In this document: positions 1-64,000 of the stretch, one piece after another
Numbering within the stretch: the first letter of the stretch is position 1
How the letters are laid out: the number at the start of each line of letters is the position of its first letter
Source of the DNA: Bacteroidaceae bacterium
Lineage (GTDB): Bacteria; Bacteroidota; Bacteroidia; Bacteroidales; Bacteroidaceae
DNA: 64,000 nucleotides
Reading direction: 5' to 3'
NCBI GenBank assembly: GCA_017470525.1
Contig: JAFUYM010000027.1
Location: forward strand, 1 to 64,000
Notes under the pieces: generated by a model
Told to the model about the DNA's origin: nothing
Database searches by the model: none
The model's input: the letters and a program-made list of their open reading frames with translations, nothing else
Made by a program: the position numbers and the translations under genes

Positions 1-78
1 CACAACGTCTGATTGATACTCTAATTAATTCCAAATTGTCCCATTCTTGTCCCGAAACTTCGGTCTTGAATATGATAA

Positions 79-594
79 CTAACCGTCAAACAAGGAGTTA
101 TCATTGTGGAGATGGAGGGTATTGAAAGTTCCGCTGTACATACCAACAGCACCGTCGATTTCCGTATGAACGATAGCCGACGTACCTATTACCATGCAGT
201 TGTCCGACAAGTCGAAATCTTGACATGTTTCTGCTACTTGGGTTGTGTTTTCCAGATATTGTCTGTTAAACTCGTCAAGGTCTTCCAAATAGAGAATGTC
301 GCAGGAACTGACTTCTCCCTTTTTGTTCCTTACTATCGTGTTGACAGCAATCGAGTTGTATTGCATCAACTGCTCACCAACGGGTAGCAGATAGAACTCC
401 TTGATGGATGCTGCAGCCCGTCCAATGCAGTAGTCGAGCAGCATATTGAATTTCATGTTCTTTCTCTTGCTGACATTTACCAATCGCGTCACGTCAATGG
501 TTTTGAAGAATGTAACCATCGGATTTGGTGCTTTCATCCACAATTCGAAAGCCCGTGCGCGGGTCGTTTCTTTTGGATTAACTTCTTTCTTCAT
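79..594 (-). CDS. CAT-like (CatA family) acetyltransferase, C-terminally damaged
   Basis: The N-terminal 155 residues resemble type A chloramphenicol O-acetyltransferase-like proteins: early RARAFELWM, then NMKFNMLLDYCIGRAA, and DNCMVIGTSAIVHTEIDGAVGMYSG shortened here to its core DGAVGMYSG. Family members run to about 210-220 residues and end with a catalytic HHxxxDG region; this frame stops at 171 and lacks it. After GTFN the frame reads an unrelated tail, while the neighbouring frame continues as TPCLTVSYHIQD and FGTRMGQF, which could be the displaced C-terminus, ending near position 22. A frameshift or sequencing error is therefore likely. The start lies 6 bp after the stop of the upstream GNAT gene, so the two are probably cotranscribed. 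Substrate unknown; resistance is not implied. Confidence 0.65.
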   Translation of the reverse strand: MKKEVNPKETTRARAFELWMKAPNPMVTFFKTIDVTRLVNVSKRKNMKFNMLLDYCIGRAAASIKEFYLLPVGEQLMQYNSIAVNTIVRNKKGEVSSCDILYLEDLDEFNRQYLENTTQVAETCQDFDLSDNCMVIGTSAIVHTEIDGAVGMYSGTFNTLHLHNDNSLFDG

Positions 595-600
595 CTTCTA

Positions 601-1272
601 TCATTCTAATGATTTTCTTTGTTCTTTCAGTTTCTTCGCCATTTCGCAGAATGGAGGCAACTGCCCCTCGTTGTACGCCTTGACTTTCTTGGGGAAAGAC
701 TTGTCGTAGGCTTCAAAAGCCTCAGGATTCTCATCGGCAACGAAGTAGCCCTTGGGTGGACAATACGTGCCCTCGATACCTTTCAGATAGCTGGGCTTCA
801 ACTCTTGGGCGAGGAAGAACGGCGCTTCTTCATCCTTCGGCATGTCGTGGTAATGGATGTTAAGTTTGCTGGCGAGGTAGAAGCCTGCATGCTTGTAGAA
901 GTCAATATTGCCTTCCATGCAAAGCACACCAATGCCCATCTCACGCGCCTTTTCCAGCGCATACTTCAGCAGTTTCAGACCATAACCTTTGCGTTTGTGG
1001 TCGGGATGGATGCTGATGGGTCCGAATGTCCAAGCAGGAAACGATTCGCCATTGTTGAGCCTGATTTCTGCTTTCGAGAACATGATGTGCCCGATGATTC
1101 TGCCGTCTTCCTCCATCACAAAGTCCAACTCGGGGATGAAGTCGGGGTTGTTACGATACTGATGGAGCACATAATGCTCCGTGCAACCGGGACGATACAC
1201 GTTCCAGAATGCCTCTCGCGTGAGGTTCTCCACCTCACGTTCATCTTGCGGTGTTTCTAATCTTATTTCCAT
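601..1272 (-). CDS. GNAT family N-acetyltransferase
   Basis: A 223-residue protein with the GNAT acetyl-CoA pyrophosphate-binding signature HPDHKRKGYGLKLLK (about residues 94-108), preceded by the beta-strand FGPISIHP and followed by GVLCMEGNIDFYKHAGF, the usual motif-B region. The C-terminal 60 residues extend past the core and carry a conserved-looking YFVADENPEAFEAYDKSFP segment seen in a subgroup of Bacteroidetes/Firmicutes GNAT proteins. It starts 29 bp after the stop of the receptor-like gene upstream and ends 6 bp before the CAT-like gene, so it sits in the middle of a minus-strand operon. The acetyl acceptor cannot be told from sequence. Confidence 0.85.
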   Translation of the reverse strand: MEIRLETPQDEREVENLTREAFWNVYRPGCTEHYVLHQYRNNPDFIPELDFVMEEDGRIIGHIMFSKAEIRLNNGESFPAWTFGPISIHPDHKRKGYGLKLLKYALEKAREMGIGVLCMEGNIDFYKHAGFYLASKLNIHYHDMPKDEEAPFFLAQELKPSYLKGIEGTYCPPKGYFVADENPEAFEAYDKSFPKKVKAYNEGQLPPFCEMAKKLKEQRKSLE

Positions 1273-1301
1273 TGTCTATTCTTTTTACTTGATTCAAATT
1301 T

Positions 1302-3515
1302 TCATCCCATTCTTGCCTTCTGTTTCTCACCAGCGCCACTGCCACGGTACTTGGAGCGGGCTTCGTTGAATTTCCACGTGAGGTCGATGGTGAACATGCG
1401 GCGGGCAGGGTTGTGGACTGTCAGTTCACGAATGCCATAGATGGTGGCGTCGGTCTTGTTGGTGTTGAGGAGGTCATGGCAACGGAGTTCGGCTGTGAGA
1501 GTGCCAAAGCGAAGGAGGCTGAAGTCATGCTGAAGAGCAAGAACCGTGTTGACGAGAGTGGAGGAGATGCGGTAGTTGTTATAGTCGCCACGTGATGCCC
1601 ACTGGACGGAGGCAGTCACTCGGAAGTCGCTGGGCAATTCGAGGTCATTCTGCCAAGAGGCTGACAGATAGGGACGGCAGAGTGTCAGCATGGAACCATC
1701 GGCACAGGGCGACTGGTAGTTCTGAAACACGGAGAAGACCGACCATCGGGGATGCCATGCACAGGAAGCCTTGAAGAAGGAAAACTGAAAAGTGGGGCGG
1801 GCGGCAATGCCCACATTCAGTTGGTCATAGTCCTTGGCGCTGTTGATGGGGTGGACGAGGCTGACAAGAGGGTCGGCAGAGCCCGGATAAGGCTCTGTGG
1901 ACATGGTCTCGGAGTCTTTGATGCGCGCATAGTTGGCAGTGAAGTTCACCCATTGATACGCGCTGTTGAACACGACGCTATGCGTGTAAGTCGGCTTCAG
2001 ATAGGGGTTGCCGCTCTGATAGGCATAGCGGTTCAGATAGATGGTCGAGTTGGTCAGGCTGCTGTAGTTGGGACGCTTGATGTCACATCGGTAAGAAAGC
2101 GAGAGTTGCACTCTTCCGACGGGTGCGGATATGACAGCGGTGGGGAACCAGTCGCTGCTGTTGCGGCACACTTCCTCCTGTCGCACACCGAAGTTGAAGT
2201 AGTCATTGGTCAGATACTCGTAGCGAAGCCCTACCTGCGCAAAGACCCTGCCGAAGGAACGTCCGTATTCGACGAAGGCGGCTGCCGACTGCTCGTTGAT
2301 TTCCGTGTCGGTCGTCTTGACGGGCACCTCGTCGGTGGCAGCGAAGTCGTAGGCATCGGTGCGGTGATTGTAAGCGTATTCGCCGCCAACGGAGAGGTTG
2401 CCTTTCCAGAGGGGATAGGTGAAGATGAGTTTGGATGCCCAGAAGTTGTTGCTGCTGTTGGTATTGCTTTCGATGGAACGGAGGGTGGGGACGATGGGTA
2501 AACCATCGGAAGCAAGGAGGTTAGGTGTTGTCGTTTCGGTGGTGTGTCCCGGAGTTTGGGTCTTGTCGAAGAGCCCGTCAATGTTGAGGTCGATGCCGAG
2601 TCGCCCTATCTTGCCATTATAGTAGGTGTTGAAGATGTGCTTGCGAAAGCGGTCTTTCTGCGAGATGCGGCTTTCGGAACGCTCGGTGTAGGTGCCGTTC
2701 TCGTAGTTGTCCGTGTCAAAAACACTCGACAGTTCGCCATCGGGATGGCGGTCGTACTTGTAGAACGCGCCAAAACTGTGGTTCTCATTCGCCATGTAGT
2801 TCACCTGCAACTGCGGCGACCAACCCTTCCAGATGTTCTTCGTCTCCTGATGGGTGATGCCCTCATACTGGTCGGTGCCTACATAATAAAAGATGTGGTC
2901 CTTCTGCAACGACTTGGAGTGCCCATAGCGACCCGCCCACATCGATGCGGTGATGTCGAGCCCGCCTGTGCGGTAGTTCACATCCAGATTGTCCGTCAGC
3001 GTGTGCCCATACTGATAGGCACCCCACACATTCTCCTGAAAACTGAAGCCTTCGCCCTGCGCCTTCTTCAGCGTCAGGCGCACAACGGCTTTGGTGGAGG
3101 CTGCATAGCGGGCACCCGGGTTCTGCACCACGTCCACATGCTGAATCTGGTCGGCACGCAATCGGGAAAGTTCCGACATGTCCTGCACCTTTCGCCCGTT
3201 GATATACACCTCCGCATCGCCACGCCCAAAGACTTTCACGTTGCCGTTGCGCTCCGCCTCCAACATGGGCACCTTGTTCAGCATGTCGGATGCCGTTCCT
3301 GCCTTCTCGAGAATACTACCAGCCACCGTCGTGCGCATCGCGTCACCCTTCACACGGGTCTTGGGCAGGGTGCTTTTCACCACCACCTCGTTCAGTTCCC
3401 GTACCTCGCCCAGCCATTGAGCCGTGTCTGTGGTTACACTGTCATTCCTCTGAGCGTTCATGTTCATCACTAAGGCAGCCATCACCACTGCCACTCGAAA
3501 TCGTTTCGTTTTCAT
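1302..3515 (-). CDS. Outer-membrane plug-and-barrel protein (TonB-dependent receptor-like, OMP_b-brl_3 type)
   Basis: 737 residues with an N-terminal signal peptide (MKTKRFRVAVVMAALVMNMNA). A plug-like domain follows at about residues 40-155 (LNEVVVKSTLP, then MLNKVPMLEAERNGNVKVFG, INGRKV, IQHVDVVQNPGARY), then about 580 residues rich in alternating aromatic/polar strands ending in a charged tail. No carboxypeptidase-like N-terminal domain is present. This architecture is common in Bacteroidetes and is often next to a LytTR regulator, as here (divergent gene at 3734). Likely an outer-membrane transporter or assembly protein of unknown substrate. A good TAnnTTTG promoter lies at 3567-3574. Confidence 0.85.
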   Translation of the reverse strand: MKTKRFRVAVVMAALVMNMNAQRNDSVTTDTAQWLGEVRELNEVVVKSTLPKTRVKGDAMRTTVAGSILEKAGTASDMLNKVPMLEAERNGNVKVFGRGDAEVYINGRKVQDMSELSRLRADQIQHVDVVQNPGARYAASTKAVVRLTLKKAQGEGFSFQENVWGAYQYGHTLTDNLDVNYRTGGLDITASMWAGRYGHSKSLQKDHIFYYVGTDQYEGITHQETKNIWKGWSPQLQVNYMANENHSFGAFYKYDRHPDGELSSVFDTDNYENGTYTERSESRISQKDRFRKHIFNTYYNGKIGRLGIDLNIDGLFDKTQTPGHTTETTTPNLLASDGLPIVPTLRSIESNTNSSNNFWASKLIFTYPLWKGNLSVGGEYAYNHRTDAYDFAATDEVPVKTTDTEINEQSAAAFVEYGRSFGRVFAQVGLRYEYLTNDYFNFGVRQEEVCRNSSDWFPTAVISAPVGRVQLSLSYRCDIKRPNYSSLTNSTIYLNRYAYQSGNPYLKPTYTHSVVFNSAYQWVNFTANYARIKDSETMSTEPYPGSADPLVSLVHPINSAKDYDQLNVGIAARPTFQFSFFKASCAWHPRWSVFSVFQNYQSPCADGSMLTLCRPYLSASWQNDLELPSDFRVTASVQWASRGDYNNYRISSTLVNTVLALQHDFSLLRFGTLTAELRCHDLLNTNKTDATIYGIRELTVHNPARRMFTIDLTWKFNEARSKYRGSGAGEKQKARMG

Positions 3516-3566
3516 TTGTTCTTACGTTTTGTTCTGAAAATCGGCTTTCGCTTTGAAAATCGGCTG

Positions 3567-3597
3567 CAAAGTTACGGTGAAGTACCTATTCCCACAA
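3567..3597 (-). promoter_or_regulatory. Sigma-ABfr-type promoter for the receptor-like gene
   Basis: On the minus strand the -7 box is TAACTTTG (3567-3574) and TTG lies at 3595-3597, giving a 20-bp spacer. The start codon of the downstream gene is about 50 bp away, leaving a short leader. Confidence 0.6.
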
Positions 3598-3693
3598 GTT
3601 TCTGGGATATTCTGCGGGTTTCTGTGACGAGTGGCAGGATAGGGAGGGATAAATGGTAGAAATGTGACGAATGGCAGAAATAGTTTGTCAAAA

Positions 3694-3725
3694 TTTGTTT
3701 TTTCCCTCATTTAGTCGTACCTTTG
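3694..3725 (+). promoter_or_regulatory. Sigma-ABfr-type promoter for the LytTR gene, nearly leaderless
   Basis: TTTG at 3694-3697, 20-bp spacer, TACCTTTG at 3718-3725. The chosen ATG at 3734 begins 8 nt after the box, so transcription should start within a few bases of the start codon. Confidence 0.65.
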
Positions 3726-3733
3726 CCGCTCGT

Positions 3734-4678
3734 ATGGATAAGAATCACAAAGAAACGATTCGTGTCAGAGCCATCAGCGTGGGTTTTGCGGTGTTGGCAC
3801 TCGGAGTGTTCAAGCCCTTTGGCTTGGATGCATGGAAGTGGGAGGTCTATGTCCATCTGCTCATGATATGGGTGCTGGGCTTTGGTGTCTGTTTCCTGAC
3901 AGAAGTCATCTTGCGGTATGTCGCCAACATGCCCAGGTCGTATGAACGGGGCGTTGACTATATCATCCGCCGCAACCTGTGGTTTCAACTCATTAACACT
4001 CCGCTCGTCTCGTTCATGATTTGTCTCTACCGCCATTTCGTGCTGAGCGATCGTCTGCCTAACAATCAACTTTCGTGGAGCAATTTCTTCGAGACCCTTG
4101 CCATCATTGCCTTCATCTCCTTCGCCATAGGTCTCTATTGGCGATTCAAATACCGCAGCAGGTTCTTGGCAGCAGAATTGCAGGAAACACGACTGCTGAA
4201 TGAACAATTACAGGTACTGCAACAAACCGAGTCCAACATCAAGGAACCTTTGGTCCAACAGAGTCAATTGAAGGAGCAAACTCCTGATTCTGGGCAGAAG
4301 CAAGTCATCTTTCCTGCTGACTCTGTTACCCTTACAGGAACCACCAGTGAGACACTTGCACTTCAGGTTCCTGACCTCTTGTATGTGGAGGCAGTTGGCA
4401 ACTATGTGAAAGTGCATCATCTGCACGGCGGACAGGTGCACACCGACATGCTTCGTGCCACTTCCAAGCAGATGGAAGACGAATTGAAAGCCTACCCCAT
4501 GATTGTCCGCTGCCATCGTGCTTTTCTGGTCAATTTGCAACAAGTGGAGCAGATTGTTTCTAAGTCGGGTGCGATGCAGTTGCTTATCAAGCACAGTCAT
4601 GAATCCATCCCGGTGTCGCGCAGTAATATGGTGCAAGTGAAGGACGCCATTAAAATTAAAGTGAAGAAGAAAGAGTAA
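3734..4678 (+). CDS. Membrane-anchored LytTR-family DNA-binding regulator
   Basis: 314 residues from ATG 3734. An open frame extends upstream to 3671, but that would place the start inside or ahead of the promoter, so the MDKNHKETIR start is preferred. Four hydrophobic segments fill roughly residues 10-140 (for example HLLMIWVLGFGVCFLTEVIL and ETLAIIAFISFAIGLYW). A linker follows, then a C-terminal LytTR domain (about residues 205-310) with PDLLYVEAVGNYVKVHH, a strand after VHTDMLRATSKQMEDEL, and VRCHRAFLVNLQQVEQI, a close match to the family core. There is no receiver domain, so membrane signals may act directly or through an unseen partner. It is divergent from the receptor-like gene and may control it (inference). 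Confidence 0.88.
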   Translation: MDKNHKETIRVRAISVGFAVLALGVFKPFGLDAWKWEVYVHLLMIWVLGFGVCFLTEVILRYVANMPRSYERGVDYIIRRNLWFQLINTPLVSFMICLYRHFVLSDRLPNNQLSWSNFFETLAIIAFISFAIGLYWRFKYRSRFLAAELQETRLLNEQLQVLQQTESNIKEPLVQQSQLKEQTPDSGQKQVIFPADSVTLTGTTSETLALQVPDLLYVEAVGNYVKVHHLHGGQVHTDMLRATSKQMEDELKAYPMIVRCHRAFLVNLQQVEQIVSKSGAMQLLIKHSHESIPVSRSNMVQVKDAIKIKVKKKE

Positions 4679-4746
4679 AGAGGTTTCTACTCGATGTCGC
4701 GACGTACTAATGAAGAATAATTGAAAAATGATAATATATTAAGAAA

Positions 4747-7323
4747 ATGAAACTTGACTGGAAGAAGATTCTGCCCGACGTGTATTGCATCGCCCTGTTT
4801 GCGGTGATTGCGTGGGCGTATTTCATGTCGCCTGTGAGCAAGGGCTATCGGCTGGAACAGCATGACAGCGGGGCGAACGACGGCATCAATGTGGAAATCA
4901 ACGCGTATCGCGAGGCTCATGGAGATGAGACCCCCCGATGGGTGACGAGCCTGTTTGGTGGTATGCCTACCTATCAGATTGCGCCGTCGTATGACTCAAC
5001 GAAGACGATGTCGTTTGTGGAAAAGGCTTATCATCTGTGGTTCCCCGACTATGTGTGGTACATCTTTGCCTCGATGTTGGGCTTTTACATCCTGCTCAGG
5101 GCATTTGACTTCCGTCGCTGGATGGCAGCACTGGGTGCTGTGGTGTGGGCTTTCAGCAGTTACTTCTTCATCATCATTGCGGCAGGACACATCTGGAAGG
5201 TCATGGCACTGGCATATATTCCGCCTACAATGGCTGGTTTGGTGCTGTGCTACCGAAAGAAATACTTGCTCGGCACGATTGTCACGGCAATTTTTGCCAC
5301 CTTGCAGATTCAGGCAAACCATGTGCAGATGAGTTATTATTTCCTGACGGTGGAATTGCTGATGGTGGTGGCTTTCCTCATTCAAGCCATCCGACAGAAA
5401 GAGTTGGCTGCATTTGGAAAAGCGACTTGCGGTGTCGCCTTGGCTGCTCTCATTGCCATTTGCCTAAATGCTTCCAACCTTTATCATACCTATGAATATG
5501 CGAAGGACACGATGCGCGGCAAGAGCGAACTGGTGAAGCAAGGAAAGGCGGAGGACCAGACGGACAGTGGACTTGAGCGTAGTTACATCACGGCGTGGAG
5601 TTACGGCATCGACGAGTCGATGACTTTCTTGATTCCCGATGTGAAGGGTGGGGCAAGCATGCCGCTCTCGATGAACAAGACCGCCATGAAGAAAGCAAAT
5701 GGACAGATGGAACAGATGGGCATCTATGGTGCCTTCACACAATATTGGGGTGAACAGCCGGGCACGAGTGGACCGGTGTATCTGGGTGCGCTGGTGTGCA
5801 TGCTGTTTGTGTTGGGGCTGCTTGTCATCCCAAACAAGCATCCGCTGAAGTGGGCACTCATTGCAGCCGGTTTGCTGACCTTGATGTTAGGATGGGGCAA
5901 GAACTTCATGCCGCTGACGGACTTCTTCATCGACCATGTGCCGATGTACTCTAAGTTCCGCACTGTGGCAAGCATCCTTGTGGTGGTTGAGTTCGTGGTG
6001 CCCTTCATTGCGCTGTGGGGATTGAAGGAATGGGTGAAAAGTCCCCGGCTGAAGCCGCTCTATGCAGCCACCATCTTCACGGTGGTCATCTGTCTGATTT
6101 ATGTGATGGCACCGGGATTGGGCAGTGATTGTGTGAGCACAAATGACCGCAATGCAGTCAATCAATACGTGGGTGCAGGTTATTTTGATGCTGCTTTCGG
6201 TCAGGACATCCTTCGCAGCCTTTCCGACATGAGAGGGGCAATGGTGAGTGCCGATGCGTGGAGAAGCATCCTCTTCATTCTGCTGGGTGCAGCCGTCATG
6301 TGGTGGTATGCTCGCACGGCTTCGAAGAAGGAGAACCGTCTGACTCCTGCACAGATTGCTGTCATGTCCCTTTGTCTGCTTGCTGTCTGCCTTGTTGACA
6401 TGTGGGGCGTGAACAAGCGTTACCTCCACGATGACATGTTTGTGCAGCCTCAAGGTGCGGCTCGCATACAGAAGACGGATGCTGACAATTATATCTTGAC
6501 GAAGAGTGGGACAGGACGTGACTACCGTGTGCTGAACTTCACCGTCTCGACCTTCAACGACAACACCACCAGTGCGTTTTACAGTTCGGTTGGTGGTTAT
6601 CATGCTGCCAAGTTACGCCGTTATCAGGAACTCATCGAGGCACATATCGCGCCAGAGATGTCGAAGGTGTATGAGGCATTGCGTCAGGCTCCGATGGACA
6701 CGGTTGCTATGATGGAGCAGCAGACACCTTATCCGATTTACGACCTTAGCCAAGTCAATACCGACTCGCTCTTTCCTGTCATCAATATGTTGAACACCCG
6801 TTGGTTCATCCTTGGTGCAGGCGAGAAGGGCGAAATCAAGATGCCGGTGGAGAACGTGACAGCCTTCGGCAATGCGTGGTTTGTGACGAATGTAGAATGG
6901 GCGAACAATGCCAACGAAGAACTCGACGACTTGGGTGAAGTGAATCTGCGCAATACCGCTGTGGTCGCAAAAGCCGATTTTGGATTCTTGAAGGCAAGTG
7001 GAAACGGCACCGCCATTCTCACTTCATACTCGGCAAACGAGGCTCGCTACGAGGTGGCTTCCGACAAAGGCGGCTTGGTCGTCTTCTCTGAGGTGTATTA
7101 TCCTGGATGGACTGCCACGATTGATGGGCAGCCAGCCGAAGTGGGACGCGCCAACTATGTGCTCCGCGCCCTCAATGTGCCTGCTGGCAAGCACGAGATT
7201 GTCTTCACTTTCCAGCCTCAAAGCATCCGCGTGACAGAGACGATTGCATACGTGGCTTTAGGTGTGCTCATCCTGCTAGTTGTGGCAACAATCGCACTAA
7301 AATTTAAACATAAAAATTCATGA
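4747..7323 (+). CDS. YfhO family multi-pass membrane protein
   Basis: 858 residues with about 12-14 predicted hydrophobic segments from residue 12 onward (DVYCIALFAVIAWAYF and others) and a soluble C-terminal part after about residue 600, ending in one last helix. The early PRWVTSLFGGMPTYQI and later DYVWYIFASMLGFYILLR segments are typical of Bacteroidetes YfhO/DUF6541-like proteins, which belong to the GT-C-like membrane glycosyltransferase superfamily. The family is thought to modify cell-surface polymers, but no reaction is established for this clade. It starts 68 bp after the LytTR gene on the same strand. The stop codon is the first triplet of a long inverted repeat. Confidence 0.85.
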   Translation: MKLDWKKILPDVYCIALFAVIAWAYFMSPVSKGYRLEQHDSGANDGINVEINAYREAHGDETPRWVTSLFGGMPTYQIAPSYDSTKTMSFVEKAYHLWFPDYVWYIFASMLGFYILLRAFDFRRWMAALGAVVWAFSSYFFIIIAAGHIWKVMALAYIPPTMAGLVLCYRKKYLLGTIVTAIFATLQIQANHVQMSYYFLTVELLMVVAFLIQAIRQKELAAFGKATCGVALAALIAICLNASNLYHTYEYAKDTMRGKSELVKQGKAEDQTDSGLERSYITAWSYGIDESMTFLIPDVKGGASMPLSMNKTAMKKANGQMEQMGIYGAFTQYWGEQPGTSGPVYLGALVCMLFVLGLLVIPNKHPLKWALIAAGLLTLMLGWGKNFMPLTDFFIDHVPMYSKFRTVASILVVVEFVVPFIALWGLKEWVKSPRLKPLYAATIFTVVICLIYVMAPGLGSDCVSTNDRNAVNQYVGAGYFDAAFGQDILRSLSDMRGAMVSADAWRSILFILLGAAVMWWYARTASKKENRLTPAQIAVMSLCLLAVCLVDMWGVNKRYLHDDMFVQPQGAARIQKTDADNYILTKSGTGRDYRVLNFTVSTFNDNTTSAFYSSVGGYHAAKLRRYQELIEAHIAPEMSKVYEALRQAPMDTVAMMEQQTPYPIYDLSQVNTDSLFPVINMLNTRWFILGAGEKGEIKMPVENVTAFGNAWFVTNVEWANNANEELDDLGEVNLRNTAVVAKADFGFLKASGNGTAILTSYSANEARYEVASDKGGLVVFSEVYYPGWTATIDGQPAEVGRANYVLRALNVPAGKHEIVFTFQPQSIRVTETIAYVALGVLILLVVATIALKFKHKNS

Positions 7324-7398
7324 ACATTCGTGGGCATTATATGGTCATTCGTGTTTCTTTTTTACAAATAATGACTATATAATGCCCGCGAATGTTCA
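7321..7398. repeat. Long intergenic inverted repeat between YfhO and the nitrilase gene
   Basis: Arms at 7321-7342 and 7377-7398 are complementary over 22 bp with one mismatch, and pairing continues inward (GGTCATT against AATGACT) for several more bases. A T-rich loop separates them. It includes the stop codon of the upstream gene, so it would fold as a strong 3' hairpin in the mRNA; terminator or processing signal is plausible. Confidence 0.75.
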
Positions 7399-7417
7399 TA
7401 ACATAAGTATTTAGTTA

Positions 7418-8167
7418 ATGAAAATCTCGCTTTTACAGCCCGACATCGTGTGGGCAAATCCTGTTGCCAATCAGGAGAAACTGGCTGAAATCCTATGGGG
7501 ACTTGAGCCGTCAGACCTCTACGTGCTGCCAGAAATGTTCTCTACAGGCTTTGCCGTAGAGCCACAAGGCATTGCCGAGTCAGACGGTTCTTCGCTTGAG
7601 TGGATGCAAAAGATGGCACAAGAACTGAAAGGAGCCGTCTGCGGCAGCATAGCCACCGAAGAGAACGGCGACTTCTACAACCGCTTCTATTTCGTGAAAC
7701 CGAACGGCAGTTACGAGTCCTACGACAAACGCCATCTGTTCACCTATGCTGACGAGCAGCGTCGCTACAAGCGTGGCGATGAGCGTGTCGTGGTAGAGTT
7801 CCGTGGTGTTCGTTTCCTGTTGCAGATTTGCTACGACCTTCGTTTCCCTGTCTTCTCGCGCAATAATGAGAAGATTCCTTACGATTGTGCTCTCTATGTG
7901 GCTTCATGGCCAACGTCCCGACTGGCTGTGTGGGACACGTTGCTGCATGCCCGTGCCATTGAAAACCAGTGCTATGTGGCAGGTGTGAACCGTATCGGCG
8001 AAGATAAAGCATGCCAATACAGTGGCGGAACAATGCTCATTGACCCTTACGGCAATACGGCTGCTGCTTGTCCACTCGATGAAGATACTGCCATCACGAT
8101 TGAACTTGACATGCAGAAACTCAAGGATTTCCGACGGAAATTCCCTGTGCTGAAAGATGGGGATTAA
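7418..8167 (+). CDS. Nitrilase-superfamily amidohydrolase (omega-amidase, YafV-like)
   Basis: 249 residues, the usual length for carbon-nitrogen hydrolases. The Glu-Lys-Cys triad is visible: Glu in LYVLPEMFSTGF (about residue 43), Lys in ESYDKRHLFTYADE (about 108), Cys in FLLQICYDLRFPVF (about 142). The PEMFSTGF and ICYDLRFPV contexts are those of the YafV/Nit2 omega-amidase branch, which hydrolyses alpha-ketoglutaramate and alpha-ketosuccinamate to free ketoacids and ammonia. Cytoplasmic; no signal peptide. The gene follows a hairpin and probably uses its own start; no clear TAnnTTTG box was found. Confidence 0.88.
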   Translation: MKISLLQPDIVWANPVANQEKLAEILWGLEPSDLYVLPEMFSTGFAVEPQGIAESDGSSLEWMQKMAQELKGAVCGSIATEENGDFYNRFYFVKPNGSYESYDKRHLFTYADEQRRYKRGDERVVVEFRGVRFLLQICYDLRFPVFSRNNEKIPYDCALYVASWPTSRLAVWDTLLHARAIENQCYVAGVNRIGEDKACQYSGGTMLIDPYGNTAAACPLDEDTAITIELDMQKLKDFRRKFPVLKDGD

Positions 8168-8209
8168 TTGAGGTGTAGAAGTTAAAATATAGGAGTTAGA
8201 ATTTAGAAG

Positions 8210-10117
8210 TTAGGAGTTCGGTATTTCCACGATGAACCGGACTCCTTCTTTGTAGTCGGGGTCGAGAATCATTGAGCCGCCAAGATTCTTGGCGTGTTGA
8301 AGAGTTAATCCGAGTCCTAATCCAAGTCCTTCGCTGAAATTGTCGAGTTTGACGAAAGGTTCAAATACATGTTCGCGTTCCTCTTCGGGAATGCCTGGTC
8401 CATGGTCTTCGATGGTGAAACGAATCACATCGTCAGTCATGTGGACATCGAAGTTGACAGCACCTTCTGATGCAAACTTCTTAGCGTTGATGAGCAGTTC
8501 GCGCAACACTCTGTGCAGGTAGAGACTGTTGGAGCGAATGTAATGCTCCGTCGGCAAATTGGTCGTGTAGTTCAATATGGTCTCGTGCGGAGTCTTCTCA
8601 TTGAAGTCGTCAATGGCTTCGTTAATGACGGCGTTGAGTTCCACTTCCTTTGTGATGTCCAATTTCTTCTGGGCGCCTCTCCACGTTACATCAAAGAGCA
8701 TGTGTGCCATTCTTTTGATAGTGAAGGCGTTTTGGCTCATAGCCTTGATGGATTTTTCCACTTCTTCTTTCGGAATGGAGTCATACGTTTTTTGCAACAC
8801 TTGCATGAAGCCAGCGATGATGTTGAGCGGAGTGCGTATCTGGAGTGCCATTTCGTGAACGAAATTGTCCTTACGTTTGTCAGCCTCGATTGCCAGTTGG
8901 TTTGCCTTGATGAGTTCCTCGTTCCGTTTCTCCGTCTCTTCGTTCACCCTCTGTATGTTGGTCACGTGCTCGTTGATGGTTTTCTGCATGGCGGCAAAGC
9001 CGTTCTGCAAGTCACCCACCACATCCTTGCGGTCGCTGCGTGGAATCTGCTCGTCAAAGTTCCCTTCGGCAATGTGGTGTGCTTGCTGTGCCAAGCGGTC
9101 GAGTGGCTCGATGTAGTGCTTGATACTCTTTCGGCAGATGAAGAGCATGAGCAGCAAGCCAATGAGCAGGATAGGTGTGACGATGTAGGTCAATGTGTTG
9201 TAGGCAGAATAGATGTCTTCTTCAGGGCACACCAGTGCAATGCTCCATCCTGTGTGCTCCACAGGGCGATAGAACACCGTGCTGGTTGTCCCGTCGATGT
9301 CCACTAGTGCGTTTCCCGTCTTTCCACTTGTCATGTCCTTGCCCAGTTTCTCAATGTCGGGATGCTCTTTGGGATTGAAGGAACTGGAGATGCTTTGGTT
9401 GATGAGTCGCAGGCGGTCAGGGTGTACGAAATAGTGTCCGTCCGACCCCAGCATGATACAATAGGAGTGAGGGTAAGGCTTTTCTGCCGAAACGGTGTTG
9501 GAAATCCATTCAATGGAGAGGTCGGTGGCGATGACTCCGATGAAGCGTCCTTCTCGTGAGTACAGGGGCTTACAGTAGGAGGCAATCATGACAGGAGAGG
9601 AAAGGGTGCCTTCGTTGAAGTCATTGTAGGGGTCCACCCAGCATGCATTCCCTTTCTCTTTTGGAGTCTTGTACCACACTTTCTCATAGTAATTGTAATC
9701 CCCTTCGATGGCGGTCTCCGTCTTGTTGCCTTCCCTGATGGTGTAAACGGAAAATCGTCCATTCTGTTGTGGCAGGATGTCGGGCTCCAGGGTGATGGAG
9801 CATCCGTTGATGTTGGGATTCAGTTCCACTACGCGGCTGGTGTAGTTGGACAGCGAGTCGGGAGTCAGATTGGTTGCTGCCAATTCGCAAATGTTGTCAG
9901 TGGCAGTTTCCACCTCCGTCAGGTATTTGACCACCCGTAGTGCCGTGTTGTCCAGCAGGTGGGTGGCACGTTCTGTCGCCTCTTGCCTCACCAGTTGTCG
10001 TGAACGTTCAAACAGAAAGCCCAGACAGAGGATGAACATGAGGAGTACCATGCCCAAGATGCCGAGACTGAGTTTCAGCGACAGAGAGTGGGTGATATTT
10101 GTGTATGGATTTTTCAT
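8210..10117 (-). CDS. dCACHE-HAMP sensor with histidine-kinase-like module lacking the canonical phospho-histidine
   Basis: 635 residues: transmembrane helix near residues 12-35, extracytoplasmic double Cache-like domain (about 40-300), second helix (about 311-328), HAMP (about 329-385), coiled coil (about 386-415), DHp-like region, then a HATPase domain. ATP-binding elements look intact: N544 in LLINAKKF, DHGPGIPEEE at 571-580 and the glycine run at 597-604. The X-region reads HEMALQIRTPLN at 421-432; where kinases have H in HEIRTPLN, this protein has L425. A histidine sits four residues earlier (H421). ATGA overlap with the upstream twin sensor indicates translational coupling. No response regulator is adjacent. 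Confidence 0.85.
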   Translation of the reverse strand: MKNPYTNITHSLSLKLSLGILGMVLLMFILCLGFLFERSRQLVRQEATERATHLLDNTALRVVKYLTEVETATDNICELAATNLTPDSLSNYTSRVVELNPNINGCSITLEPDILPQQNGRFSVYTIREGNKTETAIEGDYNYYEKVWYKTPKEKGNACWVDPYNDFNEGTLSSPVMIASYCKPLYSREGRFIGVIATDLSIEWISNTVSAEKPYPHSYCIMLGSDGHYFVHPDRLRLINQSISSSFNPKEHPDIEKLGKDMTSGKTGNALVDIDGTTSTVFYRPVEHTGWSIALVCPEEDIYSAYNTLTYIVTPILLIGLLLMLFICRKSIKHYIEPLDRLAQQAHHIAEGNFDEQIPRSDRKDVVGDLQNGFAAMQKTINEHVTNIQRVNEETEKRNEELIKANQLAIEADKRKDNFVHEMALQIRTPLNIIAGFMQVLQKTYDSIPKEEVEKSIKAMSQNAFTIKRMAHMLFDVTWRGAQKKLDITKEVELNAVINEAIDDFNEKTPHETILNYTTNLPTEHYIRSNSLYLHRVLRELLINAKKFASEGAVNFDVHMTDDVIRFTIEDHGPGIPEEEREHVFEPFVKLDNFSEGLGLGLGLTLQHAKNLGGSMILDPDYKEGVRFIVEIPNS

Positions 10118-11595
10118 GAGGGCTTCTTCTGTAAGCGTTTGTTCATAATGTCAACCTGATGCGAAATGGTTTCGATGTGTTCCATTACGGTTTCCGCCAG
10201 CGGCGTGATTTCTTCCTGCGTCATGTTCGGGAATTTCTCCTGAATTTCTTCCATCGTGCTCTCAATCATCTTTGTGGGCAGAACCATCTTGTCGGCTATC
10301 TTGTGGAGCACTTCGTCTTTTGCCTGATTCACTTCCTGTGTCCTTGCATAGACGGCACTCAACGACGCATTTCTCTCCTTCAGAGCATCAGAAAGTTGGC
10401 TGATTCTCTTGATATGCTTTGTCAGCGACTGCTGCATGATGCTGAAACTGTTTTGCAGTGTGCCGACTTCATCTTTTCTTGATGTGTGCTTGATGCCCTG
10501 CTCAAAATAGCCTCCTGTCATGCGTCGTGTCGAACGAGCCAGCATGTTGAGCGGTCGCAGTTGTGTGGTGATGAACATGATGCAGAAGACGAAAATGATG
10601 ATCAGCCCGATGGCGGCAATGATGATGATTTGTGTCTTCAGTTTTTCGTTGGAAGCGAAGACGTCACTCTTCGGGCAGACGATGCAGAGACTCCAGTGGC
10701 CATTGTTCAGCGGCAGGTAGAAGATGTAACTGTCCTCACCGTACATATTGACCTCACCCACACCTCTTTCGCCTTCCAGCATGTTCTTGGCGATTTCGTT
10801 GATGCGTTGGTCTGGAATGTCCTTTATTACGTCTTTCAGCATTGTGTGGTAGAGCCTTGTGCTGTTGGGATGGATGATGTATGTGCCTTGCACTCCAATC
10901 ATGGTGCAGTAGGAGTTCGGGTAGGGCTTCGTGCTCAGCACGGTGTTCGACAGCCAATCCACCAGCACGTCGGTCGAGAGGACTCCCACGACCCTGCCTG
11001 TCTTGTCGTGAATCGGCATGCAGCATGCAATGGTGGCTGAGAGAATCGTGTCAGTCGGTGCATGAGGACGCACCCAGCATGTAGTGTTCTCCTGTTTGGG
11101 GATGAAGAATCGGTTGTGACCCATGTAGGGAAGTCCACTGATGACTCTTGGCTCAATCTCCATTGGATTGTGGTGGGTCACGATGCTGTCTCCTTGTCCT
11201 TTTGCCGTGTATGAATAGGTGTAGAAGAGTTCGCCCCTTTGTGGATAGAAATTCGGCTCGAAGGCGATGGCGCATCCCACGATATTGCGGTTGTTCCTCA
11301 CGATTTCACGCGAATAGCCAACCATTGCATCGGGGTTGTCCAGATGGTGCTCGATGTTCCAAGCCGTTCCGTTGGCCGCCACTTCCACCTCATGCAGCAG
11401 GTTGTCGATGCGCAATGCTGTGCCGTTCAGAGTCACTTCGGCTTTTGCCAGCGATTCCCTTTCGATGAGCCCTTGTGTCACCTTGAACATGATGGTGAGC
11501 ACCACCACCACAAGGATGGTGACAGAGCCAACCACCCATCCGCTCAATCTGACGGAAAGGCCTCTTCTTTGAAAGAATTTGAAAGGAATACGCAT
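10114..11595 (-). CDS. dCACHE-HAMP signalling protein without kinase ATPase domain
   Basis: 493 residues, paralogous to the downstream sensor over the Cache, HAMP and coiled-coil parts (shared KPYPNSYCTM or KPYPHSYCIM, CWVRPHAPTD or CWVDPYNDFN). Helix 1 is at about 18-38 and helix 2 at about 322-345, with HAMP after it. The C-terminus contains a DHp-like helix pair (H431 in DEVLHKIADKMVLP aligning with H421 of the neighbour) and stops; no ATP-binding domain exists. It is first in the operon and shares ATGA with the next gene, so a heteromeric sensor pair is plausible (inference). The promoter is at 11715-11745 and the leader carries four 11-bp repeats. Confidence 0.82.
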   Translation of the reverse strand: MRIPFKFFQRRGLSVRLSGWVVGSVTILVVVVLTIMFKVTQGLIERESLAKAEVTLNGTALRIDNLLHEVEVAANGTAWNIEHHLDNPDAMVGYSREIVRNNRNIVGCAIAFEPNFYPQRGELFYTYSYTAKGQGDSIVTHHNPMEIEPRVISGLPYMGHNRFFIPKQENTTCWVRPHAPTDTILSATIACCMPIHDKTGRVVGVLSTDVLVDWLSNTVLSTKPYPNSYCTMIGVQGTYIIHPNSTRLYHTMLKDVIKDIPDQRINEIAKNMLEGERGVGEVNMYGEDSYIFYLPLNNGHWSLCIVCPKSDVFASNEKLKTQIIIIAAIGLIIIFVFCIMFITTQLRPLNMLARSTRRMTGGYFEQGIKHTSRKDEVGTLQNSFSIMQQSLTKHIKRISQLSDALKERNASLSAVYARTQEVNQAKDEVLHKIADKMVLPTKMIESTMEEIQEKFPNMTQEEITPLAETVMEHIETISHQVDIMNKRLQKKPS

Positions 11596-11625
11596 GTGCA
11601 GACTTTTTTGTACAATTTTTTAATT

Positions 11626-11669
11626 CAATGCTCATCCGATACTCATCCAATGCTAAACCAATGTTAATA
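11626..11669. repeat. Four-copy 11-bp repeat in the leader of the dCACHE operon
   Basis: Units begin at 11626, 11637, 11648 and 11659: CAATGCTCATC, CGATACTCATC, CAATGCTAAAC and CAATGTTAATA, an exact 11-bp period. They lie between the predicted promoter and the start codon, so they are transcribed (on the minus strand). A protein- or RNA-binding role is possible. Confidence 0.7.
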
Positions 11670-11714
11670 GTCGAGTACTATTATTATATATTATGTGGGT
11701 CGAAAAAGCGACCA

Positions 11715-11745
11715 CAAAAGTAGTGCTTTATTTTCTTTTCACAAA
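11715..11745 (-). promoter_or_regulatory. Sigma-ABfr-type promoter for the dCACHE operon
   Basis: Minus-strand TACTTTTG at 11715-11722 and TTTG at 11742-11745 with a 19-bp spacer; about 110 nt of leader precede the start codon at 11595. Confidence 0.55.
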
Positions 11746-11822
11746 AAAAAACAGGAAAAAAATGCTGTTTTGTACGAAAAAAGGCAATTTCCCCTATTGG
11801 GAACCTTGCCCTTTTAAATTCC

Positions 11823-13433
11823 TTATGGGTGTGTCTTTCTGAACTCGTCCAACTGCTTGAAGCAGTGGCGGTCGATGATTTCCTCCAACTTTCGGTCATG
11901 GTTGTGGTGGATGGTGGGTCTCGTGCCACCCAACTCCATCAGTTCGCCGTTCTCGGCCGTATAGGGTTTCCAGTTAGGACGCCAATCGGCAGGATACCTC
12001 TCTTCTCCGAGGTTGGGATTGCCGTCGTGGGCAAATTTTGCCCATACCGCACTCATGTAGTTCGCCCATTCTTGGTTCTTGTCGATGCAGGTTCCTGCCA
12101 ACTGCTCTTGATAGTGATGCACAACATTGAAGCAATATTTCAGTTCGGCACCATGTGCAGAACCCTTGAAGTCGTTGTTGCGTGAAACATCGTTCACGGT
12201 GAACATATACATATAGGTGTCAGCCTTGCGCTTGCCGCCAATGGCGTCAGCCGTGATGAGGGTCTTGGGTCGGAAGAGCCAGTCGATGCTCAGCAAGTCT
12301 TGGGGCAGGGTTTCTGTCGATTCTGCTCGGAGCGGATAAGCCTTCTTGAATGCCTCAATGTAGGCATCTGTTTCGTCACCAAAAGTTCTTTGCAATTCTT
12401 CACGCGCTTGCTCCATCGTCATGGGTTGATTGTAACGCTGGCGTTGCAGTTCGTTGAATGTCGTGCCAATCATGATGGGGATGTTATCGCTGAAGTCGGC
12501 AAAGCCTGGTTGGAACGGCTGCTGCACCACATCCTCGCCATCAGGAGTGGGGCCGAATCCCCACATCATCGGCGTGCCAGGACGGCGGGTGCCGATGCTG
12601 GCTGCCATGGCACGTTGACCGGCTGCATAGAGTTCATTGTAAGGCACATCCCTGATTTTGTCCACCTCTGCCTTGCTGATACCTAATTCCTTCAGCACAG
12701 CCTCGCCCAGTTCTTCGGTCATCGCCTTCGTGTTCACGTTCAGGATGGTGCCGCTCATGATGATTGCTTTGTGGAAGAGTCCTTTTGCAGGAGGCATGCA
12801 GAGCAGGGTGCCCACTTTGCCGCCACCGCCCGACTCACCGAAGATGGTCACGTTATTGGGGTCGCCACCAAAACTCTTGATGTTGTCACGCACCCATTGG
12901 AGTGCCTGCACCACGTCGAGCATGCCCACATTGCCGGAATGCTTGTATTTCTCGCCGCAAGTGGAGAGGTCGAGGAATCCCAAGATGTTCAGACGGTGAG
13001 CCACACTCACCACCACCACGTCCTTCTTTGCCAGGCACATGCCCGGATCCCATGCAGGTGTTCCGCTGTCGAAACCGCCTCCATGCAGCCACACCATCAC
13101 GGGTTTCTTTCCTTTGCGGGCGGTTGTCCACACGTTCAGCGCACAGCACTGCTCCGACATCTCATCCTCCGACATCGGGCGGTTCGTCTGCTGCATCGCC
13201 TGTGGTCCCCAGTGGTCGCACACTCTCACGTCCTTCCACTTCTCCACAGGCAGTGGAGGCATGCACCGCTCCACCTTTGCGTAGGGGATGCCCAACCAAG
13301 CCATTGTGCCTTCTTGCATGATGCCCTTCACTATTCCCGACTTTGTACTGACCACCAGTTCGTTCTCATTCTGTGCCACGCACACCATCGTCATGCATAC
13401 TGCGATGATTGCCAATATCAGTTTAGTCTTCAT
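11823..13433 (-). CDS. Secreted type-B carboxylesterase/lipase (alpha/beta hydrolase)
   Basis: 536 residues from ATG 13433; an upstream in-frame start at 13499 would overlap the promoter. The N-terminus MKTKLILAIIAVCMTMVCVA is a signal peptide. Type-B carboxylesterase hallmarks follow: oxyanion segment VWLHGGGFDSGTP, nucleophile elbow TIFGESGGGGKVG (Ser in GESGG), and catalytic histidine in GSAHGAELKYCF. The GESGGGGK form, with a fourth glycine in place of the usual alanine, occurs in Bacteroidetes members. Probably a periplasmic or cell-surface ester hydrolase of unknown substrate. Monocistronic: promoter just upstream, convergence with nothing downstream except the dCACHE operon promoter region. 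Confidence 0.88.
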   Translation of the reverse strand: MKTKLILAIIAVCMTMVCVAQNENELVVSTKSGIVKGIMQEGTMAWLGIPYAKVERCMPPLPVEKWKDVRVCDHWGPQAMQQTNRPMSEDEMSEQCCALNVWTTARKGKKPVMVWLHGGGFDSGTPAWDPGMCLAKKDVVVVSVAHRLNILGFLDLSTCGEKYKHSGNVGMLDVVQALQWVRDNIKSFGGDPNNVTIFGESGGGGKVGTLLCMPPAKGLFHKAIIMSGTILNVNTKAMTEELGEAVLKELGISKAEVDKIRDVPYNELYAAGQRAMAASIGTRRPGTPMMWGFGPTPDGEDVVQQPFQPGFADFSDNIPIMIGTTFNELQRQRYNQPMTMEQAREELQRTFGDETDAYIEAFKKAYPLRAESTETLPQDLLSIDWLFRPKTLITADAIGGKRKADTYMYMFTVNDVSRNNDFKGSAHGAELKYCFNVVHHYQEQLAGTCIDKNQEWANYMSAVWAKFAHDGNPNLGEERYPADWRPNWKPYTAENGELMELGGTRPTIHHNHDRKLEEIIDRHCFKQLDEFRKTHP

Positions 13434-13474
13434 GCCCAATAGTTTTAGTTTTGTTCTTTTCGATTTTGTCGGGG

Positions 13475-13505
13475 CAAAGTTACGATTAAGTGAGCACAAA
13501 ACAAA
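13475..13505 (-). promoter_or_regulatory. Sigma-ABfr-type promoter for the carboxylesterase
   Basis: Minus-strand TAACTTTG at 13475-13482 and TTTG at 13502-13505, spacer 19 bp. It fixes the start at 13433 rather than 13499. Confidence 0.6.
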
Positions 13506-13734
13506 ATAAAATCCTTTTTATTTTTATTGTCGAGCGTGAGTAACTTGGGCAGAGCCAAAGTTGCGATGACATGAGCAAAGGTCCCCAATAACTAAAACGC
13601 AACTTTCGAAAGTTTTTTGGAACGACGGAAACAATGTGAATTTACCTAAAGAATCTACATTCTTTACAGATTTTAACATTCGAAATTTACTCATTTGCCA
13701 TCTTCACTTTACAAAAACTGCCCCAAAGCATCAT

Positions 13735-13994
13735 TGTGCCATCCCTTTGACACACCTCTTGGCACACCCGAAACCCTTTATCCATCGGCATTTCAGGGCA
13801 CTTGTGCCAATGTGCCATCCTATTTCTGCCTACTCTCCTTCAGATTATCACATTCCCCCTTCCACAACAACACCTTGAAAAATTTCTCCTAATTCCAAAA
13901 ATACGTGGAACATTGGCACACACTGAAACAACATACTTAATATCAATTAGTTACAACCGTAAATTTGTGCCATGGACTGTGCCATCCTGTGCCA
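13735..13994. repeat. Cluster of TGTGCCA words in a gene-free gap
   Basis: The gap 13506-14345 has no credible gene. Within it TGTGCCA or its complement TGGCACA occurs eight times: forward near 13735, 13804, 13811, 13965, 13978 and 13988, reverse near 13759 and 13913; three forward copies extend to TGTGCCATCC. The rest is AT-rich with pyrimidine tracts on the plus strand. No function assigned; regulatory cluster or remnant of an element. Confidence 0.6.
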
Positions 13995-14073
13995 AAAATA
14001 CCCCCAGTTTTTACCACTTTCACCTATTTTTTCCTCTCTTTCACGTCGCTCCAACTCCTCAAAACACCCGCCT

Positions 14074-14084
14074 CCCCCCCCCCC
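14074..14084. repeat. Homopolymer of eleven C
   Basis: Eleven consecutive cytosines, followed by GTTTTT, in the gene-free gap about 290 bp ahead of the mdh promoter. The tract is slippage-prone; no coding frame crosses it. Confidence 0.8.
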
Positions 14085-14345
14085 GTTTTTAAACTTTTTT
14101 CACTATCCATTCCCTTAAAATTCCATCCCCTGTTTTACTCTACACCCACCAACCTCACGAGCCTCGTGGGTGTATGCTCACGAACTGTGTGAGTGCAAGC
14201 CCAACGCACACGGTAAACAGGGCATTGAGACCCTTTGAATCAAGAGAGGCGGAAGATATTTGCCCCTTGAACTTGTCAAACTTTCCGTTTTTGGGGCTTG
14301 AATAAAAAGAAAGTGGTGCTCTTTTCAAGAAAACCGTGAGTTTTA

Positions 14346-14377
14346 TTTGTTTGTGTCGGAGAAAAGAATTATTTTTG
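14346..14377 (+). promoter_or_regulatory. Sigma-ABfr-type promoter for mdh
   Basis: TTTG at 14346-14349, 20-bp spacer, TATTTTTG at 14370-14377; leader of about 80 nt to ATG 14464. Confidence 0.6.
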
Positions 14378-14463
14378 CATAAACATTCATGCAACATTTA
14401 TCTTCGATTTCAAACGATGCGAAAGCGAATTTTGTATAACGCTTAAATAAATAATATAGTATT

Positions 14464-15462
14464 ATGGCATTTTTAACTGACGACAAACTCGTGATTGTAG
14501 GTGCTGGTGGCGCTATCGGCTCTACGATGGTTCAGTTGGCTCTGACAATGAGGCTGACTCCCAATGTGTGTCTTTATGACGTGTATGCTCCAGGTATGGA
14601 GGGTGTGATGGAAGAGATGTTCCATTGCGGTTATGACGGTGTGAACTTGACTGCCACCACCGATGTGGCTGAGGCTTTCAAGGATGCGAAGTACATCATC
14701 TCTTCGGGTGGCGCACCACGTAAGGCTGGCATGACCCGGGAGGACCTCTTGGCTGGCAACTGCAAGATTGCTGAGGAACTGGGCAAGAACATCAAGACTT
14801 ACTGCCCCGACGTGAAGCATGTGACGGTGATTTTCAACCCTGCCGACCTGACAGGTCTCGTAACGCTGCTGTACTCTGGTCTGAAACCAGGTCAGGTGAC
14901 TACGCTGGCAGCCCTCGACTCAACCCGTTTGCAGTCGGCTCTCGCCAAGAAGTTTGGTGTGAAGCAGTATGAGGTGACGGGCTGTGCTACATACGGCGGT
15001 CACGGTGAGCAGATGGCTGTGTTTGGCAGTGCTGTGAAGGTGGCTGGCAAGCCTCTCAACGAACTGATTGGCACACCTGCACTTCCTGAAGAGGAGTGGG
15101 AGCAGTTGAAGGTGGCTGTGACGAAGGGTGGTGCGAAGATTATCGAACTTCGCGGACGTTCTTCTTGGCAAAGCCCTGCCTTCTGCTCTGTAGAGATGAT
15201 TCGCTCGGTGATGGGCGGCGAGAAGTTCCGTTGGCCAGCAGGTACTTACGTGAACAACGAGAAGTACAACCACATCATGATGGCAATGGACACCACGCTC
15301 GACACGAACGGCTGCACCTACAAGATGCCTACTGGCACTCCTGAGGAGTTGGCTAAACTGGATGCATCTTACGAGCACCTGTGCAAGATGCGTGACGAAC
15401 TCGTGACGCTGAACATCGTGCCTCCAATTTCGGAGTGGAACAAGATTAATCCAAACCTCTAA
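14464..15462 (+). CDS. mdh: Malate dehydrogenase (NAD-dependent), Bacteroidetes type
   Basis: 332 residues, family-typical length. N-terminal Rossmann motif VIVGAGGAIGSTM (about residues 10-22). Substrate-binding and catalytic segments are present: GGAPRKAGMTREDLLAGN (about 81-98), FNPADLTGLVT (about 124-134), LDSTRLQ (about 155-161) and catalytic-loop histidine in YGGHGEQM (about 179-186). Interconverts malate and oxaloacetate; in Bacteroidales this step belongs to the fumarate/succinate branch of fermentation. It has its own promoter and is followed by a long inverted repeat, so it is probably monocistronic. Codon use shows the strong bias of a highly expressed gene (for example CTGs and AAGs). 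Confidence 0.93.
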   Translation: MAFLTDDKLVIVGAGGAIGSTMVQLALTMRLTPNVCLYDVYAPGMEGVMEEMFHCGYDGVNLTATTDVAEAFKDAKYIISSGGAPRKAGMTREDLLAGNCKIAEELGKNIKTYCPDVKHVTVIFNPADLTGLVTLLYSGLKPGQVTTLAALDSTRLQSALAKKFGVKQYEVTGCATYGGHGEQMAVFGSAVKVAGKPLNELIGTPALPEEEWEQLKVAVTKGGAKIIELRGRSSWQSPAFCSVEMIRSVMGGEKFRWPAGTYVNNEKYNHIMMAMDTTLDTNGCTYKMPTGTPEELAKLDASYEHLCKMRDELVTLNIVPPISEWNKINPNL

Positions 15463-15473
15463 TTGAGTTTTTT

Positions 15474-15640
15474 AACAACGAATTTAGCGAATTAAACGAA
15501 TTTCTTTTAATCGGCGTAGCCAATTATAAAAATCAAATGCCGCAGGCGGCGACGAATCAAACGAATGGTATTTGTTTCCATTCGGTGCACCGAAGGTGCA
15601 TTCCATGCTGAGATTCGTTTAATTTGTTAAATTCGTTGTT
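15474..15640. repeat. Long inverted repeat between mdh and tamB
   Basis: 28-bp arms at 15474-15501 and 15613-15640 match at 26 of 28 positions after complementing; the arms themselves are built of reiterated GAATTnnnCGAATT-like words. The 111-bp interior holds smaller GC-rich hairpins (GCCGCAGGCGGC at about 15538-15549, TCGGTGCACCGA at about 15582-15593). No open frame. Could be a terminator complex or a small non-autonomous element. Confidence 0.75.
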
Positions 15641-15660
15641 ATAAATCAATTCTGTTGTTT

Positions 15661-18600
15661 ATGAAGAAGTACGGTAAGTACACGATATTAGGTTGGAGTT
15701 GGCGTGTCCTTTTATGGATAGTGCTAACTCCAATTTTCTTATTCCTGTTGCTTGCCGTGCTGATTTACACCCCTCCCGTTCAGAAGTTTGCAGTGGATAA
15801 GGCTGCCGAGATGCTGAGCGAGGAACTGGGCATGGAGGTGACGGTGGAGAGTGTGCATCTGAAGTTCCCGCTCGACCTTACCATGGGGGGCATGCTGGCG
15901 GTGCAGGAGGGCGATACGGTGATTGCTGCCCGACAACTGGATGTGAGTGTGAAAGCCCTGCCGCTGTTCCAACTGAAGGCAGAGGTGGACGGCATCCATC
16001 TATACGATGCCAAACTGAACACGAAGGACTTGATTGAGGCAGCCGTCGTAAAGGGGCAAGTGGCAGAATTGAGTCTTGATAGCCACAGTACAGACATCAA
16101 AAATGAACTTGCTGTGGTCAACAAGGCGCTGCTGAGAGACGCTGATTTGACGGTGCTGCTGAACGATTCTGTGCCCGAAGACACGACCGATAGCGAAGTG
16201 AAGTGGAAGGTTCAGTTGGACGACATCGAGTTTCAGAACGTGAAGGCGACCGTCTTGCTCACCCCACAGGCAGACAGCACCTTTGTCACAGCCAACATCG
16301 CGTCTGCCCACGCCAACGGCTTTCTCGACCTCGGGAAAGAAATCTACCAAGTGCATCATCTGGAGGTGGCAGAATCTTCCGCAGGGTTCGAGTATCGCAA
16401 CGAACCACGCTTCCCCCAACAACTCGACCCCAATCACCTGCTCTTCAATGAGGTGAGCCTTGCGGTCGATTCCTTTGAATACCGAGGGACGGGCGACATG
16501 ACCCTGAACATCACCCAACTTTCGGGCACCGAACAGAGCGGACTCACCATCACCGAAACGCAGGGTAGGGTGGAGATGGATTCCCTTTCGCTGACCGTCC
16601 CTAACCTCCATGTGAAAACTGCTGACAGCGACCTTACGGTGGCTTATCGCATGGACATGAATGCCTTCGACGACGTGAATCCTGGCACCTTCTCCCTGAC
16701 AGGAAAGGGGCAGTTGGGCAAGGACGACCTTCTCTATTTCACCAAGATGGGTGGCGAAGTGGAAACCCGCGAGGTGCGCAGTATGATGGCAAAAGAACTC
16801 CCTGCTCGTCCGCTGGAGGTGCAGTTGAAGGCAGACGGAAACCTGCAAGCCTTAGAGGTAAGTGACCTCCACGTGAAAGTGCCTGGCAAACTCCTTTTAG
16901 ACGGCTCTGCAACCCTCTGGGATGTGGCTGAAGACCTTTCCATGCAAACGAAGTTGACTGCTAAAGACGGACGCGGAACGGTTGATTTGACAGGGAGTTA
17001 CGTGATGGCGTCCGATGCTTACAAGGCAGATCTGACATTCCGCAATTTGCTGGTCAACAGCTATGTACCGTTGGACGAAATGACCGTCCTTTCAGGTAAG
17101 GTGCATGCACAAGGACGTGGCTTCGACTTCTTCTCTCCCCACACGGTGCTTGATGCCCAAGCGATCCTCTCCGAAGGTTCTATGGGCAAGTTGAACTTGA
17201 GCAACATCGATGCCGATGCCACCTTGAAGGGAGGAGTGCTGAACCTTGCTTTGGCTTGCGATAACGACCAACTGAAGACGAATTTCACCTTCGATGGTGA
17301 ACTGAAGAAGAATCTTGTGGAGGGTGTTTTAGACATTGACCTTCCATTTGCCGACGTGCAGGCAATGGGTTTCAGCGAAGAGCCGCTGACAGCAACCACC
17401 AACGGAACGGTGAACTTCTCCTATAATCTCGACCACCTTTTCCGGGTGGATTCCCACATTAACACGCTCGGCTTGCGAGTGGGTGCTGACAGCATTTCGA
17501 CCAACCTCTTCAATCTTTATGCTGAAGCCATGCCCGACTCGACGGCTGCCACCTTGAACACAGGCGACTTGTTTGTATCGCTCTACATGCCCAGCAATGT
17601 ATTCAAACTGATGCCGCAAGTGGAGCGGTTGCAGAAGGAGACCATCAAGGAGTTCAAGCACCACGACGTCCACTTGGATGTCTTGAAGACCTATCTGCCA
17701 GAACTCTCGCTTACGATTTCGGCAAAGGACGACAACCCTGTTTCTGACCTTTTGGAGGCATACGGCATCAGTTTCAAGGAACTGAAAGCCAACATCGAGT
17801 CTTCGCCTGTGGAAGGACTGATGGGGAAGGGGCATGTGTATGCCTTCAAGAAAGACAGTGTAAGGATTGATACCGCCTTCTTCAACCTGGTGCAGGACAC
17901 CACACAACTGGATTATCATGTTGGCATGCTGTGTGACGACCAGCCCCTCTTGCCTGCTTTCAAAGCCTATCTTGACGGCTACGTGATGGCTGACCGTGCA
18001 GACGCTCATCTGACCTATTTCGACAAGAAAAACAACAAGGGCATCGACCTCGGGGTGAGGGCTTTGGCAAACGACACCTGTGTCAACTACAGCCTATATC
18101 CCAAGCATCCGACTATTGCTTACCGCGAATTTGCCCTCAACGATGACAACTACATCACGACCTATCCTAACCGACCAGTGTTGGCTGATGTGCGCCTTTC
18201 GAGCCTCTCCGACAGCACCTATGTGGCTGTCTATGCCGATGAGGACGGTTCGGGCAGGCAAATAGCCAATGTCGTTGCCAACGACTTGAATCTGAAAGAG
18301 ATTCTTTCCGTCATTCCTATCCCTGGACTTCCTAACATGGGTGGTGTGTTGCATCTGGATGCCACCTATATAGACCAAGGGGAGAATTTCTTGGTGGAGG
18401 GTCAACTCGATGCCGACCGCTTTTCCTACGAAGGGGCGACGGTGGGCAATCTCGCCTCCCAATTCACTTACACGCCACAAGGCGAAAACCTTCATGTCAT
18501 TGATGCCAACCTGTCTTATAACGACACTAACATTCTGCAAATCGATGGCAGTTACAATGCCGAAGGAGAGGGCGCACTTGATGCCGACCTCTCGCTGCTC

Positions 18601-20184
18601 GACCTGCCGATGTCGATGCTCTCTGCCTTCATGCCCGACCAAATTGCTGGTTTCACGGGCAATCTTGGTGGTAACATGAAGGTGACGGGTCCGATGGATG
18701 CACTGCTATTCAACGGCTACCTGATGCCAAAGGACGTGCATGTGCTTTCCAACACCTACAGCGTTGACCTCGCGTTGGCAAATGACACGTTGGCATTCCA
18801 CGATAGCCGCATCGACTTCGATTCCTTCAAGTTCTACAGCGTTGACGACAATCCACTTACGCTGAATGGCCATGTCGATTTCTCCAACCTCGACGAAATC
18901 TTCATGTCACTCTCCCTCAACGGGCGCAACTTCAAACTCATTGAGGCACCTTACAACAGCCGAAAACTCCTATATGGCGACATGTATGGCGACTTCTTCG
19001 CCCGTGTTATCGGCTCTACCAAGGACCTTACAGTACGTGGATTGGTACGCGTGTTGCCCACCACCAACCTCACTTATATCATGTCGGAAACGGCACTCTA
19101 TCAGACCGACCGACTGGAAGACATCGTCACTTTTGTCGATTTCAACGCACCTCCCCCTCCAAAAGAATCGCTACCCGAGAAGACTTATATGGGTATTGAC
19201 ATGAACGTGGTGCTCAGTGTGGAAGACGGTGCCAAACTGCGTGGTGAGTTCTCTGCCGACAAGCAGAGTTATGTGAACGTGCAGGGAGGTGGCAACATCA
19301 CGATGTCCTACACGCCTGAAGGGGTATTCAACTTGCAGGGACGCTACACCATCAACGAAGGTGAGATGAAATATACCCTGCCTGTCATTCCGCTCAAGAC
19401 GTTCAGCATCCATTCTGGTTCTTACATCGAGTTTACTGGTGCGCCCAGCAATCCTGTGCTCAACATCACCGCTACCGAACGAGTTCGTGCAGCAGTGGGG
19501 CAGGGCGATGGCAGCAGTCGGAATGTCCCCTTCGATGTGGGTCTGAAAATTACCAACACGCTGCAAAATCTCGGTTTGGAGTTCATCATCGACGCCCCCG
19601 ATGACATTTCCGTGCAGAACGAACTTGCCAGCAGTTCAGCCGAAGACCGCAACAAATTGGCTGTTGGCATGTTGGCTACAGGCATGTATCTCTCAGGCTC
19701 CAACAGCAAGGGATTTGCGGCAGGCAATGCCCTCAATGGTTTCTTGGAAGAGGAAATTAACAAGATTGCGGGCAACGCGCTCTCCACCATGGTGAATGTG
19801 AGTGTGGGACTTGACCAGACCGTGCGCGACGATGGTTCCAAACGTACCGACTACTCCTTTAAGTTCTCCCGCAAGTTCTTCTCCGACCGTCTCAATGTGG
19901 TTATTGGCGGTAAGGTCAGTTCCGATAATAACAACTCCGTCCATAATGAATCGGGTGCCTACATCGACGACGTTTCTCTCGAATGGCGACTCGACAATGG
20001 CGGCACACAATACATCCGCCTCTTCCACGAGAAGGACTTCTCCAACCTGCTCGAAGGTGAAATCGACAAGAACGGTGCAGGTATTCTGCTCCGAAAGAAG
20101 GTCGATAAACTGTCCGACCTGCTGATTTGGAAGAAAAAGGAGGAAGAAGTGAGAAGGGAAGTTCGTGAAGAAAAGAAAGAGTAA
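15661..20184 (+). CDS. tamB: TamB: inner-membrane-anchored translocation/assembly module subunit
   Basis: 1507 residues from ATG 15661 (a TTG two codons earlier is less likely). One N-terminal helix (ILGWSWRVLLWIVLTP to about residue 40) anchors it in the inner membrane. It is followed by AsmA-like sequence (EELGMEVTVESVHLKFPLDL, VKALPLFQLKAEVDGIHLYD), a very long beta-rich repetitive body, and the C-terminal TamB/DUF490 domain (about 1090-1490) with GLVRVLPTTNLTYIM, FNLQGRYTINEGEMKYTLP and FKFSRKFFSDRLNVVIGG. TamB-type proteins form periplasm-spanning grooves for lipid transport and barrel assembly. The gene for the TamA-like partner follows after 20 bp. Confidence 0.93.
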   Translation: MKKYGKYTILGWSWRVLLWIVLTPIFLFLLLAVLIYTPPVQKFAVDKAAEMLSEELGMEVTVESVHLKFPLDLTMGGMLAVQEGDTVIAARQLDVSVKALPLFQLKAEVDGIHLYDAKLNTKDLIEAAVVKGQVAELSLDSHSTDIKNELAVVNKALLRDADLTVLLNDSVPEDTTDSEVKWKVQLDDIEFQNVKATVLLTPQADSTFVTANIASAHANGFLDLGKEIYQVHHLEVAESSAGFEYRNEPRFPQQLDPNHLLFNEVSLAVDSFEYRGTGDMTLNITQLSGTEQSGLTITETQGRVEMDSLSLTVPNLHVKTADSDLTVAYRMDMNAFDDVNPGTFSLTGKGQLGKDDLLYFTKMGGEVETREVRSMMAKELPARPLEVQLKADGNLQALEVSDLHVKVPGKLLLDGSATLWDVAEDLSMQTKLTAKDGRGTVDLTGSYVMASDAYKADLTFRNLLVNSYVPLDEMTVLSGKVHAQGRGFDFFSPHTVLDAQAILSEGSMGKLNLSNIDADATLKGGVLNLALACDNDQLKTNFTFDGELKKNLVEGVLDIDLPFADVQAMGFSEEPLTATTNGTVNFSYNLDHLFRVDSHINTLGLRVGADSISTNLFNLYAEAMPDSTAATLNTGDLFVSLYMPSNVFKLMPQVERLQKETIKEFKHHDVHLDVLKTYLPELSLTISAKDDNPVSDLLEAYGISFKELKANIESSPVEGLMGKGHVYAFKKDSVRIDTAFFNLVQDTTQLDYHVGMLCDDQPLLPAFKAYLDGYVMADRADAHLTYFDKKNNKGIDLGVRALANDTCVNYSLYPKHPTIAYREFALNDDNYITTYPNRPVLADVRLSSLSDSTYVAVYADEDGSGRQIANVVANDLNLKEILSVIPIPGLPNMGGVLHLDATYIDQGENFLVEGQLDADRFSYEGATVGNLASQFTYTPQGENLHVIDANLSYNDTNILQIDGSYNAEGEGALDADLSLLDLPMSMLSAFMPDQIAGFTGNLGGNMKVTGPMDALLFNGYLMPKDVHVLSNTYSVDLALANDTLAFHDSRIDFDSFKFYSVDDNPLTLNGHVDFSNLDEIFMSLSLNGRNFKLIEAPYNSRKLLYGDMYGDFFARVIGSTKDLTVRGLVRVLPTTNLTYIMSETALYQTDRLEDIVTFVDFNAPPPPKESLPEKTYMGIDMNVVLSVEDGAKLRGEFSADKQSYVNVQGGGNITMSYTPEGVFNLQGRYTINEGEMKYTLPVIPLKTFSIHSGSYIEFTGAPSNPVLNITATERVRAAVGQGDGSSRNVPFDVGLKITNTLQNLGLEFIIDAPDDISVQNELASSSAEDRNKLAVGMLATGMYLSGSNSKGFAAGNALNGFLEEEINKIAGNALSTMVNVSVGLDQTVRDDGSKRTDYSFKFSRKFFSDRLNVVIGGKVSSDNNNSVHNESGAYIDDVSLEWRLDNGGTQYIRLFHEKDFSNLLEGEIDKNGAGILLRKKVDKLSDLLIWKKKEEEVRREVREEKKE

Positions 20185-20204
20185 GACAATACAGAAAAGA
20201 AGGA

Positions 20205-22529
20205 ATGAAGCGTTTACTATACATATTGCTCGTCATTATTCTCGCGGCTTGTTCCACCACCTCCCATCTGCCCGAAGGTGAGGTGCTCTATACAGGCATC
20301 GAGAAAACCCGTGTGCATGACAAGAAAGGCACCGCAGCCGAAGTGCTTGCGCTGGAGGAGGTCAATGCAGCCCTTGCCTATAAGCCCAATGGTGCCCTGC
20401 TTGGCAGTTCGTCCAAGCGAAGTCCCCTCCAGATTGGACTTTGGCTCTACAATGCCTACGTGGATAAACCCCGCACAGGTTTCAACAAGTGGATGTTCAA
20501 CTCCTTTGCAGGCACACCTGTCACCATCTCGCAGGTGTCGCCCGAAACACGCACGAAGGTGACCACCAACCTCTTGCAGAACTACGGCTACTTCCGTGGG
20601 CATGTCGATTATGAACTCCTTACACAACGTGACCCCAAGAAGCAACGCATTGCCTACGACATTCATCTGGGGGAACCCTACCTCTTCGACAGCATCCGAT
20701 ATGCTTTCCGCGACTCCATTCAGGACAGCATCATTCGAGCCACACAGAAAGAAGCCTACATCCATCGCGACGGACAGTTCTCCACACTCGACCTCACCAA
20801 CGAGAAAGACCGACTCGTCAATGCTTTCCGCAACAACGGCTTCTACTACTATCGTCCCGACTACATTTCCTATTTTGCCGACTCCACCAATATCCCCTAT
20901 CGGGTCAAACTCCTTGTGGCAGCCGATATGGATATGCCCGAACGAGCCAAGCAGCAATATTATTTCGGCAATGTGAGTGCTTACATCCGCGAGAGCCGCA
21001 CCAGTGCCATCTCTGTGCAGCGACGCAAGGAGGGACGCACCAACGTCTATGACGACTCCCTGACCCGCCGCCGTCTCAAAATCGCTTGGCAGGGCGACCG
21101 CATCCCCATTGCACCGCGAGTGATGATGAAGAACTTCAAGTTCCGTTCCCGTCAACTTTTCAATCAGTCACTCGTTGATCAGACCCTTTCCAACCTTCGC
21201 AGCATGGACATCTTCTCCAATGTGAAATTCTCCTTTGAACAACGCGATGCCGACACCATCGACACTCGTCTTGACCTTACGATGGACCAACTCATCAATG
21301 CTGATCTCGATTTCAACTTCACCTATAAGTCCAACTATCAGATAGGTCCAGGCTTGGGACTCACACTCTCCAAACGCAATGCCTTCCATCACGGCGAGAC
21401 CCTTTCCATAGGGCTGAAAGGCAGTTACGAATGGCAGACACGCAAACTGAAAGGCGAAAACGAACGCATCAATTCCTATTTGGCAGGGTTGGATGTCTCT
21501 CTCTCTTACCCTTGGATTGCCTTCCCTTGGCTCAACAAGCGTTTCTATAAATACCCCACCTCCACCGAGTTCAAACTTAGTGTTGAGCAACGAAAACGTG
21601 CCTACTACTATCGCCTCATGTCCTCCACCATCGAGGCAACCTACGGTTTCCAGACCTCCCGTTCGTGGAGCCACGAACTCAAACCCCTCACCGTCACCTA
21701 CAACAAGATGCAGAACACCACCGAGCGGTTCGACTCCATTGTGGGCAGCAACTCAGCCCTCTACGTCTCCCTGCGCGACGTCTTCATCCCTGCTCAGCAA
21801 TACACCATCACCTACGACAACACTTGGAACTCCCACATTCGTCATACCATGCACTTCGAGGGAACTGTCAAGCAGTCCGCCAACTTCCTCAACCTCACCA
21901 ATGCTCTCTTGGGTTTTGACTATTACGAGAAAGACAAAAAACTGCTCTCCACACCTTACTCCCAGTTCCTCAAGTGTGTCTTGCAACTCAAGAACATCTT
22001 CCACCTCACCGAAAACACCTCCATTGCCACCCGTGTGCAACTCGGAGCCATCTGGACCTACGGCAACTCCAACTATGCCCCCTACAGCGAACTCTTCTAC
22101 GTGGGCGGTGCCAACAGCATCCGAGCCTTCACCATTCGCAGCATCGGACCCGGTCGCTACTATGATGCCAACGGATGGGACATCTACCTCGACCAGACAG
22201 GCGACATGAAACTCGAACTCAATGCCGAATACAGGTTTCCCATCCTCGGAGCCTTCCAAGGAGCCCTTTTCCTCGATGCAGGCAACGTATGGCTCATGCA
22301 CGGTGACTCCCAGCATCCTCAAGGCAAATTCGGCGAAGGAGGCTTCTTCAACTCCCTCGCCGTCGGCACAGGCTTTGGACTTCGCTACGACCTCGACTTC
22401 CTCATCCTCCGCCTAGACTGTGGTGTGGGTCTCCATTTGCCTTACGACACAGGCAAATCTTCCTACTACAATATCCGTCGCTTCAAAGATGCCGTAGCCG
22501 TCCACTTTGCCGTCGGCTACCCATTCTAA
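20205..22529 (+). CDS. tamL: TamA/BamA-family outer-membrane lipoprotein (TamL-type)
   Basis: 774 residues. Lipoprotein signal MKRLLYILLVIILAACSTTS (lipobox cysteine near residue 16). POTRA-like repeats fill roughly residues 25-350 (TRTKVTTNLLQNYGYFRGHV; NEKDRLVNAFRNNGFYYYRP; DQTLSNLRSMDIFSNVKFSF). A 16-strand Omp85 barrel follows, with the lid-lock-like region near YVGGANSIRAFTIRSIGPG (about 630-648) and a C-terminal aromatic end VHFAVGYPF. A lipid-anchored TamA relative adjacent to TamB is the Bacteroidetes arrangement. It lies 20 bp downstream of tamB on the same strand, so one operon. Role: outer-membrane partner of TamB. Confidence 0.9.
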   Translation: MKRLLYILLVIILAACSTTSHLPEGEVLYTGIEKTRVHDKKGTAAEVLALEEVNAALAYKPNGALLGSSSKRSPLQIGLWLYNAYVDKPRTGFNKWMFNSFAGTPVTISQVSPETRTKVTTNLLQNYGYFRGHVDYELLTQRDPKKQRIAYDIHLGEPYLFDSIRYAFRDSIQDSIIRATQKEAYIHRDGQFSTLDLTNEKDRLVNAFRNNGFYYYRPDYISYFADSTNIPYRVKLLVAADMDMPERAKQQYYFGNVSAYIRESRTSAISVQRRKEGRTNVYDDSLTRRRLKIAWQGDRIPIAPRVMMKNFKFRSRQLFNQSLVDQTLSNLRSMDIFSNVKFSFEQRDADTIDTRLDLTMDQLINADLDFNFTYKSNYQIGPGLGLTLSKRNAFHHGETLSIGLKGSYEWQTRKLKGENERINSYLAGLDVSLSYPWIAFPWLNKRFYKYPTSTEFKLSVEQRKRAYYYRLMSSTIEATYGFQTSRSWSHELKPLTVTYNKMQNTTERFDSIVGSNSALYVSLRDVFIPAQQYTITYDNTWNSHIRHTMHFEGTVKQSANFLNLTNALLGFDYYEKDKKLLSTPYSQFLKCVLQLKNIFHLTENTSIATRVQLGAIWTYGNSNYAPYSELFYVGGANSIRAFTIRSIGPGRYYDANGWDIYLDQTGDMKLELNAEYRFPILGAFQGALFLDAGNVWLMHGDSQHPQGKFGEGGFFNSLAVGTGFGLRYDLDFLILRLDCGVGLHLPYDTGKSSYYNIRRFKDAVAVHFAVGYPF

Positions 22530-22547
22530 CCTAAATCAGAACAACCA

Positions 22548-23213
22548 TTAACGATAGATGAAATACGTTCCTCCGTCACTCTTGCAATATTTTCGCAAGA
22601 GTTCTTGGATGAACTGCGCATTGGCTTCCACCTGTTCTTGCTGCCCGTCGTATCCGTTAATCAGCACTACCAGGCGCTTTGTCTCCATACCGATTTTTGT
22701 GCGTTCATGGTCACTTGTCGGAGTGCCCACACCGCCCTTTTCATCCCGATATACAGGCAACCCCTCAATATTGATCATCCCTCTTCCAATGCCCTCATAA
22801 GGCTCTCCAGCCTTCCCGATGCCCAGCGTCAGCGTGTCCCCCACAAACTTAGCCCCATCAAAGCCGCCGATGCTATATCCGTATGCCATCGATGCCAAGT
22901 TAATCAAATCCACCAACGTGTCAATCTGATACAGTTCCTTCCCCTGCAACACGCGCCGAATCAGCGCCTCCGATGCAGGACGATACCGTGACGGGTCTTT
23001 TCCGCAAGCCCGATACACCCGCCTCGTAGCCGCAATCCCGCTCATCTCCTTCACCGTCTCCGTCGTCAACTCCTTCCGATACCGCTCACTCAACTCCCCA
23101 ATCTCATCCCACAACCCCTGCGAATACTGGCTGTTCTCCACATCCGCACTCAAGCATGCCCCCACAAAACCCGGACACACCGCCTCTATCTCACTCGATA
23201 CAATCACTTTCAT
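22548..23213 (-). CDS. B3/4 domain protein (PheRS beta-subunit editing-domain homologue)
   Basis: 221 residues matching stand-alone B3/4 proteins: YRKELTTETVKEMSGIAATRRVYRACGKDPSRYRPASEALIRR compressed here to its landmarks IAATRRVYRACGKDPSRYRP (about 62-81), SEALIRRVLQGKELYQID and a glycine-rich GGFDGAKFVGDTLTLGIGKA strand pair. The B3/4 fold binds and edits misacylated tRNA-Phe in phenylalanyl-tRNA synthetase; the free-standing family may act on other aminoacyl-tRNAs, which is not established. Convergent with tamL (18 bp apart). Own promoter at 23270-23300. Confidence 0.85.
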   Translation of the reverse strand: MKVIVSSEIEAVCPGFVGACLSADVENSQYSQGLWDEIGELSERYRKELTTETVKEMSGIAATRRVYRACGKDPSRYRPASEALIRRVLQGKELYQIDTLVDLINLASMAYGYSIGGFDGAKFVGDTLTLGIGKAGEPYEGIGRGMINIEGLPVYRDEKGGVGTPTSDHERTKIGMETKRLVVLINGYDGQQEQVEANAQFIQELLRKYCKSDGGTYFIYR

Positions 23214-23254
23214 ATTGCTTCCTTTCTATATATAAAAATGTGTGAAACCTTTTT

Positions 23255-23710
23255 TCAATGAAAATCGTACAAAGGTAGCAATTCCTTCCTAAACACACAA
23301 GGAAACACCCCAGAACTTCTCTCTCGCTTGAACTGTTGCAAAAACGCAACAGTTGTCTCAGTCTTCAGTTCGCCCTCCTCAAACACATTCTCAATATGTC
23401 TGGAGATCGTCGATTTGTTACGTTGAAACAACTCTGCCATCTATTCCAAACTGAGCCAGACGGTTCCTCCCTGCAATCTACCTCAATTCTCGCCCCCATC
23501 AGGAGTCTGGTAGAGCAATATCTGTCCTTTGTTATTAAACGCATTTTTTGTTATTTCGTCCTCACAGAACAAGTTCTTCTGGTTCTTAAATTCTTTCCAC
23601 TCACACCGAGCGTTCTCTTGTGGGTACTTGCGGAACATGTATTGTTGTAAAATATAGTCCTTATTCAATGAGGAACTAATTTTTGAGGGGAGAGGTCGAA
23701 TCGAATCCAA
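23255..23710 (-). pseudogene. Decayed RhuM-like / AlbA_2-like composite remnant
   Basis: Reading the minus strand, positions 23536 down to about 23353 spell an N-terminal RhuM-family sequence in pieces: KGQILLYQTPDG, then a stop and frame change, then VWLSLE, a TAG where the family has a Gln codon, then MAELFQRNKSTISRHIENVF, after which similarity fades. The segment before it (23710-23540) contains ENARCEWKEFKN followed by KNLFCEDE, which recalls the start of AlbA_2/Schlafen-type domains. At least one frameshift and one nonsense change are needed, so this is not a working gene. It sits between the B3/4 gene and the restriction-modification operon, consistent with turnover in an accessory locus. 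Confidence 0.65.
23270..23300 (-). promoter_or_regulatory. Sigma-ABfr-type promoter for the B3/4 gene
   Basis: Minus-strand TACCTTTG at 23270-23277, spacer 20 bp, TTG at 23298-23300. It lies inside the tail of the decayed RhuM-like segment. Confidence 0.55.
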
Positions 23711-23716
23711 TTTGTA

Positions 23717-25471
23717 CTACATCGCCAATATTGCTCTCAAATTTGTATCTGTGAATGTTCGCCAAATCATAAGTTTAATGGGTTTGTAGTCATCAAACAG
23801 TTGCTTGACAAACTTGATTTCAAACACCAGACGGAAGTCGTTTTCGTCGGCCTTTTCAACAAATTCGTGCTTCGTTCCGACGCGAACTACCTCTATCTGA
23901 TACAAGTCACGTATGCCCTTGCCCTTGGTATACGGCATGAAGAAATAGAGTTTGTTGAGTTTCACCGTTGATGGGAACTTTTTACCAGTAAAGTATGCCT
24001 TTGCTCGCTGATTGGTGTAGGGTTCGATATACTTGTCAGGCACAAGGCTTACCAAAACGTTCTTCGAGTCATCAAGGTCGCTATTATCAATGTTCTTCTT
24101 GCGAGTAAAAGGATTGCTGATGATTTTAACATTCTTGGGATATTGTTTGTGCATATCAAACATATCAATCTCAAAGAGTTGTGGCGGCAGCATACTATGC
24201 CCAGCCTTGTTGGCCTCTTCGTACTGGCTTTCTTCGGGATGCTGGGCATCAATTTCGTTAAACAGACGTATCAGAGAACGTCCAATTGCAAATGCAAGAT
24301 TTACAGGCACGGCGTTACCAATCTGTTTATACTGATCGGCTATGTTTCCTTCAAACTCCCAGTAGTCAGGGAAGGTTTGGATACGTGCATATTCGCGAAC
24401 CGTCAGAGGACGTGTTTCCGTCGGATGGCATCGTTCTGTCTGTTTCTGAGCGGGAGCACAAGTCAGCGTCAGCGATGGCTCATCCATTGACAAGCGACGA
24501 GCCATCCCCGTCTTGCCACCTCCTAGATAGAAACTGCCACCCATGTATTCCTTTTGTTCCTCAATGGGCAAATCACGCCAGTCACCACCCTCTGGTACCA
24601 TTGCCATCACGCGGGCTTTTTTAGCAGGATAGGTCTGACCTTCTGATTCTGGCACATCATTATCGAAAAGTTCACCGCTAAAAAAGGTATCACGCAGCGT
24701 CATCACACGACGATATGGATCGGGCCACTTGAAACGGAATCCCTGTTCATATATGTCATTGCGGATTGCTACAAGTATCAAACGCTCACGCTTCTGTGGA
24801 ACCTGATACATGATGGCTTTCAGTACACGAGGCTCTGCCAAGGTGTACCCCAGTTCCTTAATGGCGCTACGAATGACATCCAGCGTTCTTCCATTTTCAT
24901 GCGATAGCAAACCTTTCACGTTTTCACCCATGAACACCTTGGGTTGTATCTCCTTCACAGCACGGGCTAATTCAAAGAACAGTGTACCACGAGTGTCATT
25001 CAAGCCACCTTTCTTGCCTGCGTATGAGAAAGCCTGACAAGGGAAACCACCAGAAAGGAAATCCACCTTACCACGAAGCGGAGTGAAATCCACCTGGTGA
25101 ATATCGCCTTCCAAAACATTCCATTCTGGATGATTCTTGCGAAGCGTTTGGCAGGCCATCGCATCCATCTCGTTCAGCAGCACATGACGGAAACCGGCCA
25201 AATGCATACCTAATGCCAAGCCTCCGGCACCAGCAAATAGCTCAACAGATGTGTAATCACGCAAAGGAGCCACATGTAATTCTTCATCCCAGTTGGTATC
25301 AAGCATCATCCTGACAGGTTCAACGTCAGTAAGTTCCTCCATGAAAAAGCCTTCTTTACCCTTTTCGTTCTTGTGATATGGATATACGCCATTCTCGCCC
25401 CACTTTTGCGCAGTTGCAAGTGAAGTGCCCGTGAGGTCGGCTAAGTTCGTTGCAGATAAAAATGTTGGCAT
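23717..25471 (-). CDS. DNA cytosine-5 methyltransferase of a type II R-M system, with N- and C-terminal extensions
   Basis: 584 residues. Canonical C5-MTase motifs: I at VELFAGAGGLALGMH (about 76-90), IV with catalytic Cys in SGGFPCQAFSYAGKKGG (about 138-154), VI GENVKGLLSHENG (about 179-191), VIII QVPQKRERLILVA (about 223-235), X YKQIGNAVPVNLA (about 375-387). An N-terminal segment of about 70 residues looks like a MerR/excisionase-type HTH (NLADLTGTSLATAQKWGENG), and about 180 residues follow motif X without recognised domain. Start is 3 bp after the stop of the endonuclease gene, so one operon. The HTH may let the methylase regulate the operon (inference). Recognition sequence unknown. Confidence 0.92.
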   Translation of the reverse strand: MPTFLSATNLADLTGTSLATAQKWGENGVYPYHKNEKGKEGFFMEELTDVEPVRMMLDTNWDEELHVAPLRDYTSVELFAGAGGLALGMHLAGFRHVLLNEMDAMACQTLRKNHPEWNVLEGDIHQVDFTPLRGKVDFLSGGFPCQAFSYAGKKGGLNDTRGTLFFELARAVKEIQPKVFMGENVKGLLSHENGRTLDVIRSAIKELGYTLAEPRVLKAIMYQVPQKRERLILVAIRNDIYEQGFRFKWPDPYRRVMTLRDTFFSGELFDNDVPESEGQTYPAKKARVMAMVPEGGDWRDLPIEEQKEYMGGSFYLGGGKTGMARRLSMDEPSLTLTCAPAQKQTERCHPTETRPLTVREYARIQTFPDYWEFEGNIADQYKQIGNAVPVNLAFAIGRSLIRLFNEIDAQHPEESQYEEANKAGHSMLPPQLFEIDMFDMHKQYPKNVKIISNPFTRKKNIDNSDLDDSKNVLVSLVPDKYIEPYTNQRAKAYFTGKKFPSTVKLNKLYFFMPYTKGKGIRDLYQIEVVRVGTKHEFVEKADENDFRLVFEIKFVKQLFDDYKPIKLMIWRTFTDTNLRAILAM

Positions 25472-25474
25472 CGT

Positions 25475-26191
25475 TTATAGATCTCCTCTGTCTCTTATTT
25501 CCTTGGCGATTTCCTTTACCTTTCTCGTGATAAGCTGACTACCATCTATATTGTCTTCTTCCACGACTTCACCAAAAGCCTTGGCAAGTCTATGATAGAA
25601 CATCTTATCACCAGTCAAATGCTCCCAGAATTCTGAACCACAAAAAACGGGATATGTGGTGGCTATTGTCTTATAATTGGCTGACAATTTCTTGGGTGAG
25701 CCATAAAGGACTCCAACCACCAAGTCATCATCCGAAATATGAAGTTTGTTTGTACGGGCTATCCCTTTAAACTGCTTGAAATGAGCAAGAATTGTGTCAA
25801 CATCATCGTGGTTGATTGTCTGTGGACCAGCCTTACACTGGCAGTATTTCTTTCTACCGTCGAATGCATCTTCAAACTCAATATCAATCCCAGGGATTGC
25901 AGAACCGCTACTAACAATTGCTTGTATTTCTGTAATGAAAGATTGAAGACTTGTTCCAAAGGTTGTATTGATACTCGTACCAAGTATTCTTGGATAAACC
26001 AAGGCCTTAGCCAAAGATTCTGGCTCAGTATTTCCGCAGAGGAAAGCTGCCAAGTAGTTTATCAAGAAGGGATTTACATTGAAATCCTTCAACTGCAGTT
26101 CATTTAGATTTTTCAAATGAGCGGGTATGATAATCTCACGGAAGAAATCTTTTCCGCTTTCAATGATTTGGTTTTTTTGTTCTTCGGTCAT
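25475..26191 (-). CDS. PmeII-family type II restriction endonuclease (putative)
   Basis: 238 residues. Start MTEEQKNQIIESGKDFFREI and the central GIDIEFEDAFDGRKKYCQCK (residues 101-120) recall PmeII-family endonucleases annotated in Bacteroidetes. A PD-(D/E)xK core can be read as D103/E105 and Q118-C-K120 on the following strand. Its position directly before a C5 methyltransferase with 3 bp between them supports the assignment. The opposite order (endonuclease first) usually needs a control mechanism, for which the small upstream gene or the methylase HTH are candidates. Family call is from memory of the pattern, not from a search. Confidence 0.75.
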   Translation of the reverse strand: MTEEQKNQIIESGKDFFREIIIPAHLKNLNELQLKDFNVNPFLINYLAAFLCGNTEPESLAKALVYPRILGTSINTTFGTSLQSFITEIQAIVSSGSAIPGIDIEFEDAFDGRKKYCQCKAGPQTINHDDVDTILAHFKQFKGIARTNKLHISDDDLVVGVLYGSPKKLSANYKTIATTYPVFCGSEFWEHLTGDKMFYHRLAKAFGEVVEEDNIDGSQLITRKVKEIAKEIRDRGDL

Positions 26192-26265
26192 AGTTCTATT
26201 ATTTTGATTTACCCACTTACTTTTCCGAGTTATCCACTAAGTTGTATTGTAGTTAACCACTAAAC

Positions 26266-26610
26266 TTAGAAAGGTTGGACTATTTTGTTTACTATGTTTT
26301 CTGCATCTTTGCCTCCAGACAAGAAATGCTTCATGCTTTTTGCCTCATATTCGCTTCTTATTTGAAAATGCCGTTGCAACTCTTGTTGGTCATATTGAGT
26401 AGCAAAGCCACCTCGTAGACTTATCTGATTATATATGTTTGCGATTTGATTGTTTTCATCATTAATATGTTGAAGGCAATCATTGTATTGCTCTCGATTG
26501 TACTCATACGACAGTTTATCAACGGCTAACCTCATAAAAGGGGTGCCATTGTATGCTTGCTTTGCATTTTCAAGCATTGCCTCAAATGCTAATTCGTTCA
26601 CGTTGTACAT
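26266..26610 (-). CDS. Small hypothetical protein ahead of the R-M operon
   Basis: 114 residues from ATG 26610; a longer frame to 26733 is rejected because a TATCTTTG box lies at 26637-26644. The protein is Asn/Gln-rich and probably helical (MYNVNELAFEAMLENAKQAY, DCLQHINDENNQIANIYNQI), ending GGKDAENIVNKIVQPF. No HTH is evident, so it is not a standard C protein. It stops 75 bp before the endonuclease start. Not recognised; position suggests a role in or control of the restriction-modification system. Confidence 0.6.
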   Translation of the reverse strand: MYNVNELAFEAMLENAKQAYNGTPFMRLAVDKLSYEYNREQYNDCLQHINDENNQIANIYNQISLRGGFATQYDQQELQRHFQIRSEYEAKSMKHFLSGGKDAENIVNKIVQPF

Positions 26611-26636
26611 ACGAATATTCTTTTTCAAATTTTGCC

Positions 26637-26644
26637 CAAAGATA
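26637..26644 (-). promoter_or_regulatory. -7 box (TATCTTTG) for the small gene and R-M operon
   Basis: Minus-strand TATCTTTG; no clear TTTG at the expected distance. A word AATAATTGCAGAC occurs just upstream (about 26649) and again near 26771, possibly operator copies. Confidence 0.45.
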
Positions 26645-26911
26645 TAAAAATAATTGCAGACTATCGTAAAAACGGAGCGGTAATCTGCAAAAAATGTGTT
26701 TTTTGAGAGCAATAGTGGATTTTGATGCGGCAAAAAGACGAAATGAGAGGCTCATCTTTTCCGTTTTATACAATAATTGCAGACCGTCTTTTAATGCCTG
26801 CAATAGGTGAGGAAAGCCTTCATCGTAGGAAATGGAAAACAGCAACCGTGGTGCTATCTTCCTATATCGCAAATAGTGGGTAATTGTAATACATCAGTCA
26901 GTTAACAAACC

Positions 26912-26964
26912 TACAACGCATAACTGAGTCCTGCCTTCCATTCGTGGCTTTTGCCTGTGAGGGA
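26912..26964. repeat. Displaced copy of the DUF3943 gene 3' end (copy A)
   Basis: 53 bp identical to 28528-28580, which are the last 17 codons of the DUF3943 gene. It lies 13 bp beyond the stop codon of the DUF4143 ATPase gene. In this copy the frame ends with TAG instead of TAA. Together with copy B it brackets the ATPase gene as a direct repeat. Confidence 0.95.
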
Positions 26965-26977
26965 TTGCTGTCTTTGA

Positions 26978-28318
26978 CTATAAGAAAGTGGTCATGAACA
27001 TAGGCAAGAGTGTTGTCGCCTCGTCTTTTTTAAGGTCTTTAGTATAAATGAGATAACGGTTGCTGATACGTTCTGAGAACTTTAGACAGAATGCATCAAG
27101 GGAGGCATGAGTCTTATAGCCAGACGATTTCACCTCTATCGGCCAAATCTTACTGCCTCGTGAGAGCAGAAAGTCAACCTCATAGTTGTGGTTACTGTTT
27201 TCCATCTGCCACGTATGGTAGAAGAGTTTGTTTCCTGTTGCCGTAAGCATCTGGGCTACAATGTTCTCATAGACATAGCCGAGATTGGCGGAAAGTTTGT
27301 CGGAAAGCAGTTTCTGGTAGATGATGTTTTCCGTTACGTCCTTGTCCCAGAATGCAAGCGTGATAAACAACCCCGTGTCACCGACGAACATCTTATACTG
27401 GTCTTTGTTGCTGTTGAGTGCAAATCCTACATTGGGGTCATTGCTATGGTAGGAGAAGTTGACCACCATGCTGTCCTTCATGGCTCTTAGCACTTCTGAG
27501 AGATTTTTGCGTTCACTGTCTGAAAGGACGCTGCTCACCTGATAGCGCGATGCATTCTTGCTGAGTTCTGAGGGAATGGCCTGGAACAGTTGGGATGCAC
27601 GTCCCGAAGGATCAATTTTAAGGAAGTCGTCAAAGTATAGGTCTATAATCTCACGTTTTACCGTATCAACCCTGCTGAGATTGTTGGTGTCAAGGTATTC
27701 GTTTACAGCCTGTGGCATTCCGCCAACAAGCATATACAGCCGGAAATCACGCATCGATTTACGGAAAGCCTGTCCAAGTGGCATCTGCTTGTCGAAGAAC
27801 TGGCGGAGAAGAGGGATTGTAGCCTTGTCACCCAAAGCCCAACGGAATTCCTCGTAGTCCATCGGGAACATGTCGATACGGGTTTCTTCGCTTGGAATAA
27901 TGATTCCCTCTGTATTCTTGCGGATAGAGATAAGTGAACCTGTTTCTATATAGTCATAGCGATGGTCTTTCACAAGTTGTTTGATTGCCTGTCTTGCGAG
28001 AGGACATTTCTGAACCTCGTCGAAGATAATGACTGAACGACGCTCCTGAAGGATGACGTTATAAATAGCCTGCAGACGCAGGAAAATATAGTCAAGATCC
28101 ATCAGGTCGTTGAATAGTGATTTCACCTCTTCCGAAGTTCTTGAAAAATCAATGAGCATGTATGTTTCGTACTCTTGCCTGGCAAATTCTTCAACAATGG
28201 TGGACTTGCCTACTCGTCGGGCACCCTTGACCAGAAGTGCGGTCTTGCCGTCACGCTCCTGCTTCCATTGGAGCATTCGGTCGTATATCTTCCTTCTGAA
28301 AATCCTTGTATCTGACAT
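26978..28318 (-). CDS. AAA+ ATPase with DUF4143 C-terminal domain (COG1373 type), copy 1
   Basis: 446 residues from ATG 28318 (MSDTRIFRRKIYDR); a TTG further upstream is inside the promoter. Walker A is in LLVKGARRVGKSTIVEEF (about 30-47), Walker B in SVIIFDEVQKCP (about 99-110). The C-terminal DUF4143 part carries restriction-endonuclease-fold signatures YENIVAQML, NYEVDFLLSRG and WPIEVKSSGYKT (E, D, ExK). The family is abundant in Bacteroidetes and archaea; its function is not established. It has its own promoter overlapped by three 33-bp-spaced boxes. The gene is enclosed by direct copies of the neighbouring DUF3943 gene end, implying that it arrived as a unit. Confidence 0.9.
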   Translation of the reverse strand: MSDTRIFRRKIYDRMLQWKQERDGKTALLVKGARRVGKSTIVEEFARQEYETYMLIDFSRTSEEVKSLFNDLMDLDYIFLRLQAIYNVILQERRSVIIFDEVQKCPLARQAIKQLVKDHRYDYIETGSLISIRKNTEGIIIPSEETRIDMFPMDYEEFRWALGDKATIPLLRQFFDKQMPLGQAFRKSMRDFRLYMLVGGMPQAVNEYLDTNNLSRVDTVKREIIDLYFDDFLKIDPSGRASQLFQAIPSELSKNASRYQVSSVLSDSERKNLSEVLRAMKDSMVVNFSYHSNDPNVGFALNSNKDQYKMFVGDTGLFITLAFWDKDVTENIIYQKLLSDKLSANLGYVYENIVAQMLTATGNKLFYHTWQMENSNHNYEVDFLLSRGSKIWPIEVKSSGYKTHASLDAFCLKFSERISNRYLIYTKDLKKDEATTLLPMFMTTFL

Positions 28319-28339
28319 ATTATCTCTATGTTTTGAGTG

Positions 28340-28371
28340 CAAAATTAAGCACAATTTCCAGAATCCCCAAA
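28340..28371 (-). promoter_or_regulatory. Promoter of ATPase copy 1
   Basis: Minus-strand TAATTTTG at 28340-28347 and TTTG at 28368-28371, spacer 20 bp. The -33 box is inside the first of the repeated TTTGGGGATTnTGGAA boxes. Confidence 0.65.
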
Positions 28372-28442
28372 TTTTATTAGCGTGAATATTCCAAAATCCC
28401 CAATTTTAATTAGTTGTATAGTTCCAAAATCCCCAAATTCTA
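28356..28442. repeat. Three direct repeats with exact 33-bp period upstream of ATPase copy 1
   Basis: Plus-strand units start at 28356, 28389 and 28422 and share TTCCAnAATCCCCAA followed by an AT-rich stretch; read on the minus strand they are TTGGGGATTnTGGAA. Period 33 bp places them on one DNA face, and the first overlaps the -33 box, so an operator array is likely. Confidence 0.8.
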
Positions 28443-28526
28443 TCAACATACGGAACAAAGTTTTTTGTTTCTTTCTCAGCAGGTAGAGGAACGTTTTCTT
28501 GGAATAAGTGGCAGAGTTGTTTTATT

Positions 28527-30149
28527 TTACAACGCATAACTGAGTCCTGCCTTCCATTCGTGGCTTTTGCCTGTGAGGGAGGGGTATTGGCGGTAGTTGC
28601 CGTGGCGGAGGTTGAACTCGTGTTGGAGGTGGAGTTGGAGATTGCGGGCGATGTTGAATTGGAAGAAGAGGCGGTTTTGGAGAACGGTCTGTTCGCCTTT
28701 GTCGCCCCATGCGTTGATGCCGTCGCGCAGGTCTAACTCATGCCCTTCTGGGTCGTCGATGATTTGTTGCAGGGTTTCGGGGTTGGCGCTTTTCACGATG
28801 AAGAGGCGCAGGAGGTAGAATTGGTTTCCGAAGGTGATGTGACGGTTCCATGTGTACTGAAACTGGTGGCGCAGGGAGAAGCCTGTGCCGAAGTTGTAGC
28901 GGCGCATGGGAAAGTAGTCGGCTGCTGCACCTCCGAGAGGTACGGCTGAGAGTTGGAGGTCATGTTTGAGTGTGGTGGCAATGCCTTGCCGCTCGGCATG
29001 GAAACCTGCTCCGAAACTGGCTGCTTCGCTGATGACTGTCAGGTTGCCCGGGTCTTCGTGACCGTCGTAACTGTAGTGGTCGATGTATTTGATGTTCTGG
29101 TAGAAACCAATGTCGAGTTTCCAGCGGTGGGGCAACTGGCGTTGGATGGAGCCGATGCGTCCGCTGATGTCGAGTTCACCGACGGTGGGGTGGTCGGAAT
29201 CGAGATTGACGAGGGCGTAGATGTTGAAATAGTCGAAGGCGCGTGTTGCTTTGCCTTCGTCGAGGTTGTTGTAATGGTTGCCGTAGTTGAAGCGGATGTC
29301 GAAGAAGGGAATGTGCTCATGGTAGCGGTGCCCGATTTGCGGATGAATGGCACCGACATCGTGTATGTAGCGATCGCCGAATCCTATCTGGAAAGAGTAG
29401 GGTTCGGGCTCTTCTTTCTTGCCGGCATACAGATGATTAACGCGGAACATTTCTCCTGAAAGGATGCGATGAAGTCCGCGAACAGGGTTGAGGAAGGTGC
29501 CGATGATTTCGCACAGGACACGATTGGCTCCTGTCTTTGTGTTGTCGAAAAAGATGTCGGAAGCGCGATGGGTCACTTCGCCTATGGCAGCACCGCCGAT
29601 ACCTGTGGAGAGAAGGTCGTTGGTGGCTGGACGGTTGGTTTCGCAGAAGAGTTCCCACGTGAGGGAACCTGCCAGTGGGTAGAGGAGAGAGACACCATAG
29701 GAGAGTCCGTGCTCACGTGCGGCATTGTAGAACATGCTGCCATGATAGGGGTGTGCGAATTGGTTGCCCGAAAAACTGTCGTTGTCCCACACCCAACCGC
29801 CTGTGAGGTTCTGATGGAGGGTGGAGTTGGTGACACGTGCCCACTCGCGGTCGGTGACGAAGTGGTCCCAACTGAAGACGAGGGCATTGATGCCCAGATT
29901 CTCGACCATCGCTTGCAGGGCAGGCAGTTTGGGGGTTCCGTCGGCACGTTTCCCGAAGAAGTGGAGCGGGCAGGTGTAGGGGCTGAGGGTGTCGATGCGT
30001 TGCAGATGGGTGCGTGTGCCAGAGATGGAGTCATACCAGATGGAGTCGGGTTGCACAGCCTTGACCCCACCGCAGACCATGATTGCCAGCGTGAGCAACA
30101 GGATTCGCACCTTCCGTTTGGTGCAGTCTATCACCTCAGAAAAATTCAT
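28527..30149 (-). CDS. DUF3943 domain outer-membrane-associated protein
   Basis: 540 residues with an uncleaved-looking charged start then signal peptide KVRILLLTLAIMVCGGVKA. The DUF3943 region (about 75-230) is marked by NQFAHPYHGSMFYNAAREHG, LAGSLTWELFCE, GIGGAAIGEVTHRASDIFFD and NPVRGLHRIL. The remaining 300 residues alternate aromatic and polar residues and end HEWKAGLSYAL, as in small outer-membrane barrels. Function unknown. Its last 17 codons are duplicated 1.6 kb downstream, beyond the ATPase gene. Divergent from radA with overlapping promoters. Confidence 0.82.
   Translation of the reverse strand: MNFSEVIDCTKRKVRILLLTLAIMVCGGVKAVQPDSIWYDSISGTRTHLQRIDTLSPYTCPLHFFGKRADGTPKLPALQAMVENLGINALVFSWDHFVTDREWARVTNSTLHQNLTGGWVWDNDSFSGNQFAHPYHGSMFYNAAREHGLSYGVSLLYPLAGSLTWELFCETNRPATNDLLSTGIGGAAIGEVTHRASDIFFDNTKTGANRVLCEIIGTFLNPVRGLHRILSGEMFRVNHLYAGKKEEPEPYSFQIGFGDRYIHDVGAIHPQIGHRYHEHIPFFDIRFNYGNHYNNLDEGKATRAFDYFNIYALVNLDSDHPTVGELDISGRIGSIQRQLPHRWKLDIGFYQNIKYIDHYSYDGHEDPGNLTVISEAASFGAGFHAERQGIATTLKHDLQLSAVPLGGAAADYFPMRRYNFGTGFSLRHQFQYTWNRHITFGNQFYLLRLFIVKSANPETLQQIIDDPEGHELDLRDGINAWGDKGEQTVLQNRLFFQFNIARNLQLHLQHEFNLRHGNYRQYPSLTGKSHEWKAGLSYAL
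28528..28580. repeat. DUF3943 gene 3' end, copy B of the duplicated 53 bp
   Basis: In-place copy, coding for the last 17 residues (TGKSHEWKAGLSYAL region). Identical to 26912-26964; sequences outside the 53 bp are unrelated. Confidence 0.95.
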
Positions 30150-30177
30150 TTCTACCTTAAAATCAGATTTCTGGCTG

Positions 30178-30185
30178 CAAAGTTA
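30178..30185 (-). promoter_or_regulatory. -7 box (TAACTTTG) for the DUF3943 gene
   Basis: Minus-strand TAACTTTG, 29 bp before the start codon. The expected -33 position (about 30206) falls on the divergent radA -7 box. Confidence 0.55.
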
Positions 30186-30207
30186 GTTATTTTAGTTAGA
30201 AAATCAT

Positions 30208-30215
30208 TATCTTTG
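30208..30215 (+). promoter_or_regulatory. -7 box (TATCTTTG) for radA
   Basis: TATCTTTG, 18 nt before ATG 30234. The expected -33 position falls on the divergent DUF3943 -7 box. Confidence 0.55.
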
Positions 30216-30233
30216 TGGCAAAAAAGGAAAATA

Positions 30234-31637
30234 ATGGCGAAAGAAAAGATAGCATACGTTTGTAGTTCGTGTGGTTATGATAGTCCGAAATGGATTGGGA
30301 AATGCCCCGCATGTGGCGAGTGGAACACGTTTGTGGAACAAAAGTTGGGGAAGAAGAAAGCCTCGCTGGGGGTGCATGAGGAGTTCAGCCTAACCACGAA
30401 GTCAAGCCCCATCTCCATGTCGAAGATTCAGACGGAGGATGAACCCCGCATCAACATGAGGGACGGGGAACTGAACCGTGTGTTGGGTGGCGGCTTGGTG
30501 CCTGGCAGCATGACTTTGCTGGGTGGCGAACCTGGCATAGGCAAATCGACGTTGATTTTGCAGACGGTGTTGCGACTGAAGGGCATGCGGATTCTCTATG
30601 TGAGTGGTGAAGAGAGTGCGAGGCAGTTGAAGTTGAGGGCAGACAGGCTGGTGGAGAAATATGAGGATGGAGCGGCAAGCGAGGCTTTGGCGGATGTGCA
30701 GGTGGTGTGTGAAGCCATGATTGAAACTGTCTTTGAGCATGTGAAGGCTGTGGAGCCCGATATTTTGGTGGTGGATTCTATCCAGACGATGGCAACAGAG
30801 GCGGTGGAGTCATCGCCAGGCAGTGTGAGTCAGATACGTGAGTGTGCGGCGATGCTGCTGAAGTTTGCCAAAGAGACGAACACGCCTGTCATCCTCATCG
30901 GGCATATCAACAAGGAAGGCACGATTGCGGGTCCGAAGATTCTGGAGCACATGGTCGATACGGTGCTGCAGTTTGAGGGTGACCAGCACTATATGTACCG
31001 TATTGTCCGTGCGATAAAGAACCGCTTTGGCTCCACAGCGGAACTGGGCATCTATGAAATGGTTCACAATGGTCTTCGACCCGTGGAGAACCCTTCGGAA
31101 CTGCTCTTGAGTGACGTGAAGGATGGTGAGGAACTGAGTGGTGTGGCAGTAGCCTGTTCCATCGAGGGTGTGCGCCCCTTGCTCATTGAGACACAGGCAC
31201 TTGTCAGCACTGCTGCATACGGCACACCGCAACGCTCTGCCACGGGGTTTGACCTCCGACGGCTCAACATGCTCTTGGCGGTGCTGGAAAAGCGTGTGGG
31301 CTTCAAACTGCCCCAACGTGATGTGTATCTGAACATCGCGGGTGGAATCCGTGTGACCGACCCTGCCATCGACCTGAGTGTGATAGCGGCAGTGTTGTCG
31401 AGCAATGTAGATACGGGCATCGCAAGAGACATTTGCTTTGCTGGCGAGGTGGGACTGAGCGGCGAAGTGCGTCCCGTGAGCCGCATTGTGCAGCGCATTG
31501 CTGAGGCTGACAAACTGGGCTTCAGAAAAATCATCATCCCCCGTTCCAACATGAACGGAGTGGCTCAAGAGAAATTCAAAATTGAGATAGTGCCCGTTCG
31601 CAAAGTGGAAGAGGCTTTAAGGGAACTTTTCGGTTGA
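30234..31637 (+). CDS. radA: DNA repair protein RadA (Sms)
   Basis: 467 residues from ATG 30234; the open frame runs far upstream only because it is antisense to the DUF3943 gene. N-terminal zinc-finger CSSCGYDSPKWIGKCPACGEWN (Cys pairs at about 12/15 and 27/30), Walker A LLGGEPGIGKSTLI (about 100-113), Walker B DILVVDSIQTM (about 176-186), the RadA KNRFG motif (KNRFGSTAELGIY, about 262-274) and a C-terminal Lon-protease-like domain (QRDVYLNIAGGIRVTDP, FAGEVGLSGEVRPV). RadA is a hexameric helicase that promotes branch migration in recombination. The frame ends into a palindrome cluster that also ends the convergent plsC operon. Confidence 0.95.
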   Translation: MAKEKIAYVCSSCGYDSPKWIGKCPACGEWNTFVEQKLGKKKASLGVHEEFSLTTKSSPISMSKIQTEDEPRINMRDGELNRVLGGGLVPGSMTLLGGEPGIGKSTLILQTVLRLKGMRILYVSGEESARQLKLRADRLVEKYEDGAASEALADVQVVCEAMIETVFEHVKAVEPDILVVDSIQTMATEAVESSPGSVSQIRECAAMLLKFAKETNTPVILIGHINKEGTIAGPKILEHMVDTVLQFEGDQHYMYRIVRAIKNRFGSTAELGIYEMVHNGLRPVENPSELLLSDVKDGEELSGVAVACSIEGVRPLLIETQALVSTAAYGTPQRSATGFDLRRLNMLLAVLEKRVGFKLPQRDVYLNIAGGIRVTDPAIDLSVIAAVLSSNVDTGIARDICFAGEVGLSGEVRPVSRIVQRIAEADKLGFRKIIIPRSNMNGVAQEKFKIEIVPVRKVEEALRELFG

Positions 31638-31654
31638 GGCTCACAGCCTCTTTA

Positions 31655-31718
31655 TCGGACTGCTCCAGTCCGACATGCCGCACTGCTCCAGTCCGATGCA
31701 TCGGACTGGAGCAGTGCG
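31655..31718. terminator. Bidirectional terminator: perfect 40-nt palindrome plus nested hairpin
   Basis: 31679-31718 is a perfect palindrome of two 20-bp arms (CGCACTGCTCCAGTCCGATG and its complement). A related hairpin TCGGACTGCTCCAGTCCGA lies at 31655-31673, so the unit CTGCTCCAGTCCGA occurs twice direct and once inverted. A short stem GAGGCTCACAGCCTC precedes it. Located between the convergent radA and plsC genes. Confidence 0.8.
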
Positions 31719-31770
31719 ATTTTGTAGGTGTGGAAGGGGCAAATGTGGGAAGATTTCTGCCGTGCCTTTC

Positions 31771-32511
31771 TCAGTCACGGTATTTCTCATCCAGGCTGCC
31801 GTTGATGATATCGTACACTTCCTGCATGATGACTTTCGTCTGCTTGCCTTGGCGTTCTTCAGCCGTGATGGGTTTGTGGATGGTGAGGGTGACGGTGCCG
31901 AGGCTGACGGACTTAGCGTTGCGGCTGAACACGTCGAACGAGCCATTGATGGTCATGGGCACAATGGGGATTCCGATTTCGTTGGCAAGCATGAAGGAAC
32001 CACGCTTGAAAGGTCCCATCTTTCCGGTGCGGGTGCGGGTGCCTTCGGGGAAAATAATCATGGACATGCCCCCTTGCAGGGTCTCTCTTGCCTGTTGCAC
32101 TGCTTTGGCAATGCCGGAGATGCCGTCGGGGAGGTAGATGTGTTTGGACTTCACGCAGGCATAGCCGACGAAGGGAATCTTCTTCAGGTATTCCTTCATC
32201 ATCCATTTGAAGTTGTGTCCCAGATAGCCGTAGGCGAGAAAAATGTCGTAGTAGCCCTGATGGTTGGCAAGGAAAACGTAACTTTCGTCTTTCTTGATGT
32301 TCTCCCGACCTTCCACCTTCACCTTCAGGAGGAAGAGCCAGAAAGCGCACTTCGACCAGAACTTGGGCAGGTAGTATGCCACCACATCGGTGTCGCCAAG
32401 AAAGCCTGCAATGATGACACTCGAAGCGACAAAAATGGTGATGACCACAAAGATGGGGAGAGCGATGCAGAAAGAGTAAATCTTGTATAAAATGTTGAGA
32501 AATGTTTTCAT
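31771..32511 (-). CDS. plsC: 1-acyl-sn-glycerol-3-phosphate acyltransferase
   Basis: 246 residues. One N-terminal hydrophobic stretch (ALPIFVVITIFVASSVIIAG). Acyltransferase motif I is NHQGYYDIF (HxxxxD, about residues 83-91) and motif III IIFPEGTRTRTGKMGPFKRG (about 137-156); PIVPMTINGSFDV matches motif IV. It adds the second acyl chain to lysophosphatidate in phospholipid synthesis at the inner membrane. Last gene of a minus-strand run; 21 bp separate it from the phosphoesterase gene upstream. Confidence 0.9.
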   Translation of the reverse strand: MKTFLNILYKIYSFCIALPIFVVITIFVASSVIIAGFLGDTDVVAYYLPKFWSKCAFWLFLLKVKVEGRENIKKDESYVFLANHQGYYDIFLAYGYLGHNFKWMMKEYLKKIPFVGYACVKSKHIYLPDGISGIAKAVQQARETLQGGMSMIIFPEGTRTRTGKMGPFKRGSFMLANEIGIPIVPMTINGSFDVFSRNAKSVSLGTVTLTIHKPITAEERQGKQTKVIMQEVYDIINGSLDEKYRD

Positions 32512-32532
32512 TGTTCTGATGAATATGTTGGG

Positions 32533-33765
32533 TTATGGATTGGATGCTGGTGACGGAAGCGAGGGGGTGCGTCGGAGGGTGATGACGTTGACCTCAGGCC
32601 ATGCGCCGAAGCGGAAGGGGAACATCACGGCTCCGATGCCATCGCTTACGTTGAGAATCTGATTGCCCTCGGTGTAGGCCCCCGACCATTCTTGATAGAC
32701 GAAAGCAACTGGCGACCAGCCAAACACTTTGAACTGTCCGGCATGGGTGTGACCCGAAAGGGTGAGTTGGATGCTGCTTTGAGGAAGAATCTTGCGTCGC
32801 CAATGTGTAGGGTCGTGGCTCATCAGCACCGTGAAGCAAGAGCGTTTCAATCCCTTCATCGTCTTGGGCAGGTCGCCAAGAGAAGGCCAAGGCGGGTTGC
32901 CATCGTTTTCCACACCTGCAATGATGAGGGAGTCCTTGCCACGGCGGAGCACACGGTGGTCGTTGAGCAGTAAGGTCCAGCCATAACTGCGGATGCGGCG
33001 TTGCAGTTCAAGCACATCTGCCTCGCGGTCTTTCTCGTCGGGGTAATCCAGATACATGCTATAGTCGTGGTTGCCCATCACGGCATAAACACCGTCGGGG
33101 GCATGAAGTTTATTGAGGTCGCGACGGAAACCGTCAAGTTCGGCACTCTGGTGGTTGACGAGGTCGCCTGTGAAGAGGATGGCATCGCACTGCTGGGCAT
33201 TGATGAGGTCAACAATCGTCCGTGCATCTGCCTCATTTCCATCGCGCAAGGTGCCGATGTGCATGTCTGAGAAATGGGCAATGCGATAGCCGTCGAACCG
33301 TTTGGGCAGGTCGGGGAAGAAGAAAGTCTGCTGATGAACCACATAGTGATGCCGCCCGATGAAGTAGCCGAAACAAAGCAGCCCGATGGAGAAAAGGGCG
33401 AGCGCCATGCCGATGATGCGGAAAATGCGCACGAAGATACAGTCGTAGCCTTCGCGCGTCTTGGCACCACCTGTGACCATCCAGTTGATGCCTTGCCCGA
33501 TGCCGTCCATGAGCATGAACAAGGCTTTGGGAGCACAACAGGCAAGAAAGGCAAACATGAAGATGCTGACCCAAGGCTGGTGTTCTGGCTTCATGTCGTT
33601 GCTGCTGATGATGACTGCCGCTGCGATGGCAAGGAGCAAAGAAGGCATCCACCACAAGGCACGTAGCCACCATTGCTTTGTCCAACGGCGTATGTACATT
33701 ATATATATATACGTGTCGGGCAACACCAGCAGGAGGACAATCAGTAAGAGTATTCTTAGCAGCAT
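32533..33765 (-). CDS. Membrane-anchored calcineurin-like metallophosphoesterase (YkuE-like)
   Basis: 410 residues with N-terminal helices (LLRILLLIVLLLVLPDTYIYI; WMPSLLLAIAAAVII; VSIFMFAFLACCAPKALFML; IIGMALALFSIGLLCFGYFIG) followed by a metallophosphoesterase domain. Metal ligands: AHFSDMHIGT (about 165), FTGDLVNHQ (about 203), VMGNHDYSMY (about 234), LMSHDPTHW and LSGHTHAGQFKVFG (about 340). YkuE-type proteins cleave UDP-sugars or phosphoesters at the membrane face; the substrate here is unknown. Probably in the same operon as plsC. Confidence 0.87.
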   Translation of the reverse strand: MLLRILLLIVLLLVLPDTYIYIMYIRRWTKQWWLRALWWMPSLLLAIAAAVIISSNDMKPEHQPWVSIFMFAFLACCAPKALFMLMDGIGQGINWMVTGGAKTREGYDCIFVRIFRIIGMALALFSIGLLCFGYFIGRHHYVVHQQTFFFPDLPKRFDGYRIAHFSDMHIGTLRDGNEADARTIVDLINAQQCDAILFTGDLVNHQSAELDGFRRDLNKLHAPDGVYAVMGNHDYSMYLDYPDEKDREADVLELQRRIRSYGWTLLLNDHRVLRRGKDSLIIAGVENDGNPPWPSLGDLPKTMKGLKRSCFTVLMSHDPTHWRRKILPQSSIQLTLSGHTHAGQFKVFGWSPVAFVYQEWSGAYTEGNQILNVSDGIGAVMFPFRFGAWPEVNVITLRRTPSLPSPASNP

Positions 33766-33839
33766 AGGCTATTGACAGTTGACAATGGATAATTGACAGT
33801 TTGTTTATGAGTTCGGAATTATGAATTGTAAATTGTGAA

Positions 33840-34679
33840 TTATGAATTGGGTATGTAGGGACGGAGTTCTTCGGGTGTCATGTGACGCCGTTGTGCATAG
33901 TCGGCGAGTTGTTCTTCCCCGATTTTCCCTACGGCAAAGTAATGCGCCTGTGGCAGGCTGAGCATGAATCCGCTCACAGAGGCATGGGGCTGCATCATGG
34001 CGTGTTCCGTCAGTGTCACCCCGATGCTTTTCAGCCCGATGAGTTCGTCGATGAGACGATTGATGGAGATGTCGGGCAGGCAAGGATAACCCACTGCGGG
34101 TCGGATGCCTTGAAACCTCTCCTGGTGCAGTTCCTCTATGGTCAATTGCTCGTCGGGAGCATAGCCCCAGATGGTTTTCCTCACCTCTTCGTGCAGTCGT
34201 TCCGCTCCTGCCTCAGCCAGTCGGTCGGCAAGGGTCTGAAGGAGCATCCGATTGTAGTCGTCGTTGGGAAACGTCTTTTCCACATCGATGCTGGTGGAGG
34301 TGGCAAAAACACCGATTCGGTCTTGTCTTATTGACGATTGCGGACGGATGAAGTCGCTCAGGCAGAGGCAAGTTCCATCTTTCCCTGGTGTCTGCTGGCG
34401 CAACATGGGAATGCGTATCGGGTCTCCTTGAGGATGGCGTTGCCCACACTCGCAGGGATAGGTCTTCTGCACCACAATGTCGTCGCCGTCGCTCCATGCC
34501 GGCAGTATCTCCACCACAGTCTTCACCACCACATAAGGTCGCATTTGCCGCAACATCTTCTCTGCCTCTTCGTACAGGCGCTGCCCCTCTTCCGATTGTC
34601 TTGGCAATGACCATGCATGGAAGAAATAGACCCAGTTGATGTAGGGCGACAGGTCGCTGATCCGATAGTTTCTTCGCAC
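33840..34679 (-). CDS. Free-standing methionine synthase activation-domain protein
   Basis: 279 residues resembling the C-terminal S-adenosylmethionine-dependent reactivation domain of MetH: RRNYRISDLSPYINWVYFFHAW, DRLAEAGAERLHEEVRKTIWGY split here to AERLHEEVRKTIWGYAPDE, the GIRPAVGYPCLPD motif (about 190-202) and EHAMMQPHASVSGF. In Bacteroidetes the reactivation domain is often a separate protein acting on a MetH lacking it. The start is a GTG; in-frame sequence before it (VSFYNQQFS) also looks coding-like but no ATG is present before the stop. It lies 51 bp downstream of pyrC. Confidence 0.83.
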   Translation of the reverse strand: MRRNYRISDLSPYINWVYFFHAWSLPRQSEEGQRLYEEAEKMLRQMRPYVVVKTVVEILPAWSDGDDIVVQKTYPCECGQRHPQGDPIRIPMLRQQTPGKDGTCLCLSDFIRPQSSIRQDRIGVFATSTSIDVEKTFPNDDYNRMLLQTLADRLAEAGAERLHEEVRKTIWGYAPDEQLTIEELHQERFQGIRPAVGYPCLPDISINRLIDELIGLKSIGVTLTEHAMMQPHASVSGFMLSLPQAHYFAVGKIGEEQLADYAQRRHMTPEELRPYIPNS

Positions 34680-34710
34680 GCTGAACTGCTGATTATAAAA
34701 TGATACTTTG

Positions 34711-34751
34711 TTACAGATTAAACCTCAACTTACAGACTATTAAACCTCAAC
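34711..34751. repeat. Tandem duplication spanning the pyrC stop codon
   Basis: Units 34730-34751 (22 bp) and 34711-34729 (19 bp) are the same sequence except for a 3-bp deletion; on the minus strand both begin GTTGAGGTTTAAT and end CTGTAA. The first unit encodes the last residues of PyrC, the second lies just after its stop. Confidence 0.75.
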
Positions 34752-36073
34752 TCTTTTCCTCTGATGCCATCCACCACCACTCCGTCGCTGTAGGCAGTGA
34801 TGCCATTGACGAGGGTGCGACGCACTCTCCACTTGAAGAATCGTTCGTCCATCGGTGTCCAGCCGCATTTGGTATAATATCGCCCTTCTCTCACTTGCCA
34901 GTTCCCCTCGGGGTCAACAAGTGCTAAGTCGGCATAGTAGCCTGGACGGATGAAACCGCGCTTTTCGATTCTGAACAGTTTGGCAGGATTGTGCGACATC
35001 AAGTCGGGAATGCGCTCAATGGGCAAGACGCCCATCTCATACAATTCCAGCATCGACACCAGCGAGAACTGAATCATCGGCATGCCCGATGCGGCTTTCA
35101 GCGCCCCGCCAATCTTCTCATTCTCCAGATGGGGCGCATGGTCAGTTGCCACTACGTCAATCAGCCCGTTGGTCAGAGCCTCGCGCAAGGCGGCACGGTC
35201 TTCTGGCGTTTTGATGGCAGGATTGCATTTGATGCGTGTTCCCAACGTGTCATAATCCTCGGTGGTGAACATCAGGTGGGCAATCACCACTTCGGCGGTG
35301 ATTTTCTTTTCCTCAATGGGCTTCTTCTCGAACAGTTCCAGTTCTTTGGCTGTCGAAACATGGGCAATATGCAACCGTGCCCCCGTCTCCTTCGCCATCT
35401 GCACCGCTAATGCAGAAGATTCGTAGCATGCCTCCACACTGCGGATGCGGGAATGGTAGCGGACGGGGAAATCGTTCTGCCCCTTATATCGTTTCTTGAA
35501 TGCACGGATATTGGCATTGATGATGCCAGTGTCTTCACAATGCGCCATGAGCAAAAGAGGGGATGTCGCGAAGATGCGGCGCAACGATTCTTCGCGGTCC
35601 ACGAGCATGTTGCCCGTGCTGCTGCCCATAAACACCTTTACGCCCGGCACACGTTGGCGGTCCAGCCGTTGCAGCGTGTCGGCATTGTCGTTGGTGGCAC
35701 CAAAGTAGAAGGAATAGTTCACGCGGCTGTCTTGTGCCGCCCGTTGGAACTTGTCTTCCAGCAGTTCGATGGTGGTGGTGGGAGGCAAAGTGTTGGGCAT
35801 TTCCATGTAGGAAGTGACGCCACCTGCCGCTGCCGTGCGGCTTTCGCTGGCAATGTCAGCCTTGTGGGTCATTCCTGGCTCGCGGAAATGCACGTGGTCA
35901 TCAATCACACCCGGGAATAGGTACAAGCCAGTTGCATCAATCTCAAGGTCGTAAGTTTGAGTGGAGTCATCTCCCTCCAGCACCTGCTGAATCATCTCAT
36001 CTTCTATCACCACAGAACCTACAAACTTGTGCCCCTCATTCACGATTATCGCATTTCTGATGATTGTTCTCAT
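34730..36073 (-). CDS. pyrC: Dihydroorotase (class I type)
   Basis: 447 residues, the length of bacterial class I dihydroorotases. Metal-binding DDHVHFREPGMTHK (about residues 57-70); later ligands in LMAHCEDTG (about 177-185), LHIAHVSTAKE (about 232-242) and catalytic Asp in DVVATDHAPHLENEK (about 305-319). It converts N-carbamoyl-aspartate to dihydroorotate in pyrimidine synthesis. It follows the glycosyltransferase gene by 17 bp and precedes the MetH-activation gene, so the neighbours appear to be an operon of convenience rather than pathway. Confidence 0.93.
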   Translation of the reverse strand: MRTIIRNAIIVNEGHKFVGSVVIEDEMIQQVLEGDDSTQTYDLEIDATGLYLFPGVIDDHVHFREPGMTHKADIASESRTAAAGGVTSYMEMPNTLPPTTTIELLEDKFQRAAQDSRVNYSFYFGATNDNADTLQRLDRQRVPGVKVFMGSSTGNMLVDREESLRRIFATSPLLLMAHCEDTGIINANIRAFKKRYKGQNDFPVRYHSRIRSVEACYESSALAVQMAKETGARLHIAHVSTAKELELFEKKPIEEKKITAEVVIAHLMFTTEDYDTLGTRIKCNPAIKTPEDRAALREALTNGLIDVVATDHAPHLENEKIGGALKAASGMPMIQFSLVSMLELYEMGVLPIERIPDLMSHNPAKLFRIEKRGFIRPGYYADLALVDPEGNWQVREGRYYTKCGWTPMDERFFKWRVRRTLVNGITAYSDGVVVDGIRGKELRFNSL

Positions 36074-36090
36074 AGGTTAATCTTAGGTCG

Positions 36091-36879
36091 TCAGTTTTCT
36101 TTCTTTGGAAGCACATGTTCGGAAGACTTCTCATCTATGGGCTTGGGGTATTTCTTGAACCATCCGTCCCATCTCAGTCGCATCACACCAAAGAACGCTT
36201 CACCGAAAATACCGCTGTTCATCTTCGAAACGCCTTCCACGCGGTTGACGAAAATGACTGGCACCTCTTTGATTTTGAAGCCGCACTTGTAGGTGGTGAA
36301 CTTCATCTCTATCTGGAACGCATACCCCTTGAAGCGGATGCTGTCAAGGTCAATGGTCTCCAGCACACGCCGTTTGTAACACTTGAAGCCTGCTGTGGTG
36401 TCGTGTACCTTGAAGCCCGTGACAAACCTCACATACTTTGAAGCGAAATACGACATCAGCACTCTACCCATCGGCCAGTTGACTACGTTCACGCCAGAGA
36501 TGTAGCGGCTGCCGATGGCAAGGTCGTACCCCTCGTCGGCACAAGCAGCATAAAGTCGAGGCAGGTCACTGGGCGCATGCGAAAAGTCTGCATCCATCTC
36601 GAAGATGTAGTCATAGCCATGTGAAAGCCCCCATTTGAATCCCGTGATGTAGGCAGTGCCCAGCCCCAATTTGCCCGAACGTTCCAACAGGAAGAGGCGG
36701 TCGGCAAATTCTGTCTGCATCAGTCCTTTGACAATGGCTGCCGTTCCGTCGGGCGAACCGTCGTCAATCACGAGGATGTGGAAACATTTTTCCAGTGCGA
36801 ACACCGCTCTGATGATTTTTTCAATGTTCTCCTTCTCGTTATAGGTCGGTATGATAACTATGCTGTCGCTTCCGTTCAT
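36091..36879 (-). CDS. Polyprenol-phosphate mannosyltransferase-like GT2 (DPM1 type)
   Basis: 262 residues, no membrane helices. GT2 fold: IVIIPTYNEKENIEKII (about 7-23), VIDDGSPDGTAAIV (about 37-50), and the metal/donor motif FEMDADFSHAPSDLPRL (about 92-108). GSRYISGVNVVNWPMGR and the C-terminal FKGYAFQIEMKFTTYKCGFKIKEVP segment, cut to GYAFQIEMKF here, are typical of DPM1-like enzymes that move mannose or glucose from a nucleotide sugar to a polyprenyl phosphate. First gene of the minus-strand operon with a clear promoter. Confidence 0.9.
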   Translation of the reverse strand: MNGSDSIVIIPTYNEKENIEKIIRAVFALEKCFHILVIDDGSPDGTAAIVKGLMQTEFADRLFLLERSGKLGLGTAYITGFKWGLSHGYDYIFEMDADFSHAPSDLPRLYAACADEGYDLAIGSRYISGVNVVNWPMGRVLMSYFASKYVRFVTGFKVHDTTAGFKCYKRRVLETIDLDSIRFKGYAFQIEMKFTTYKCGFKIKEVPVIFVNRVEGVSKMNSGIFGEAFFGVMRLRWDGWFKKYPKPIDEKSSEHVLPKKEN

Positions 36880-36906
36880 GTGCGATGTTGTTTAGTCTTT
36901 CTTTTG

Positions 36907-36937
36907 CAAAGTTAGCACAAACCGACCATACCTCAAA
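36907..36937 (-). promoter_or_regulatory. Sigma-ABfr-type promoter of the GT2-pyrC operon
   Basis: Minus-strand TAACTTTG at 36907-36914, spacer 19 bp, TTTG at 36934-36937. Confidence 0.6.
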
Positions 36938-37084
36938 ATAAAAGTTCTTTTTTTTTGTTAAAGAGGGAGAAAAAGTTGGTGGTGAGGTGCGAGGTGTGAG
37001 GTGTGAGCGGTTGAGAGTGGGTGTCGTTTCAGCCTCGTCCGGTGTGTGTCATTCCTCCGTGCGGCCTTACGTTTCATCACGGCA

Positions 37085-37292
37085 GATGACGAGTGACAGG
37101 CGGAGGAGATGACGAGTGACAGACGGAGGAGACGGCGGGTGACGGACGGAGGAGATGGCGAGTGAGAGACAGAGCAAGATGCGAGTGAGCGTTTGAAGTG
37201 GATGCAGGTGAGAGACGGTGGACGATGCGAGCGGGCGACTTCGGTGGATGCGAGTGGTCGTTGTCAATGGATGTGAGTGTGCGTTCTGTGGA
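37085..37292. repeat. Degenerate 23-bp tandem repeat, nine copies
   Basis: GATG-headed units start at 37085, 37108, 37131, 37154, 37178, 37201, 37224, 37247 and 37270. The first four are close (GATGACGAGTGACAGRCGGA), the later ones diverge but keep the period and the GATGnGAGTG head. G/A-rich on the plus strand. 23 is not a multiple of three and no frame is open throughout, so it is non-coding. It fills part of the 36880-37560 gap, which otherwise holds GAGGTGT-type short reiterations and the ino1 promoter. Confidence 0.85.
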
Positions 37293-37406
37293 AAGATGGG
37301 GAAGCGCGTGAAAAAAAGGGGATAAATATCAGCCCATTCCCTTTCAAAGTCGGTTAAACATTGTTAAAAGTGGTAGGTGGAACATAAAAGGGGAGTTTCC
37401 GATAAG

Positions 37407-37435
37407 TTGTTTTCATACGATTTTGACTAACTTTG
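37407..37435 (+). promoter_or_regulatory. Sigma-ABfr-type promoter for ino1
   Basis: TTG at 37407-37409, 18-bp spacer, TAACTTTG at 37428-37435; leader of about 120 nt to ATG 37561. Confidence 0.55.
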
Positions 37436-37560
37436 CAACCGATTTTTGACTTCTTTATCAAAGACATAACGGGAGAAAGCCAAGTTTACTTGTGCTGCTT
37501 TTTGGTGTGTCAAATAGAATGGAAAAGCAATTAAGGATATAATTTTCAAGATATTACAAA

Positions 37561-38889
37561 ATGGAAAATCAAAATGTGAAACCTGCTGAAGGTCGGTTGG
37601 GCATCATGGTCGTAGGACTGGGTGCCGTCACATCCACCTTCATGACAGGTGTGTTGATGGCTCGCAAGGGACTTGCCAAGCCTGTGGGGTCAATGACTCA
37701 GTATGACAAAATTCGTGTCGGCAAGGGTGCTGACAAGAAGTATCTCTCTTATTCAGAAATCGTTCCAATGGCAAAATTGGATGACATCGTGTTCGGAGCA
37801 TGGGACGTTTATCCTGCCAATGCATTCCAAAGCGCGATGTATGCACAGGTGCTGCAAGAGAAGGACATCCTGCCTGTACAGGACGAACTGGAGAAGATTG
37901 TTCCGATGAAGGCTGCGTTTGACAAGAACTTTGCCAAGCGACTCGATGGCAACAACGTAAAAGACTGCAAGACCCGTTGGGAAATGGTGGAGCAACTTCG
38001 TGAAGACATCCGTAAGTTCAAGGCAGACAACAACTGCTCACGCATCGTGGTGGCATGGGCGGCATCAACAGAGATTTATGTGAAGCCCAACATGGAGGTG
38101 CACGACACGCTCGCTCACCTCGAAGCGGCTATGAAGGCAAACGACACGGTGAACATCGCTCCTTCCATGTGCTATGCGTATGCAGCGTTGGCTGAGGGTG
38201 CTCCTTTCATCATGGGTGCTCCTAACACTACCGTCGATATTCCTGCCATGTGGGAAATGTCTGAGAAACAGGGTCTGCCCATTGCAGGTAAGGACTTCAA
38301 GACAGGTCAGACACTGGTGAAGTCAGGTTTCGCCCCCATCATCGGCACTCGTTGCCTCGGTCTGAACGGCTGGTTCTCAACGAATATTCTTGGCAACCGC
38401 GATGGTCTCGTGCTTGACGAGCCAGCCAACTTCCGCACGAAGGAGGTTTCGAAACTCTCTACTCTGGAGACGATTCTGAAGCCTGAAACGCAGCCCGACC
38501 TCTATGGTCACGGCAACGACGAGGACACGCAGTACTACCACAAGGTGCGCATCAACTACTATCCTCCACGCAACGACAACAAGGAGGGTTGGGACAACAT
38601 CGACATCTTCGGCTGGATGAACTACCCCATGCAGATTAAGATTAACTTCCTCTGCCGCGACTCCATCCTCGCCGCTCCGCTGTTGCTCGACCTCTGTCTG
38701 CTCAGCGACCTCGCTGCACGTGCTGGCAAGAGCGGTATCCAGCGTTTCCTCTCCTTCTTCCTCAAGGCTCCTATGCACGACTATATGCAGGGCGAGGAAC
38801 CTGTCAACCACCTCTTCCAGCAATACACCATGCTGAAGAACGCCATCCGCGAGATGGGCGGTTACGAGGCAGACGAGGAAATCGACTAA
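37561..38889 (+). CDS. ino1: myo-Inositol-1-phosphate (inositol-3-phosphate) synthase
   Basis: 442 residues, typical for bacterial MIPS. NAD-binding GLGAVTSTFMTGVLMARKG (about 20-38), VAWAASTEIYVKPN (about 164-177), active-site GTRCLGLNGWFSTNILGNRD shortened to NGWFSTNILGNRDG (about 268-281), and KINFLCRDSILAAPLLLDLC shortened to CRDSILAAPLLLDL near residue 375. It cyclises glucose-6-phosphate to inositol-phosphate; in Bacteroides this feeds inositol lipids. The expected CDP-alcohol transferase and phosphatase partners are not in this window. The final 24 bp and following 36 bp are duplicated at 40412-40471, with a DUF4143 ATPase gene in between. Highly biased codon use. Confidence 0.93.
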   Translation: MENQNVKPAEGRLGIMVVGLGAVTSTFMTGVLMARKGLAKPVGSMTQYDKIRVGKGADKKYLSYSEIVPMAKLDDIVFGAWDVYPANAFQSAMYAQVLQEKDILPVQDELEKIVPMKAAFDKNFAKRLDGNNVKDCKTRWEMVEQLREDIRKFKADNNCSRIVVAWAASTEIYVKPNMEVHDTLAHLEAAMKANDTVNIAPSMCYAYAALAEGAPFIMGAPNTTVDIPAMWEMSEKQGLPIAGKDFKTGQTLVKSGFAPIIGTRCLGLNGWFSTNILGNRDGLVLDEPANFRTKEVSKLSTLETILKPETQPDLYGHGNDEDTQYYHKVRINYYPPRNDNKEGWDNIDIFGWMNYPMQIKINFLCRDSILAAPLLLDLCLLSDLAARAGKSGIQRFLSFFLKAPMHDYMQGEEPVNHLFQQYTMLKNAIREMGGYEADEEID

Positions 38890-38925
38890 CCAACCCACGC
38901 GCTGGGCGATTTTCTCTACTGACAA
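38866..38925. repeat. ino1 3' end, in-place copy of the duplicated 60 bp
   Basis: Covers the last seven codons of ino1, its stop and 36 bp beyond. It matches 40412-40471 at 55 of 60 positions; the differences lie after the stop codon, and sequence outside both copies is unrelated. Confidence 0.93.
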
Positions 38926-38980
38926 GATTTTTGCCACGGATTGAGCCGATTGCTCGGATTTTTAGATATTATTTTGATTT

Positions 38981-39032
38981 AGAGGGATTTCACAGATAAG
39001 CGTAACGGCTTTCTAATCTGTGAAATCCCTCT
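38981..39032. terminator. Hairpin between ino1 and ATPase copy 2
   Basis: Perfect 17-bp stem: 38981-38997 (AGAGGGATTTCACAGAT) pairs with 39016-39032, 18-nt loop. It lies inside the inserted unit, between the convergent genes. Confidence 0.75.
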
Positions 39033-39084
39033 GAATTGTAAGAACTCTTGAAAAACTACGAAGCAGTCTAATGATCGTATGGGA

Positions 39085-40254
39085 TTAAAAGAGTTCTGAT
39101 ATATGCTTATAGTTGAACAACTTAATGTCTGCAGCCGCATTTTCCATGTTGCCAGCATAGATGATGGCCTTTGTTCCCGTCGGTTCCTTGATATATGTGT
39201 CCAGTTTGCTGATGGTTTTCTGAAAGTCTGTGCTATAAGTCATGGATGATTTGATTTCAAAACCATTCAAAATGCCATTCTCTTTGGTGAGCAAGTCTAT
39301 CTCATTCTTGTTTGAGTCACGATAGAAGTACATGTTGCTTTTCTTCCCTCGGTTGAAACGCATCTTCAAAGCCTCCATTACTATCAGGTTTTCGAACAAA
39401 TGCCCACGCATCTTGTCATGAGAGAGTTGGGTGGGAGATTCAATGTCAAGCAGATGGCAGGCTAATCCCGTGTCGCAGAAATAGAGTTTGGGAGACTTGA
39501 TAAGTCTTTTGGCGGCATTCCCGGAATAGGGGTGTAGTAGGGTGATGACATAGGAGGCTTCAAGGATGGAGAGCCACGAAGTGATGGTGTTGGATGATAC
39601 TCCCACCTCGTTTGCCAATTCCGAGGCATTAAACACACTACCAATTCTTCCTGCGCACAATTGCAGAAAAGTGTTGAACTGCATCATGTCTTTCACATTG
39701 ACCATCTCTCTCACATCACGGTCAAGGTAAGTTCTCACATACGATGGATAGTAAAGATGGGCAACATTCTTTTGAGCACAAATGGACGGGTACAGACCAT
39801 CAAACAGTAATTCGTCAAGACTTTTCCTTTCTACCATCTCCTGCGTTTCTGCCATTGACATGGGTAGCAGGTCAAACATGCCGACACGTCCAGCCAATGA
39901 TTGTGACACACTACGTATCAACGCAAAATTAGAACTTCCCGAAAGAATGAATTTCCTTTCGGGGTGGTCATCTACGATGCCTTGAATATATGACAGCAAT
40001 TCGGGCACCCTATGTACCTCATCCAGAACCATTCCCTTTTCTGTCTGATTCAGAAAAGCCACAGGGTCATTTTTAGCATAGTTTCTGACATCAAGGTCTT
40101 CCAATGTGTACCTGACAAAATTGGGGAACAGGTGCTTGATGAGCGTACTTTTCCCCGACTGTCTCGGTCCCGTGATACACACCACGGGAAAATATTTCGC
40201 AGCCTCCAGAATAGTAGCCGAGATACTTCTCTCTATATATTCGCCCTCTTTCAT
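39085..40254 (-). CDS. AAA+ ATPase with DUF4143 C-terminal domain (COG1373 type), copy 2
   Basis: 389 residues from ATG 40254. Walker A in VVCITGPRQSGKSTLIKHL (about 23-41), Walker B in GMVLDEVHRVPELLSYIQ (about 73-90), sensor-like FILSGSSNF (about 102-110). In DUF4143, LYFCDTGLACHLL is followed by ENLIVMEALKMRF, NEIDLLTKENG and GFEIKSSMTYS, which supply the E, D, ExK of a PD-(D/E)xK fold. Distinct in sequence from copy 1, so not a recent duplicate. Opposite in orientation to ino1, whose 3' end brackets it as direct repeats. Confidence 0.9.
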   Translation of the reverse strand: MKEGEYIERSISATILEAAKYFPVVCITGPRQSGKSTLIKHLFPNFVRYTLEDLDVRNYAKNDPVAFLNQTEKGMVLDEVHRVPELLSYIQGIVDDHPERKFILSGSSNFALIRSVSQSLAGRVGMFDLLPMSMAETQEMVERKSLDELLFDGLYPSICAQKNVAHLYYPSYVRTYLDRDVREMVNVKDMMQFNTFLQLCAGRIGSVFNASELANEVGVSSNTITSWLSILEASYVITLLHPYSGNAAKRLIKSPKLYFCDTGLACHLLDIESPTQLSHDKMRGHLFENLIVMEALKMRFNRGKKSNMYFYRDSNKNEIDLLTKENGILNGFEIKSSMTYSTDFQKTISKLDTYIKEPTGTKAIIYAGNMENAAADIKLFNYKHISELF

Positions 40255-40258
40255 TTTA

Positions 40259-40311
40259 TGCAAATTTGAAATTCAATTGCAAATTTACATAAAATAATGA
40301 AGGTGAACAAA
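40259..40311 (-). promoter_or_regulatory. Promoter of ATPase copy 2 with paired TGCAAATTT boxes
   Basis: Minus-strand TAAATTTG at 40280-40287, spacer 20 bp, TTTG at 40308-40311. On the plus strand TGCAAATTT occurs at 40259-40267 and 40278-40286, 19 bp apart, one overlapping the -7 box and one just before the start codon; likely autoregulatory boxes. Confidence 0.6.
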
Positions 40312-40411
40312 TAAAAAATGGATAAAATTGTTTTGAAGTATTTTTTCATTCGCTTGGTTCCCCTCCAACAGAGTGTCATGCAGAAAAACTCATCTACGAG
40401 AAGGGAACTTT

Positions 40412-40471
40412 GAGGCAGACGAGGAAATCGACTAACCGACCCACGCGCTGGGCGAATTATTCCACTGACAA
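40412..40471. repeat. Displaced copy of the ino1 3' end
   Basis: Codes for the same final residues and stop as ino1 but has no gene attached. It ends 8 bp before the hairpin of the next gene, consistent with this having been the original downstream flank of ino1. Confidence 0.93.
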
Positions 40472-40478
40472 CAAGGAA

Positions 40479-40537
40479 ACATATACAAAGAAGAGAGAGG
40501 GGCACGATTCGCGTCCCTCTCTCTTCTTTGTATATGT
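40479..40537 (-). terminator. Strong terminator hairpin for the ExbB-like gene
   Basis: Perfect 23-bp stem, 40479-40501 with 40515-40537, 13-nt loop, 14 bp after the stop codon of the minus-strand gene. Confidence 0.8.
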
Positions 40538-40551
40538 GCCAGTCACAAGTT

Positions 40552-40875
40552 CTATATTCTTGGTGTCTGGCATATCTTTATGATACGAGATACGGCATAG
40601 ATGATAAGCCCGTAGCAAGGAGAGATAAGCATACATTTGATACCTCCACAAAGTACTGACGTTGCAATATCGCCAGCCTTCTGTATATCGTCACAAGCCT
40701 GATATGCACCAAGCCCAGTGAACAGGATTCCTAAGACTAATGCGATATTGCCGATATCGCACACCCAAGCGGGTGCTTTCCATGCGGCAAGGAACAGAAG
40801 GGCGAGCAAAAGGGTGAGGATGGACATGAACATCATGTTGCCCTCAAGAAACAAATCTGAAAGTTGTGTAATCAT
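40552..40875 (-). CDS. Miniature MotA/TolQ/ExbB-like membrane protein
   Basis: 107 residues with three hydrophobic segments: FMSILTLLLALLFLAAW, DIGNIALVLGILFTGLGAY and CYGLIIYAVSRIIKI. The last two plus the link AGDIATSVLCGGIKCMLISP echo the ExbB/TolQ signature in which a helix is followed by GDxxPSxLAxGIxxALxTTxxGL. The cytoplasmic loop and N-terminal part of full-length ExbB (about 200 or more residues) are missing. No ExbD-like partner is adjacent. Own -7 box upstream and a strong terminator downstream, so monocistronic. Assignment by pattern only. Confidence 0.6.
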   Translation of the reverse strand: MITQLSDLFLEGNMMFMSILTLLLALLFLAAWKAPAWVCDIGNIALVLGILFTGLGAYQACDDIQKAGDIATSVLCGGIKCMLISPCYGLIIYAVSRIIKICQTPRI

Positions 40876-40924
40876 AACTCACTTTTTTTAATGTTAAACA
40901 CTCTTGTTGTTGCAGTTGCTGGTA

Positions 40925-40932
40925 CAAAGGTA
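40925..40932 (-). promoter_or_regulatory. -7 box (TACCTTTG) for the ExbB-like gene
   Basis: Minus-strand TACCTTTG, 49 bp before the start codon; no convincing -33 box. Confidence 0.5.
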
Positions 40933-41050
40933 CGGAGATATTGGCAACCAACCTATTTATTTGTCTGTCAAAACCCTCCATTGGCAGGTTGAATCCCCCT
41001 ATATCGGGATTTTTCCTTTCAACAATGGCTTTCGCATGTAGAAAAAGGTG

Positions 41051-41058
41051 TAACTTTG
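41051..41058 (+). promoter_or_regulatory. -7 box (TAACTTTG) for the second LytTR gene, nearly leaderless
   Basis: Ends 8 nt before ATG 41067, the same distance as at the first LytTR gene. Confidence 0.55.
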
Positions 41059-41066
41059 TGACCATT

Positions 41067-41915
41067 ATGAGACGTATTATACTCTTCACTATCTATTGGG
41101 CAGCATCTTTGATACTGTTGGCCATCATTCTTTGCAGCACGGGTTATCGCATGTCCGAGGCACTGCTGATGAGCACTTCGCTCATGCCTATTGCCATACT
41201 TTTCCGTCAGATGACAGCCCGAATTTCCTTTGCCGCCAACCGCAGCAAGGCTATCAAATCGCTCATCTGCATCCTGCTTTTTACTCTTACAATGGCATTT
41301 CTCGCCGTCCACCTTGCCCACGTGACCATACTCTACTTTTACCACCAAATACCAGCCTGGAGACTGGGTGTGCCCCCGATGCTCCTTAACCCCGTTTTCC
41401 TTCTTGCCATGTTTGTTCTTCTGACGATTGGCGACTACAGCCTTGGCAGAGTCCTTGAAAAGCGTATGCCCGAGTCAGAAGAAACAATAACCTTCTCCAG
41501 CGATTGCCAAAGCATGCCGCTTGAAGAACAAGAGAATTCAATGCTAGACCCCCAAAAACCTATAACCTTCATCAGTAACCGCCAAAGCGTGACATTGACG
41601 AAGCAAGAAATCCTCTACGTCGAGAGTTGCGACACCGAGGTGTGGATTCATGCCACAGGCAATCGCCGTTTCCGCAACAAGACCGCCATCTCGTCATGGG
41701 CACGCCTGCTCGGTGCCGAATACCTCCGCATCCATCGTTCCTATCTCGTGCGTCTTTCTGCTTGTACAGGAATAGACCGAGATAATGTGATTATCGATAA
41801 CATCCACCTTCCCATTTCCAGAAAATACAAGGAGACGGTACAGCGACTCCTGAAAGATTCCCTTACGAACCCGATGGGAAATGGAACCGTACCCCTCGGG
41901 TACACTCTTGTGTAG
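41067..41915 (+). CDS. Membrane-anchored LytTR-family DNA-binding regulator, second copy
   Basis: 282 residues from ATG 41067 (MRRIILFTIYWAAS); a longer frame from 40941 would include the promoter. Four hydrophobic segments occupy residues 1-135 (LILLAIILCS, LLMSTSLMPIAILF, LICILLFTLTMAFLAVHLAH, VFLLAMFVLLTIGDY). The C-terminal LytTR domain (about 165-265) shows LTKQEILYVESCDTEVWIH, NRRFRNKTAISSW and YLRIHRSYLVRLSACTGI. No receiver domain. The last codons and stop lie in a GC-rich inverted repeat. It is divergent from the ExbB-like gene, which may be a target (inference). Confidence 0.88.
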   Translation: MRRIILFTIYWAASLILLAIILCSTGYRMSEALLMSTSLMPIAILFRQMTARISFAANRSKAIKSLICILLFTLTMAFLAVHLAHVTILYFYHQIPAWRLGVPPMLLNPVFLLAMFVLLTIGDYSLGRVLEKRMPESEETITFSSDCQSMPLEEQENSMLDPQKPITFISNRQSVTLTKQEILYVESCDTEVWIHATGNRRFRNKTAISSWARLLGAEYLRIHRSYLVRLSACTGIDRDNVIIDNIHLPISRKYKETVQRLLKDSLTNPMGNGTVPLGYTLV

Positions 41916-41951
41916 TCGAGGGGTACGCTGTGTCGTACCCGAGGGGTACGG
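41887..41951 (+). terminator. GC-rich hairpin at the end of the second LytTR gene
   Basis: Perfect 17-bp stem, 41887-41903 with 41935-41951 (CCGTACCCCTCGGGTAC). A third copy of CGAGGGGTAC lies in the loop. The stop codon at 41913-41915 is inside the structure. Confidence 0.7.
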
Positions 41952-42018
41952 AAGAAGTCAACCATTGCTCCGCAAAGATTTCTGAGCGCTTCGTCTCAAT
42001 GCTCTCACTACACAGGTC

Positions 42019-45000
42019 TCAAGCAAGGATGGTGCCCCTGCCTTCCATTGCCTCCAGGATGCTCAGTGCGCCTTCCATCGTGCTGATGTTCTTGATGAGG
42101 AGGGATTTGCGTTCACCATCGCGGAGGGTGCATCCTCTGCCGTGACTACCTACGTAGGTGAGGACTTTCTCGAAGGCACGGCTTTGGAAGTAGGCATCTT
42201 CGAGAGCGAAGTAGAGAATCATGCGTCCCATTTTGAGGACGACCTTCTCGATGCCGAGGCGTTGGGCTGCCCACTTGATGGGCATGACGGTGAGGAGTGA
42301 TTCGCCTACGGCAGGAATGGTGCCGAAGCGGTCGATAAGGCGTTTCTTGTAGTCTTCCAGTTGGCGAGGTGTGGTGAGTCCATCCAGTTCGCGGTAAAGG
42401 CTCATGCGCTCACCGCTGCTGGGCACGTACTCTTCGGGGAAGAAGGCTTGGATGTCGCTCTCCACGTTGGTCTCGGTCACAAACTTCTCGCCACTCAACT
42501 TTCCTTCCTCGTCTTTGTCTTCATCTGCAAAGAGGTTGGTGAACTCGTTTTCCTTTAACTCTGCAACTGCCTCGTTCAGAATCTTCTGGTAGGTCTCATA
42601 GCCGAGGTCGGTGATGAATCCGCTTTGTTCGGCTCCGAGCATGTTGCCTGCACCTCGGATGTCGAGGTCTTGCATGGCGATGTGGATGCCGCTGCCGAGG
42701 TCGCTGAAGTTCTCCACGGCTTGCAGACGGCGACGGGTCACATCGTTGAGGGCTGCCAATGGCGGAGCAATGAGATAGCAGAAGGCTTTCTTGTTGCCAC
42801 GTCCCACACGACCACGCATCTGGTGGATGTCGCTGAGTCCGTAGTTCTGCGCACTGTTGATGATGATGGTGTTGGCGTTGGGCACGTCGATGCCGTTCTC
42901 CACAATGGTGGTGGAGAGCATCACGTCGTAGTCGTAGTTCATGAAGTCGAGGATAATCTTCTCCAACTCCTGCGAATTCATCTGTCCATGACCGACACAC
43001 ACACGAGCATCGGGCACGTGCTTGTGTATCATCTCCTCCAGTTGCTTGAGGTTGCTGATTTTGTTGTTGACGATGAACACCTGTCCGTTGCGGCTCATCT
43101 CGAAGTTGATGGCTTCGGCAAATATTTCGGGCGAGAAGGTGTGAATCTCTGTCTGAATGGGGTAGCGGTTGGGTGGGGGCGTCTGGATGATGGAGAGGTC
43201 TCTTGCACCCAACAGCGAGAACTGCAACGTGCGCGGGATGGGGGTGGCAGTCATGGTGAGCGTATCGACGTTCACCTTCATGCTGCGCAGTTTCTCTTTA
43301 GTGGAAACGCCAAACTTTTGCTCTTCGTCGATGATGAGCAAGCCCAAGTCCTTGAACTGCACCTGCTTGCCAATCAACTTGTGGGTGCCGATGATGATAT
43401 CGACTTTTCCTGCCTTCAAGTCTTCCAACACCTCCTTGGTCTCTTTGGCTGTACGTGCTCGGGTGAGGTATTCCACTCTGACGGGGAACTCTTTCAGTCG
43501 CGACGAGAAGGTCTGGAAGTGCTGATAAGCCAGCACCGTCGTGGGCACCATCACTGCCACTTGCTTGCCGTCGGTGGCAGCCTTGAAGGCGGCACGAATC
43601 GCCACTTCCGTCTTGCCGAAGCCCACGTCGCCACACACCAATCTGTCCATCGGACGTGGCTTCTCCATGTCTGCCTTCACGTCTTGCGTGGCTTTCAGTT
43701 GGTCGGGCGTGTCTTCGTAGGCGAAGGAGGCTTCCAGTTCGTGCTGCATGTAGCCGTCTTTGGTGTAGGCAAAGCCCTTCTCTTTCAGCCGGGCAGCATA
43801 GAGTTGGATGAGGTCGCGGGCAATGTCTTTCACCTTCGTCTTCACACGCTCCTTCATGCGTTCCCATGCATTGCCACCGAGGCGGTTCAGTGTGGGCGGT
43901 TCGCCCTCCTTGCCCTTGTATTTGGACACTTTGTGCAGGGAGTGGATGGACACATACACCGTGTCTTCGTTCTTGTAGATGATTTTTATCATCTCCTGCA
44001 TCACGTCGCCTTGTGGCACACGTACCAAGCCGCCGAAGCGACCCACGCCGTGGTCGATGTGCACCACATAGTCGCCAATCTCGAACTGTTGGATTTCTTT
44101 TAGCGTCAGTGCCACCTTGCCTCGTCGAGCCTTGTCACTCTTGAGATTGTATTTGTGGAAACGGTCGAAAATCTGATGGTCGGTGAAGAAGCACAACTTC
44201 AAGGTGTGGTCGATGAAACCCTCGTGGATGGCTTTGTTGACGGGGATGAAATGGATGGCGTCGGCTTCCGTTGTCGCCATCTCTTCGAAGATGCTTTGCA
44301 GACGGGTAATCTGCTTCTCGCTGTCGGCAAAGATGTAGATTCTGTAGCCCTCGTTTTGCAGACGGCGAAACTCTTGACTGACCATGTCGAAGTTCTTGTG
44401 GAAGAGGGGTTGTACAGCCGTGTGGAAGTGGATTGCCTTCTCATCTGTTGTACTTCCCTTTTTCATCTCCAGATGTCGGAACTGCACGATTTGCTGTTTG
44501 AAGGTCTCTTCGTCTATGATGAAGTTTTTGACCAGCGCCTCCGCATTCGTCTCTGCCTCAAACTGTGCTTGGCTCGAAAAGCCTTCCCCGTGTATCTGTG
44601 CAATCTTGTCGCACACATACGCGAGGCTCTGTGTCACCACCAGCGTGTCCTTCGGCAGGAACTCCAGGAAAGAGATGTATTCCGCATCGTCCTTCTTCAT
44701 GTCGGGCACAACGGTCATCTGCTCCACTTTGCTCTCCGACAACTGGCTTTGTATGTCGAACGGTCGGATGCTATCCACCTCGTCGCCAAAGAAGTCGATG
44801 CGATAAGGCGTGTCTGACGAGAACGAATACACATCCACGATGCTGCCTCTCACGGCAAACTGCCCAGGCTCATACACATAATCTACCCGGTCAAAGCCCA
44901 AGTCGAAAATCTGCTTCTCCAACTCGCTGATGTCGAACGTGTCGCCCACCTTCACAGGAAGGGTGTTTATATCCAGTTCTTGTTTCGACACCACCCGTTC

Positions 45001-45393
45001 TGCCAACGCGTCGGGGTAGGTGACCACCAACAAGTCTTGCGCCTCAGCCACTCTCGTCAGCACCTCCGTTCTCAGTATCTCATTCCCTGCATCCTTCTGG
45101 TTGTACTTGATGGCTCTTCTGTATGAAGAAGGAAAGAATAGGACTCTTTCATCCCCCATCATCTGCGTCAAGTCGTGGTACATGTACCCTGCATCGTCCG
45201 CATCGTTCATCACCACCAGCAGATTGGGATAGTTCCCTCTCCCGCTCATGATGGCAGCCAACAACACAGCAGCCGACGAACCACTGAGTCCGTCAGCCTT
45301 CACTTGTTTTGCCTTGCCATCCCTGATACGCTTGGCAAGTTCTTTGGCTTCCTCTGATAAAGCCAAAGACGAAAGTACTTTACTTGTTTCCAA
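42019..45393 (-). CDS. mfd: Transcription-repair coupling factor
   Basis: 1124 residues. N-terminal UvrB-homology region (AAVLLAAIMSG, VLFFPSSYRRA), RNA-polymerase-interaction domain (LTLKEIQQFEIGDYVVHIDHGVGRFGG, landmarks GDYVVHIDHGVGRF near 450), helicase with Walker A DVGFGKTEVAIRAAF (about 594-608), DEEQKFG box, TATPIPRTLQ (about 716-725), RVGRGNKKAF and QDLDIRGAGNMLG, and a C-terminal TRCF domain. Mfd displaces RNA polymerase stalled at lesions and recruits UvrA. The start follows the stop of a small upstream gene by 66 bp. Confidence 0.96.
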   Translation of the reverse strand: METSKVLSSLALSEEAKELAKRIRDGKAKQVKADGLSGSSAAVLLAAIMSGRGNYPNLLVVMNDADDAGYMYHDLTQMMGDERVLFFPSSYRRAIKYNQKDAGNEILRTEVLTRVAEAQDLLVVTYPDALAERVVSKQELDINTLPVKVGDTFDISELEKQIFDLGFDRVDYVYEPGQFAVRGSIVDVYSFSSDTPYRIDFFGDEVDSIRPFDIQSQLSESKVEQMTVVPDMKKDDAEYISFLEFLPKDTLVVTQSLAYVCDKIAQIHGEGFSSQAQFEAETNAEALVKNFIIDEETFKQQIVQFRHLEMKKGSTTDEKAIHFHTAVQPLFHKNFDMVSQEFRRLQNEGYRIYIFADSEKQITRLQSIFEEMATTEADAIHFIPVNKAIHEGFIDHTLKLCFFTDHQIFDRFHKYNLKSDKARRGKVALTLKEIQQFEIGDYVVHIDHGVGRFGGLVRVPQGDVMQEMIKIIYKNEDTVYVSIHSLHKVSKYKGKEGEPPTLNRLGGNAWERMKERVKTKVKDIARDLIQLYAARLKEKGFAYTKDGYMQHELEASFAYEDTPDQLKATQDVKADMEKPRPMDRLVCGDVGFGKTEVAIRAAFKAATDGKQVAVMVPTTVLAYQHFQTFSSRLKEFPVRVEYLTRARTAKETKEVLEDLKAGKVDIIIGTHKLIGKQVQFKDLGLLIIDEEQKFGVSTKEKLRSMKVNVDTLTMTATPIPRTLQFSLLGARDLSIIQTPPPNRYPIQTEIHTFSPEIFAEAINFEMSRNGQVFIVNNKISNLKQLEEMIHKHVPDARVCVGHGQMNSQELEKIILDFMNYDYDVMLSTTIVENGIDVPNANTIIINSAQNYGLSDIHQMRGRVGRGNKKAFCYLIAPPLAALNDVTRRRLQAVENFSDLGSGIHIAMQDLDIRGAGNMLGAEQSGFITDLGYETYQKILNEAVAELKENEFTNLFADEDKDEEGKLSGEKFVTETNVESDIQAFFPEEYVPSSGERMSLYRELDGLTTPRQLEDYKKRLIDRFGTIPAVGESLLTVMPIKWAAQRLGIEKVVLKMGRMILYFALEDAYFQSRAFEKVLTYVGSHGRGCTLRDGERKSLLIKNISTMEGALSILEAMEGRGTILA

Positions 45394-45459
45394 ACATCAA
45401 AAAGATTTCATGAAATTCCCTCGTGTGGTTTTCCTTCTCATGGAGGGGATTAGTCTTCT

Positions 45460-45606
45460 TTATGCCACACCCATCATCATCTGCGGCTCATACATCCTTG
45501 CAAACAATTGCAGGAAAAACAGCGTGTCCTTCGATGGGCGCACCAACTTATTCTTCAGTTCCAAAATTCTTGATGTTTTCTTTTCAAATGGGGTAGAGTC
45601 ATTCAT
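45460..45606 (-). CDS. Small hypothetical protein upstream of mfd
   Basis: 48 residues, ATG 45606 to TAA 45460: begins MNDSTPFEKKTSRILELKNK and continues LVRPSKDTLFFLQLFARMYE. The VRPSxxTLxFLxLFAR pattern resembles small uncharacterised Bacteroidetes proteins (recollection, not searched). Basic, probably helical, no signal or membrane segment. It is on the mfd strand 66 bp upstream, so possibly cotranscribed. Short length makes the call uncertain. Confidence 0.5.
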   Translation of the reverse strand: MNDSTPFEKKTSRILELKNKLVRPSKDTLFFLQLFARMYEPQMMMGVA

Positions 45607-45809
45607 AGGCAATCTGCTTTTACGTTCTCTCTTTCTGTATTACTAATAACGAGCCGAAAAAGAGTTTATTATACAAAACTGCATATTTTTTTCTACGCAT
45701 CCATCTCTCCCAACTTGTCGAGTTTCTGTTGCACCGTGATTATTTAGGTTTTTGCAGGTTACACATTTCTCTTCACTAAATCAAAGAAATTTGCCGTGTT
45801 TTTAACTGA

Positions 45810-46640
45810 TTATGGAGTCTTTGTGCGGTGGCTTTTTAGTGCTGGCACTTCCTCGCATAGGGCATCTGCCAGTAGATGTGCTACGAGGGTTGCACCATAG
45901 ATGTTGTAGTGCGTGTTGTCTTGTCGCCCCTCGGGAAGGCTTGGCTCTTCGCCTGGACGGTACCATACATGTAGCCGTTTGGAACCTTCGCGTCCCATGC
46001 CTTGTTCCAAATCGTGCGTAATGCGGTTGGCATCGACGAAGGGAACATGCAGCCGTTCTGCCACCTGTCGAGGTGCCATCCGATAAAGCCCATGAGTGTC
46101 GATGAGGCTGTCGCCTTCCACCATCTTCACCCCATCCTTGAAGGTTGTTTCTCTCAGCGCCTCGTCGTCATCATTCTCGGGTGCTTTCATGAAGAAATTG
46201 CGGCGCACCACGCTGTTCATCAGAATCGGAATGCCGCCTCGCTCGCGAGTTTCAAGCACGAACTTCTCCAGATTGGCATCGAACGTGGAGCCAGGTTCTG
46301 TGTGGCGGTCGGGCTTGGGCTTCTCGTCGTTGTGACCAAACTGAATCACCACATAATCGCCCGGTTGTATCTGTTCCAGCACCCGTGCCCAACGACCCTC
46401 ATTGATGAACGAGAGCGACGAACGCCCATTCACCGCATGGTTGTCCACACGGATGCCCTCGTCAAAACACGCTTGAAGCATCATGCCCCATCCCCTTTCT
46501 AGTTTGCCACCCGTGGTGTCTTTGTTTGCCATCGTCGAGTCACCAATCAGGAAGAGGGTCACCACACGACGTGGGGCGACTGCGGTGAGGACGCACCAGA
46601 CGATGGCACACAACACGAGAAGTTTTGTCATTTTCCCCAT
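45810..46640 (-). CDS. SGNH hydrolase, rhamnogalacturonan acetylesterase-like (CE12)
   Basis: 276 residues from ATG 46640 (or 46631); a longer frame to 46787 would read through the divergent promoter. Signal peptide KLLVLCAIVWCVLTAVA. SGNH blocks: I LFLIGDSTMAN (Ser nucleophile), II AVNGRSSLSF, III IQFGHNDEK, V DNTHYNIYGA with catalytic Asp/His. The FxGDSTxA and GRSSxxF forms match CE12 rhamnogalacturonan acetylesterases that deacetylate pectin side regions. Isolated from any polysaccharide locus here. Downstream of it lies the upstream region of the mfd operon. Confidence 0.87.
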   Translation of the reverse strand: MGKMTKLLVLCAIVWCVLTAVAPRRVVTLFLIGDSTMANKDTTGGKLERGWGMMLQACFDEGIRVDNHAVNGRSSLSFINEGRWARVLEQIQPGDYVVIQFGHNDEKPKPDRHTEPGSTFDANLEKFVLETRERGGIPILMNSVVRRNFFMKAPENDDDEALRETTFKDGVKMVEGDSLIDTHGLYRMAPRQVAERLHVPFVDANRITHDLEQGMGREGSKRLHVWYRPGEEPSLPEGRQDNTHYNIYGATLVAHLLADALCEEVPALKSHRTKTP

Positions 46641-46662
46641 AACCGTTCTGTAGATTTTTCGG

Positions 46663-46670
46663 CAAAGGTA
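46663..46670 (-). promoter_or_regulatory. -7 box (TACCTTTG) for the CE12-like gene
   Basis: Minus-strand TACCTTTG, 22 bp before ATG 46640; supports the short start. Confidence 0.5.
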
Positions 46671-46745
46671 ATCATTTCTGCATCGAAAAAGGAACATTCG
46701 CATGCATTTTATCTTGAGTTGCAGGAAAAACTCAAAGATTTTGAG

Positions 46746-46753
46746 TAAATTTG
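46746..46753 (+). promoter_or_regulatory. -7 box (TAAATTTG) for the second R-M operon
   Basis: TAAATTTG, about 48 nt before ATG 46802; -33 box weak. Confidence 0.45.
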
Positions 46754-46801
46754 CAACCAAATAGAAAATCTTTGTAAGATAAAGCATTTCTTTGTGAACT
46801 A

Positions 46802-48100
46802 ATGGCTAAAAAAGATATTGATGCTAAATTGAAACTGCAAGCCTTTCCTGAAATTGTGACCGAGGACGGCATCAGGATTTACGGCGAAACATCATACGAG
46901 AATCAGATAGCGACGTTGAGCCATTATCTGCACACCACCGACTTCGAGGGAAACCACATCGAAGTGCAGGAGCGGCGTAACGAGATGATGGCTCTTATCC
47001 GCGAATATCTGGAACACAAGGACAGGCTACAGGATTACACCGAGGAGGATATTGCACGTGCCGCTGAGAGTCCGCTGGAGTTCGACCTCTTCCGTGAGTT
47101 CTATCAAGTGCCATTCCCAAGTCCCAAGCAATACGACCACACGTTTATTGACCTATTCGCTGGCATCGGCGGCATCCGCATCCCATTCGATGAAATGGGC
47201 TACCAGTGTTTGTTCTCGTCAGAGTGGGACGCGAAGGCTTGCCAGACCTACTTTGCCAACTTCGGAACCGTCCCCTTCGGTGACATTACGAAGATTCCCG
47301 CAACGAAGATTCCCAAGCACGATGTGCTTTTGGCGGGCTTCCCATGTCAGGCATTTAGCATCATGGGTAAAATGCAGGGCTTCGCCGATACTCGCGGCAC
47401 GATGTTCTTTGAGATTGAGCGCATTCTGAAACACCATCAGACACCCTACATCCTTTTGGAGAATGTAAAGCAATTGGTAGGCCACGACGGCGGTCGCACG
47501 TTCAAGGTCATTCTCGAACGGCTCGACCAGTTGGGCTATCACGTCAAGTGGAAGGTACTGAATGCCCTCGACTTCGGACTTCCGCAGAAGCGCGAGCGCG
47601 TCATCATCGTGGGCTTCCAACACAAGGAGGATTGCGATGCTTTCACGTTCGACATCCCGCACACGCCCTACAACCTTGCTGACATCCTCGAACCCGATGC
47701 CGACGTTGACCCCACATTATTCGCCTCCGACCATATCATCGAGAAGCGACGCGAGAAGACCGAGGGTAAGAAGTTGTTCTATCCCTCCATCTGGCACGAG
47801 AACAAGGCGGGCAACATCAGCGTGCTCGACTACTCCTGCGCCCTCAGAACGGGGGCATCCTACAATTACTTGCTCGTTAATGGTGTGCGCCGTCCCACTT
47901 CACGCGAACTGCTCCGACTGCAAGGCTTCCCCGAGAAATACAGGATTGCCGTCTCGCATCAGGACATACGTCGGCAGACGGGCAACAGCGTCGCCGTGCC
48001 CATGATACGAATGGTTGCTCAGAAGATAAACGAAATAATCAAAAACCGAGAATATGGAACATCCGAAACTCAGAGACTCAAAGCGGCTGTTAACGCGTGA
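46802..48100 (+). CDS. DNA cytosine-5 methyltransferase, second type II R-M system
   Basis: 432 residues. About 110 N-terminal residues without recognised domain precede the catalytic core: motif I FIDLFAGIGGIRIPF (about 117-131), IV LLAGFPCQAFSIMGK (catalytic Cys near 185), VI LLENVKQLVGHDGG (about 217-230), VIII LPQKRERVIIVGF (about 259-271), X RQTGNSVAVPMIRMV (about 392-406). The gene overlaps the downstream putative endonuclease gene by 47 bp. Sequence differs clearly from the 23717 methylase, so it is an independent system. Target sequence unknown. Confidence 0.92.
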   Translation: MAKKDIDAKLKLQAFPEIVTEDGIRIYGETSYENQIATLSHYLHTTDFEGNHIEVQERRNEMMALIREYLEHKDRLQDYTEEDIARAAESPLEFDLFREFYQVPFPSPKQYDHTFIDLFAGIGGIRIPFDEMGYQCLFSSEWDAKACQTYFANFGTVPFGDITKIPATKIPKHDVLLAGFPCQAFSIMGKMQGFADTRGTMFFEIERILKHHQTPYILLENVKQLVGHDGGRTFKVILERLDQLGYHVKWKVLNALDFGLPQKRERVIIVGFQHKEDCDAFTFDIPHTPYNLADILEPDADVDPTLFASDHIIEKRREKTEGKKLFYPSIWHENKAGNISVLDYSCALRTGASYNYLLVNGVRRPTSRELLRLQGFPEKYRIAVSHQDIRRQTGNSVAVPMIRMVAQKINEIIKNREYGTSETQRLKAAVNA

Positions 48101-48788
48101 GCCTTACCCCATCAACGAAATCCCCGAAGAGGTCATCAAGAAGATTGGCCGAAAGTTTGTCTACATGCTCTGCGTCGGCTACAAGGATTTGACTGGCGAC
48201 GACTGGGGCAACGTCTTTGCCGAGGCCATAGGTGGCGAGCATTTGCAATCACCCGTTGGCATCGCCGATGTCGTGTTTGACAAGATGGCGTGGTCGATGA
48301 AGACCGTCAAGAATTCCAATCCACATCGCAATGAGGCTTCTGTACGTCTCATCAGCGGACGATGCTCGCCCGATTACTCCTACGGCATCACCGACCCGCA
48401 CGAAGACATCGAAAAGACGGGCCGCGCCGTGCTGAACATCTGGAACGAGCGCGTCAATATCGCACAGGACTACTACAATCCCCTGCGCACGTCAGTTCTC
48501 GTCCGAAGCAACGACCTCCTTTCTTTCACTCTGTTTGAGGAAGAGAACCACCGCTACGTGGCCAACCAATACCGTTGGGAGGAGAATCGCAACGGCAACC
48601 TCATCGGAATCAATATTGAGACAGGCGAGACCTGTTTCACATGGCAGCCACACGGCTCACAATTCACCATCCACACTAAGGTTCCGACGAACGCTGTGAA
48701 GTTCAAAATCAAGCAGCCGCCAAAGCTCGACGTAGAGGAAACGCTGCGGCAGATTAACTTCAGCGACGATTGGGTGGAGATACTTTAA
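48054..48788 (+). CDS. Putative type II restriction endonuclease partner
   Basis: 244 residues, overlapping the methylase gene by 47 bp, the classical coupling of R-M pairs. Likely PD-(D/E)xK core: GGEHLQSPVGIADVVFDK (D72) followed by strand MAWSMKTVK with S81-M-K83 in the place of ExK. RLISGRCSPDYSYGI and a C-terminal basic region follow. No family name can be given with confidence. The methylase-first order fits simple protection before restriction. Confidence 0.75.
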   Translation: MEHPKLRDSKRLLTREPYPINEIPEEVIKKIGRKFVYMLCVGYKDLTGDDWGNVFAEAIGGEHLQSPVGIADVVFDKMAWSMKTVKNSNPHRNEASVRLISGRCSPDYSYGITDPHEDIEKTGRAVLNIWNERVNIAQDYYNPLRTSVLVRSNDLLSFTLFEEENHRYVANQYRWEENRNGNLIGINIETGETCFTWQPHGSQFTIHTKVPTNAVKFKIKQPPKLDVEETLRQINFSDDWVEIL

Positions 48789-48935
48789 GGGTTAGGCAAG
48801 AGTAATTTGAGTTATATGTATCTGTTTTATGGGTGTGTTCCAATTCGTGACACATTGCGTCACAAATTGACATCGTTGTATTAAAAAGTCGGAGACTTTG
48901 CCCGGACGAGAACTAATCCATTGGAAGTAATCAAT

Positions 48936-49697
48936 ATGAATCGCAATCAATATATGCAACCTTTGCTTGCTGCACTTCGTGAACAGAAGAAGATGGGAAT
49001 GAAGGGTGGTATCTATCATCGGACACAGATAGATATGACCTACAACTCTAATCATATAGAGGGGAGCAGGTTGACGCATGAACAGACGCGGTATATCTTT
49101 GAGACCAACACCATTGGGATGGCTGATGGTGAGGTTGTCAACGTGAACGACATTGTGGAGACGGTGAACCATTTCCGCTGCATAGACCTTGTCATTGAGC
49201 ATGCCACGGATGATTTGACGTCGGAGTTCATCAAGCAACTGCATGGGGTGTTGAAGGCAGGAACCTCTGACAGCCGCAAGGATTGGTTTGCTGTTGGTGA
49301 GTATAAGCGTCTGCCCAATGAGGTGGGTGGTGAAGAGACTTGTCCGCCTGAGCAAGTGGAAGGGCAGATGGAAGCGTTGCTTGATGGCTACCGTAAGGGT
49401 CAGCATCAGTTCAACGACATTCTTGACTTGCATGTGCAATTCGAGCGCATTCACCCCTTTCGGGATGGCAATGGACGTGTCGGTCGGCTCATCATGTTCA
49501 AGGAGTGTCTGAGGAGTGGTGTCGTGCCCTTCATCATTACTGACGAACTGAAAATGTTCTACTATCGTGGTTTGCGCGAATGGGGGCATGTCAATGAGTA
49601 TCTGACAGATACCTGTCTGATGGCTCAAGACCAATACAAGGCAGTACTCGACTATTTCAGAATCAAATATGAACATCATATCCCGTTGAATACTTAG
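48936..49697 (+). CDS. Fic family protein (AMPylase-type) with N-terminal inhibitory helix
   Basis: 253 residues from ATG 48936 (a TTG five codons earlier is possible). The Fic motif HPFRDGNGRVGR (about 173-184) is complete, with catalytic His, the Asp/Glu position and anion-binding GNGR. The inhibitory motif (S/T)xxxE(G/N) is present as SNHIEG at about residues 38-43, placing it with class II self-inhibited Fic proteins. No antitoxin gene is adjacent. Target protein and transferred group are unknown. It follows the R-M pair by 147 bp, which holds nothing recognisable. Confidence 0.9.
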   Translation: MNRNQYMQPLLAALREQKKMGMKGGIYHRTQIDMTYNSNHIEGSRLTHEQTRYIFETNTIGMADGEVVNVNDIVETVNHFRCIDLVIEHATDDLTSEFIKQLHGVLKAGTSDSRKDWFAVGEYKRLPNEVGGEETCPPEQVEGQMEALLDGYRKGQHQFNDILDLHVQFERIHPFRDGNGRVGRLIMFKECLRSGVVPFIITDELKMFYYRGLREWGHVNEYLTDTCLMAQDQYKAVLDYFRIKYEHHIPLNT

Positions 49698-49703
49698 ACA
49701 GAC

Positions 49704-51023
49704 ATGATAGATTCAAGCATATTGCAAGGAAAGAAGGCGGCGTATTTCACGTTGGGGTGTAAGTTGAACTTTGCGGAGACGAGCACCGTGGCGCAGCAGT
49801 TGGAGCGTTATGGGGTGAGGAAAGCGCAGAAGGATGAGGTGGCTGACCTGTGCATCGTCAACACGTGCAGCGTGACGGAGGTGGCTGACCATAAGTGTCG
49901 GCAGGCGATTCATCGGTTGGTGAAGCAGCATCCAGGGGCGTTTGTGGTGGTGACAGGTTGTTATGCGCAGTTGAAGCCGCAGGAGATTGTGGAGACGGAA
50001 GGGGTGGACCTCGTTTTAGGGAGTGAGCAGAAGGGGAACATCATCCCAGCCATCCTCAATGGCATGACTGGGGCATATACCGTGAAGACGGCGGACATCA
50101 AGACGTTTGCGGAAAGTTGTTCAAGAGGGGATAGAACCCGCTATTTCCTCAAAGTGCAGGATGGCTGCAACTACTACTGCACCTACTGTACCATCCCGAT
50201 TGCTCGTGGTCGGAGCCGCAATGGAAGCATTGCCTCGATGGTGGAGCAAGCCGAGGAGGTGGTGCGTGAGGGTGGCAAGGAGATAGTCATCACGGGTGTG
50301 AACATTGGCGACTTTGGACGTTCGACAGGAGAGACTTTCTTCGACCTCGTGAAGGCGTTGGACAAGGTGGAGGGCATAGAGCGTTATCGCATTTCGAGCA
50401 TTGAGCCGAATCTGCTCACCGACGAAATCATCGAGTATTGTGCAGGGTCACGTGCGTTCATGCCGCATTTCCACATTCCTTTGCAGAGCGGTTGCGACGA
50501 GGTGTTGAGGCTGATGCACAGGCATTACGACACGGCACTTTTCCGCAGTAAAATTGAGAAGATTCGACAGGTGATGCCCGATGCCTTCATCGGCGTGGAC
50601 GTGATTGTGGGCACTCGTGGCGAGACAGCCGATTACTTCGAACGTGCCTACGACTTCATGCAGAGCATCGACGTGTCGCAGTATCATGTCTTCTCCTACT
50701 CCGAACGCCCTGGCACCAAAGCCCTCGAAATCCCTCACATCGTCACCCCGCAGGAGAAGCACGAACGCAGCCAGCGTGTCCTCGCTCTCTCCGCCAAAAA
50801 GACGCACGATTTCTATGCCCGATTCATCGGCACGACACGTCCCGTCCTCCTCGAACACGCCTCGCCTCGCAAGCCTATGATGAACGGCTTCACCGACAAC
50901 TACATCCGTGTGGAAGTGCCGAACCGTCCCGAACTGGACAACCGAATCGTCACCGTGCAACTCGGAGGCTTTAACAAAGAAGGAGATGCGTTGATGGGAG
51001 AAATCGGAAATGGAAAATTGTAA
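49704..51023 (+). CDS. mtaB: tRNA t6A37 methylthiotransferase MtaB
   Basis: 439 residues. UPF0004 N-terminal domain with three cysteines (FTLGCKLNFAET, IVNTCSVTE, VTGCYAQL), radical-SAM cluster CNYYCTYCTIPIARGRSRN (CxxxCxxC near residue 155), and a C-terminal TRAM-like end (VTVQLGGFNKEGDALMGEI). The LGCKLNxxE form distinguishes MtaB from MiaB and RimO (LGCxxN). It adds a methylthio group to N6-threonylcarbamoyladenosine at position 37. It starts 6 bp after the Fic gene and lies 13 bp before the glycosyltransferase gene. Confidence 0.92.
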   Translation: MIDSSILQGKKAAYFTLGCKLNFAETSTVAQQLERYGVRKAQKDEVADLCIVNTCSVTEVADHKCRQAIHRLVKQHPGAFVVVTGCYAQLKPQEIVETEGVDLVLGSEQKGNIIPAILNGMTGAYTVKTADIKTFAESCSRGDRTRYFLKVQDGCNYYCTYCTIPIARGRSRNGSIASMVEQAEEVVREGGKEIVITGVNIGDFGRSTGETFFDLVKALDKVEGIERYRISSIEPNLLTDEIIEYCAGSRAFMPHFHIPLQSGCDEVLRLMHRHYDTALFRSKIEKIRQVMPDAFIGVDVIVGTRGETADYFERAYDFMQSIDVSQYHVFSYSERPGTKALEIPHIVTPQEKHERSQRVLALSAKKTHDFYARFIGTTRPVLLEHASPRKPMMNGFTDNYIRVEVPNRPELDNRIVTVQLGGFNKEGDALMGEIGNGKL

Positions 51024-51036
51024 TGATACATTGTAA

Positions 51037-52173
51037 ATGAAAAAACTTGCTATTGTCATATTGAATTGGAATGGTGCGGATATGATGCGCCAGTATTTGC
51101 CGACGGTGTTGGAGAACAGCGTGGGGGATGTCATCGTGGCTGATAATGCTTCGACGGATGGGAGTGTGGAGATGCTGTTGCAGGAGTTTCCGCAGGTGCC
51201 TGTCATTGTGTTGGAACAGAACTTTGGGTTTGCGGAGGGGTATGACCGTGCGTTGGCACAGTTGCCCGATTATGAGTATTACCTGCTGCTCAACTCCGAT
51301 GTGGAGATACGGCAGAAGGAGTGGGATGCACCCATGATTCATTATATGGACACCCATCTCGATTGCGCTGCCTGCCAACCCAAACTTTTGAAGACCCTCT
51401 CCCCGACCCTCCCCCATGATGGGGAGGGAGACCATGCGGCTTGTTTCTCAATGACAAAGACCCCGGATGGTTCTCCCCATTATTGGGGAGATGTCCGGCA
51501 GGACAGAGAGGGTCCCTCATTTGAATATGCAGGAGCGGCAGGGGGCTTTCTTGATAAGTACGGCTATCCATTCTGTCGTGGTCGTGTGATGAGCACGGTG
51601 GAGAAGGATGAAGGACAATACGACGAGGTGGTTTCTCTCTTGTGGGGTACAGGAGCAGCCTTGATGGTGCGGGCTTCCGATTGGCAGGAGAGTGGGGGCT
51701 TGGATGCCCGTTTCTTTGCCCACATGGAAGAGATTGACCTTTGTTGGCGGCTTCGCACAATGGGCAAGTCCATTGTCTGTATCCCTGATAGTACTGCTTA
51801 TCATCTGGGAGGTGCCACGCTCAATCAGGGCAATCCTCGCAAGACCTTCTTGAACTTCAGGAATAACCTGCTGATGCTCTACAAAAACTTGCCAGACAAC
51901 GAATTGAAGAGTGTGATGCGTATGCGTTGTTTTCTTGACTACGTGGCAGCCCTTCAGTTCCTGCTCAAGGGTGATGTCAAGAACTGCACTGCCATCTTTA
52001 AGGCACGGAAAGAGTTCTCGCGTCTTCGTCCTGACTTTGAGCAAGACCGCCTTCGCATCCAGCAGCAGCGCAAAAATGAGCGAGTGCCCGAACGTACCGA
52101 CTTCCTGCTCCTGTGGCAGTATTATGTGAAAGGCAAAAAGACGTTTCACGCATTGATGGGAGGAAAATCATGA
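51037..52173 (+). CDS. Family 2 glycosyltransferase
   Basis: 378 residues. GT2 N-terminal LAIVILNWNGADMMRQYLP (about 4-22), VIVADNASTDGSVEML (about 32-47), donor motif LLLNSDVEIRQKEWD (about 84-98), HMEEIDLCWRLRTMGK (about 225-240) and GGATLNQGNPRKTFLNFRNN. This arrangement is typical of rhamnosyl- or similar surface-polysaccharide transferases. Cytoplasmic, one possible helix near the C-terminus. The stop overlaps the start of the next gene (ATGA), so translation is coupled. Confidence 0.88.
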   Translation: MKKLAIVILNWNGADMMRQYLPTVLENSVGDVIVADNASTDGSVEMLLQEFPQVPVIVLEQNFGFAEGYDRALAQLPDYEYYLLLNSDVEIRQKEWDAPMIHYMDTHLDCAACQPKLLKTLSPTLPHDGEGDHAACFSMTKTPDGSPHYWGDVRQDREGPSFEYAGAAGGFLDKYGYPFCRGRVMSTVEKDEGQYDEVVSLLWGTGAALMVRASDWQESGGLDARFFAHMEEIDLCWRLRTMGKSIVCIPDSTAYHLGGATLNQGNPRKTFLNFRNNLLMLYKNLPDNELKSVMRMRCFLDYVAALQFLLKGDVKNCTAIFKARKEFSRLRPDFEQDRLRIQQQRKNERVPERTDFLLLWQYYVKGKKTFHALMGGKS

Positions 52174-53171
52174 TGAAAAAAATGCTAAGTATATTGATGG
52201 GTGTGATGTTGGCATCGTTGGTTTGCTATGCCGACAAGCAAGACTTTTCTATTATTGGCGTGTGGATGATGAAGAGTGAGACAGCACCGGACGGGAGGGT
52301 GACGAAGTCCATTTATACGCAATATACCCGATGCAAGATTTACGACCCCGACAGCACCTACTACACCGTGCAGTTGCATGCTGTGGGGGGAGAGATGATG
52401 GTCATTGCGCATGAGATGGGGCGGTATCATTGGGACGGAACAACCTACATAGAGAATGGGAGAAAGATGCCTTTGCAAGTCATCGATGATACCACCTTCA
52501 TCACAGTTTTTCAAGGTTACAAAGAACTGATGGTGCGTTCTACCACCATGACAGAGGAACGCAAGAACGAGATTCGGAAAATTGTGAGGGAATCTCCCGG
52601 AGATGGAGATGCCCCAGTGAAGCATTTTGTCCTTTCCACCACCGAACGGAAGTTGAAGGCGGAGAACAAGGTGTTCCTCTATATTATTATAATAATGTGT
52701 ACCATTGCGACTGGGGTGGCAGTGTATGTCTATCGCTTGCGGAAGCGGAAACGCGAGGTGGAGGCGAAGTTGGCTGAGATTGAAGAGGCGAACCTGCTCC
52801 GTCCCGAACCCGTTGCCACAGCCATGAAGCAGGTGGAGGCCGAGTTCTATCAGTCGGAGTATTACCAGACACTCCGTCGCCGTATCGAGGCAGGGGGAAA
52901 TCTGAAGCCGCAAGACTGGAAAGCGTTGGAACATCAGTTGAAGGTCGTCTATCCCAATTTCAGCAGCAGCCTCTATGGGCTTTACCATCTCTCCGACATC
53001 GAGTTTCAAGTGTGCATGTTGACCAAGATTCGTACCTCGCCGAAGGACATTTCCGAGGTGTTGAACAAGGATAAAAGTTCGGTCAGCAGCATCCGAAAGC
53101 GTCTTTACAAGAAGGTTTTCGGCAAGGAAGGCAGCGGAAAGGAGTGGGATGAGTTCATTCTCTCGCTTTGA
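52170..53171 (+). CDS. Membrane-spanning one-component regulator with C-terminal HTH
   Basis: 333 residues from ATG 52170 (or 52173), overlapping the previous stop. Signal peptide MMKKMLSILMGVMLASLVCYA, then a periplasmic domain of about 145 residues beginning DFSIIGVWMMKSETAPDGR, a transmembrane helix (KVFLYIIIIMCTIATGVAVYVY, about 170-191), a coiled coil and a C-terminal LuxR-like winged region (YHLSDIEFQVCMLTKIRTSP, then SSVSSIRKRLYKKVFG). This architecture is common in Bacteroidetes. Its place just ahead of the thioredoxin/barrel cluster suggests that it senses the periplasm and controls that cluster (inference). Confidence 0.8.
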   Translation: MMKKMLSILMGVMLASLVCYADKQDFSIIGVWMMKSETAPDGRVTKSIYTQYTRCKIYDPDSTYYTVQLHAVGGEMMVIAHEMGRYHWDGTTYIENGRKMPLQVIDDTTFITVFQGYKELMVRSTTMTEERKNEIRKIVRESPGDGDAPVKHFVLSTTERKLKAENKVFLYIIIIMCTIATGVAVYVYRLRKRKREVEAKLAEIEEANLLRPEPVATAMKQVEAEFYQSEYYQTLRRRIEAGGNLKPQDWKALEHQLKVVYPNFSSSLYGLYHLSDIEFQVCMLTKIRTSPKDISEVLNKDKSSVSSIRKRLYKKVFGKEGSGKEWDEFILSL

Positions 53172-53199
53172 TTTCTTTCTTGCTCATTATAAGATGGTT

Positions 53200-53240
53200 A
53201 AGTGGAGTTTGCAAACTTTTTGCAAACTCCACTTTTTTGC
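53200..53240 (+). terminator. Rho-independent-type terminator
   Basis: Perfect 16-bp stem (53200-53215 with 53219-53234, AAGTGGAGTTTGCAAA), 3-nt loop, followed by a short T run; 29 bp after the regulator stop. Confidence 0.85.
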
Positions 53241-53276
53241 TTTCTGGCAAAAGTCAACTATTTGCCAACCCTGATT

Positions 53277-53308
53277 TTTGGTGAGAAAACGGAAAGGTGG
53301 TAACTTTG
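53277..53308 (+). promoter_or_regulatory. Sigma-ABfr-type promoter of the TlpA/barrel cluster
   Basis: TTTG at 53277-53280, 20-bp spacer, TAACTTTG at 53301-53308. The leader to ATG 53473 is about 160 nt and contains an inverted repeat. Confidence 0.65.
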
Positions 53309-53335
53309 TCCACAGAAACCATGAAATTTGTGATA

Positions 53336-53437
53336 AATTCATGGATAATTCATGACAATTTATGTTGTGTTGCAGACAAAAATATATTTTATTTTTAACA
53401 CGAATTGCATGAATTAACCACGAATTATTCATGAATT
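53336..53437. repeat. Imperfect inverted repeat in the leader of the first TlpA gene
   Basis: AATTCATGGATAATTCA at 53336-53352 pairs with 53421-53437 at 15 of 17 positions; the intervening sequence reiterates CGAATT and ATGAATT words. Transcribed leader structure is possible. Confidence 0.6.
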
Positions 53438-53472
53438 AGTGATGTGAATGTAAAATCTAAAACCTGAACAAT

Positions 53473-54543
53473 ATGAAAAAGATGCTATTTCTATCTGCTC
53501 TGCTGCTGGCAGTGTCGGCACAGGCACAACAAGTGAAGTACACCGTCAAGGGTGTGAGTAAGGAAAACGGTAAGATGGTCTATCTGGAAGACCGCTTGAC
53601 ATCCAAGTCGGTGGACAGTACCCTCGTTGCCAAAGGAAAGTTTTCGTTCAAAGGGCTGGCGGAGAAGGATGCCATCTTTGGCATTACCTTTGACCCGAAA
53701 GATTGGCGTAGTTGGCGGACGCTTTTCTTCAACGATGGAAAGACTATCAGCGTCAACATGAACGACAGCACGCTGAAGGGCTCGCCGCTGAACGAGCGAC
53801 TTGCTTACTATAATAAAGAAATCATGGGGCTACCGAGCAGTTATTATCCAGAATATAAATTTAAGATGACCAAGAAAATGTTCGAGGAGGAACGCGAGTC
53901 CCTTCTGCCTGCTGCACTCATCGTGGAAGGTCAAAGGGCATTTGGAGGGAAAGGGTTGCTTAGTATGTTGGAAGAGAACCCCGCTTACGCAGAGCATCCA
54001 AAGGTCAAACAATATGAGGCGGGTTTGAAGAGGATGGCAACGGCAACAGTTCGTGTGACATCGGGCAGAAGTGATAAGGTAAAAGCAGACGAAAAGGCTG
54101 CCAAAGATGCTTTCATCGGTCAGCAGTTCACTGACTTCGAGATGGCTGACACGTTGGGAAACGCTCACAAACTGAGCGAATATGTAGGCAACGGGCATTG
54201 GCTATTTGTTGACTTCTGGGCATCGTGGTGCGGACCATGTCGTGCAGAAATGCCCAATGTGGTGGCGGCATACGAGAAGTTTCACACCAAGGGGCTTGAC
54301 ATCGTTGGTGTTTCGTTGGATGGACAGAAAGAACCTTGGGTGAAAGCCATTGTCAGTTTGAAGATGCCGTGGGTGCATCTCTCCGATTTGAAGGCATGGG
54401 AGTCGTTGGTCACGAAGATATATAAGATTAATGCCATCCCTGATAACCTGCTCATCGACCCGCAAGGAAAGATTGTGGCAAGGAATCTCTACGGAGAAGA
54501 ATTGCACACCCAACTGGCAGAAATCTTTGATGGGGATAAATGA
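53473..54543 (+). CDS. DUF4369/TlpA-like periplasmic thiol-disulfide oxidoreductase 1
   Basis: 356 residues. Signal peptide MKKMLFLSALLLAVSAQA. The N-terminal half is a DUF4369-like beta domain (YTVKGVSKENGKMVYLEDRL, KFSFKGLAEKD). The C-terminal thioredoxin-like domain (about 220-350) has the redox motif FWASWCGPCRAEMP (Cys near 254 and 257) and cis-Pro in INAIPDNLLIDPQGKIV. Related to TlpA/ResA reductases that keep periplasmic cysteines reduced. First of three non-identical paralogues in a row. Confidence 0.88.
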   Translation: MKKMLFLSALLLAVSAQAQQVKYTVKGVSKENGKMVYLEDRLTSKSVDSTLVAKGKFSFKGLAEKDAIFGITFDPKDWRSWRTLFFNDGKTISVNMNDSTLKGSPLNERLAYYNKEIMGLPSSYYPEYKFKMTKKMFEEERESLLPAALIVEGQRAFGGKGLLSMLEENPAYAEHPKVKQYEAGLKRMATATVRVTSGRSDKVKADEKAAKDAFIGQQFTDFEMADTLGNAHKLSEYVGNGHWLFVDFWASWCGPCRAEMPNVVAAYEKFHTKGLDIVGVSLDGQKEPWVKAIVSLKMPWVHLSDLKAWESLVTKIYKINAIPDNLLIDPQGKIVARNLYGEELHTQLAEIFDGDK

Positions 54544-54557
54544 ATTCCACATGAACT

Positions 54558-54801
54558 CAAGTTTCGGAAGTTCTTTTACCGCAAAGCGGCCTTTAGAAAA
54601 ACAAGAAAAAACAAAATAAAACAAGAAAAAACAAAAAACTCTCTTCATCATGTTGAATATTTTACATAAATTGCTCACGCTCGACAAAACGAAAACGAGT
54701 TCTCGTTTGTTCTCGCTTAATCGCAATTTTCTTTTATATTTTTTTATTTTTTCTCGTTTTTCTAAAGGCGCGAAGCGTAAAAATACACATCCGAAACTTA
54801 A
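54558..54801. repeat. Large imperfect inverted repeat between TlpA genes 1 and 2
   Basis: Arms of about 67-70 nt (54558-54625 and 54731-54801) share AAGTTTCGGA, CCTTTAGAAAAAC and an A-rich AAGAAAAAACAAAATAAAA-like run after complementing. The 105-bp loop contains an inner hairpin around AAACGAGTTCTCGTTT. No coding capacity. Confidence 0.7.
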
Positions 54802-54835
54802 ATCATCAATTATTTTTATAAAACAAAAAACCGAT

Positions 54836-55918
54836 ATGAAAAAGATTTTGATTGTGGCCTTGTGTGTTGGTTTGTTGTCGTGTCAGCACACGGCATCGAG
54901 GCAAGATGTGTTGGAAGTCAATTTTCCCACGGGCACGGAAGGCTTTGTGGAGGTGACTTTCGGCGCAGAAGGAGAGCGGTGTGACACGTTGCCGATAGTG
55001 GATGGACGGCTGTTGATGGAAAAGGACAGCCTGCCAATGACGGTCACATTGAAGTATCTGAAGGAGCGAGATGCCGACGACAAGGTGTGGTTGGCGGTGC
55101 AGGGTGAGCATTTCCGATGGGGAAGCATCCCGTTGGGGTATGGTCGCACGGTGGTTACGTTCGACTCGCTTTCGTCTATGGTGTCCGTGGGAAGCATTGC
55201 TGACGAGTTTGGTGATTTTGAAGCCAACGATGTCTTTTTCAATGCCCCTCAACACTTTCGGAGTCGAGACTTCCTGAAAGCCCATTCTGAAAGCCTTCAG
55301 GCATTGCACCTCTTGTCGAAGGCGTGGGATGCCGACACTTTGCAGATGGCTCTGGATTGTTTCTCCGCATCGTTGCGCAACTCTGAGAAGGGGCAGGAAT
55401 TGCAGCAAATCATCTTGGCTCGCAAAGAGAAGGGTGGGGTGGCAAGGCTTTTCCCCATGTGGGACACGGCTGGGAACGCCTATTCTTTCCAGGAGTGTCT
55501 GGATGGGAAGGAGTATATGCTGCTGAACCTCTGGGCAAGTTGGTGTGGTCCTTGTCGTGCCGAGATTCCCGAACTGATAGCATATCATGAGGAATGCCAT
55601 GACCGTGTGGCGTTCGTCAGCGTGACCATCGATGAAGACCGAGACGCTTGGCTGAAAGCGGTGGATGAACTGCCGAAATGCACATGGGCGAACCTCTCCT
55701 CTAAGTTCGATGGCACCCCAGAAGGGCGGACACGTCCCAGCCTCTTCAACAATGGCTTTGTCCCTTTCTTCTACATCCTCGACAGAAACGGGAATACGGT
55801 TTACAGTTCGTTGGAATTTGGAGGCGGAAAACCATTGGACGACGCAAAGGAACGACTTAATGAGTTGTTGGCTCTCGACACCAAGGTGTCTCGAAAAACG
55901 ATAATTACCAATAATTGA
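54836..55918 (+). CDS. TlpA-like thiol-disulfide lipoprotein 2
   Basis: 360 residues from ATG 54836; an open frame from 54650 runs through the inverted repeat and is not used. Signal MKKILIVALCVGLLSCQHTA with lipobox LLSC, so probably a lipoprotein. N-terminal about 200 residues beta-rich (FVEVTFGAEGERCDTLPIVD), C-terminal thioredoxin fold with LWASWCGPCRAEIPELIAYH (Cys near 232 and 235), VSVTIDEDRDAW and cis-Pro-like GFVPFFYILDRNGN. The last codons form the left arm of a perfect 34-bp inverted repeat. Confidence 0.87.
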   Translation: MKKILIVALCVGLLSCQHTASRQDVLEVNFPTGTEGFVEVTFGAEGERCDTLPIVDGRLLMEKDSLPMTVTLKYLKERDADDKVWLAVQGEHFRWGSIPLGYGRTVVTFDSLSSMVSVGSIADEFGDFEANDVFFNAPQHFRSRDFLKAHSESLQALHLLSKAWDADTLQMALDCFSASLRNSEKGQELQQIILARKEKGGVARLFPMWDTAGNAYSFQECLDGKEYMLLNLWASWCGPCRAEIPELIAYHEECHDRVAFVSVTIDEDRDAWLKAVDELPKCTWANLSSKFDGTPEGRTRPSLFNNGFVPFFYILDRNGNTVYSSLEFGGGKPLDDAKERLNELLALDTKVSRKTIITNN

Positions 55919-55991
55919 CGATAATTTTATCCGAAAATTTATTTTTATTATTGGAACAAATTATCGTCAATTATTGGTAATTATCGTTTTT
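55894..55991. repeat. Perfect 34-bp inverted repeat after TlpA gene 2
   Basis: 55894-55927 and 55958-55991 are exactly complementary over 34 bp, with a 30-nt AT-rich loop. The left arm includes the stop codon and the last eight codons (KTIITNN end). Forms a very stable hairpin in the transcript. Confidence 0.95.
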
Positions 55992-56054
55992 CCAAACCAC
56001 CAATGGTGGCGAAGGAGCAGAAAAGATTTTTATTGTAAAAAACCTAAAACTAAA

Positions 56055-57959
56055 ATGAAAAAGATTTTATTTCTGTTTGCCCTGTTGCTGACGGTGTCCG
56101 CACAGGCAAAGGATTGGGTGATAGACCGCCCTGCCTTCAAGTCGTCGAATACCTACAGCCTACAACCTGTGAAGGTGGAACTGACGAAGAAAGCGACCAT
56201 CGTGCATTTCCGTATGTCCTGTGCCCATTGGCGTGACTGGAGCATGGACGGAGCAAGGCTGGAGAGCGGCGGAAAGACCTATGCCTTTCAGCATGGACGG
56301 ATTATCACCCATGATGGTGCCACGGTGTTGGCAGATGAAGCGTTTGAGATAGGGAGGAAGTACCCAAAGAACGAACAGCAGGACTCCCTTATTCTGACCT
56401 TCGAGCCTCTGCCCAAGGAGGCAAAGACCTTCGACTACCTGGAAAGTGATAGCGAAGGCCCATGGAAGATTTACGGCATCCGTCTTGACAACCAACTCTA
56501 TCCCACCATCTTCTCTCCCTACCAGAAACCTGCCGATGACGGAGAACCGTTGAAACCCTTGACGCTGAGGTATGGTGAGGCAACCGCCACCCTCACCCAG
56601 CACGGAGGCGGTACGTTCGACTACTTTGGTGAATTCAGCCGCGACCCCATCACGGGACAATATGAGTGCAAGTCCCAACATAATGACTCTACTACGGCTT
56701 ATTGCCATCCGGCGTATGTTGCCACACGTCCCGTCATCATCCAGGAGGGCATTGATGGTCAGTTTCCGCTCATCCTCATTCCCGGCGAGACCTTCACGCT
56801 CGAAGCCGATGTCACTGCCTGTTGGACACTCAAACAAGATTTTGCGGCAGGGAAGCGTTCCTTTCACGACTGCTACCGTTTTGGGGGCACATTGGGCGAC
56901 CTTAACCAAGTGCTCTTGGAAAATAAATTCTTGCACTACCGCTACATCAGTGGAACCCCCACTTACACCACAGGCGAGGACGTGTCAGCGTGGTGCGATG
57001 CCTTGTGGCAGAGCCTTGATACCTTGCGCCGTGGTGTGGTCGAACGTCGTGGCTACACACGTCGCCAGCAGGATTTCCTGCAACTGCTTTTGGAAGACTA
57101 CTATGTGCGCACCGTGCAAGAACACACGCTCGTTGACGCTCATGCCAGCGACTTGATTCTCTTCCGTGATGGCCGCTCTTACTACCTGCCCCCCATGGCC
57201 GCCCGTTTGCCCTATCTCGAAGCCAACGGACTCGACCACGGCGAGGTGTACGAGTGGCTGAAAGGATTTGCCGAGGCACAGGAAATAGGCAAGAAGATGA
57301 AAGCCGCCGAGGTGCAGCCCGATAGCGTGATTCTTGCTGTCCATCCTTACTTCCAGCCCGTCCTCCGTGCGTTCAACGACAGCACCCGAGTCCTCGTGGA
57401 GCGTCTGCGTCGGGAGGCAAAAGACCGCATGATGCCCACGCCCGACGTGTCTGCCGACCAACTGCTGCCGTCGATTGTGGCTCAACATCCGGGCAAGGCA
57501 GTCTTCTTCGACTTTTGGGCGACGTGGTGCGGTCCCTGTAAGCAAGGCATCAAGGCGATGGAGCCGCTGAAGGAAACCTTGAAGGACAGCGACATCGTCT
57601 TCATCTATCTCACCGACGAGTCCAGTCCCCTCAACCAATGGAGCGAGCAGGTCTTGAAGATTCCTGGTCTCCACTATCGCGTTCCCTCCTCCCTTTGGAG
57701 TCACATCCCCGGTCTTGGTGCCATTCCGCAGTATTACCTCTACGACCGACAGGGCAAACGAGTGTGGGAACAAACAGGTTTTGGCGACGATTCGCTGGAA
57801 GACATCAAACGTGAAATCCAGAAAGCCTTAGAAAGTACCTCAAAACCGACTTCGGGGACATCGGTCGACCGACCTCGGGGACATCGGTTCACCGACTTCG
57901 GGGAGGTCGGTTTTGGGGGTCTGAAACCATGCTATTTCGACATTCCCTCTTTTGCCTGA
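56055..57959 (+). CDS. Large TlpA-like thiol-disulfide oxidoreductase 3
   Basis: 634 residues from ATG 56055 (frame opens at 55974 within the repeat region). Signal peptide MKKILFLFALLLTVSAQA. The first 450 residues are a beta-rich then helical region without named domain; the thioredoxin fold lies at about 470-595 with FFDFWATWCGPCKQGIKAME and cis-Pro in GLGAIPQYYLYDRQGK. The last 38 residues after KALES are translated from three 23-bp repeats and look non-native, so the ancestral stop was probably lost. Third thioredoxin paralogue in this operon-like run. Confidence 0.85.
   Translation: MKKILFLFALLLTVSAQAKDWVIDRPAFKSSNTYSLQPVKVELTKKATIVHFRMSCAHWRDWSMDGARLESGGKTYAFQHGRIITHDGATVLADEAFEIGRKYPKNEQQDSLILTFEPLPKEAKTFDYLESDSEGPWKIYGIRLDNQLYPTIFSPYQKPADDGEPLKPLTLRYGEATATLTQHGGGTFDYFGEFSRDPITGQYECKSQHNDSTTAYCHPAYVATRPVIIQEGIDGQFPLILIPGETFTLEADVTACWTLKQDFAAGKRSFHDCYRFGGTLGDLNQVLLENKFLHYRYISGTPTYTTGEDVSAWCDALWQSLDTLRRGVVERRGYTRRQQDFLQLLLEDYYVRTVQEHTLVDAHASDLILFRDGRSYYLPPMAARLPYLEANGLDHGEVYEWLKGFAEAQEIGKKMKAAEVQPDSVILAVHPYFQPVLRAFNDSTRVLVERLRREAKDRMMPTPDVSADQLLPSIVAQHPGKAVFFDFWATWCGPCKQGIKAMEPLKETLKDSDIVFIYLTDESSPLNQWSEQVLKIPGLHYRVPSSLWSHIPGLGAIPQYYLYDRQGKRVWEQTGFGDDSLEDIKREIQKALESTSKPTSGTSVDRPRGHRFTDFGEVGFGGLKPCYFDIPSFA
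57845..57918 (+). repeat. Three 23-bp direct repeats at the 3' end of TlpA gene 3
   Basis: Units start at 57845, 57868 and 57891, consensus ACCGACYTCGGGGACATCGG; AAAACCGAC at the left end pairs with GTCGGTTTT at the right. Period is not a multiple of three, so the encoded tail is frame-shifted at each unit. Confidence 0.8.
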
Positions 57960-58007
57960 ACAGGGACACCCTGCAAACCCTCAAACATTAACGACCAAAG
58001 ACGAAAA

Positions 58008-59210
58008 ATGAAGCATGTTTTGAACATCATGGCTGCACTCATTTCGTTGGCAGCCACATCCTGTGCTGGTCAGCCATCGTCCGGCGGTGTCAGAACCACG
58101 GTCATCGACTCCTCCGTATTAGACAGCGCCACAGTGCTGCTGGTGGATAGCACAGACCACCGCTTTGACCCTGTGGGCGACGCCCATGTCATGCTGGTCT
58201 ATCGAGACAGCCTCCTCATTGCCAGCAACAGCGACCCCACCTATGGCGAACCCATCGTTTCGCTCTACGGCATGGGCGAGTTCTTGCACCATCTTGCCGA
58301 CTACATCCCTCGTGGTTCAGAGGTGGACGAGATGGTGGCTTGCCACATTCAGGTCATGGGCGATAAACTCTTTGTCAACGACTGCTACTACACAGGTCGC
58401 TATTGCACCCTCCCTCTCCACCAGCCCTTGCTCCCTGCCGACGAGTTGCACCTGTCCCACTCGGGTGTGGAAGAGCGTGGGGTGGCAACGGTTCCCTGTC
58501 GCGACGGCTTGCTGGTCGAAAATCCACAATGCTATACCAATGTTGCGGCAGGCATCCGCAACGACGTGCCGAGGTTGCTCTTCTACAAGCAAGGCGTATG
58601 CCTCACACCCCAGCAGCCCGTCGCCTATCAGGTGGCAGATGTCAACACCGGGGCAGACATCCATTGCCACGAAGCCCTTCGCCGCGTCTGTTTTGTCTCC
58701 CACCGCCAACCGCTGGTTGAGTTCTACGATGACATTCCCGAACGAGGTTCGTCTGTCCGTGGTCTTTCCTTGCGGCTCGTCCACCGCCTGTCGCTTCAGT
58801 CAGACGATGTGCAGAAGATACATGTAGGGGCGGCACACACCACGATGCACCAGAAGCGTGCTCGGGGCGACAGGACTTCATCTATCTGTGCCACGTTTGA
58901 CAAGACACAACGGGTGGTTGGTGCTGGCAGCCAACTGCATGCCTTTCTCTGTTCGGCTGCCGACGAAGAGCACATCTATCTGGTCTATTGCGGCAAACTG
59001 TTCAGCCACGGCTACCACACCTATCCGACCTGCATTCTGGTGTTGGATTGGGACGGCAACCTTGTAGATGCCTATCGCTTCGACCGCTGGATACAAGCCA
59101 TCTCACCCAGTTCGGAGCGCGGCACCTTCTACCTGACCGTCTATGCCGACGATGACCCTTATACTGCACGGATGAAATTGGTCAAAGCCGTCTGTTCTCG
59201 AACCCAATAG
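58008..59210 (+). CDS. BF3164-like six-bladed beta-propeller lipoprotein
   Basis: 400 residues. Signal MKHVLNIMAALISLAATSCA ends in a lipobox cysteine. The body is beta-rich with propeller-like blades; the C-terminal part YLVYCGKLFSHGYHTYP and CILVLDWDGNLVDAYRFD matches the BF3164/6-bladed propeller lipoproteins frequent in Bacteroidales. These often sit near TlpA proteins and receptor-like barrels, as here. Function not established. It starts 48 bp after TlpA gene 3. Confidence 0.75.
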   Translation: MKHVLNIMAALISLAATSCAGQPSSGGVRTTVIDSSVLDSATVLLVDSTDHRFDPVGDAHVMLVYRDSLLIASNSDPTYGEPIVSLYGMGEFLHHLADYIPRGSEVDEMVACHIQVMGDKLFVNDCYYTGRYCTLPLHQPLLPADELHLSHSGVEERGVATVPCRDGLLVENPQCYTNVAAGIRNDVPRLLFYKQGVCLTPQQPVAYQVADVNTGADIHCHEALRRVCFVSHRQPLVEFYDDIPERGSSVRGLSLRLVHRLSLQSDDVQKIHVGAAHTTMHQKRARGDRTSSICATFDKTQRVVGAGSQLHAFLCSAADEEHIYLVYCGKLFSHGYHTYPTCILVLDWDGNLVDAYRFDRWIQAISPSSERGTFYLTVYADDDPYTARMKLVKAVCSRTQ

Positions 59211-59322
59211 AATTGGATGTGCTTATTACGGTTCTTGCCTTGCAAGCGTTTCGCGATAACGCGTGACGAAGAGAAAATAGAGAAAAATAGATGAAAATAA
59301 TAAAAAGAGGTCTTCTTTTTTT

Positions 59323-59429
59323 GGGAAACAAATTTGAATAATATGAATAATTTTGTCCACAAATTTTAATAAATATTATTTGTTCTTATTTGTGAATCAA
59401 ATTATTCACATTATGGCAATTTGTTTCCC
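59323..59429. repeat. Imperfect inverted repeat in the 59211-59601 gap
   Basis: 59323-59355 and 59398-59429 are complementary at about 27 of 32 positions, outer end GGGAAACAAATT. Outside the arms, A/T tracts around 59270-59322 and 59440-59480 continue the symmetry loosely. No gene is seen in this 390-bp gap. Confidence 0.7.
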
Positions 59430-59601
59430 CCTAAAAACGAAGAACATGTTTTTCTCTGTTTTTACTTGTTTTTTTCTGTTTTTTGGCTACGCCGAGCTAA
59501 AGGTTCTTCGTCCGCCGAAGGCGAAAAAAACTTGCGATTGGAATAAAATGTGCATGAGAGGTTAACATTTCCCTCGTTTGAAGGGTCTTTCTAATAAAAG
59601 A

Positions 59602-62373
59602 ATGATGAAAAAGATTTTGATGTTGACGATTGCGTTGTTGCTGACGATAGCAGCGCAGGGGCAAACAGTTACCCTTGTAGGACAGGTGCAAGATGCGTTT
59701 CTGAAAAGACCGCTTGTGGCAAAGATTTCTGTCTATGAGATGGACAGCACGACGTGTGTCTTGGATTCTGTGCATGTGGAAGGGATTGAGAACGACAGGG
59801 GCTACCTGCTGGTTGCATTGTATGAGGTGCCCGTCAGCCCCGTTGAGCATGACTATCTGATACGGGCAGAACTATCGGGCTATGAGGTGGCGTGGCAGAA
59901 GGTGTCGGTGACGGACACTTCGGAGAAAGAAGTGCAAGTGCCGCTTATCAAAATGAGACGGGCGCAACACATCGCGCTCGACGAGGTGGTGGTGACGACC
60001 ACGAAAATCAAGATGTTCTATCGGGGCGACACGCTCATCTATGATGCCACTGCCTTCAACCTGCCCGATGGCTCCATGCTCGACGACCTCATCCGCCAGA
60101 TGCCGGGCGTGACGATGAACGACGGGGGCGAGATTTTTGTCAACGGCAAGAAGGTGGACGAACTGCTGCTGAACTCTCGCTCATTCTTCGGCGGTAACAA
60201 GCAGATACTCTTGGAGAACCTGCCATACTATACGGTGAAGCACATCAAGGTGTATCACAAGAAGGACAAGCGGGATGAAGTGATGGGGCGTGACGATGCT
60301 CCGAAACAGTACGTGATGGACGTGAACCTGAAGCAGGAGTACCAGCGCGGATATATAGCGAATGTGGAAGGGGCTATGGGGACGCATAGCCGCTGGTTGG
60401 GGCGAATGTTCGGACTGGGCTTCACCGACCTGTACCGCTTCACCCTGCTGGGCAATGTCAACAATGTCAACGAGACGCAGCACATCGGCAAGACTGGCAA
60501 CTGGACACCAGACCGCAGACCGAGGTCGCTGATAACCACGCGCAGTGTACGCTCGGAAATGGACTACCAATCAAAAGACCAGATGATTGAAGAGACGTTC
60601 CGCACAGAGTTTGTCTCGTCAAAAGAGGACACGGAGATGCGCCAAAGCCGTGAGCAATTCCTCATGGGAAGAAATCCGTTGTCCGTCACCGAAAGAACCG
60701 GCAGGTCGAACAACTGGCGGCTTGCGTTGGACAACGGCTTCACCATGTATGCACCGTTCTACATGATGCTTTCCACGAACTTCAACTATGGAAAACGCGA
60801 CGGCACGTCCAATTCCATGTTCCAGCAGTGGGGCGATACGCTCACTGCCTCCATGCGTACCGTCGGGATGAGTGAGAGCACGTCGTGGAACGGCATGATA
60901 GACTTGTTGAGTGTCCTCAAAGTGGGTAAGGAGCACTTGACATACGTCGCTAAAGTGGAACATAGCAGCGACAAGTCGGAGAGTGCCAGCCACTACGACA
61001 CACGGTACTATGCAACGCCGTCGTTGGAGCAACGCTATAATGTAGGCGACTATGACAAACAGATGACGGCAGGCGAACTTTCGCTTGACCATATCGGCAA
61101 GCTGACGGACAGGATGCAGTTCAGAATCAAGAACAGGACGAGATTGTCACGAACCGCTACTCACGACTATCTCTATCATCCCGACACCTTGCTGCTTGCC
61201 TCTCAGTTGGATGCACTGGCTGCCATTACCGACGTGAACAACAGTTATGACAGCAAGTTCCGTTCGCTGACCAACACGGCGGAAATCAGTTTTTATACAC
61301 GCAACGAACAACAGCCCGACAAGAAATCGAGCACCAACTGGCAGTTCGGCTTGCAAGTGCCGTTCACTCGCCACACCCTCGATTATCAGCGTGGCTCCAT
61401 CGACACGCTTGCCACGAACACGACACTGTTTGTCACGCCTTGGCTGTCGTATGGCAGGAAGACGGCAAAGAACCATGAACTTCATCTGAATGTCAGACAT
61501 ACGGAGACCACGGCAAACATCTACGACATGATTGACTATCGCGACGACAGCAATCCGCTGGTGGTGAAACTGGGTACGCTGGGGCTAAAAGGCAATGCCA
61601 GCACCGACATCGGTGTGGAGTATTTCAGCCGTGGAAGTGGTCACAGTCGGAAGCAGTGGAACGTCTCGGCATCGTTCGACTACCATCATCGCGACGTGTC
61701 GCAGTCGGTCGTGTACAACCCCACAAGCGGTGTCTATACCTACAAGCCGGAGAATGTGAGCGGAGCCTATATTGCCAATGCCCAGTTCCAAATCTCTAAC
61801 TCCATCGGGGAGAAACGATTCTGGACGTGGCAGAACGGCATGGATGCCAACTATCACCATTCGCTCGACCACTCTATGCTGGCTGGAGATACCGAAAGCC
61901 ATGTGAATGCCGTCAACACGCTGACCCTGCACGACGGAGCCTACATACAATATAATAAAGGTACGCTGAACATCCGTGCCACGGGCGACATCCGCTGGCG
62001 GCACTCCGAGGGCAAGATGTACGATTTCGAGACGCTAAACGCCACCGACTTCCAATACGGACTCTCCGCCCGCTACACCCTGCCGCGACTGAACACCACG
62101 CTATCAGCAGACGGCAACATGTACTCCCGTCGCGGCTATGGCAGCAGCGAACTGAACACAGACGACTTCGTGCTGAACGCTTCCATCAGCCAGCCCTTCT
62201 TCAAGGGCAAGCTCATCGCCCGCATCGAGGCCTTCGACCTGCTCCACCAGCTCAGCAACACCCAGTACACCGTCAACGCCCAAGGCCGCACAGAGACATG
62301 GTACCGCTCTCTGCCGCACTACGTCATGGCCCATCTGGTGTATCACTGGAATAAGAACCCAAAGAAAAAATAA
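59602..62373 (+). CDS. Outer-membrane receptor-like barrel protein with carboxypeptidase-like regulatory domain, paralogue 1
   Basis: 923 residues from ATG 59602 (or 59605). Signal peptide MKKILMLTIALLLTIAAQGQ. An N-terminal CarboxypepD_reg-like domain (VTLVGQVQDAFLKRPLVAKI, about 25-120) is followed by LDEVVVTTTKIKMFYRGDTL, a plug-like segment with DLIRQMPGVTMNDGGEIFVN, NGKKVDELLLNSRSFFGGNK and VYHKKDKRDEV, then about 650 residues of barrel-type sequence ending WYRSLPHYVMAHLVYHWNK. No TonB box stands out. Likely outer-membrane assembly, import or export pore. Eight bp from its paralogue. Confidence 0.85.
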   Translation: MMKKILMLTIALLLTIAAQGQTVTLVGQVQDAFLKRPLVAKISVYEMDSTTCVLDSVHVEGIENDRGYLLVALYEVPVSPVEHDYLIRAELSGYEVAWQKVSVTDTSEKEVQVPLIKMRRAQHIALDEVVVTTTKIKMFYRGDTLIYDATAFNLPDGSMLDDLIRQMPGVTMNDGGEIFVNGKKVDELLLNSRSFFGGNKQILLENLPYYTVKHIKVYHKKDKRDEVMGRDDAPKQYVMDVNLKQEYQRGYIANVEGAMGTHSRWLGRMFGLGFTDLYRFTLLGNVNNVNETQHIGKTGNWTPDRRPRSLITTRSVRSEMDYQSKDQMIEETFRTEFVSSKEDTEMRQSREQFLMGRNPLSVTERTGRSNNWRLALDNGFTMYAPFYMMLSTNFNYGKRDGTSNSMFQQWGDTLTASMRTVGMSESTSWNGMIDLLSVLKVGKEHLTYVAKVEHSSDKSESASHYDTRYYATPSLEQRYNVGDYDKQMTAGELSLDHIGKLTDRMQFRIKNRTRLSRTATHDYLYHPDTLLLASQLDALAAITDVNNSYDSKFRSLTNTAEISFYTRNEQQPDKKSSTNWQFGLQVPFTRHTLDYQRGSIDTLATNTTLFVTPWLSYGRKTAKNHELHLNVRHTETTANIYDMIDYRDDSNPLVVKLGTLGLKGNASTDIGVEYFSRGSGHSRKQWNVSASFDYHHRDVSQSVVYNPTSGVYTYKPENVSGAYIANAQFQISNSIGEKRFWTWQNGMDANYHHSLDHSMLAGDTESHVNAVNTLTLHDGAYIQYNKGTLNIRATGDIRWRHSEGKMYDFETLNATDFQYGLSARYTLPRLNTTLSADGNMYSRRGYGSSELNTDDFVLNASISQPFFKGKLIARIEAFDLLHQLSNTQYTVNAQGRTETWYRSLPHYVMAHLVYHWNKNPKKK

Positions 62374-62381
62374 AGACCATC

Positions 62382-64000
62382 ATGAACAAAAGACAACTCA
62401 TCACCCTCATCCTCGCCATTGCCGCATTGACGGCAGGGGCACAACAACAAAGAGAAATAGAACTATCGGGCAACGTGGAAGACGGATTCCTGAAGATTCC
62501 GCTGAGCCACGCAAAGGTATCGGTATGCCGTGCCGACAGCAGTGTGCTGGTGGATTCGGCAGCCATATTCACGGCCTACAACCGCGACCTGAGACCACTG
62601 TTTGCCAAATACACGACCAAGGTGACGACGGACGCGAAGGAACTGTTGGTACACGCCCAACTGAAGGGCTACGACGACGTGTGGCAGCGGGTGAGCATTG
62701 GCAAGCAGACGGAGGTGGAAGTGCCGACGATTGAGATGCACAAGATGCGGGAACTGAACTTGAACGAAGTTGTCGTGAAGGCTACTCGCGTAAAAATGTT
62801 CTATCGGGGCGACACCATCGTCTATGATGCCACAGCATTCAAACTGCCGCAGGGCTCGATGCTCGACGACCTCATCCGACAGATGCCAGGCGTGACGCTG
62901 ACCGAGGCGGGCGAGATATTCGTGAATGGGCGCAGGGTTGACGAATTGCTGCTCGGCTCGCGCTCGTTCATGAGGGGCAACAAGAAAGTACTGATGGAGA
63001 ACTTGCCGTACTACACCGTGCAGAACATCAAGGTCTATGAAAAGCAGTCGGACAAGAGCAAGGCACTGGGCTACGACGTGGATCCGAAGAAATTTGTAAT
63101 GGACGTGAACCTGAAACAGGAGTACCAACGTGGCTACATTGCCAACGTGGAGGGAGCGGTTGGTACGAAGGATAGATGGCTTGCTCGTGCCTTTGCCCTC
63201 GGTTTTACCGACCATTACCGCTTCACACTATTAGGAAACCTGAACAATGTGAACGAGACACGACACATCGGTGAATCGGGTTACTGGACACCAGCCACGA
63301 TGCCAAAGAACATGCTCACGACCAGAAGCATTGCAGGAGAGGTGGACTACCATGCCAAGGAGGACAAGGTGAAGAACAACCTGACGGCCTCGTACACTTC
63401 GACCACAGACATCAGCGAATCGAGGAGCCGCTATGAGCAATTCCTGCAAGGACTGACGCCCACGTCGCTGACCGAAAGCAGCAACCGCACGGGCAGCAGG
63501 ACATGGCATGCGCACGATGCGTTCACGCTGACCAAACCCCTTTGGCTCCTTGTGGAATCTGATTTCAGATACTCCAAGAATCATGGTGCGTTCAGCTCCA
63601 TGTTCGACCAATGGACTGACAGCCTGACGGCTTCGCAGCGCAACCGTGGCTTCAACGAGGGAAAGGCATGGAGCGGAAACATAGAGGCACAGGGCGCGTT
63701 CAACGTGGGCAAGAACCAGAAGCACGTCAACTTCTACGTCAAGGCAGAGCACAATGAGAACGAGTCGGAATCAGCCAAGCAATACAGCACGCGGCAATAC
63801 GTAAACCCGCAGCAGACCGTTCAGCACAATGTGGACGACATCAGCAATAGTTCGACGTGGGGCGTGGCCTCGCTGAGCTACGGCTGGAAAATCAGCAAGG
63901 CGGTCAACATGAACGTGGGTGAAAGCGTGTACTTGACCCGCATCGATGCCCATGACTATCTGTACCATCCCGACACGCTGCTGCTGGCCTCGCAGATAGA
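62382..64000 (+). CDS. Outer-membrane receptor-like barrel protein, paralogue 2 (3' end beyond window)
   Basis: At least 539 residues, open to the window edge. Signal peptide MNKRQLITLILAIAALTAGA. It repeats the domain order of the upstream protein: ELSGNVEDGFLKIPLSHAKV, LNEVVVKATRVKMFYRGDTI, DDLIRQMPGVTLTEAGEIFV, NGRRVDELLLGSRSFMRGNK, then VNLKQEYQRGYIANVEGAVG and barrel sequence up to YHPDTLLLASQI. The 8-bp gap to the previous gene and high similarity show a tandem duplication followed by divergence. Partial at the right edge. Confidence 0.85.
   Translation, partial: MNKRQLITLILAIAALTAGAQQQREIELSGNVEDGFLKIPLSHAKVSVCRADSSVLVDSAAIFTAYNRDLRPLFAKYTTKVTTDAKELLVHAQLKGYDDVWQRVSIGKQTEVEVPTIEMHKMRELNLNEVVVKATRVKMFYRGDTIVYDATAFKLPQGSMLDDLIRQMPGVTLTEAGEIFVNGRRVDELLLGSRSFMRGNKKVLMENLPYYTVQNIKVYEKQSDKSKALGYDVDPKKFVMDVNLKQEYQRGYIANVEGAVGTKDRWLARAFALGFTDHYRFTLLGNLNNVNETRHIGESGYWTPATMPKNMLTTRSIAGEVDYHAKEDKVKNNLTASYTSTTDISESRSRYEQFLQGLTPTSLTESSNRTGSRTWHAHDAFTLTKPLWLLVESDFRYSKNHGAFSSMFDQWTDSLTASQRNRGFNEGKAWSGNIEAQGAFNVGKNQKHVNFYVKAEHNENESESAKQYSTRQYVNPQQTVQHNVDDISNSSTWGVASLSYGWKISKAVNMNVGESVYLTRIDAHDYLYHPDTLLLASQI

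Follow-up and report, generated by a model that had tools for sequence, protein, structure and literature searches.

Solitary DUF4143 ATPase genes between partial copies of host-gene edges in Bacteroidaceae suggest that single genes can travel alone

Two solitary genes for DUF4143 ATPases in a Bacteroidaceae genome are each enclosed by direct repeats of a neighbouring gene's end, and within the same genus long direct repeats flank 26 of the 120 DUF4143 genes examined among the matches listed, against 3 of 348 other genes (p 9e-14). Such an insert of about 1.5 kb between partial gene-edge copies suggests that these genes can travel alone and not within a transposon: a second partial copy of the host-gene edge, or of an intergenic site, is found on the far side of the gene, and no mobility gene was seen within the two units of the window. 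Our tentative explanation is a homology-guided import of an allele together with a gene, by which a solitary accessory gene came to lie at a host-gene edge or close to it; it is narrowly favoured over a true target duplication. The incoming DNA would join the solitary gene to a short piece of the host site in a related allelic form, and recombination of this piece with the resident copy would add the gene and leave the site present twice. With these repeats the gene could then be lost precisely, or be passed to the corresponding site of another strain, and rare illegitimate joins might bring it to new sites. That no donor molecule turned up counts against import.

The window, i.e., the whole stretch of DNA that was analysed, comprises 64,000 nt from Bacteroidaceae bacterium (GCA_017470525.1, contig JAFUYM010000027.1, positions 1-64,000, forward strand); its features are collected in Table 1. 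The first-pass annotation had described two DUF4143 ATPases of common AAA+ plus DUF4143 architecture between direct repeats of host-gene ends, and both points were confirmed: Pfam places AAA_14 and DUF4143 in both genes, and the repeats measure 53 bp at 100% and 60 bp at 92% identity, the latter extending to 97 bp at 82% with gaps. A scan for pairs up to 20 kb apart returned only one other direct pair below 1e-10 in the window, of 505 bp at 60010/62793 with 73% identity. Unit 1 runs in the direction of its host gene and repeats the final 53 nt of the coding sequence short of its last base, while unit 2 is opposed and repeats the last 24 nt of the coding sequence plus 36 nt downstream. Both translations contain readable E-x-D ... 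E-x-K residues (NEIDLL...FEIKSS and YEVDFL...IEVKSS), which we take to be the PD-(D/E)xK motif; among solved structures none is close by sequence to the two proteins (best E 0.78 and 0.023). A restriction-modification pair at 23717-26191 adjoins unit 1 and has no flanking repeat at E 0.01.

Table 1. Features of the two units and their host genes (positions in the window)
Feature	Position	Strand	Evidence or remark
Unit 1 outer repeat copy, second copy of DUF3943 gene end	26912..26964		53/53 identical to 28528-28580
Unit 1 gene, AAA_14 + DUF4143, PADLOC candidate PDC-S01	26978..28318	-	Pfam (longer ORF to 28354); PDLC04786 E 8.8e-95
Three 22-nt boxes 33 nt apart, upstream of unit 1 gene	28356..28443
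Unit 1 host repeat copy, end of DUF3943 coding sequence	28528..28580		ORF ends at 28527
Unit 1 host gene, DUF3943 protein	28527..30149	-	PF13084 E 1.3e-31
Unit 2 host gene, myo-inositol-1-phosphate synthase	37561..38889	+	PF07994 E 1.1e-101
Unit 2 host repeat copy	38829..38925, core 38866-38925
Unit 2 sequence absent at empty sites of genomes G016 and G028	38926..40411
24-nt inverted repeat, terminator-like by look, now behind unit 2 host gene	38977..39036
Unit 2 gene, AAA_14 + DUF4143, PADLOC candidate PDC-S01	39085..40254	-	Pfam (longer ORF to 40263); PDLC04790 E 4.8e-97
41-nt palindrome at unit 2 gene start codon, operator-like by look	40254..40294
Unit 2 outer repeat copy	40377..40471, core 40412-40471		Inner part strongly diverged, outer 60 bp 92%
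Hairpin next after the single copy at the empty site (L047), now displaced behind unit 2 insert	40479..40537

The 120 genes were drawn from 40 of 45 same-genus genomes, by a sampling of the listed matches that leaned to higher scores: of 131 DUF4143 matches (69 + 62), 11 were dropped as shorter than 250 aa or lying within 400 bp of a stretch end, and the left-out stretches include at least one gene (in L340) with an 84-bp pair around it. The 348 controls, genes of 250-600 aa from the same stretches as the DUF4143 genes, include many core genes; family controls of 26-28 genes each are fairer, but small. Pairs spanning several genes (L081, L118, L349, L369 and L371) entered the 26 only if the single-gene test was also positive. 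Enrichment of flanking repeats around other DUF4143 genes, which had been proposed as a check, was thus obtained within the genus. The automatically measured repeats are 51-299 bp long (median 85), with longest perfect runs of 12-221 bp. Outside the genus, at E<1e-10, repeats flanked 4 of 23 examined loci at family level (26 new loci) and 4 of 28 at phylum level (29 loci), where two loci with nearly the same repeat (L194 and L195) probably represent one insertion and L187 has a 41-bp palindrome as its repeat. Ten loci from other collections were all without repeats, and we count this against import.

The 26 repeat sequences are mutually dissimilar at E 1e-3, and the repeats are therefore a property of the targets and not of an element. 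With unit 1 set to an end by hand, 12 of the target sites are intergenic, 7 lie at gene ends, 5 at starts and 2 are internal; automatic ORFs give 13/6/5/2 with the left copy kept and 13/5/5/3 with the right copy kept. Random segments (n=4840) fell 14.0% intergenic, 8.3% at ends, 5.0% at starts and 72.7% internal; the balance of ends and starts among targets does not differ from that of random segments (p 0.73). The targeting of gene 3' ends, originally hypothesised from the two window units, is accordingly rejected. Conserved terminal sequences, as a transposon would have, were not apparent on inspection of 20 DUF4143 junction pairs by eye.

We also considered a tyrosine recombinase acting in trans, for which the repeats would be att sites whose arms have diverged around an identical core. 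Identical cores do exist in some repeats, the seven gene-end sites (one assigned by hand) would suit it, and one target (L116) is the end of a phage-integrase-family gene. Against it stand the lengths of the repeats and of their perfect runs, the unrelated targets of the 26 units, and the ORF list and Pfam results for the window units, each of which has one gene of size and no integrase; neither an integrase gene in these units nor a core site common to the 26 repeats was found. We regard this explanation as very unlikely.

The same flanks are found around other gene families. Fic genes have repeats at 4 of 28 examined of 30, a rate indistinguishable from that of DUF4143 (p 0.45), and single cases were found for AbiH, AlbA_2 (at E<1e-12, 1 of the 26 examined out of 30; two weaker cases at 2e-12 and 5e-9), a Sel1-repeat gene and a HepT/nucleotidyltransferase pair. 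PDDEXK_3 genes have repeats at 7 of 28 examined of 30, but were set apart after looking, since CACGAATT-type words abound in several of their repeats and two of these have sequence in common; if they were counted in the same class, DUF4143 would be still less special. The Fic, AbiH and HepT/nucleotidyltransferase cases led us to reject a DUF4143-only class, and the specificity for DUF4143 ATPases claimed in the first-pass annotation was not borne out.

This bears on the notion that the DUF4143 protein promotes its own spread: the nuclease-like domain would cut empty sites, and repair would copy the unit in, as in a homing-like cycle. At 26/120 its genes have the highest rate among tested families with target-specific repeats, and the motif residues are invariant in an alignment of three sequences. 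The indistinguishable Fic rate and the flanks shared with other unrelated genes argue the other way, as do the lack of common ends by eye and the 26 unrelated target sequences, which speak against a sequence-specific cutter; we consider self-spread unlikely. A bolder version, a minimal self-homing defence gene whose ATPase-nuclease opens gene-edge sites in cells without it, strikes us as quite unlikely. Repair from incoming DNA would then install the gene with a duplicated edge, and Fic and other solitary genes would ride the same breaks; if true, a defence candidate that is among the commonest in prokaryotes would also serve as its own mobility enzyme.

The differences between repeat copies weigh on the choice between import and target duplication. 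In host ORFs of at least 150 aa, mismatches fall 36/29/79 on codon positions 1/2/3 (79 of 144 third), and 18/18/43 in the DUF4143 units of the genus alone. Host ORFs below 150 aa, outside this main pool, lack the third-position bias (15/51), and the pool of all rows gives a weaker signal, 94/195, with p 1e-5 against one third and p 0.11 against 0.436, our hand estimate of the third-position share expected if a single copy decays. Of 22 units, 5 have a perfect core that exceeds the length expected by chance (p<0.05; combined p 4e-4); a clustering test gave p 5e-6, where each gap column is counted and L339 and L355 inflate the value. In several units only, third-position differences prevail between the two copies, as if two alleles had been brought together. 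The homology-assisted spread suggested earlier gains moderate support from these allele-like copies and long perfect cores. In further support of import, a unit in L081 includes 48 bp from a radical SAM gene start, and in L083 this start is targeted by a unit that is 77% identical.

True target duplication, with both copies deriving from one host sequence, is quite possible, although we hold it to be somewhat improbable. To our knowledge, no enzyme for long target duplication has been described; such inserts of restriction-modification genes have reportedly been described under this name, by Nobusato et al. in 2000 for those of Helicobacter pylori. Copies are identical or nearly so in unit 1 (53/53), L073 (51/51), L341 (250/251) and the HepT unit (103/103), which fits a fresh duplication equally well and counts against import. 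Duplication is further favoured by the absence of third-position bias in unit 2 (coding mismatches 2/4/2), L075, L115 and the short host ORFs. It is opposed by the long perfect cores and by the strong third-position bias in L083 (8/9), L094 (7/9), L116 (10/16) and L394 (5/7).

Empty sites with a single copy, which speak for import and for duplication alike, were found for two of the four units searched individually (unit 2 and L094; the other two being unit 1 and L104, for whose target no usable empty site was found in relatives). For unit 2 they occur at 4 of 29 loci of relatives: L047, L048 and, agreeing over a shorter length, L042 and L044. Relative to L047, all five changes of unit 2 are in the redundant copy and none in the host copy, as duplication would have it. 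The 177-bp-repeat unit of L094 has a clean empty site in its sister genome G004 (L397) and points the opposite way: compared with the empty allele, the spare copy differs at 6 of 177 sites and the working-gene copy at 11, the host copy having changed more than the spare (8 vs 3). The flanks of L094 average about 83% identity to G004 on the left and 93% on the right, a difference that is in favour of import but could also reflect genes evolving at different speeds.

The closest published pattern is insertion with long target duplication, which likewise has a gene-sized insert, an uninterrupted relative, long direct repeats and defence-type cargo (available parts of PMC1643837 and PMC3031569). 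As there, the repeats of the 26 units flank an insert, and one copy is present at the empty site of a relative (unit 2 and L094). In contrast, the cargo here consists of single ATPase, Fic, AbiH and other genes within the genus of the window, some copies look like diverged alleles, and a rate is given against controls. Homology-facilitated illegitimate recombination, including that of T6SS immunity gene arrays, resembles our units in having one homologous anchor, added foreign DNA and a relic of the old gene (PMC3240628; PMC5361080; both in the parts available). Homology to the donor on one side only may be reflected in the unequal flank identities of one unit, L094. Here, solitary genes occupy many unrelated sites with short overlap, and are known from sequence alone. 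Free-standing homing endonucleases are a further comparison, as are fungal mitochondrial elements, which bring in a duplicate of a gene end; like our units, they place a nuclease gene next to such a duplicate. Here, by contrast, cleavage is hypothetical, the targets are unrelated, and unrelated genes serve as cargo too.

Both window proteins match the PADLOC candidate PDC-S01 and are, by their sequences, candidate anti-phage genes. PDC-S01, an ATPase fused to a member of the PD-(D/E)xK superfamily, ranks as the fourth most common prokaryotic defence, and validation of anti-phage activity is pending for most PDCs; the available part of this source does not describe how the genes insert, or how an element-free single gene reaches a new place (PMC12988326). 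With roughly one examined copy in five bearing it in the genus, the repeat scar would allow arrivals and losses to be read from the sequence, and a scan for it could find other mobile single genes without relying on known families.

The repeated promoter boxes attributed earlier to both units are present in unit 1, as three 22-nt boxes, while unit 2 has a 41-nt palindrome instead. As a family mark upstream boxes are weak and were rejected, with 5 forward and 2 reverse among 65 upstream regions against 6 and 4 among 396. The strict palindrome pattern occurs in 1 of 131 DUF4143 genes (unit 2 only) and in 0 of 902 other ORFs. In keeping with the lack of conserved terminal sequences, the alignment of unit 2 with its 78% relative in G029 is confined to the part between the palindrome and the ORF end. 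The palindrome stretch has short matches in other genomes of the family.

Both DUF4143 ATPase genes of the window carry AAA_14 and DUF4143 domains and match the PADLOC candidate defence family PDC-S01. As the first-pass annotation had claimed, they lie between direct repeats of a host gene end, namely that of a DUF3943 protein for unit 1 (53/53 identical) and that of myo-inositol-1-phosphate synthase for unit 2 (60 bp, 92%). Repeated boxes, thought to be common to both, were identified at unit 1 (three, spaced 33 nt); unit 2 has a palindrome in their place. When the window was scanned for direct pairs no more than 20 kb apart, only these two repeats and one further pair (505 bp, 73%) passed the 1e-10 threshold.

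Six DUF4143 matches, five of them above the family cut-off, are present in the window's own genome; a third gene, on a separate contig, is likewise repeat-flanked (79 bp, 95%). For the genus, a uniform flank test (blastn of flanks no longer than 800 bp per side, E<1e-12) was applied to 120 stretches around the DUF4143 matches listed, from 40 of 45 genomes, a sample biased to higher scores. The enrichment predicted around other DUF4143 genes was found within the genus: 16/62 and 10/58, i.e., 26/120 genes were flanked (both window genes included), against 2/311 and 1/37, i.e., 3/348 other open frames of 250-600 aa from the same stretches (Fisher p 9e-14). The flanked controls were an AbiH gene in L083, an L085 gene without Pfam hit, taken for part of a tandem array judging from loci L086 and L087, and a Sel1-repeat gene in L371. 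Open scanning across the window plus the first 60 stretches (976 kb, a set itself picked around DUF4143 genes) gave 32 long direct pairs, 18 of them around at least one DUF4143 gene. The genomes are mostly in many contigs, and gene calls are longest open frames. Comparison of the 26 repeats with each other revealed no similarity, and they were therefore treated as 26 separate targets.

Empty sites were identified for two units. In the relatives G016 and G028 the inositol-phosphate synthase gene end is uninterrupted, and window segments 38525-38925 and 40412-41000 join with exactly 60 bp common to both. Two further relatives match this empty site across shorter stretches; in the other relatives' loci compared, the sequence behind the synthase gene had no match to the right flank over 120 bp. 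The L094 unit, picked as second case since its target appeared conserved, has its empty site in sister genome G004, with a single copy and both flanks continuous. For unit 1, the relatives' sequence behind the host gene has diverged.

The proposed aim at gene 3' ends was not borne out. Automatic assignment placed 13 of the 26 sites in intergenic regions, 6 at gene ends, 5 at starts and 2 internally (12, 7, 5 and 2 after hand correction of unit 1), against 73% internal for random segments. Gene interiors are avoided, an outcome that selection by itself would produce.

Nor is the pattern restricted to the DUF4143 family. Fic genes were flanked in 4/28 cases (no different from DUF4143, p 0.45; higher than the general control, p 7e-4) and AlbA_2 genes in 1/26 (p 0.05 against DUF4143), such family controls being fairer than general ones but small. 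Nucleotidyltransferase and HepT-like genes in L069, together resembling a HEPN-MNT toxin-antitoxin pair, are also repeat-bounded. In the literature found under DUF4143, COG1373 or PDC-S01, as far as its accessible sections go, a repeat-flanked insertion pattern was not met; the closest published likeness is the long target duplication of restriction-modification genes (PMC3031569; PMC1643837).

The observed arrangement is an insert with a second, partial copy of its site, at unrelated targets and with unrelated cargo. Were a target duplicated and its spare copy, the one away from the host gene, then to decay, differences would be scattered over all three codon positions, position 3 being slightly over-represented through changes in the working copy (0.436 by hand estimate). 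In host ORFs of at least 150 aa overlapped by the repeat, differences were 36/29/79 at positions 1/2/3, so that position 3 accounts for 55% (p 9e-8 relative to one third and 0.004 relative to 0.436); this pool also covers one Fic unit, the L081 double unit and units from beyond the genus. DUF4143 units of the genus alone gave 43/79 at position 3 (p 9e-5 and 0.03, respectively). Host ORFs below 150 aa, excluded because they are less likely real genes, gave 15/51, and all rows together 94/195 (p 1e-5 and 0.11), in a test that mixes unlike cases and varies in outcome with the ORF length limit. The signal is thus carried by certain units (see table); the codon-position count found no position 3 bias in unit 2, L075 and L115. 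It is improbable that 20-35 spare codons were under selection as a protein, and the divergence in the biased units is therefore probably older than the arrangement.

From the G004 empty allele, the spare copy of L094 differs at 6 positions and the working copy, attached to the functioning host gene, at 11; the flanks are unequal in identity to the G004 species (about 83% and 93%). Perfect cores longer than chance occur in 5/22 units (combined p 4e-4), and a position test of mismatches points in the same direction, with two units inflated by gaps. Different alleles as the source of the two copies are supported for some units. Incoming DNA would comprise the gene plus an allele fragment and recombine at the matching resident site.

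Features of the window and of loci (L, stretches fetched from other contigs or genomes)
Feature	Position	Description	Differences at codon position 3
Restriction pair adjoining unit 1	window 23717-26191	EcoO109I-like enzyme and C5 methylase; without flanking repeats	
Unit 1	window 26912/28528	repeat copies	
Tandem repeats	window 37084-37175	four of 23 nt, upstream of inositol-phosphate synthase gene	
Unit 2	window 38866/40412	repeat copies	
Dispersed motif	window 38885-38916	CTAACCAACCCACGCGCTGGGCGATTTT; inside unit 2 repeat, behind host stop codon; matches many places in many genus genomes	
Nucleotidyltransferase + HepT-like pair	L069:1737-2669	window's own genome; 103-bp direct repeats, 103/103 identical	
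DUF4143 unit	L083	radical SAM gene start	8/9
Unit	L094	peptidase U32 gene start	7/9
Unit	L116	end of integrase-family gene	10/16
Unit	L394		5/7
PDDEXK_3 gene	L107:6480-7088	0.6-kb unit; repeats 74 bp, 96%	
41-bp palindrome	L187:941-981 and 2186-2226	either side of DUF4143 gene; by eye like that of unit 2	
PDDEXK_4 gene (PADLOC PDC-S26)	L349:959-2296	directly adjoining DUF4143 unit	

Aligned with a 78%-identical gene of G029, unit 2 matches from the palindrome to the ORF end only, the surroundings being unaligned. In L081 (genome G028), two DUF4143 genes lie together within one repeat (103 bp, 97%). The second of them also contains 48 bp from a radical SAM gene start, and such a start is the target of its 77%-identical relative in L083 (G030). 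These 48 bp, a single case, may be a fragment of a former site carried along. Relatives of the DUF4143 protein are found in 372 records of plasmids and 8 of faecal phages, and plasmids and phages are therefore possible vehicles; the one phage record tested had no flanking repeats.

The PDDEXK_3 genes of L257, L261, L243, L251 and L263 are bounded by direct repeats of 110-296 bp, several of which abound in words of the CACGAATT or CACAGATT type, those of L257 and L261 being similar. Such genes possibly represent a separate single-gene unit having its own ends.
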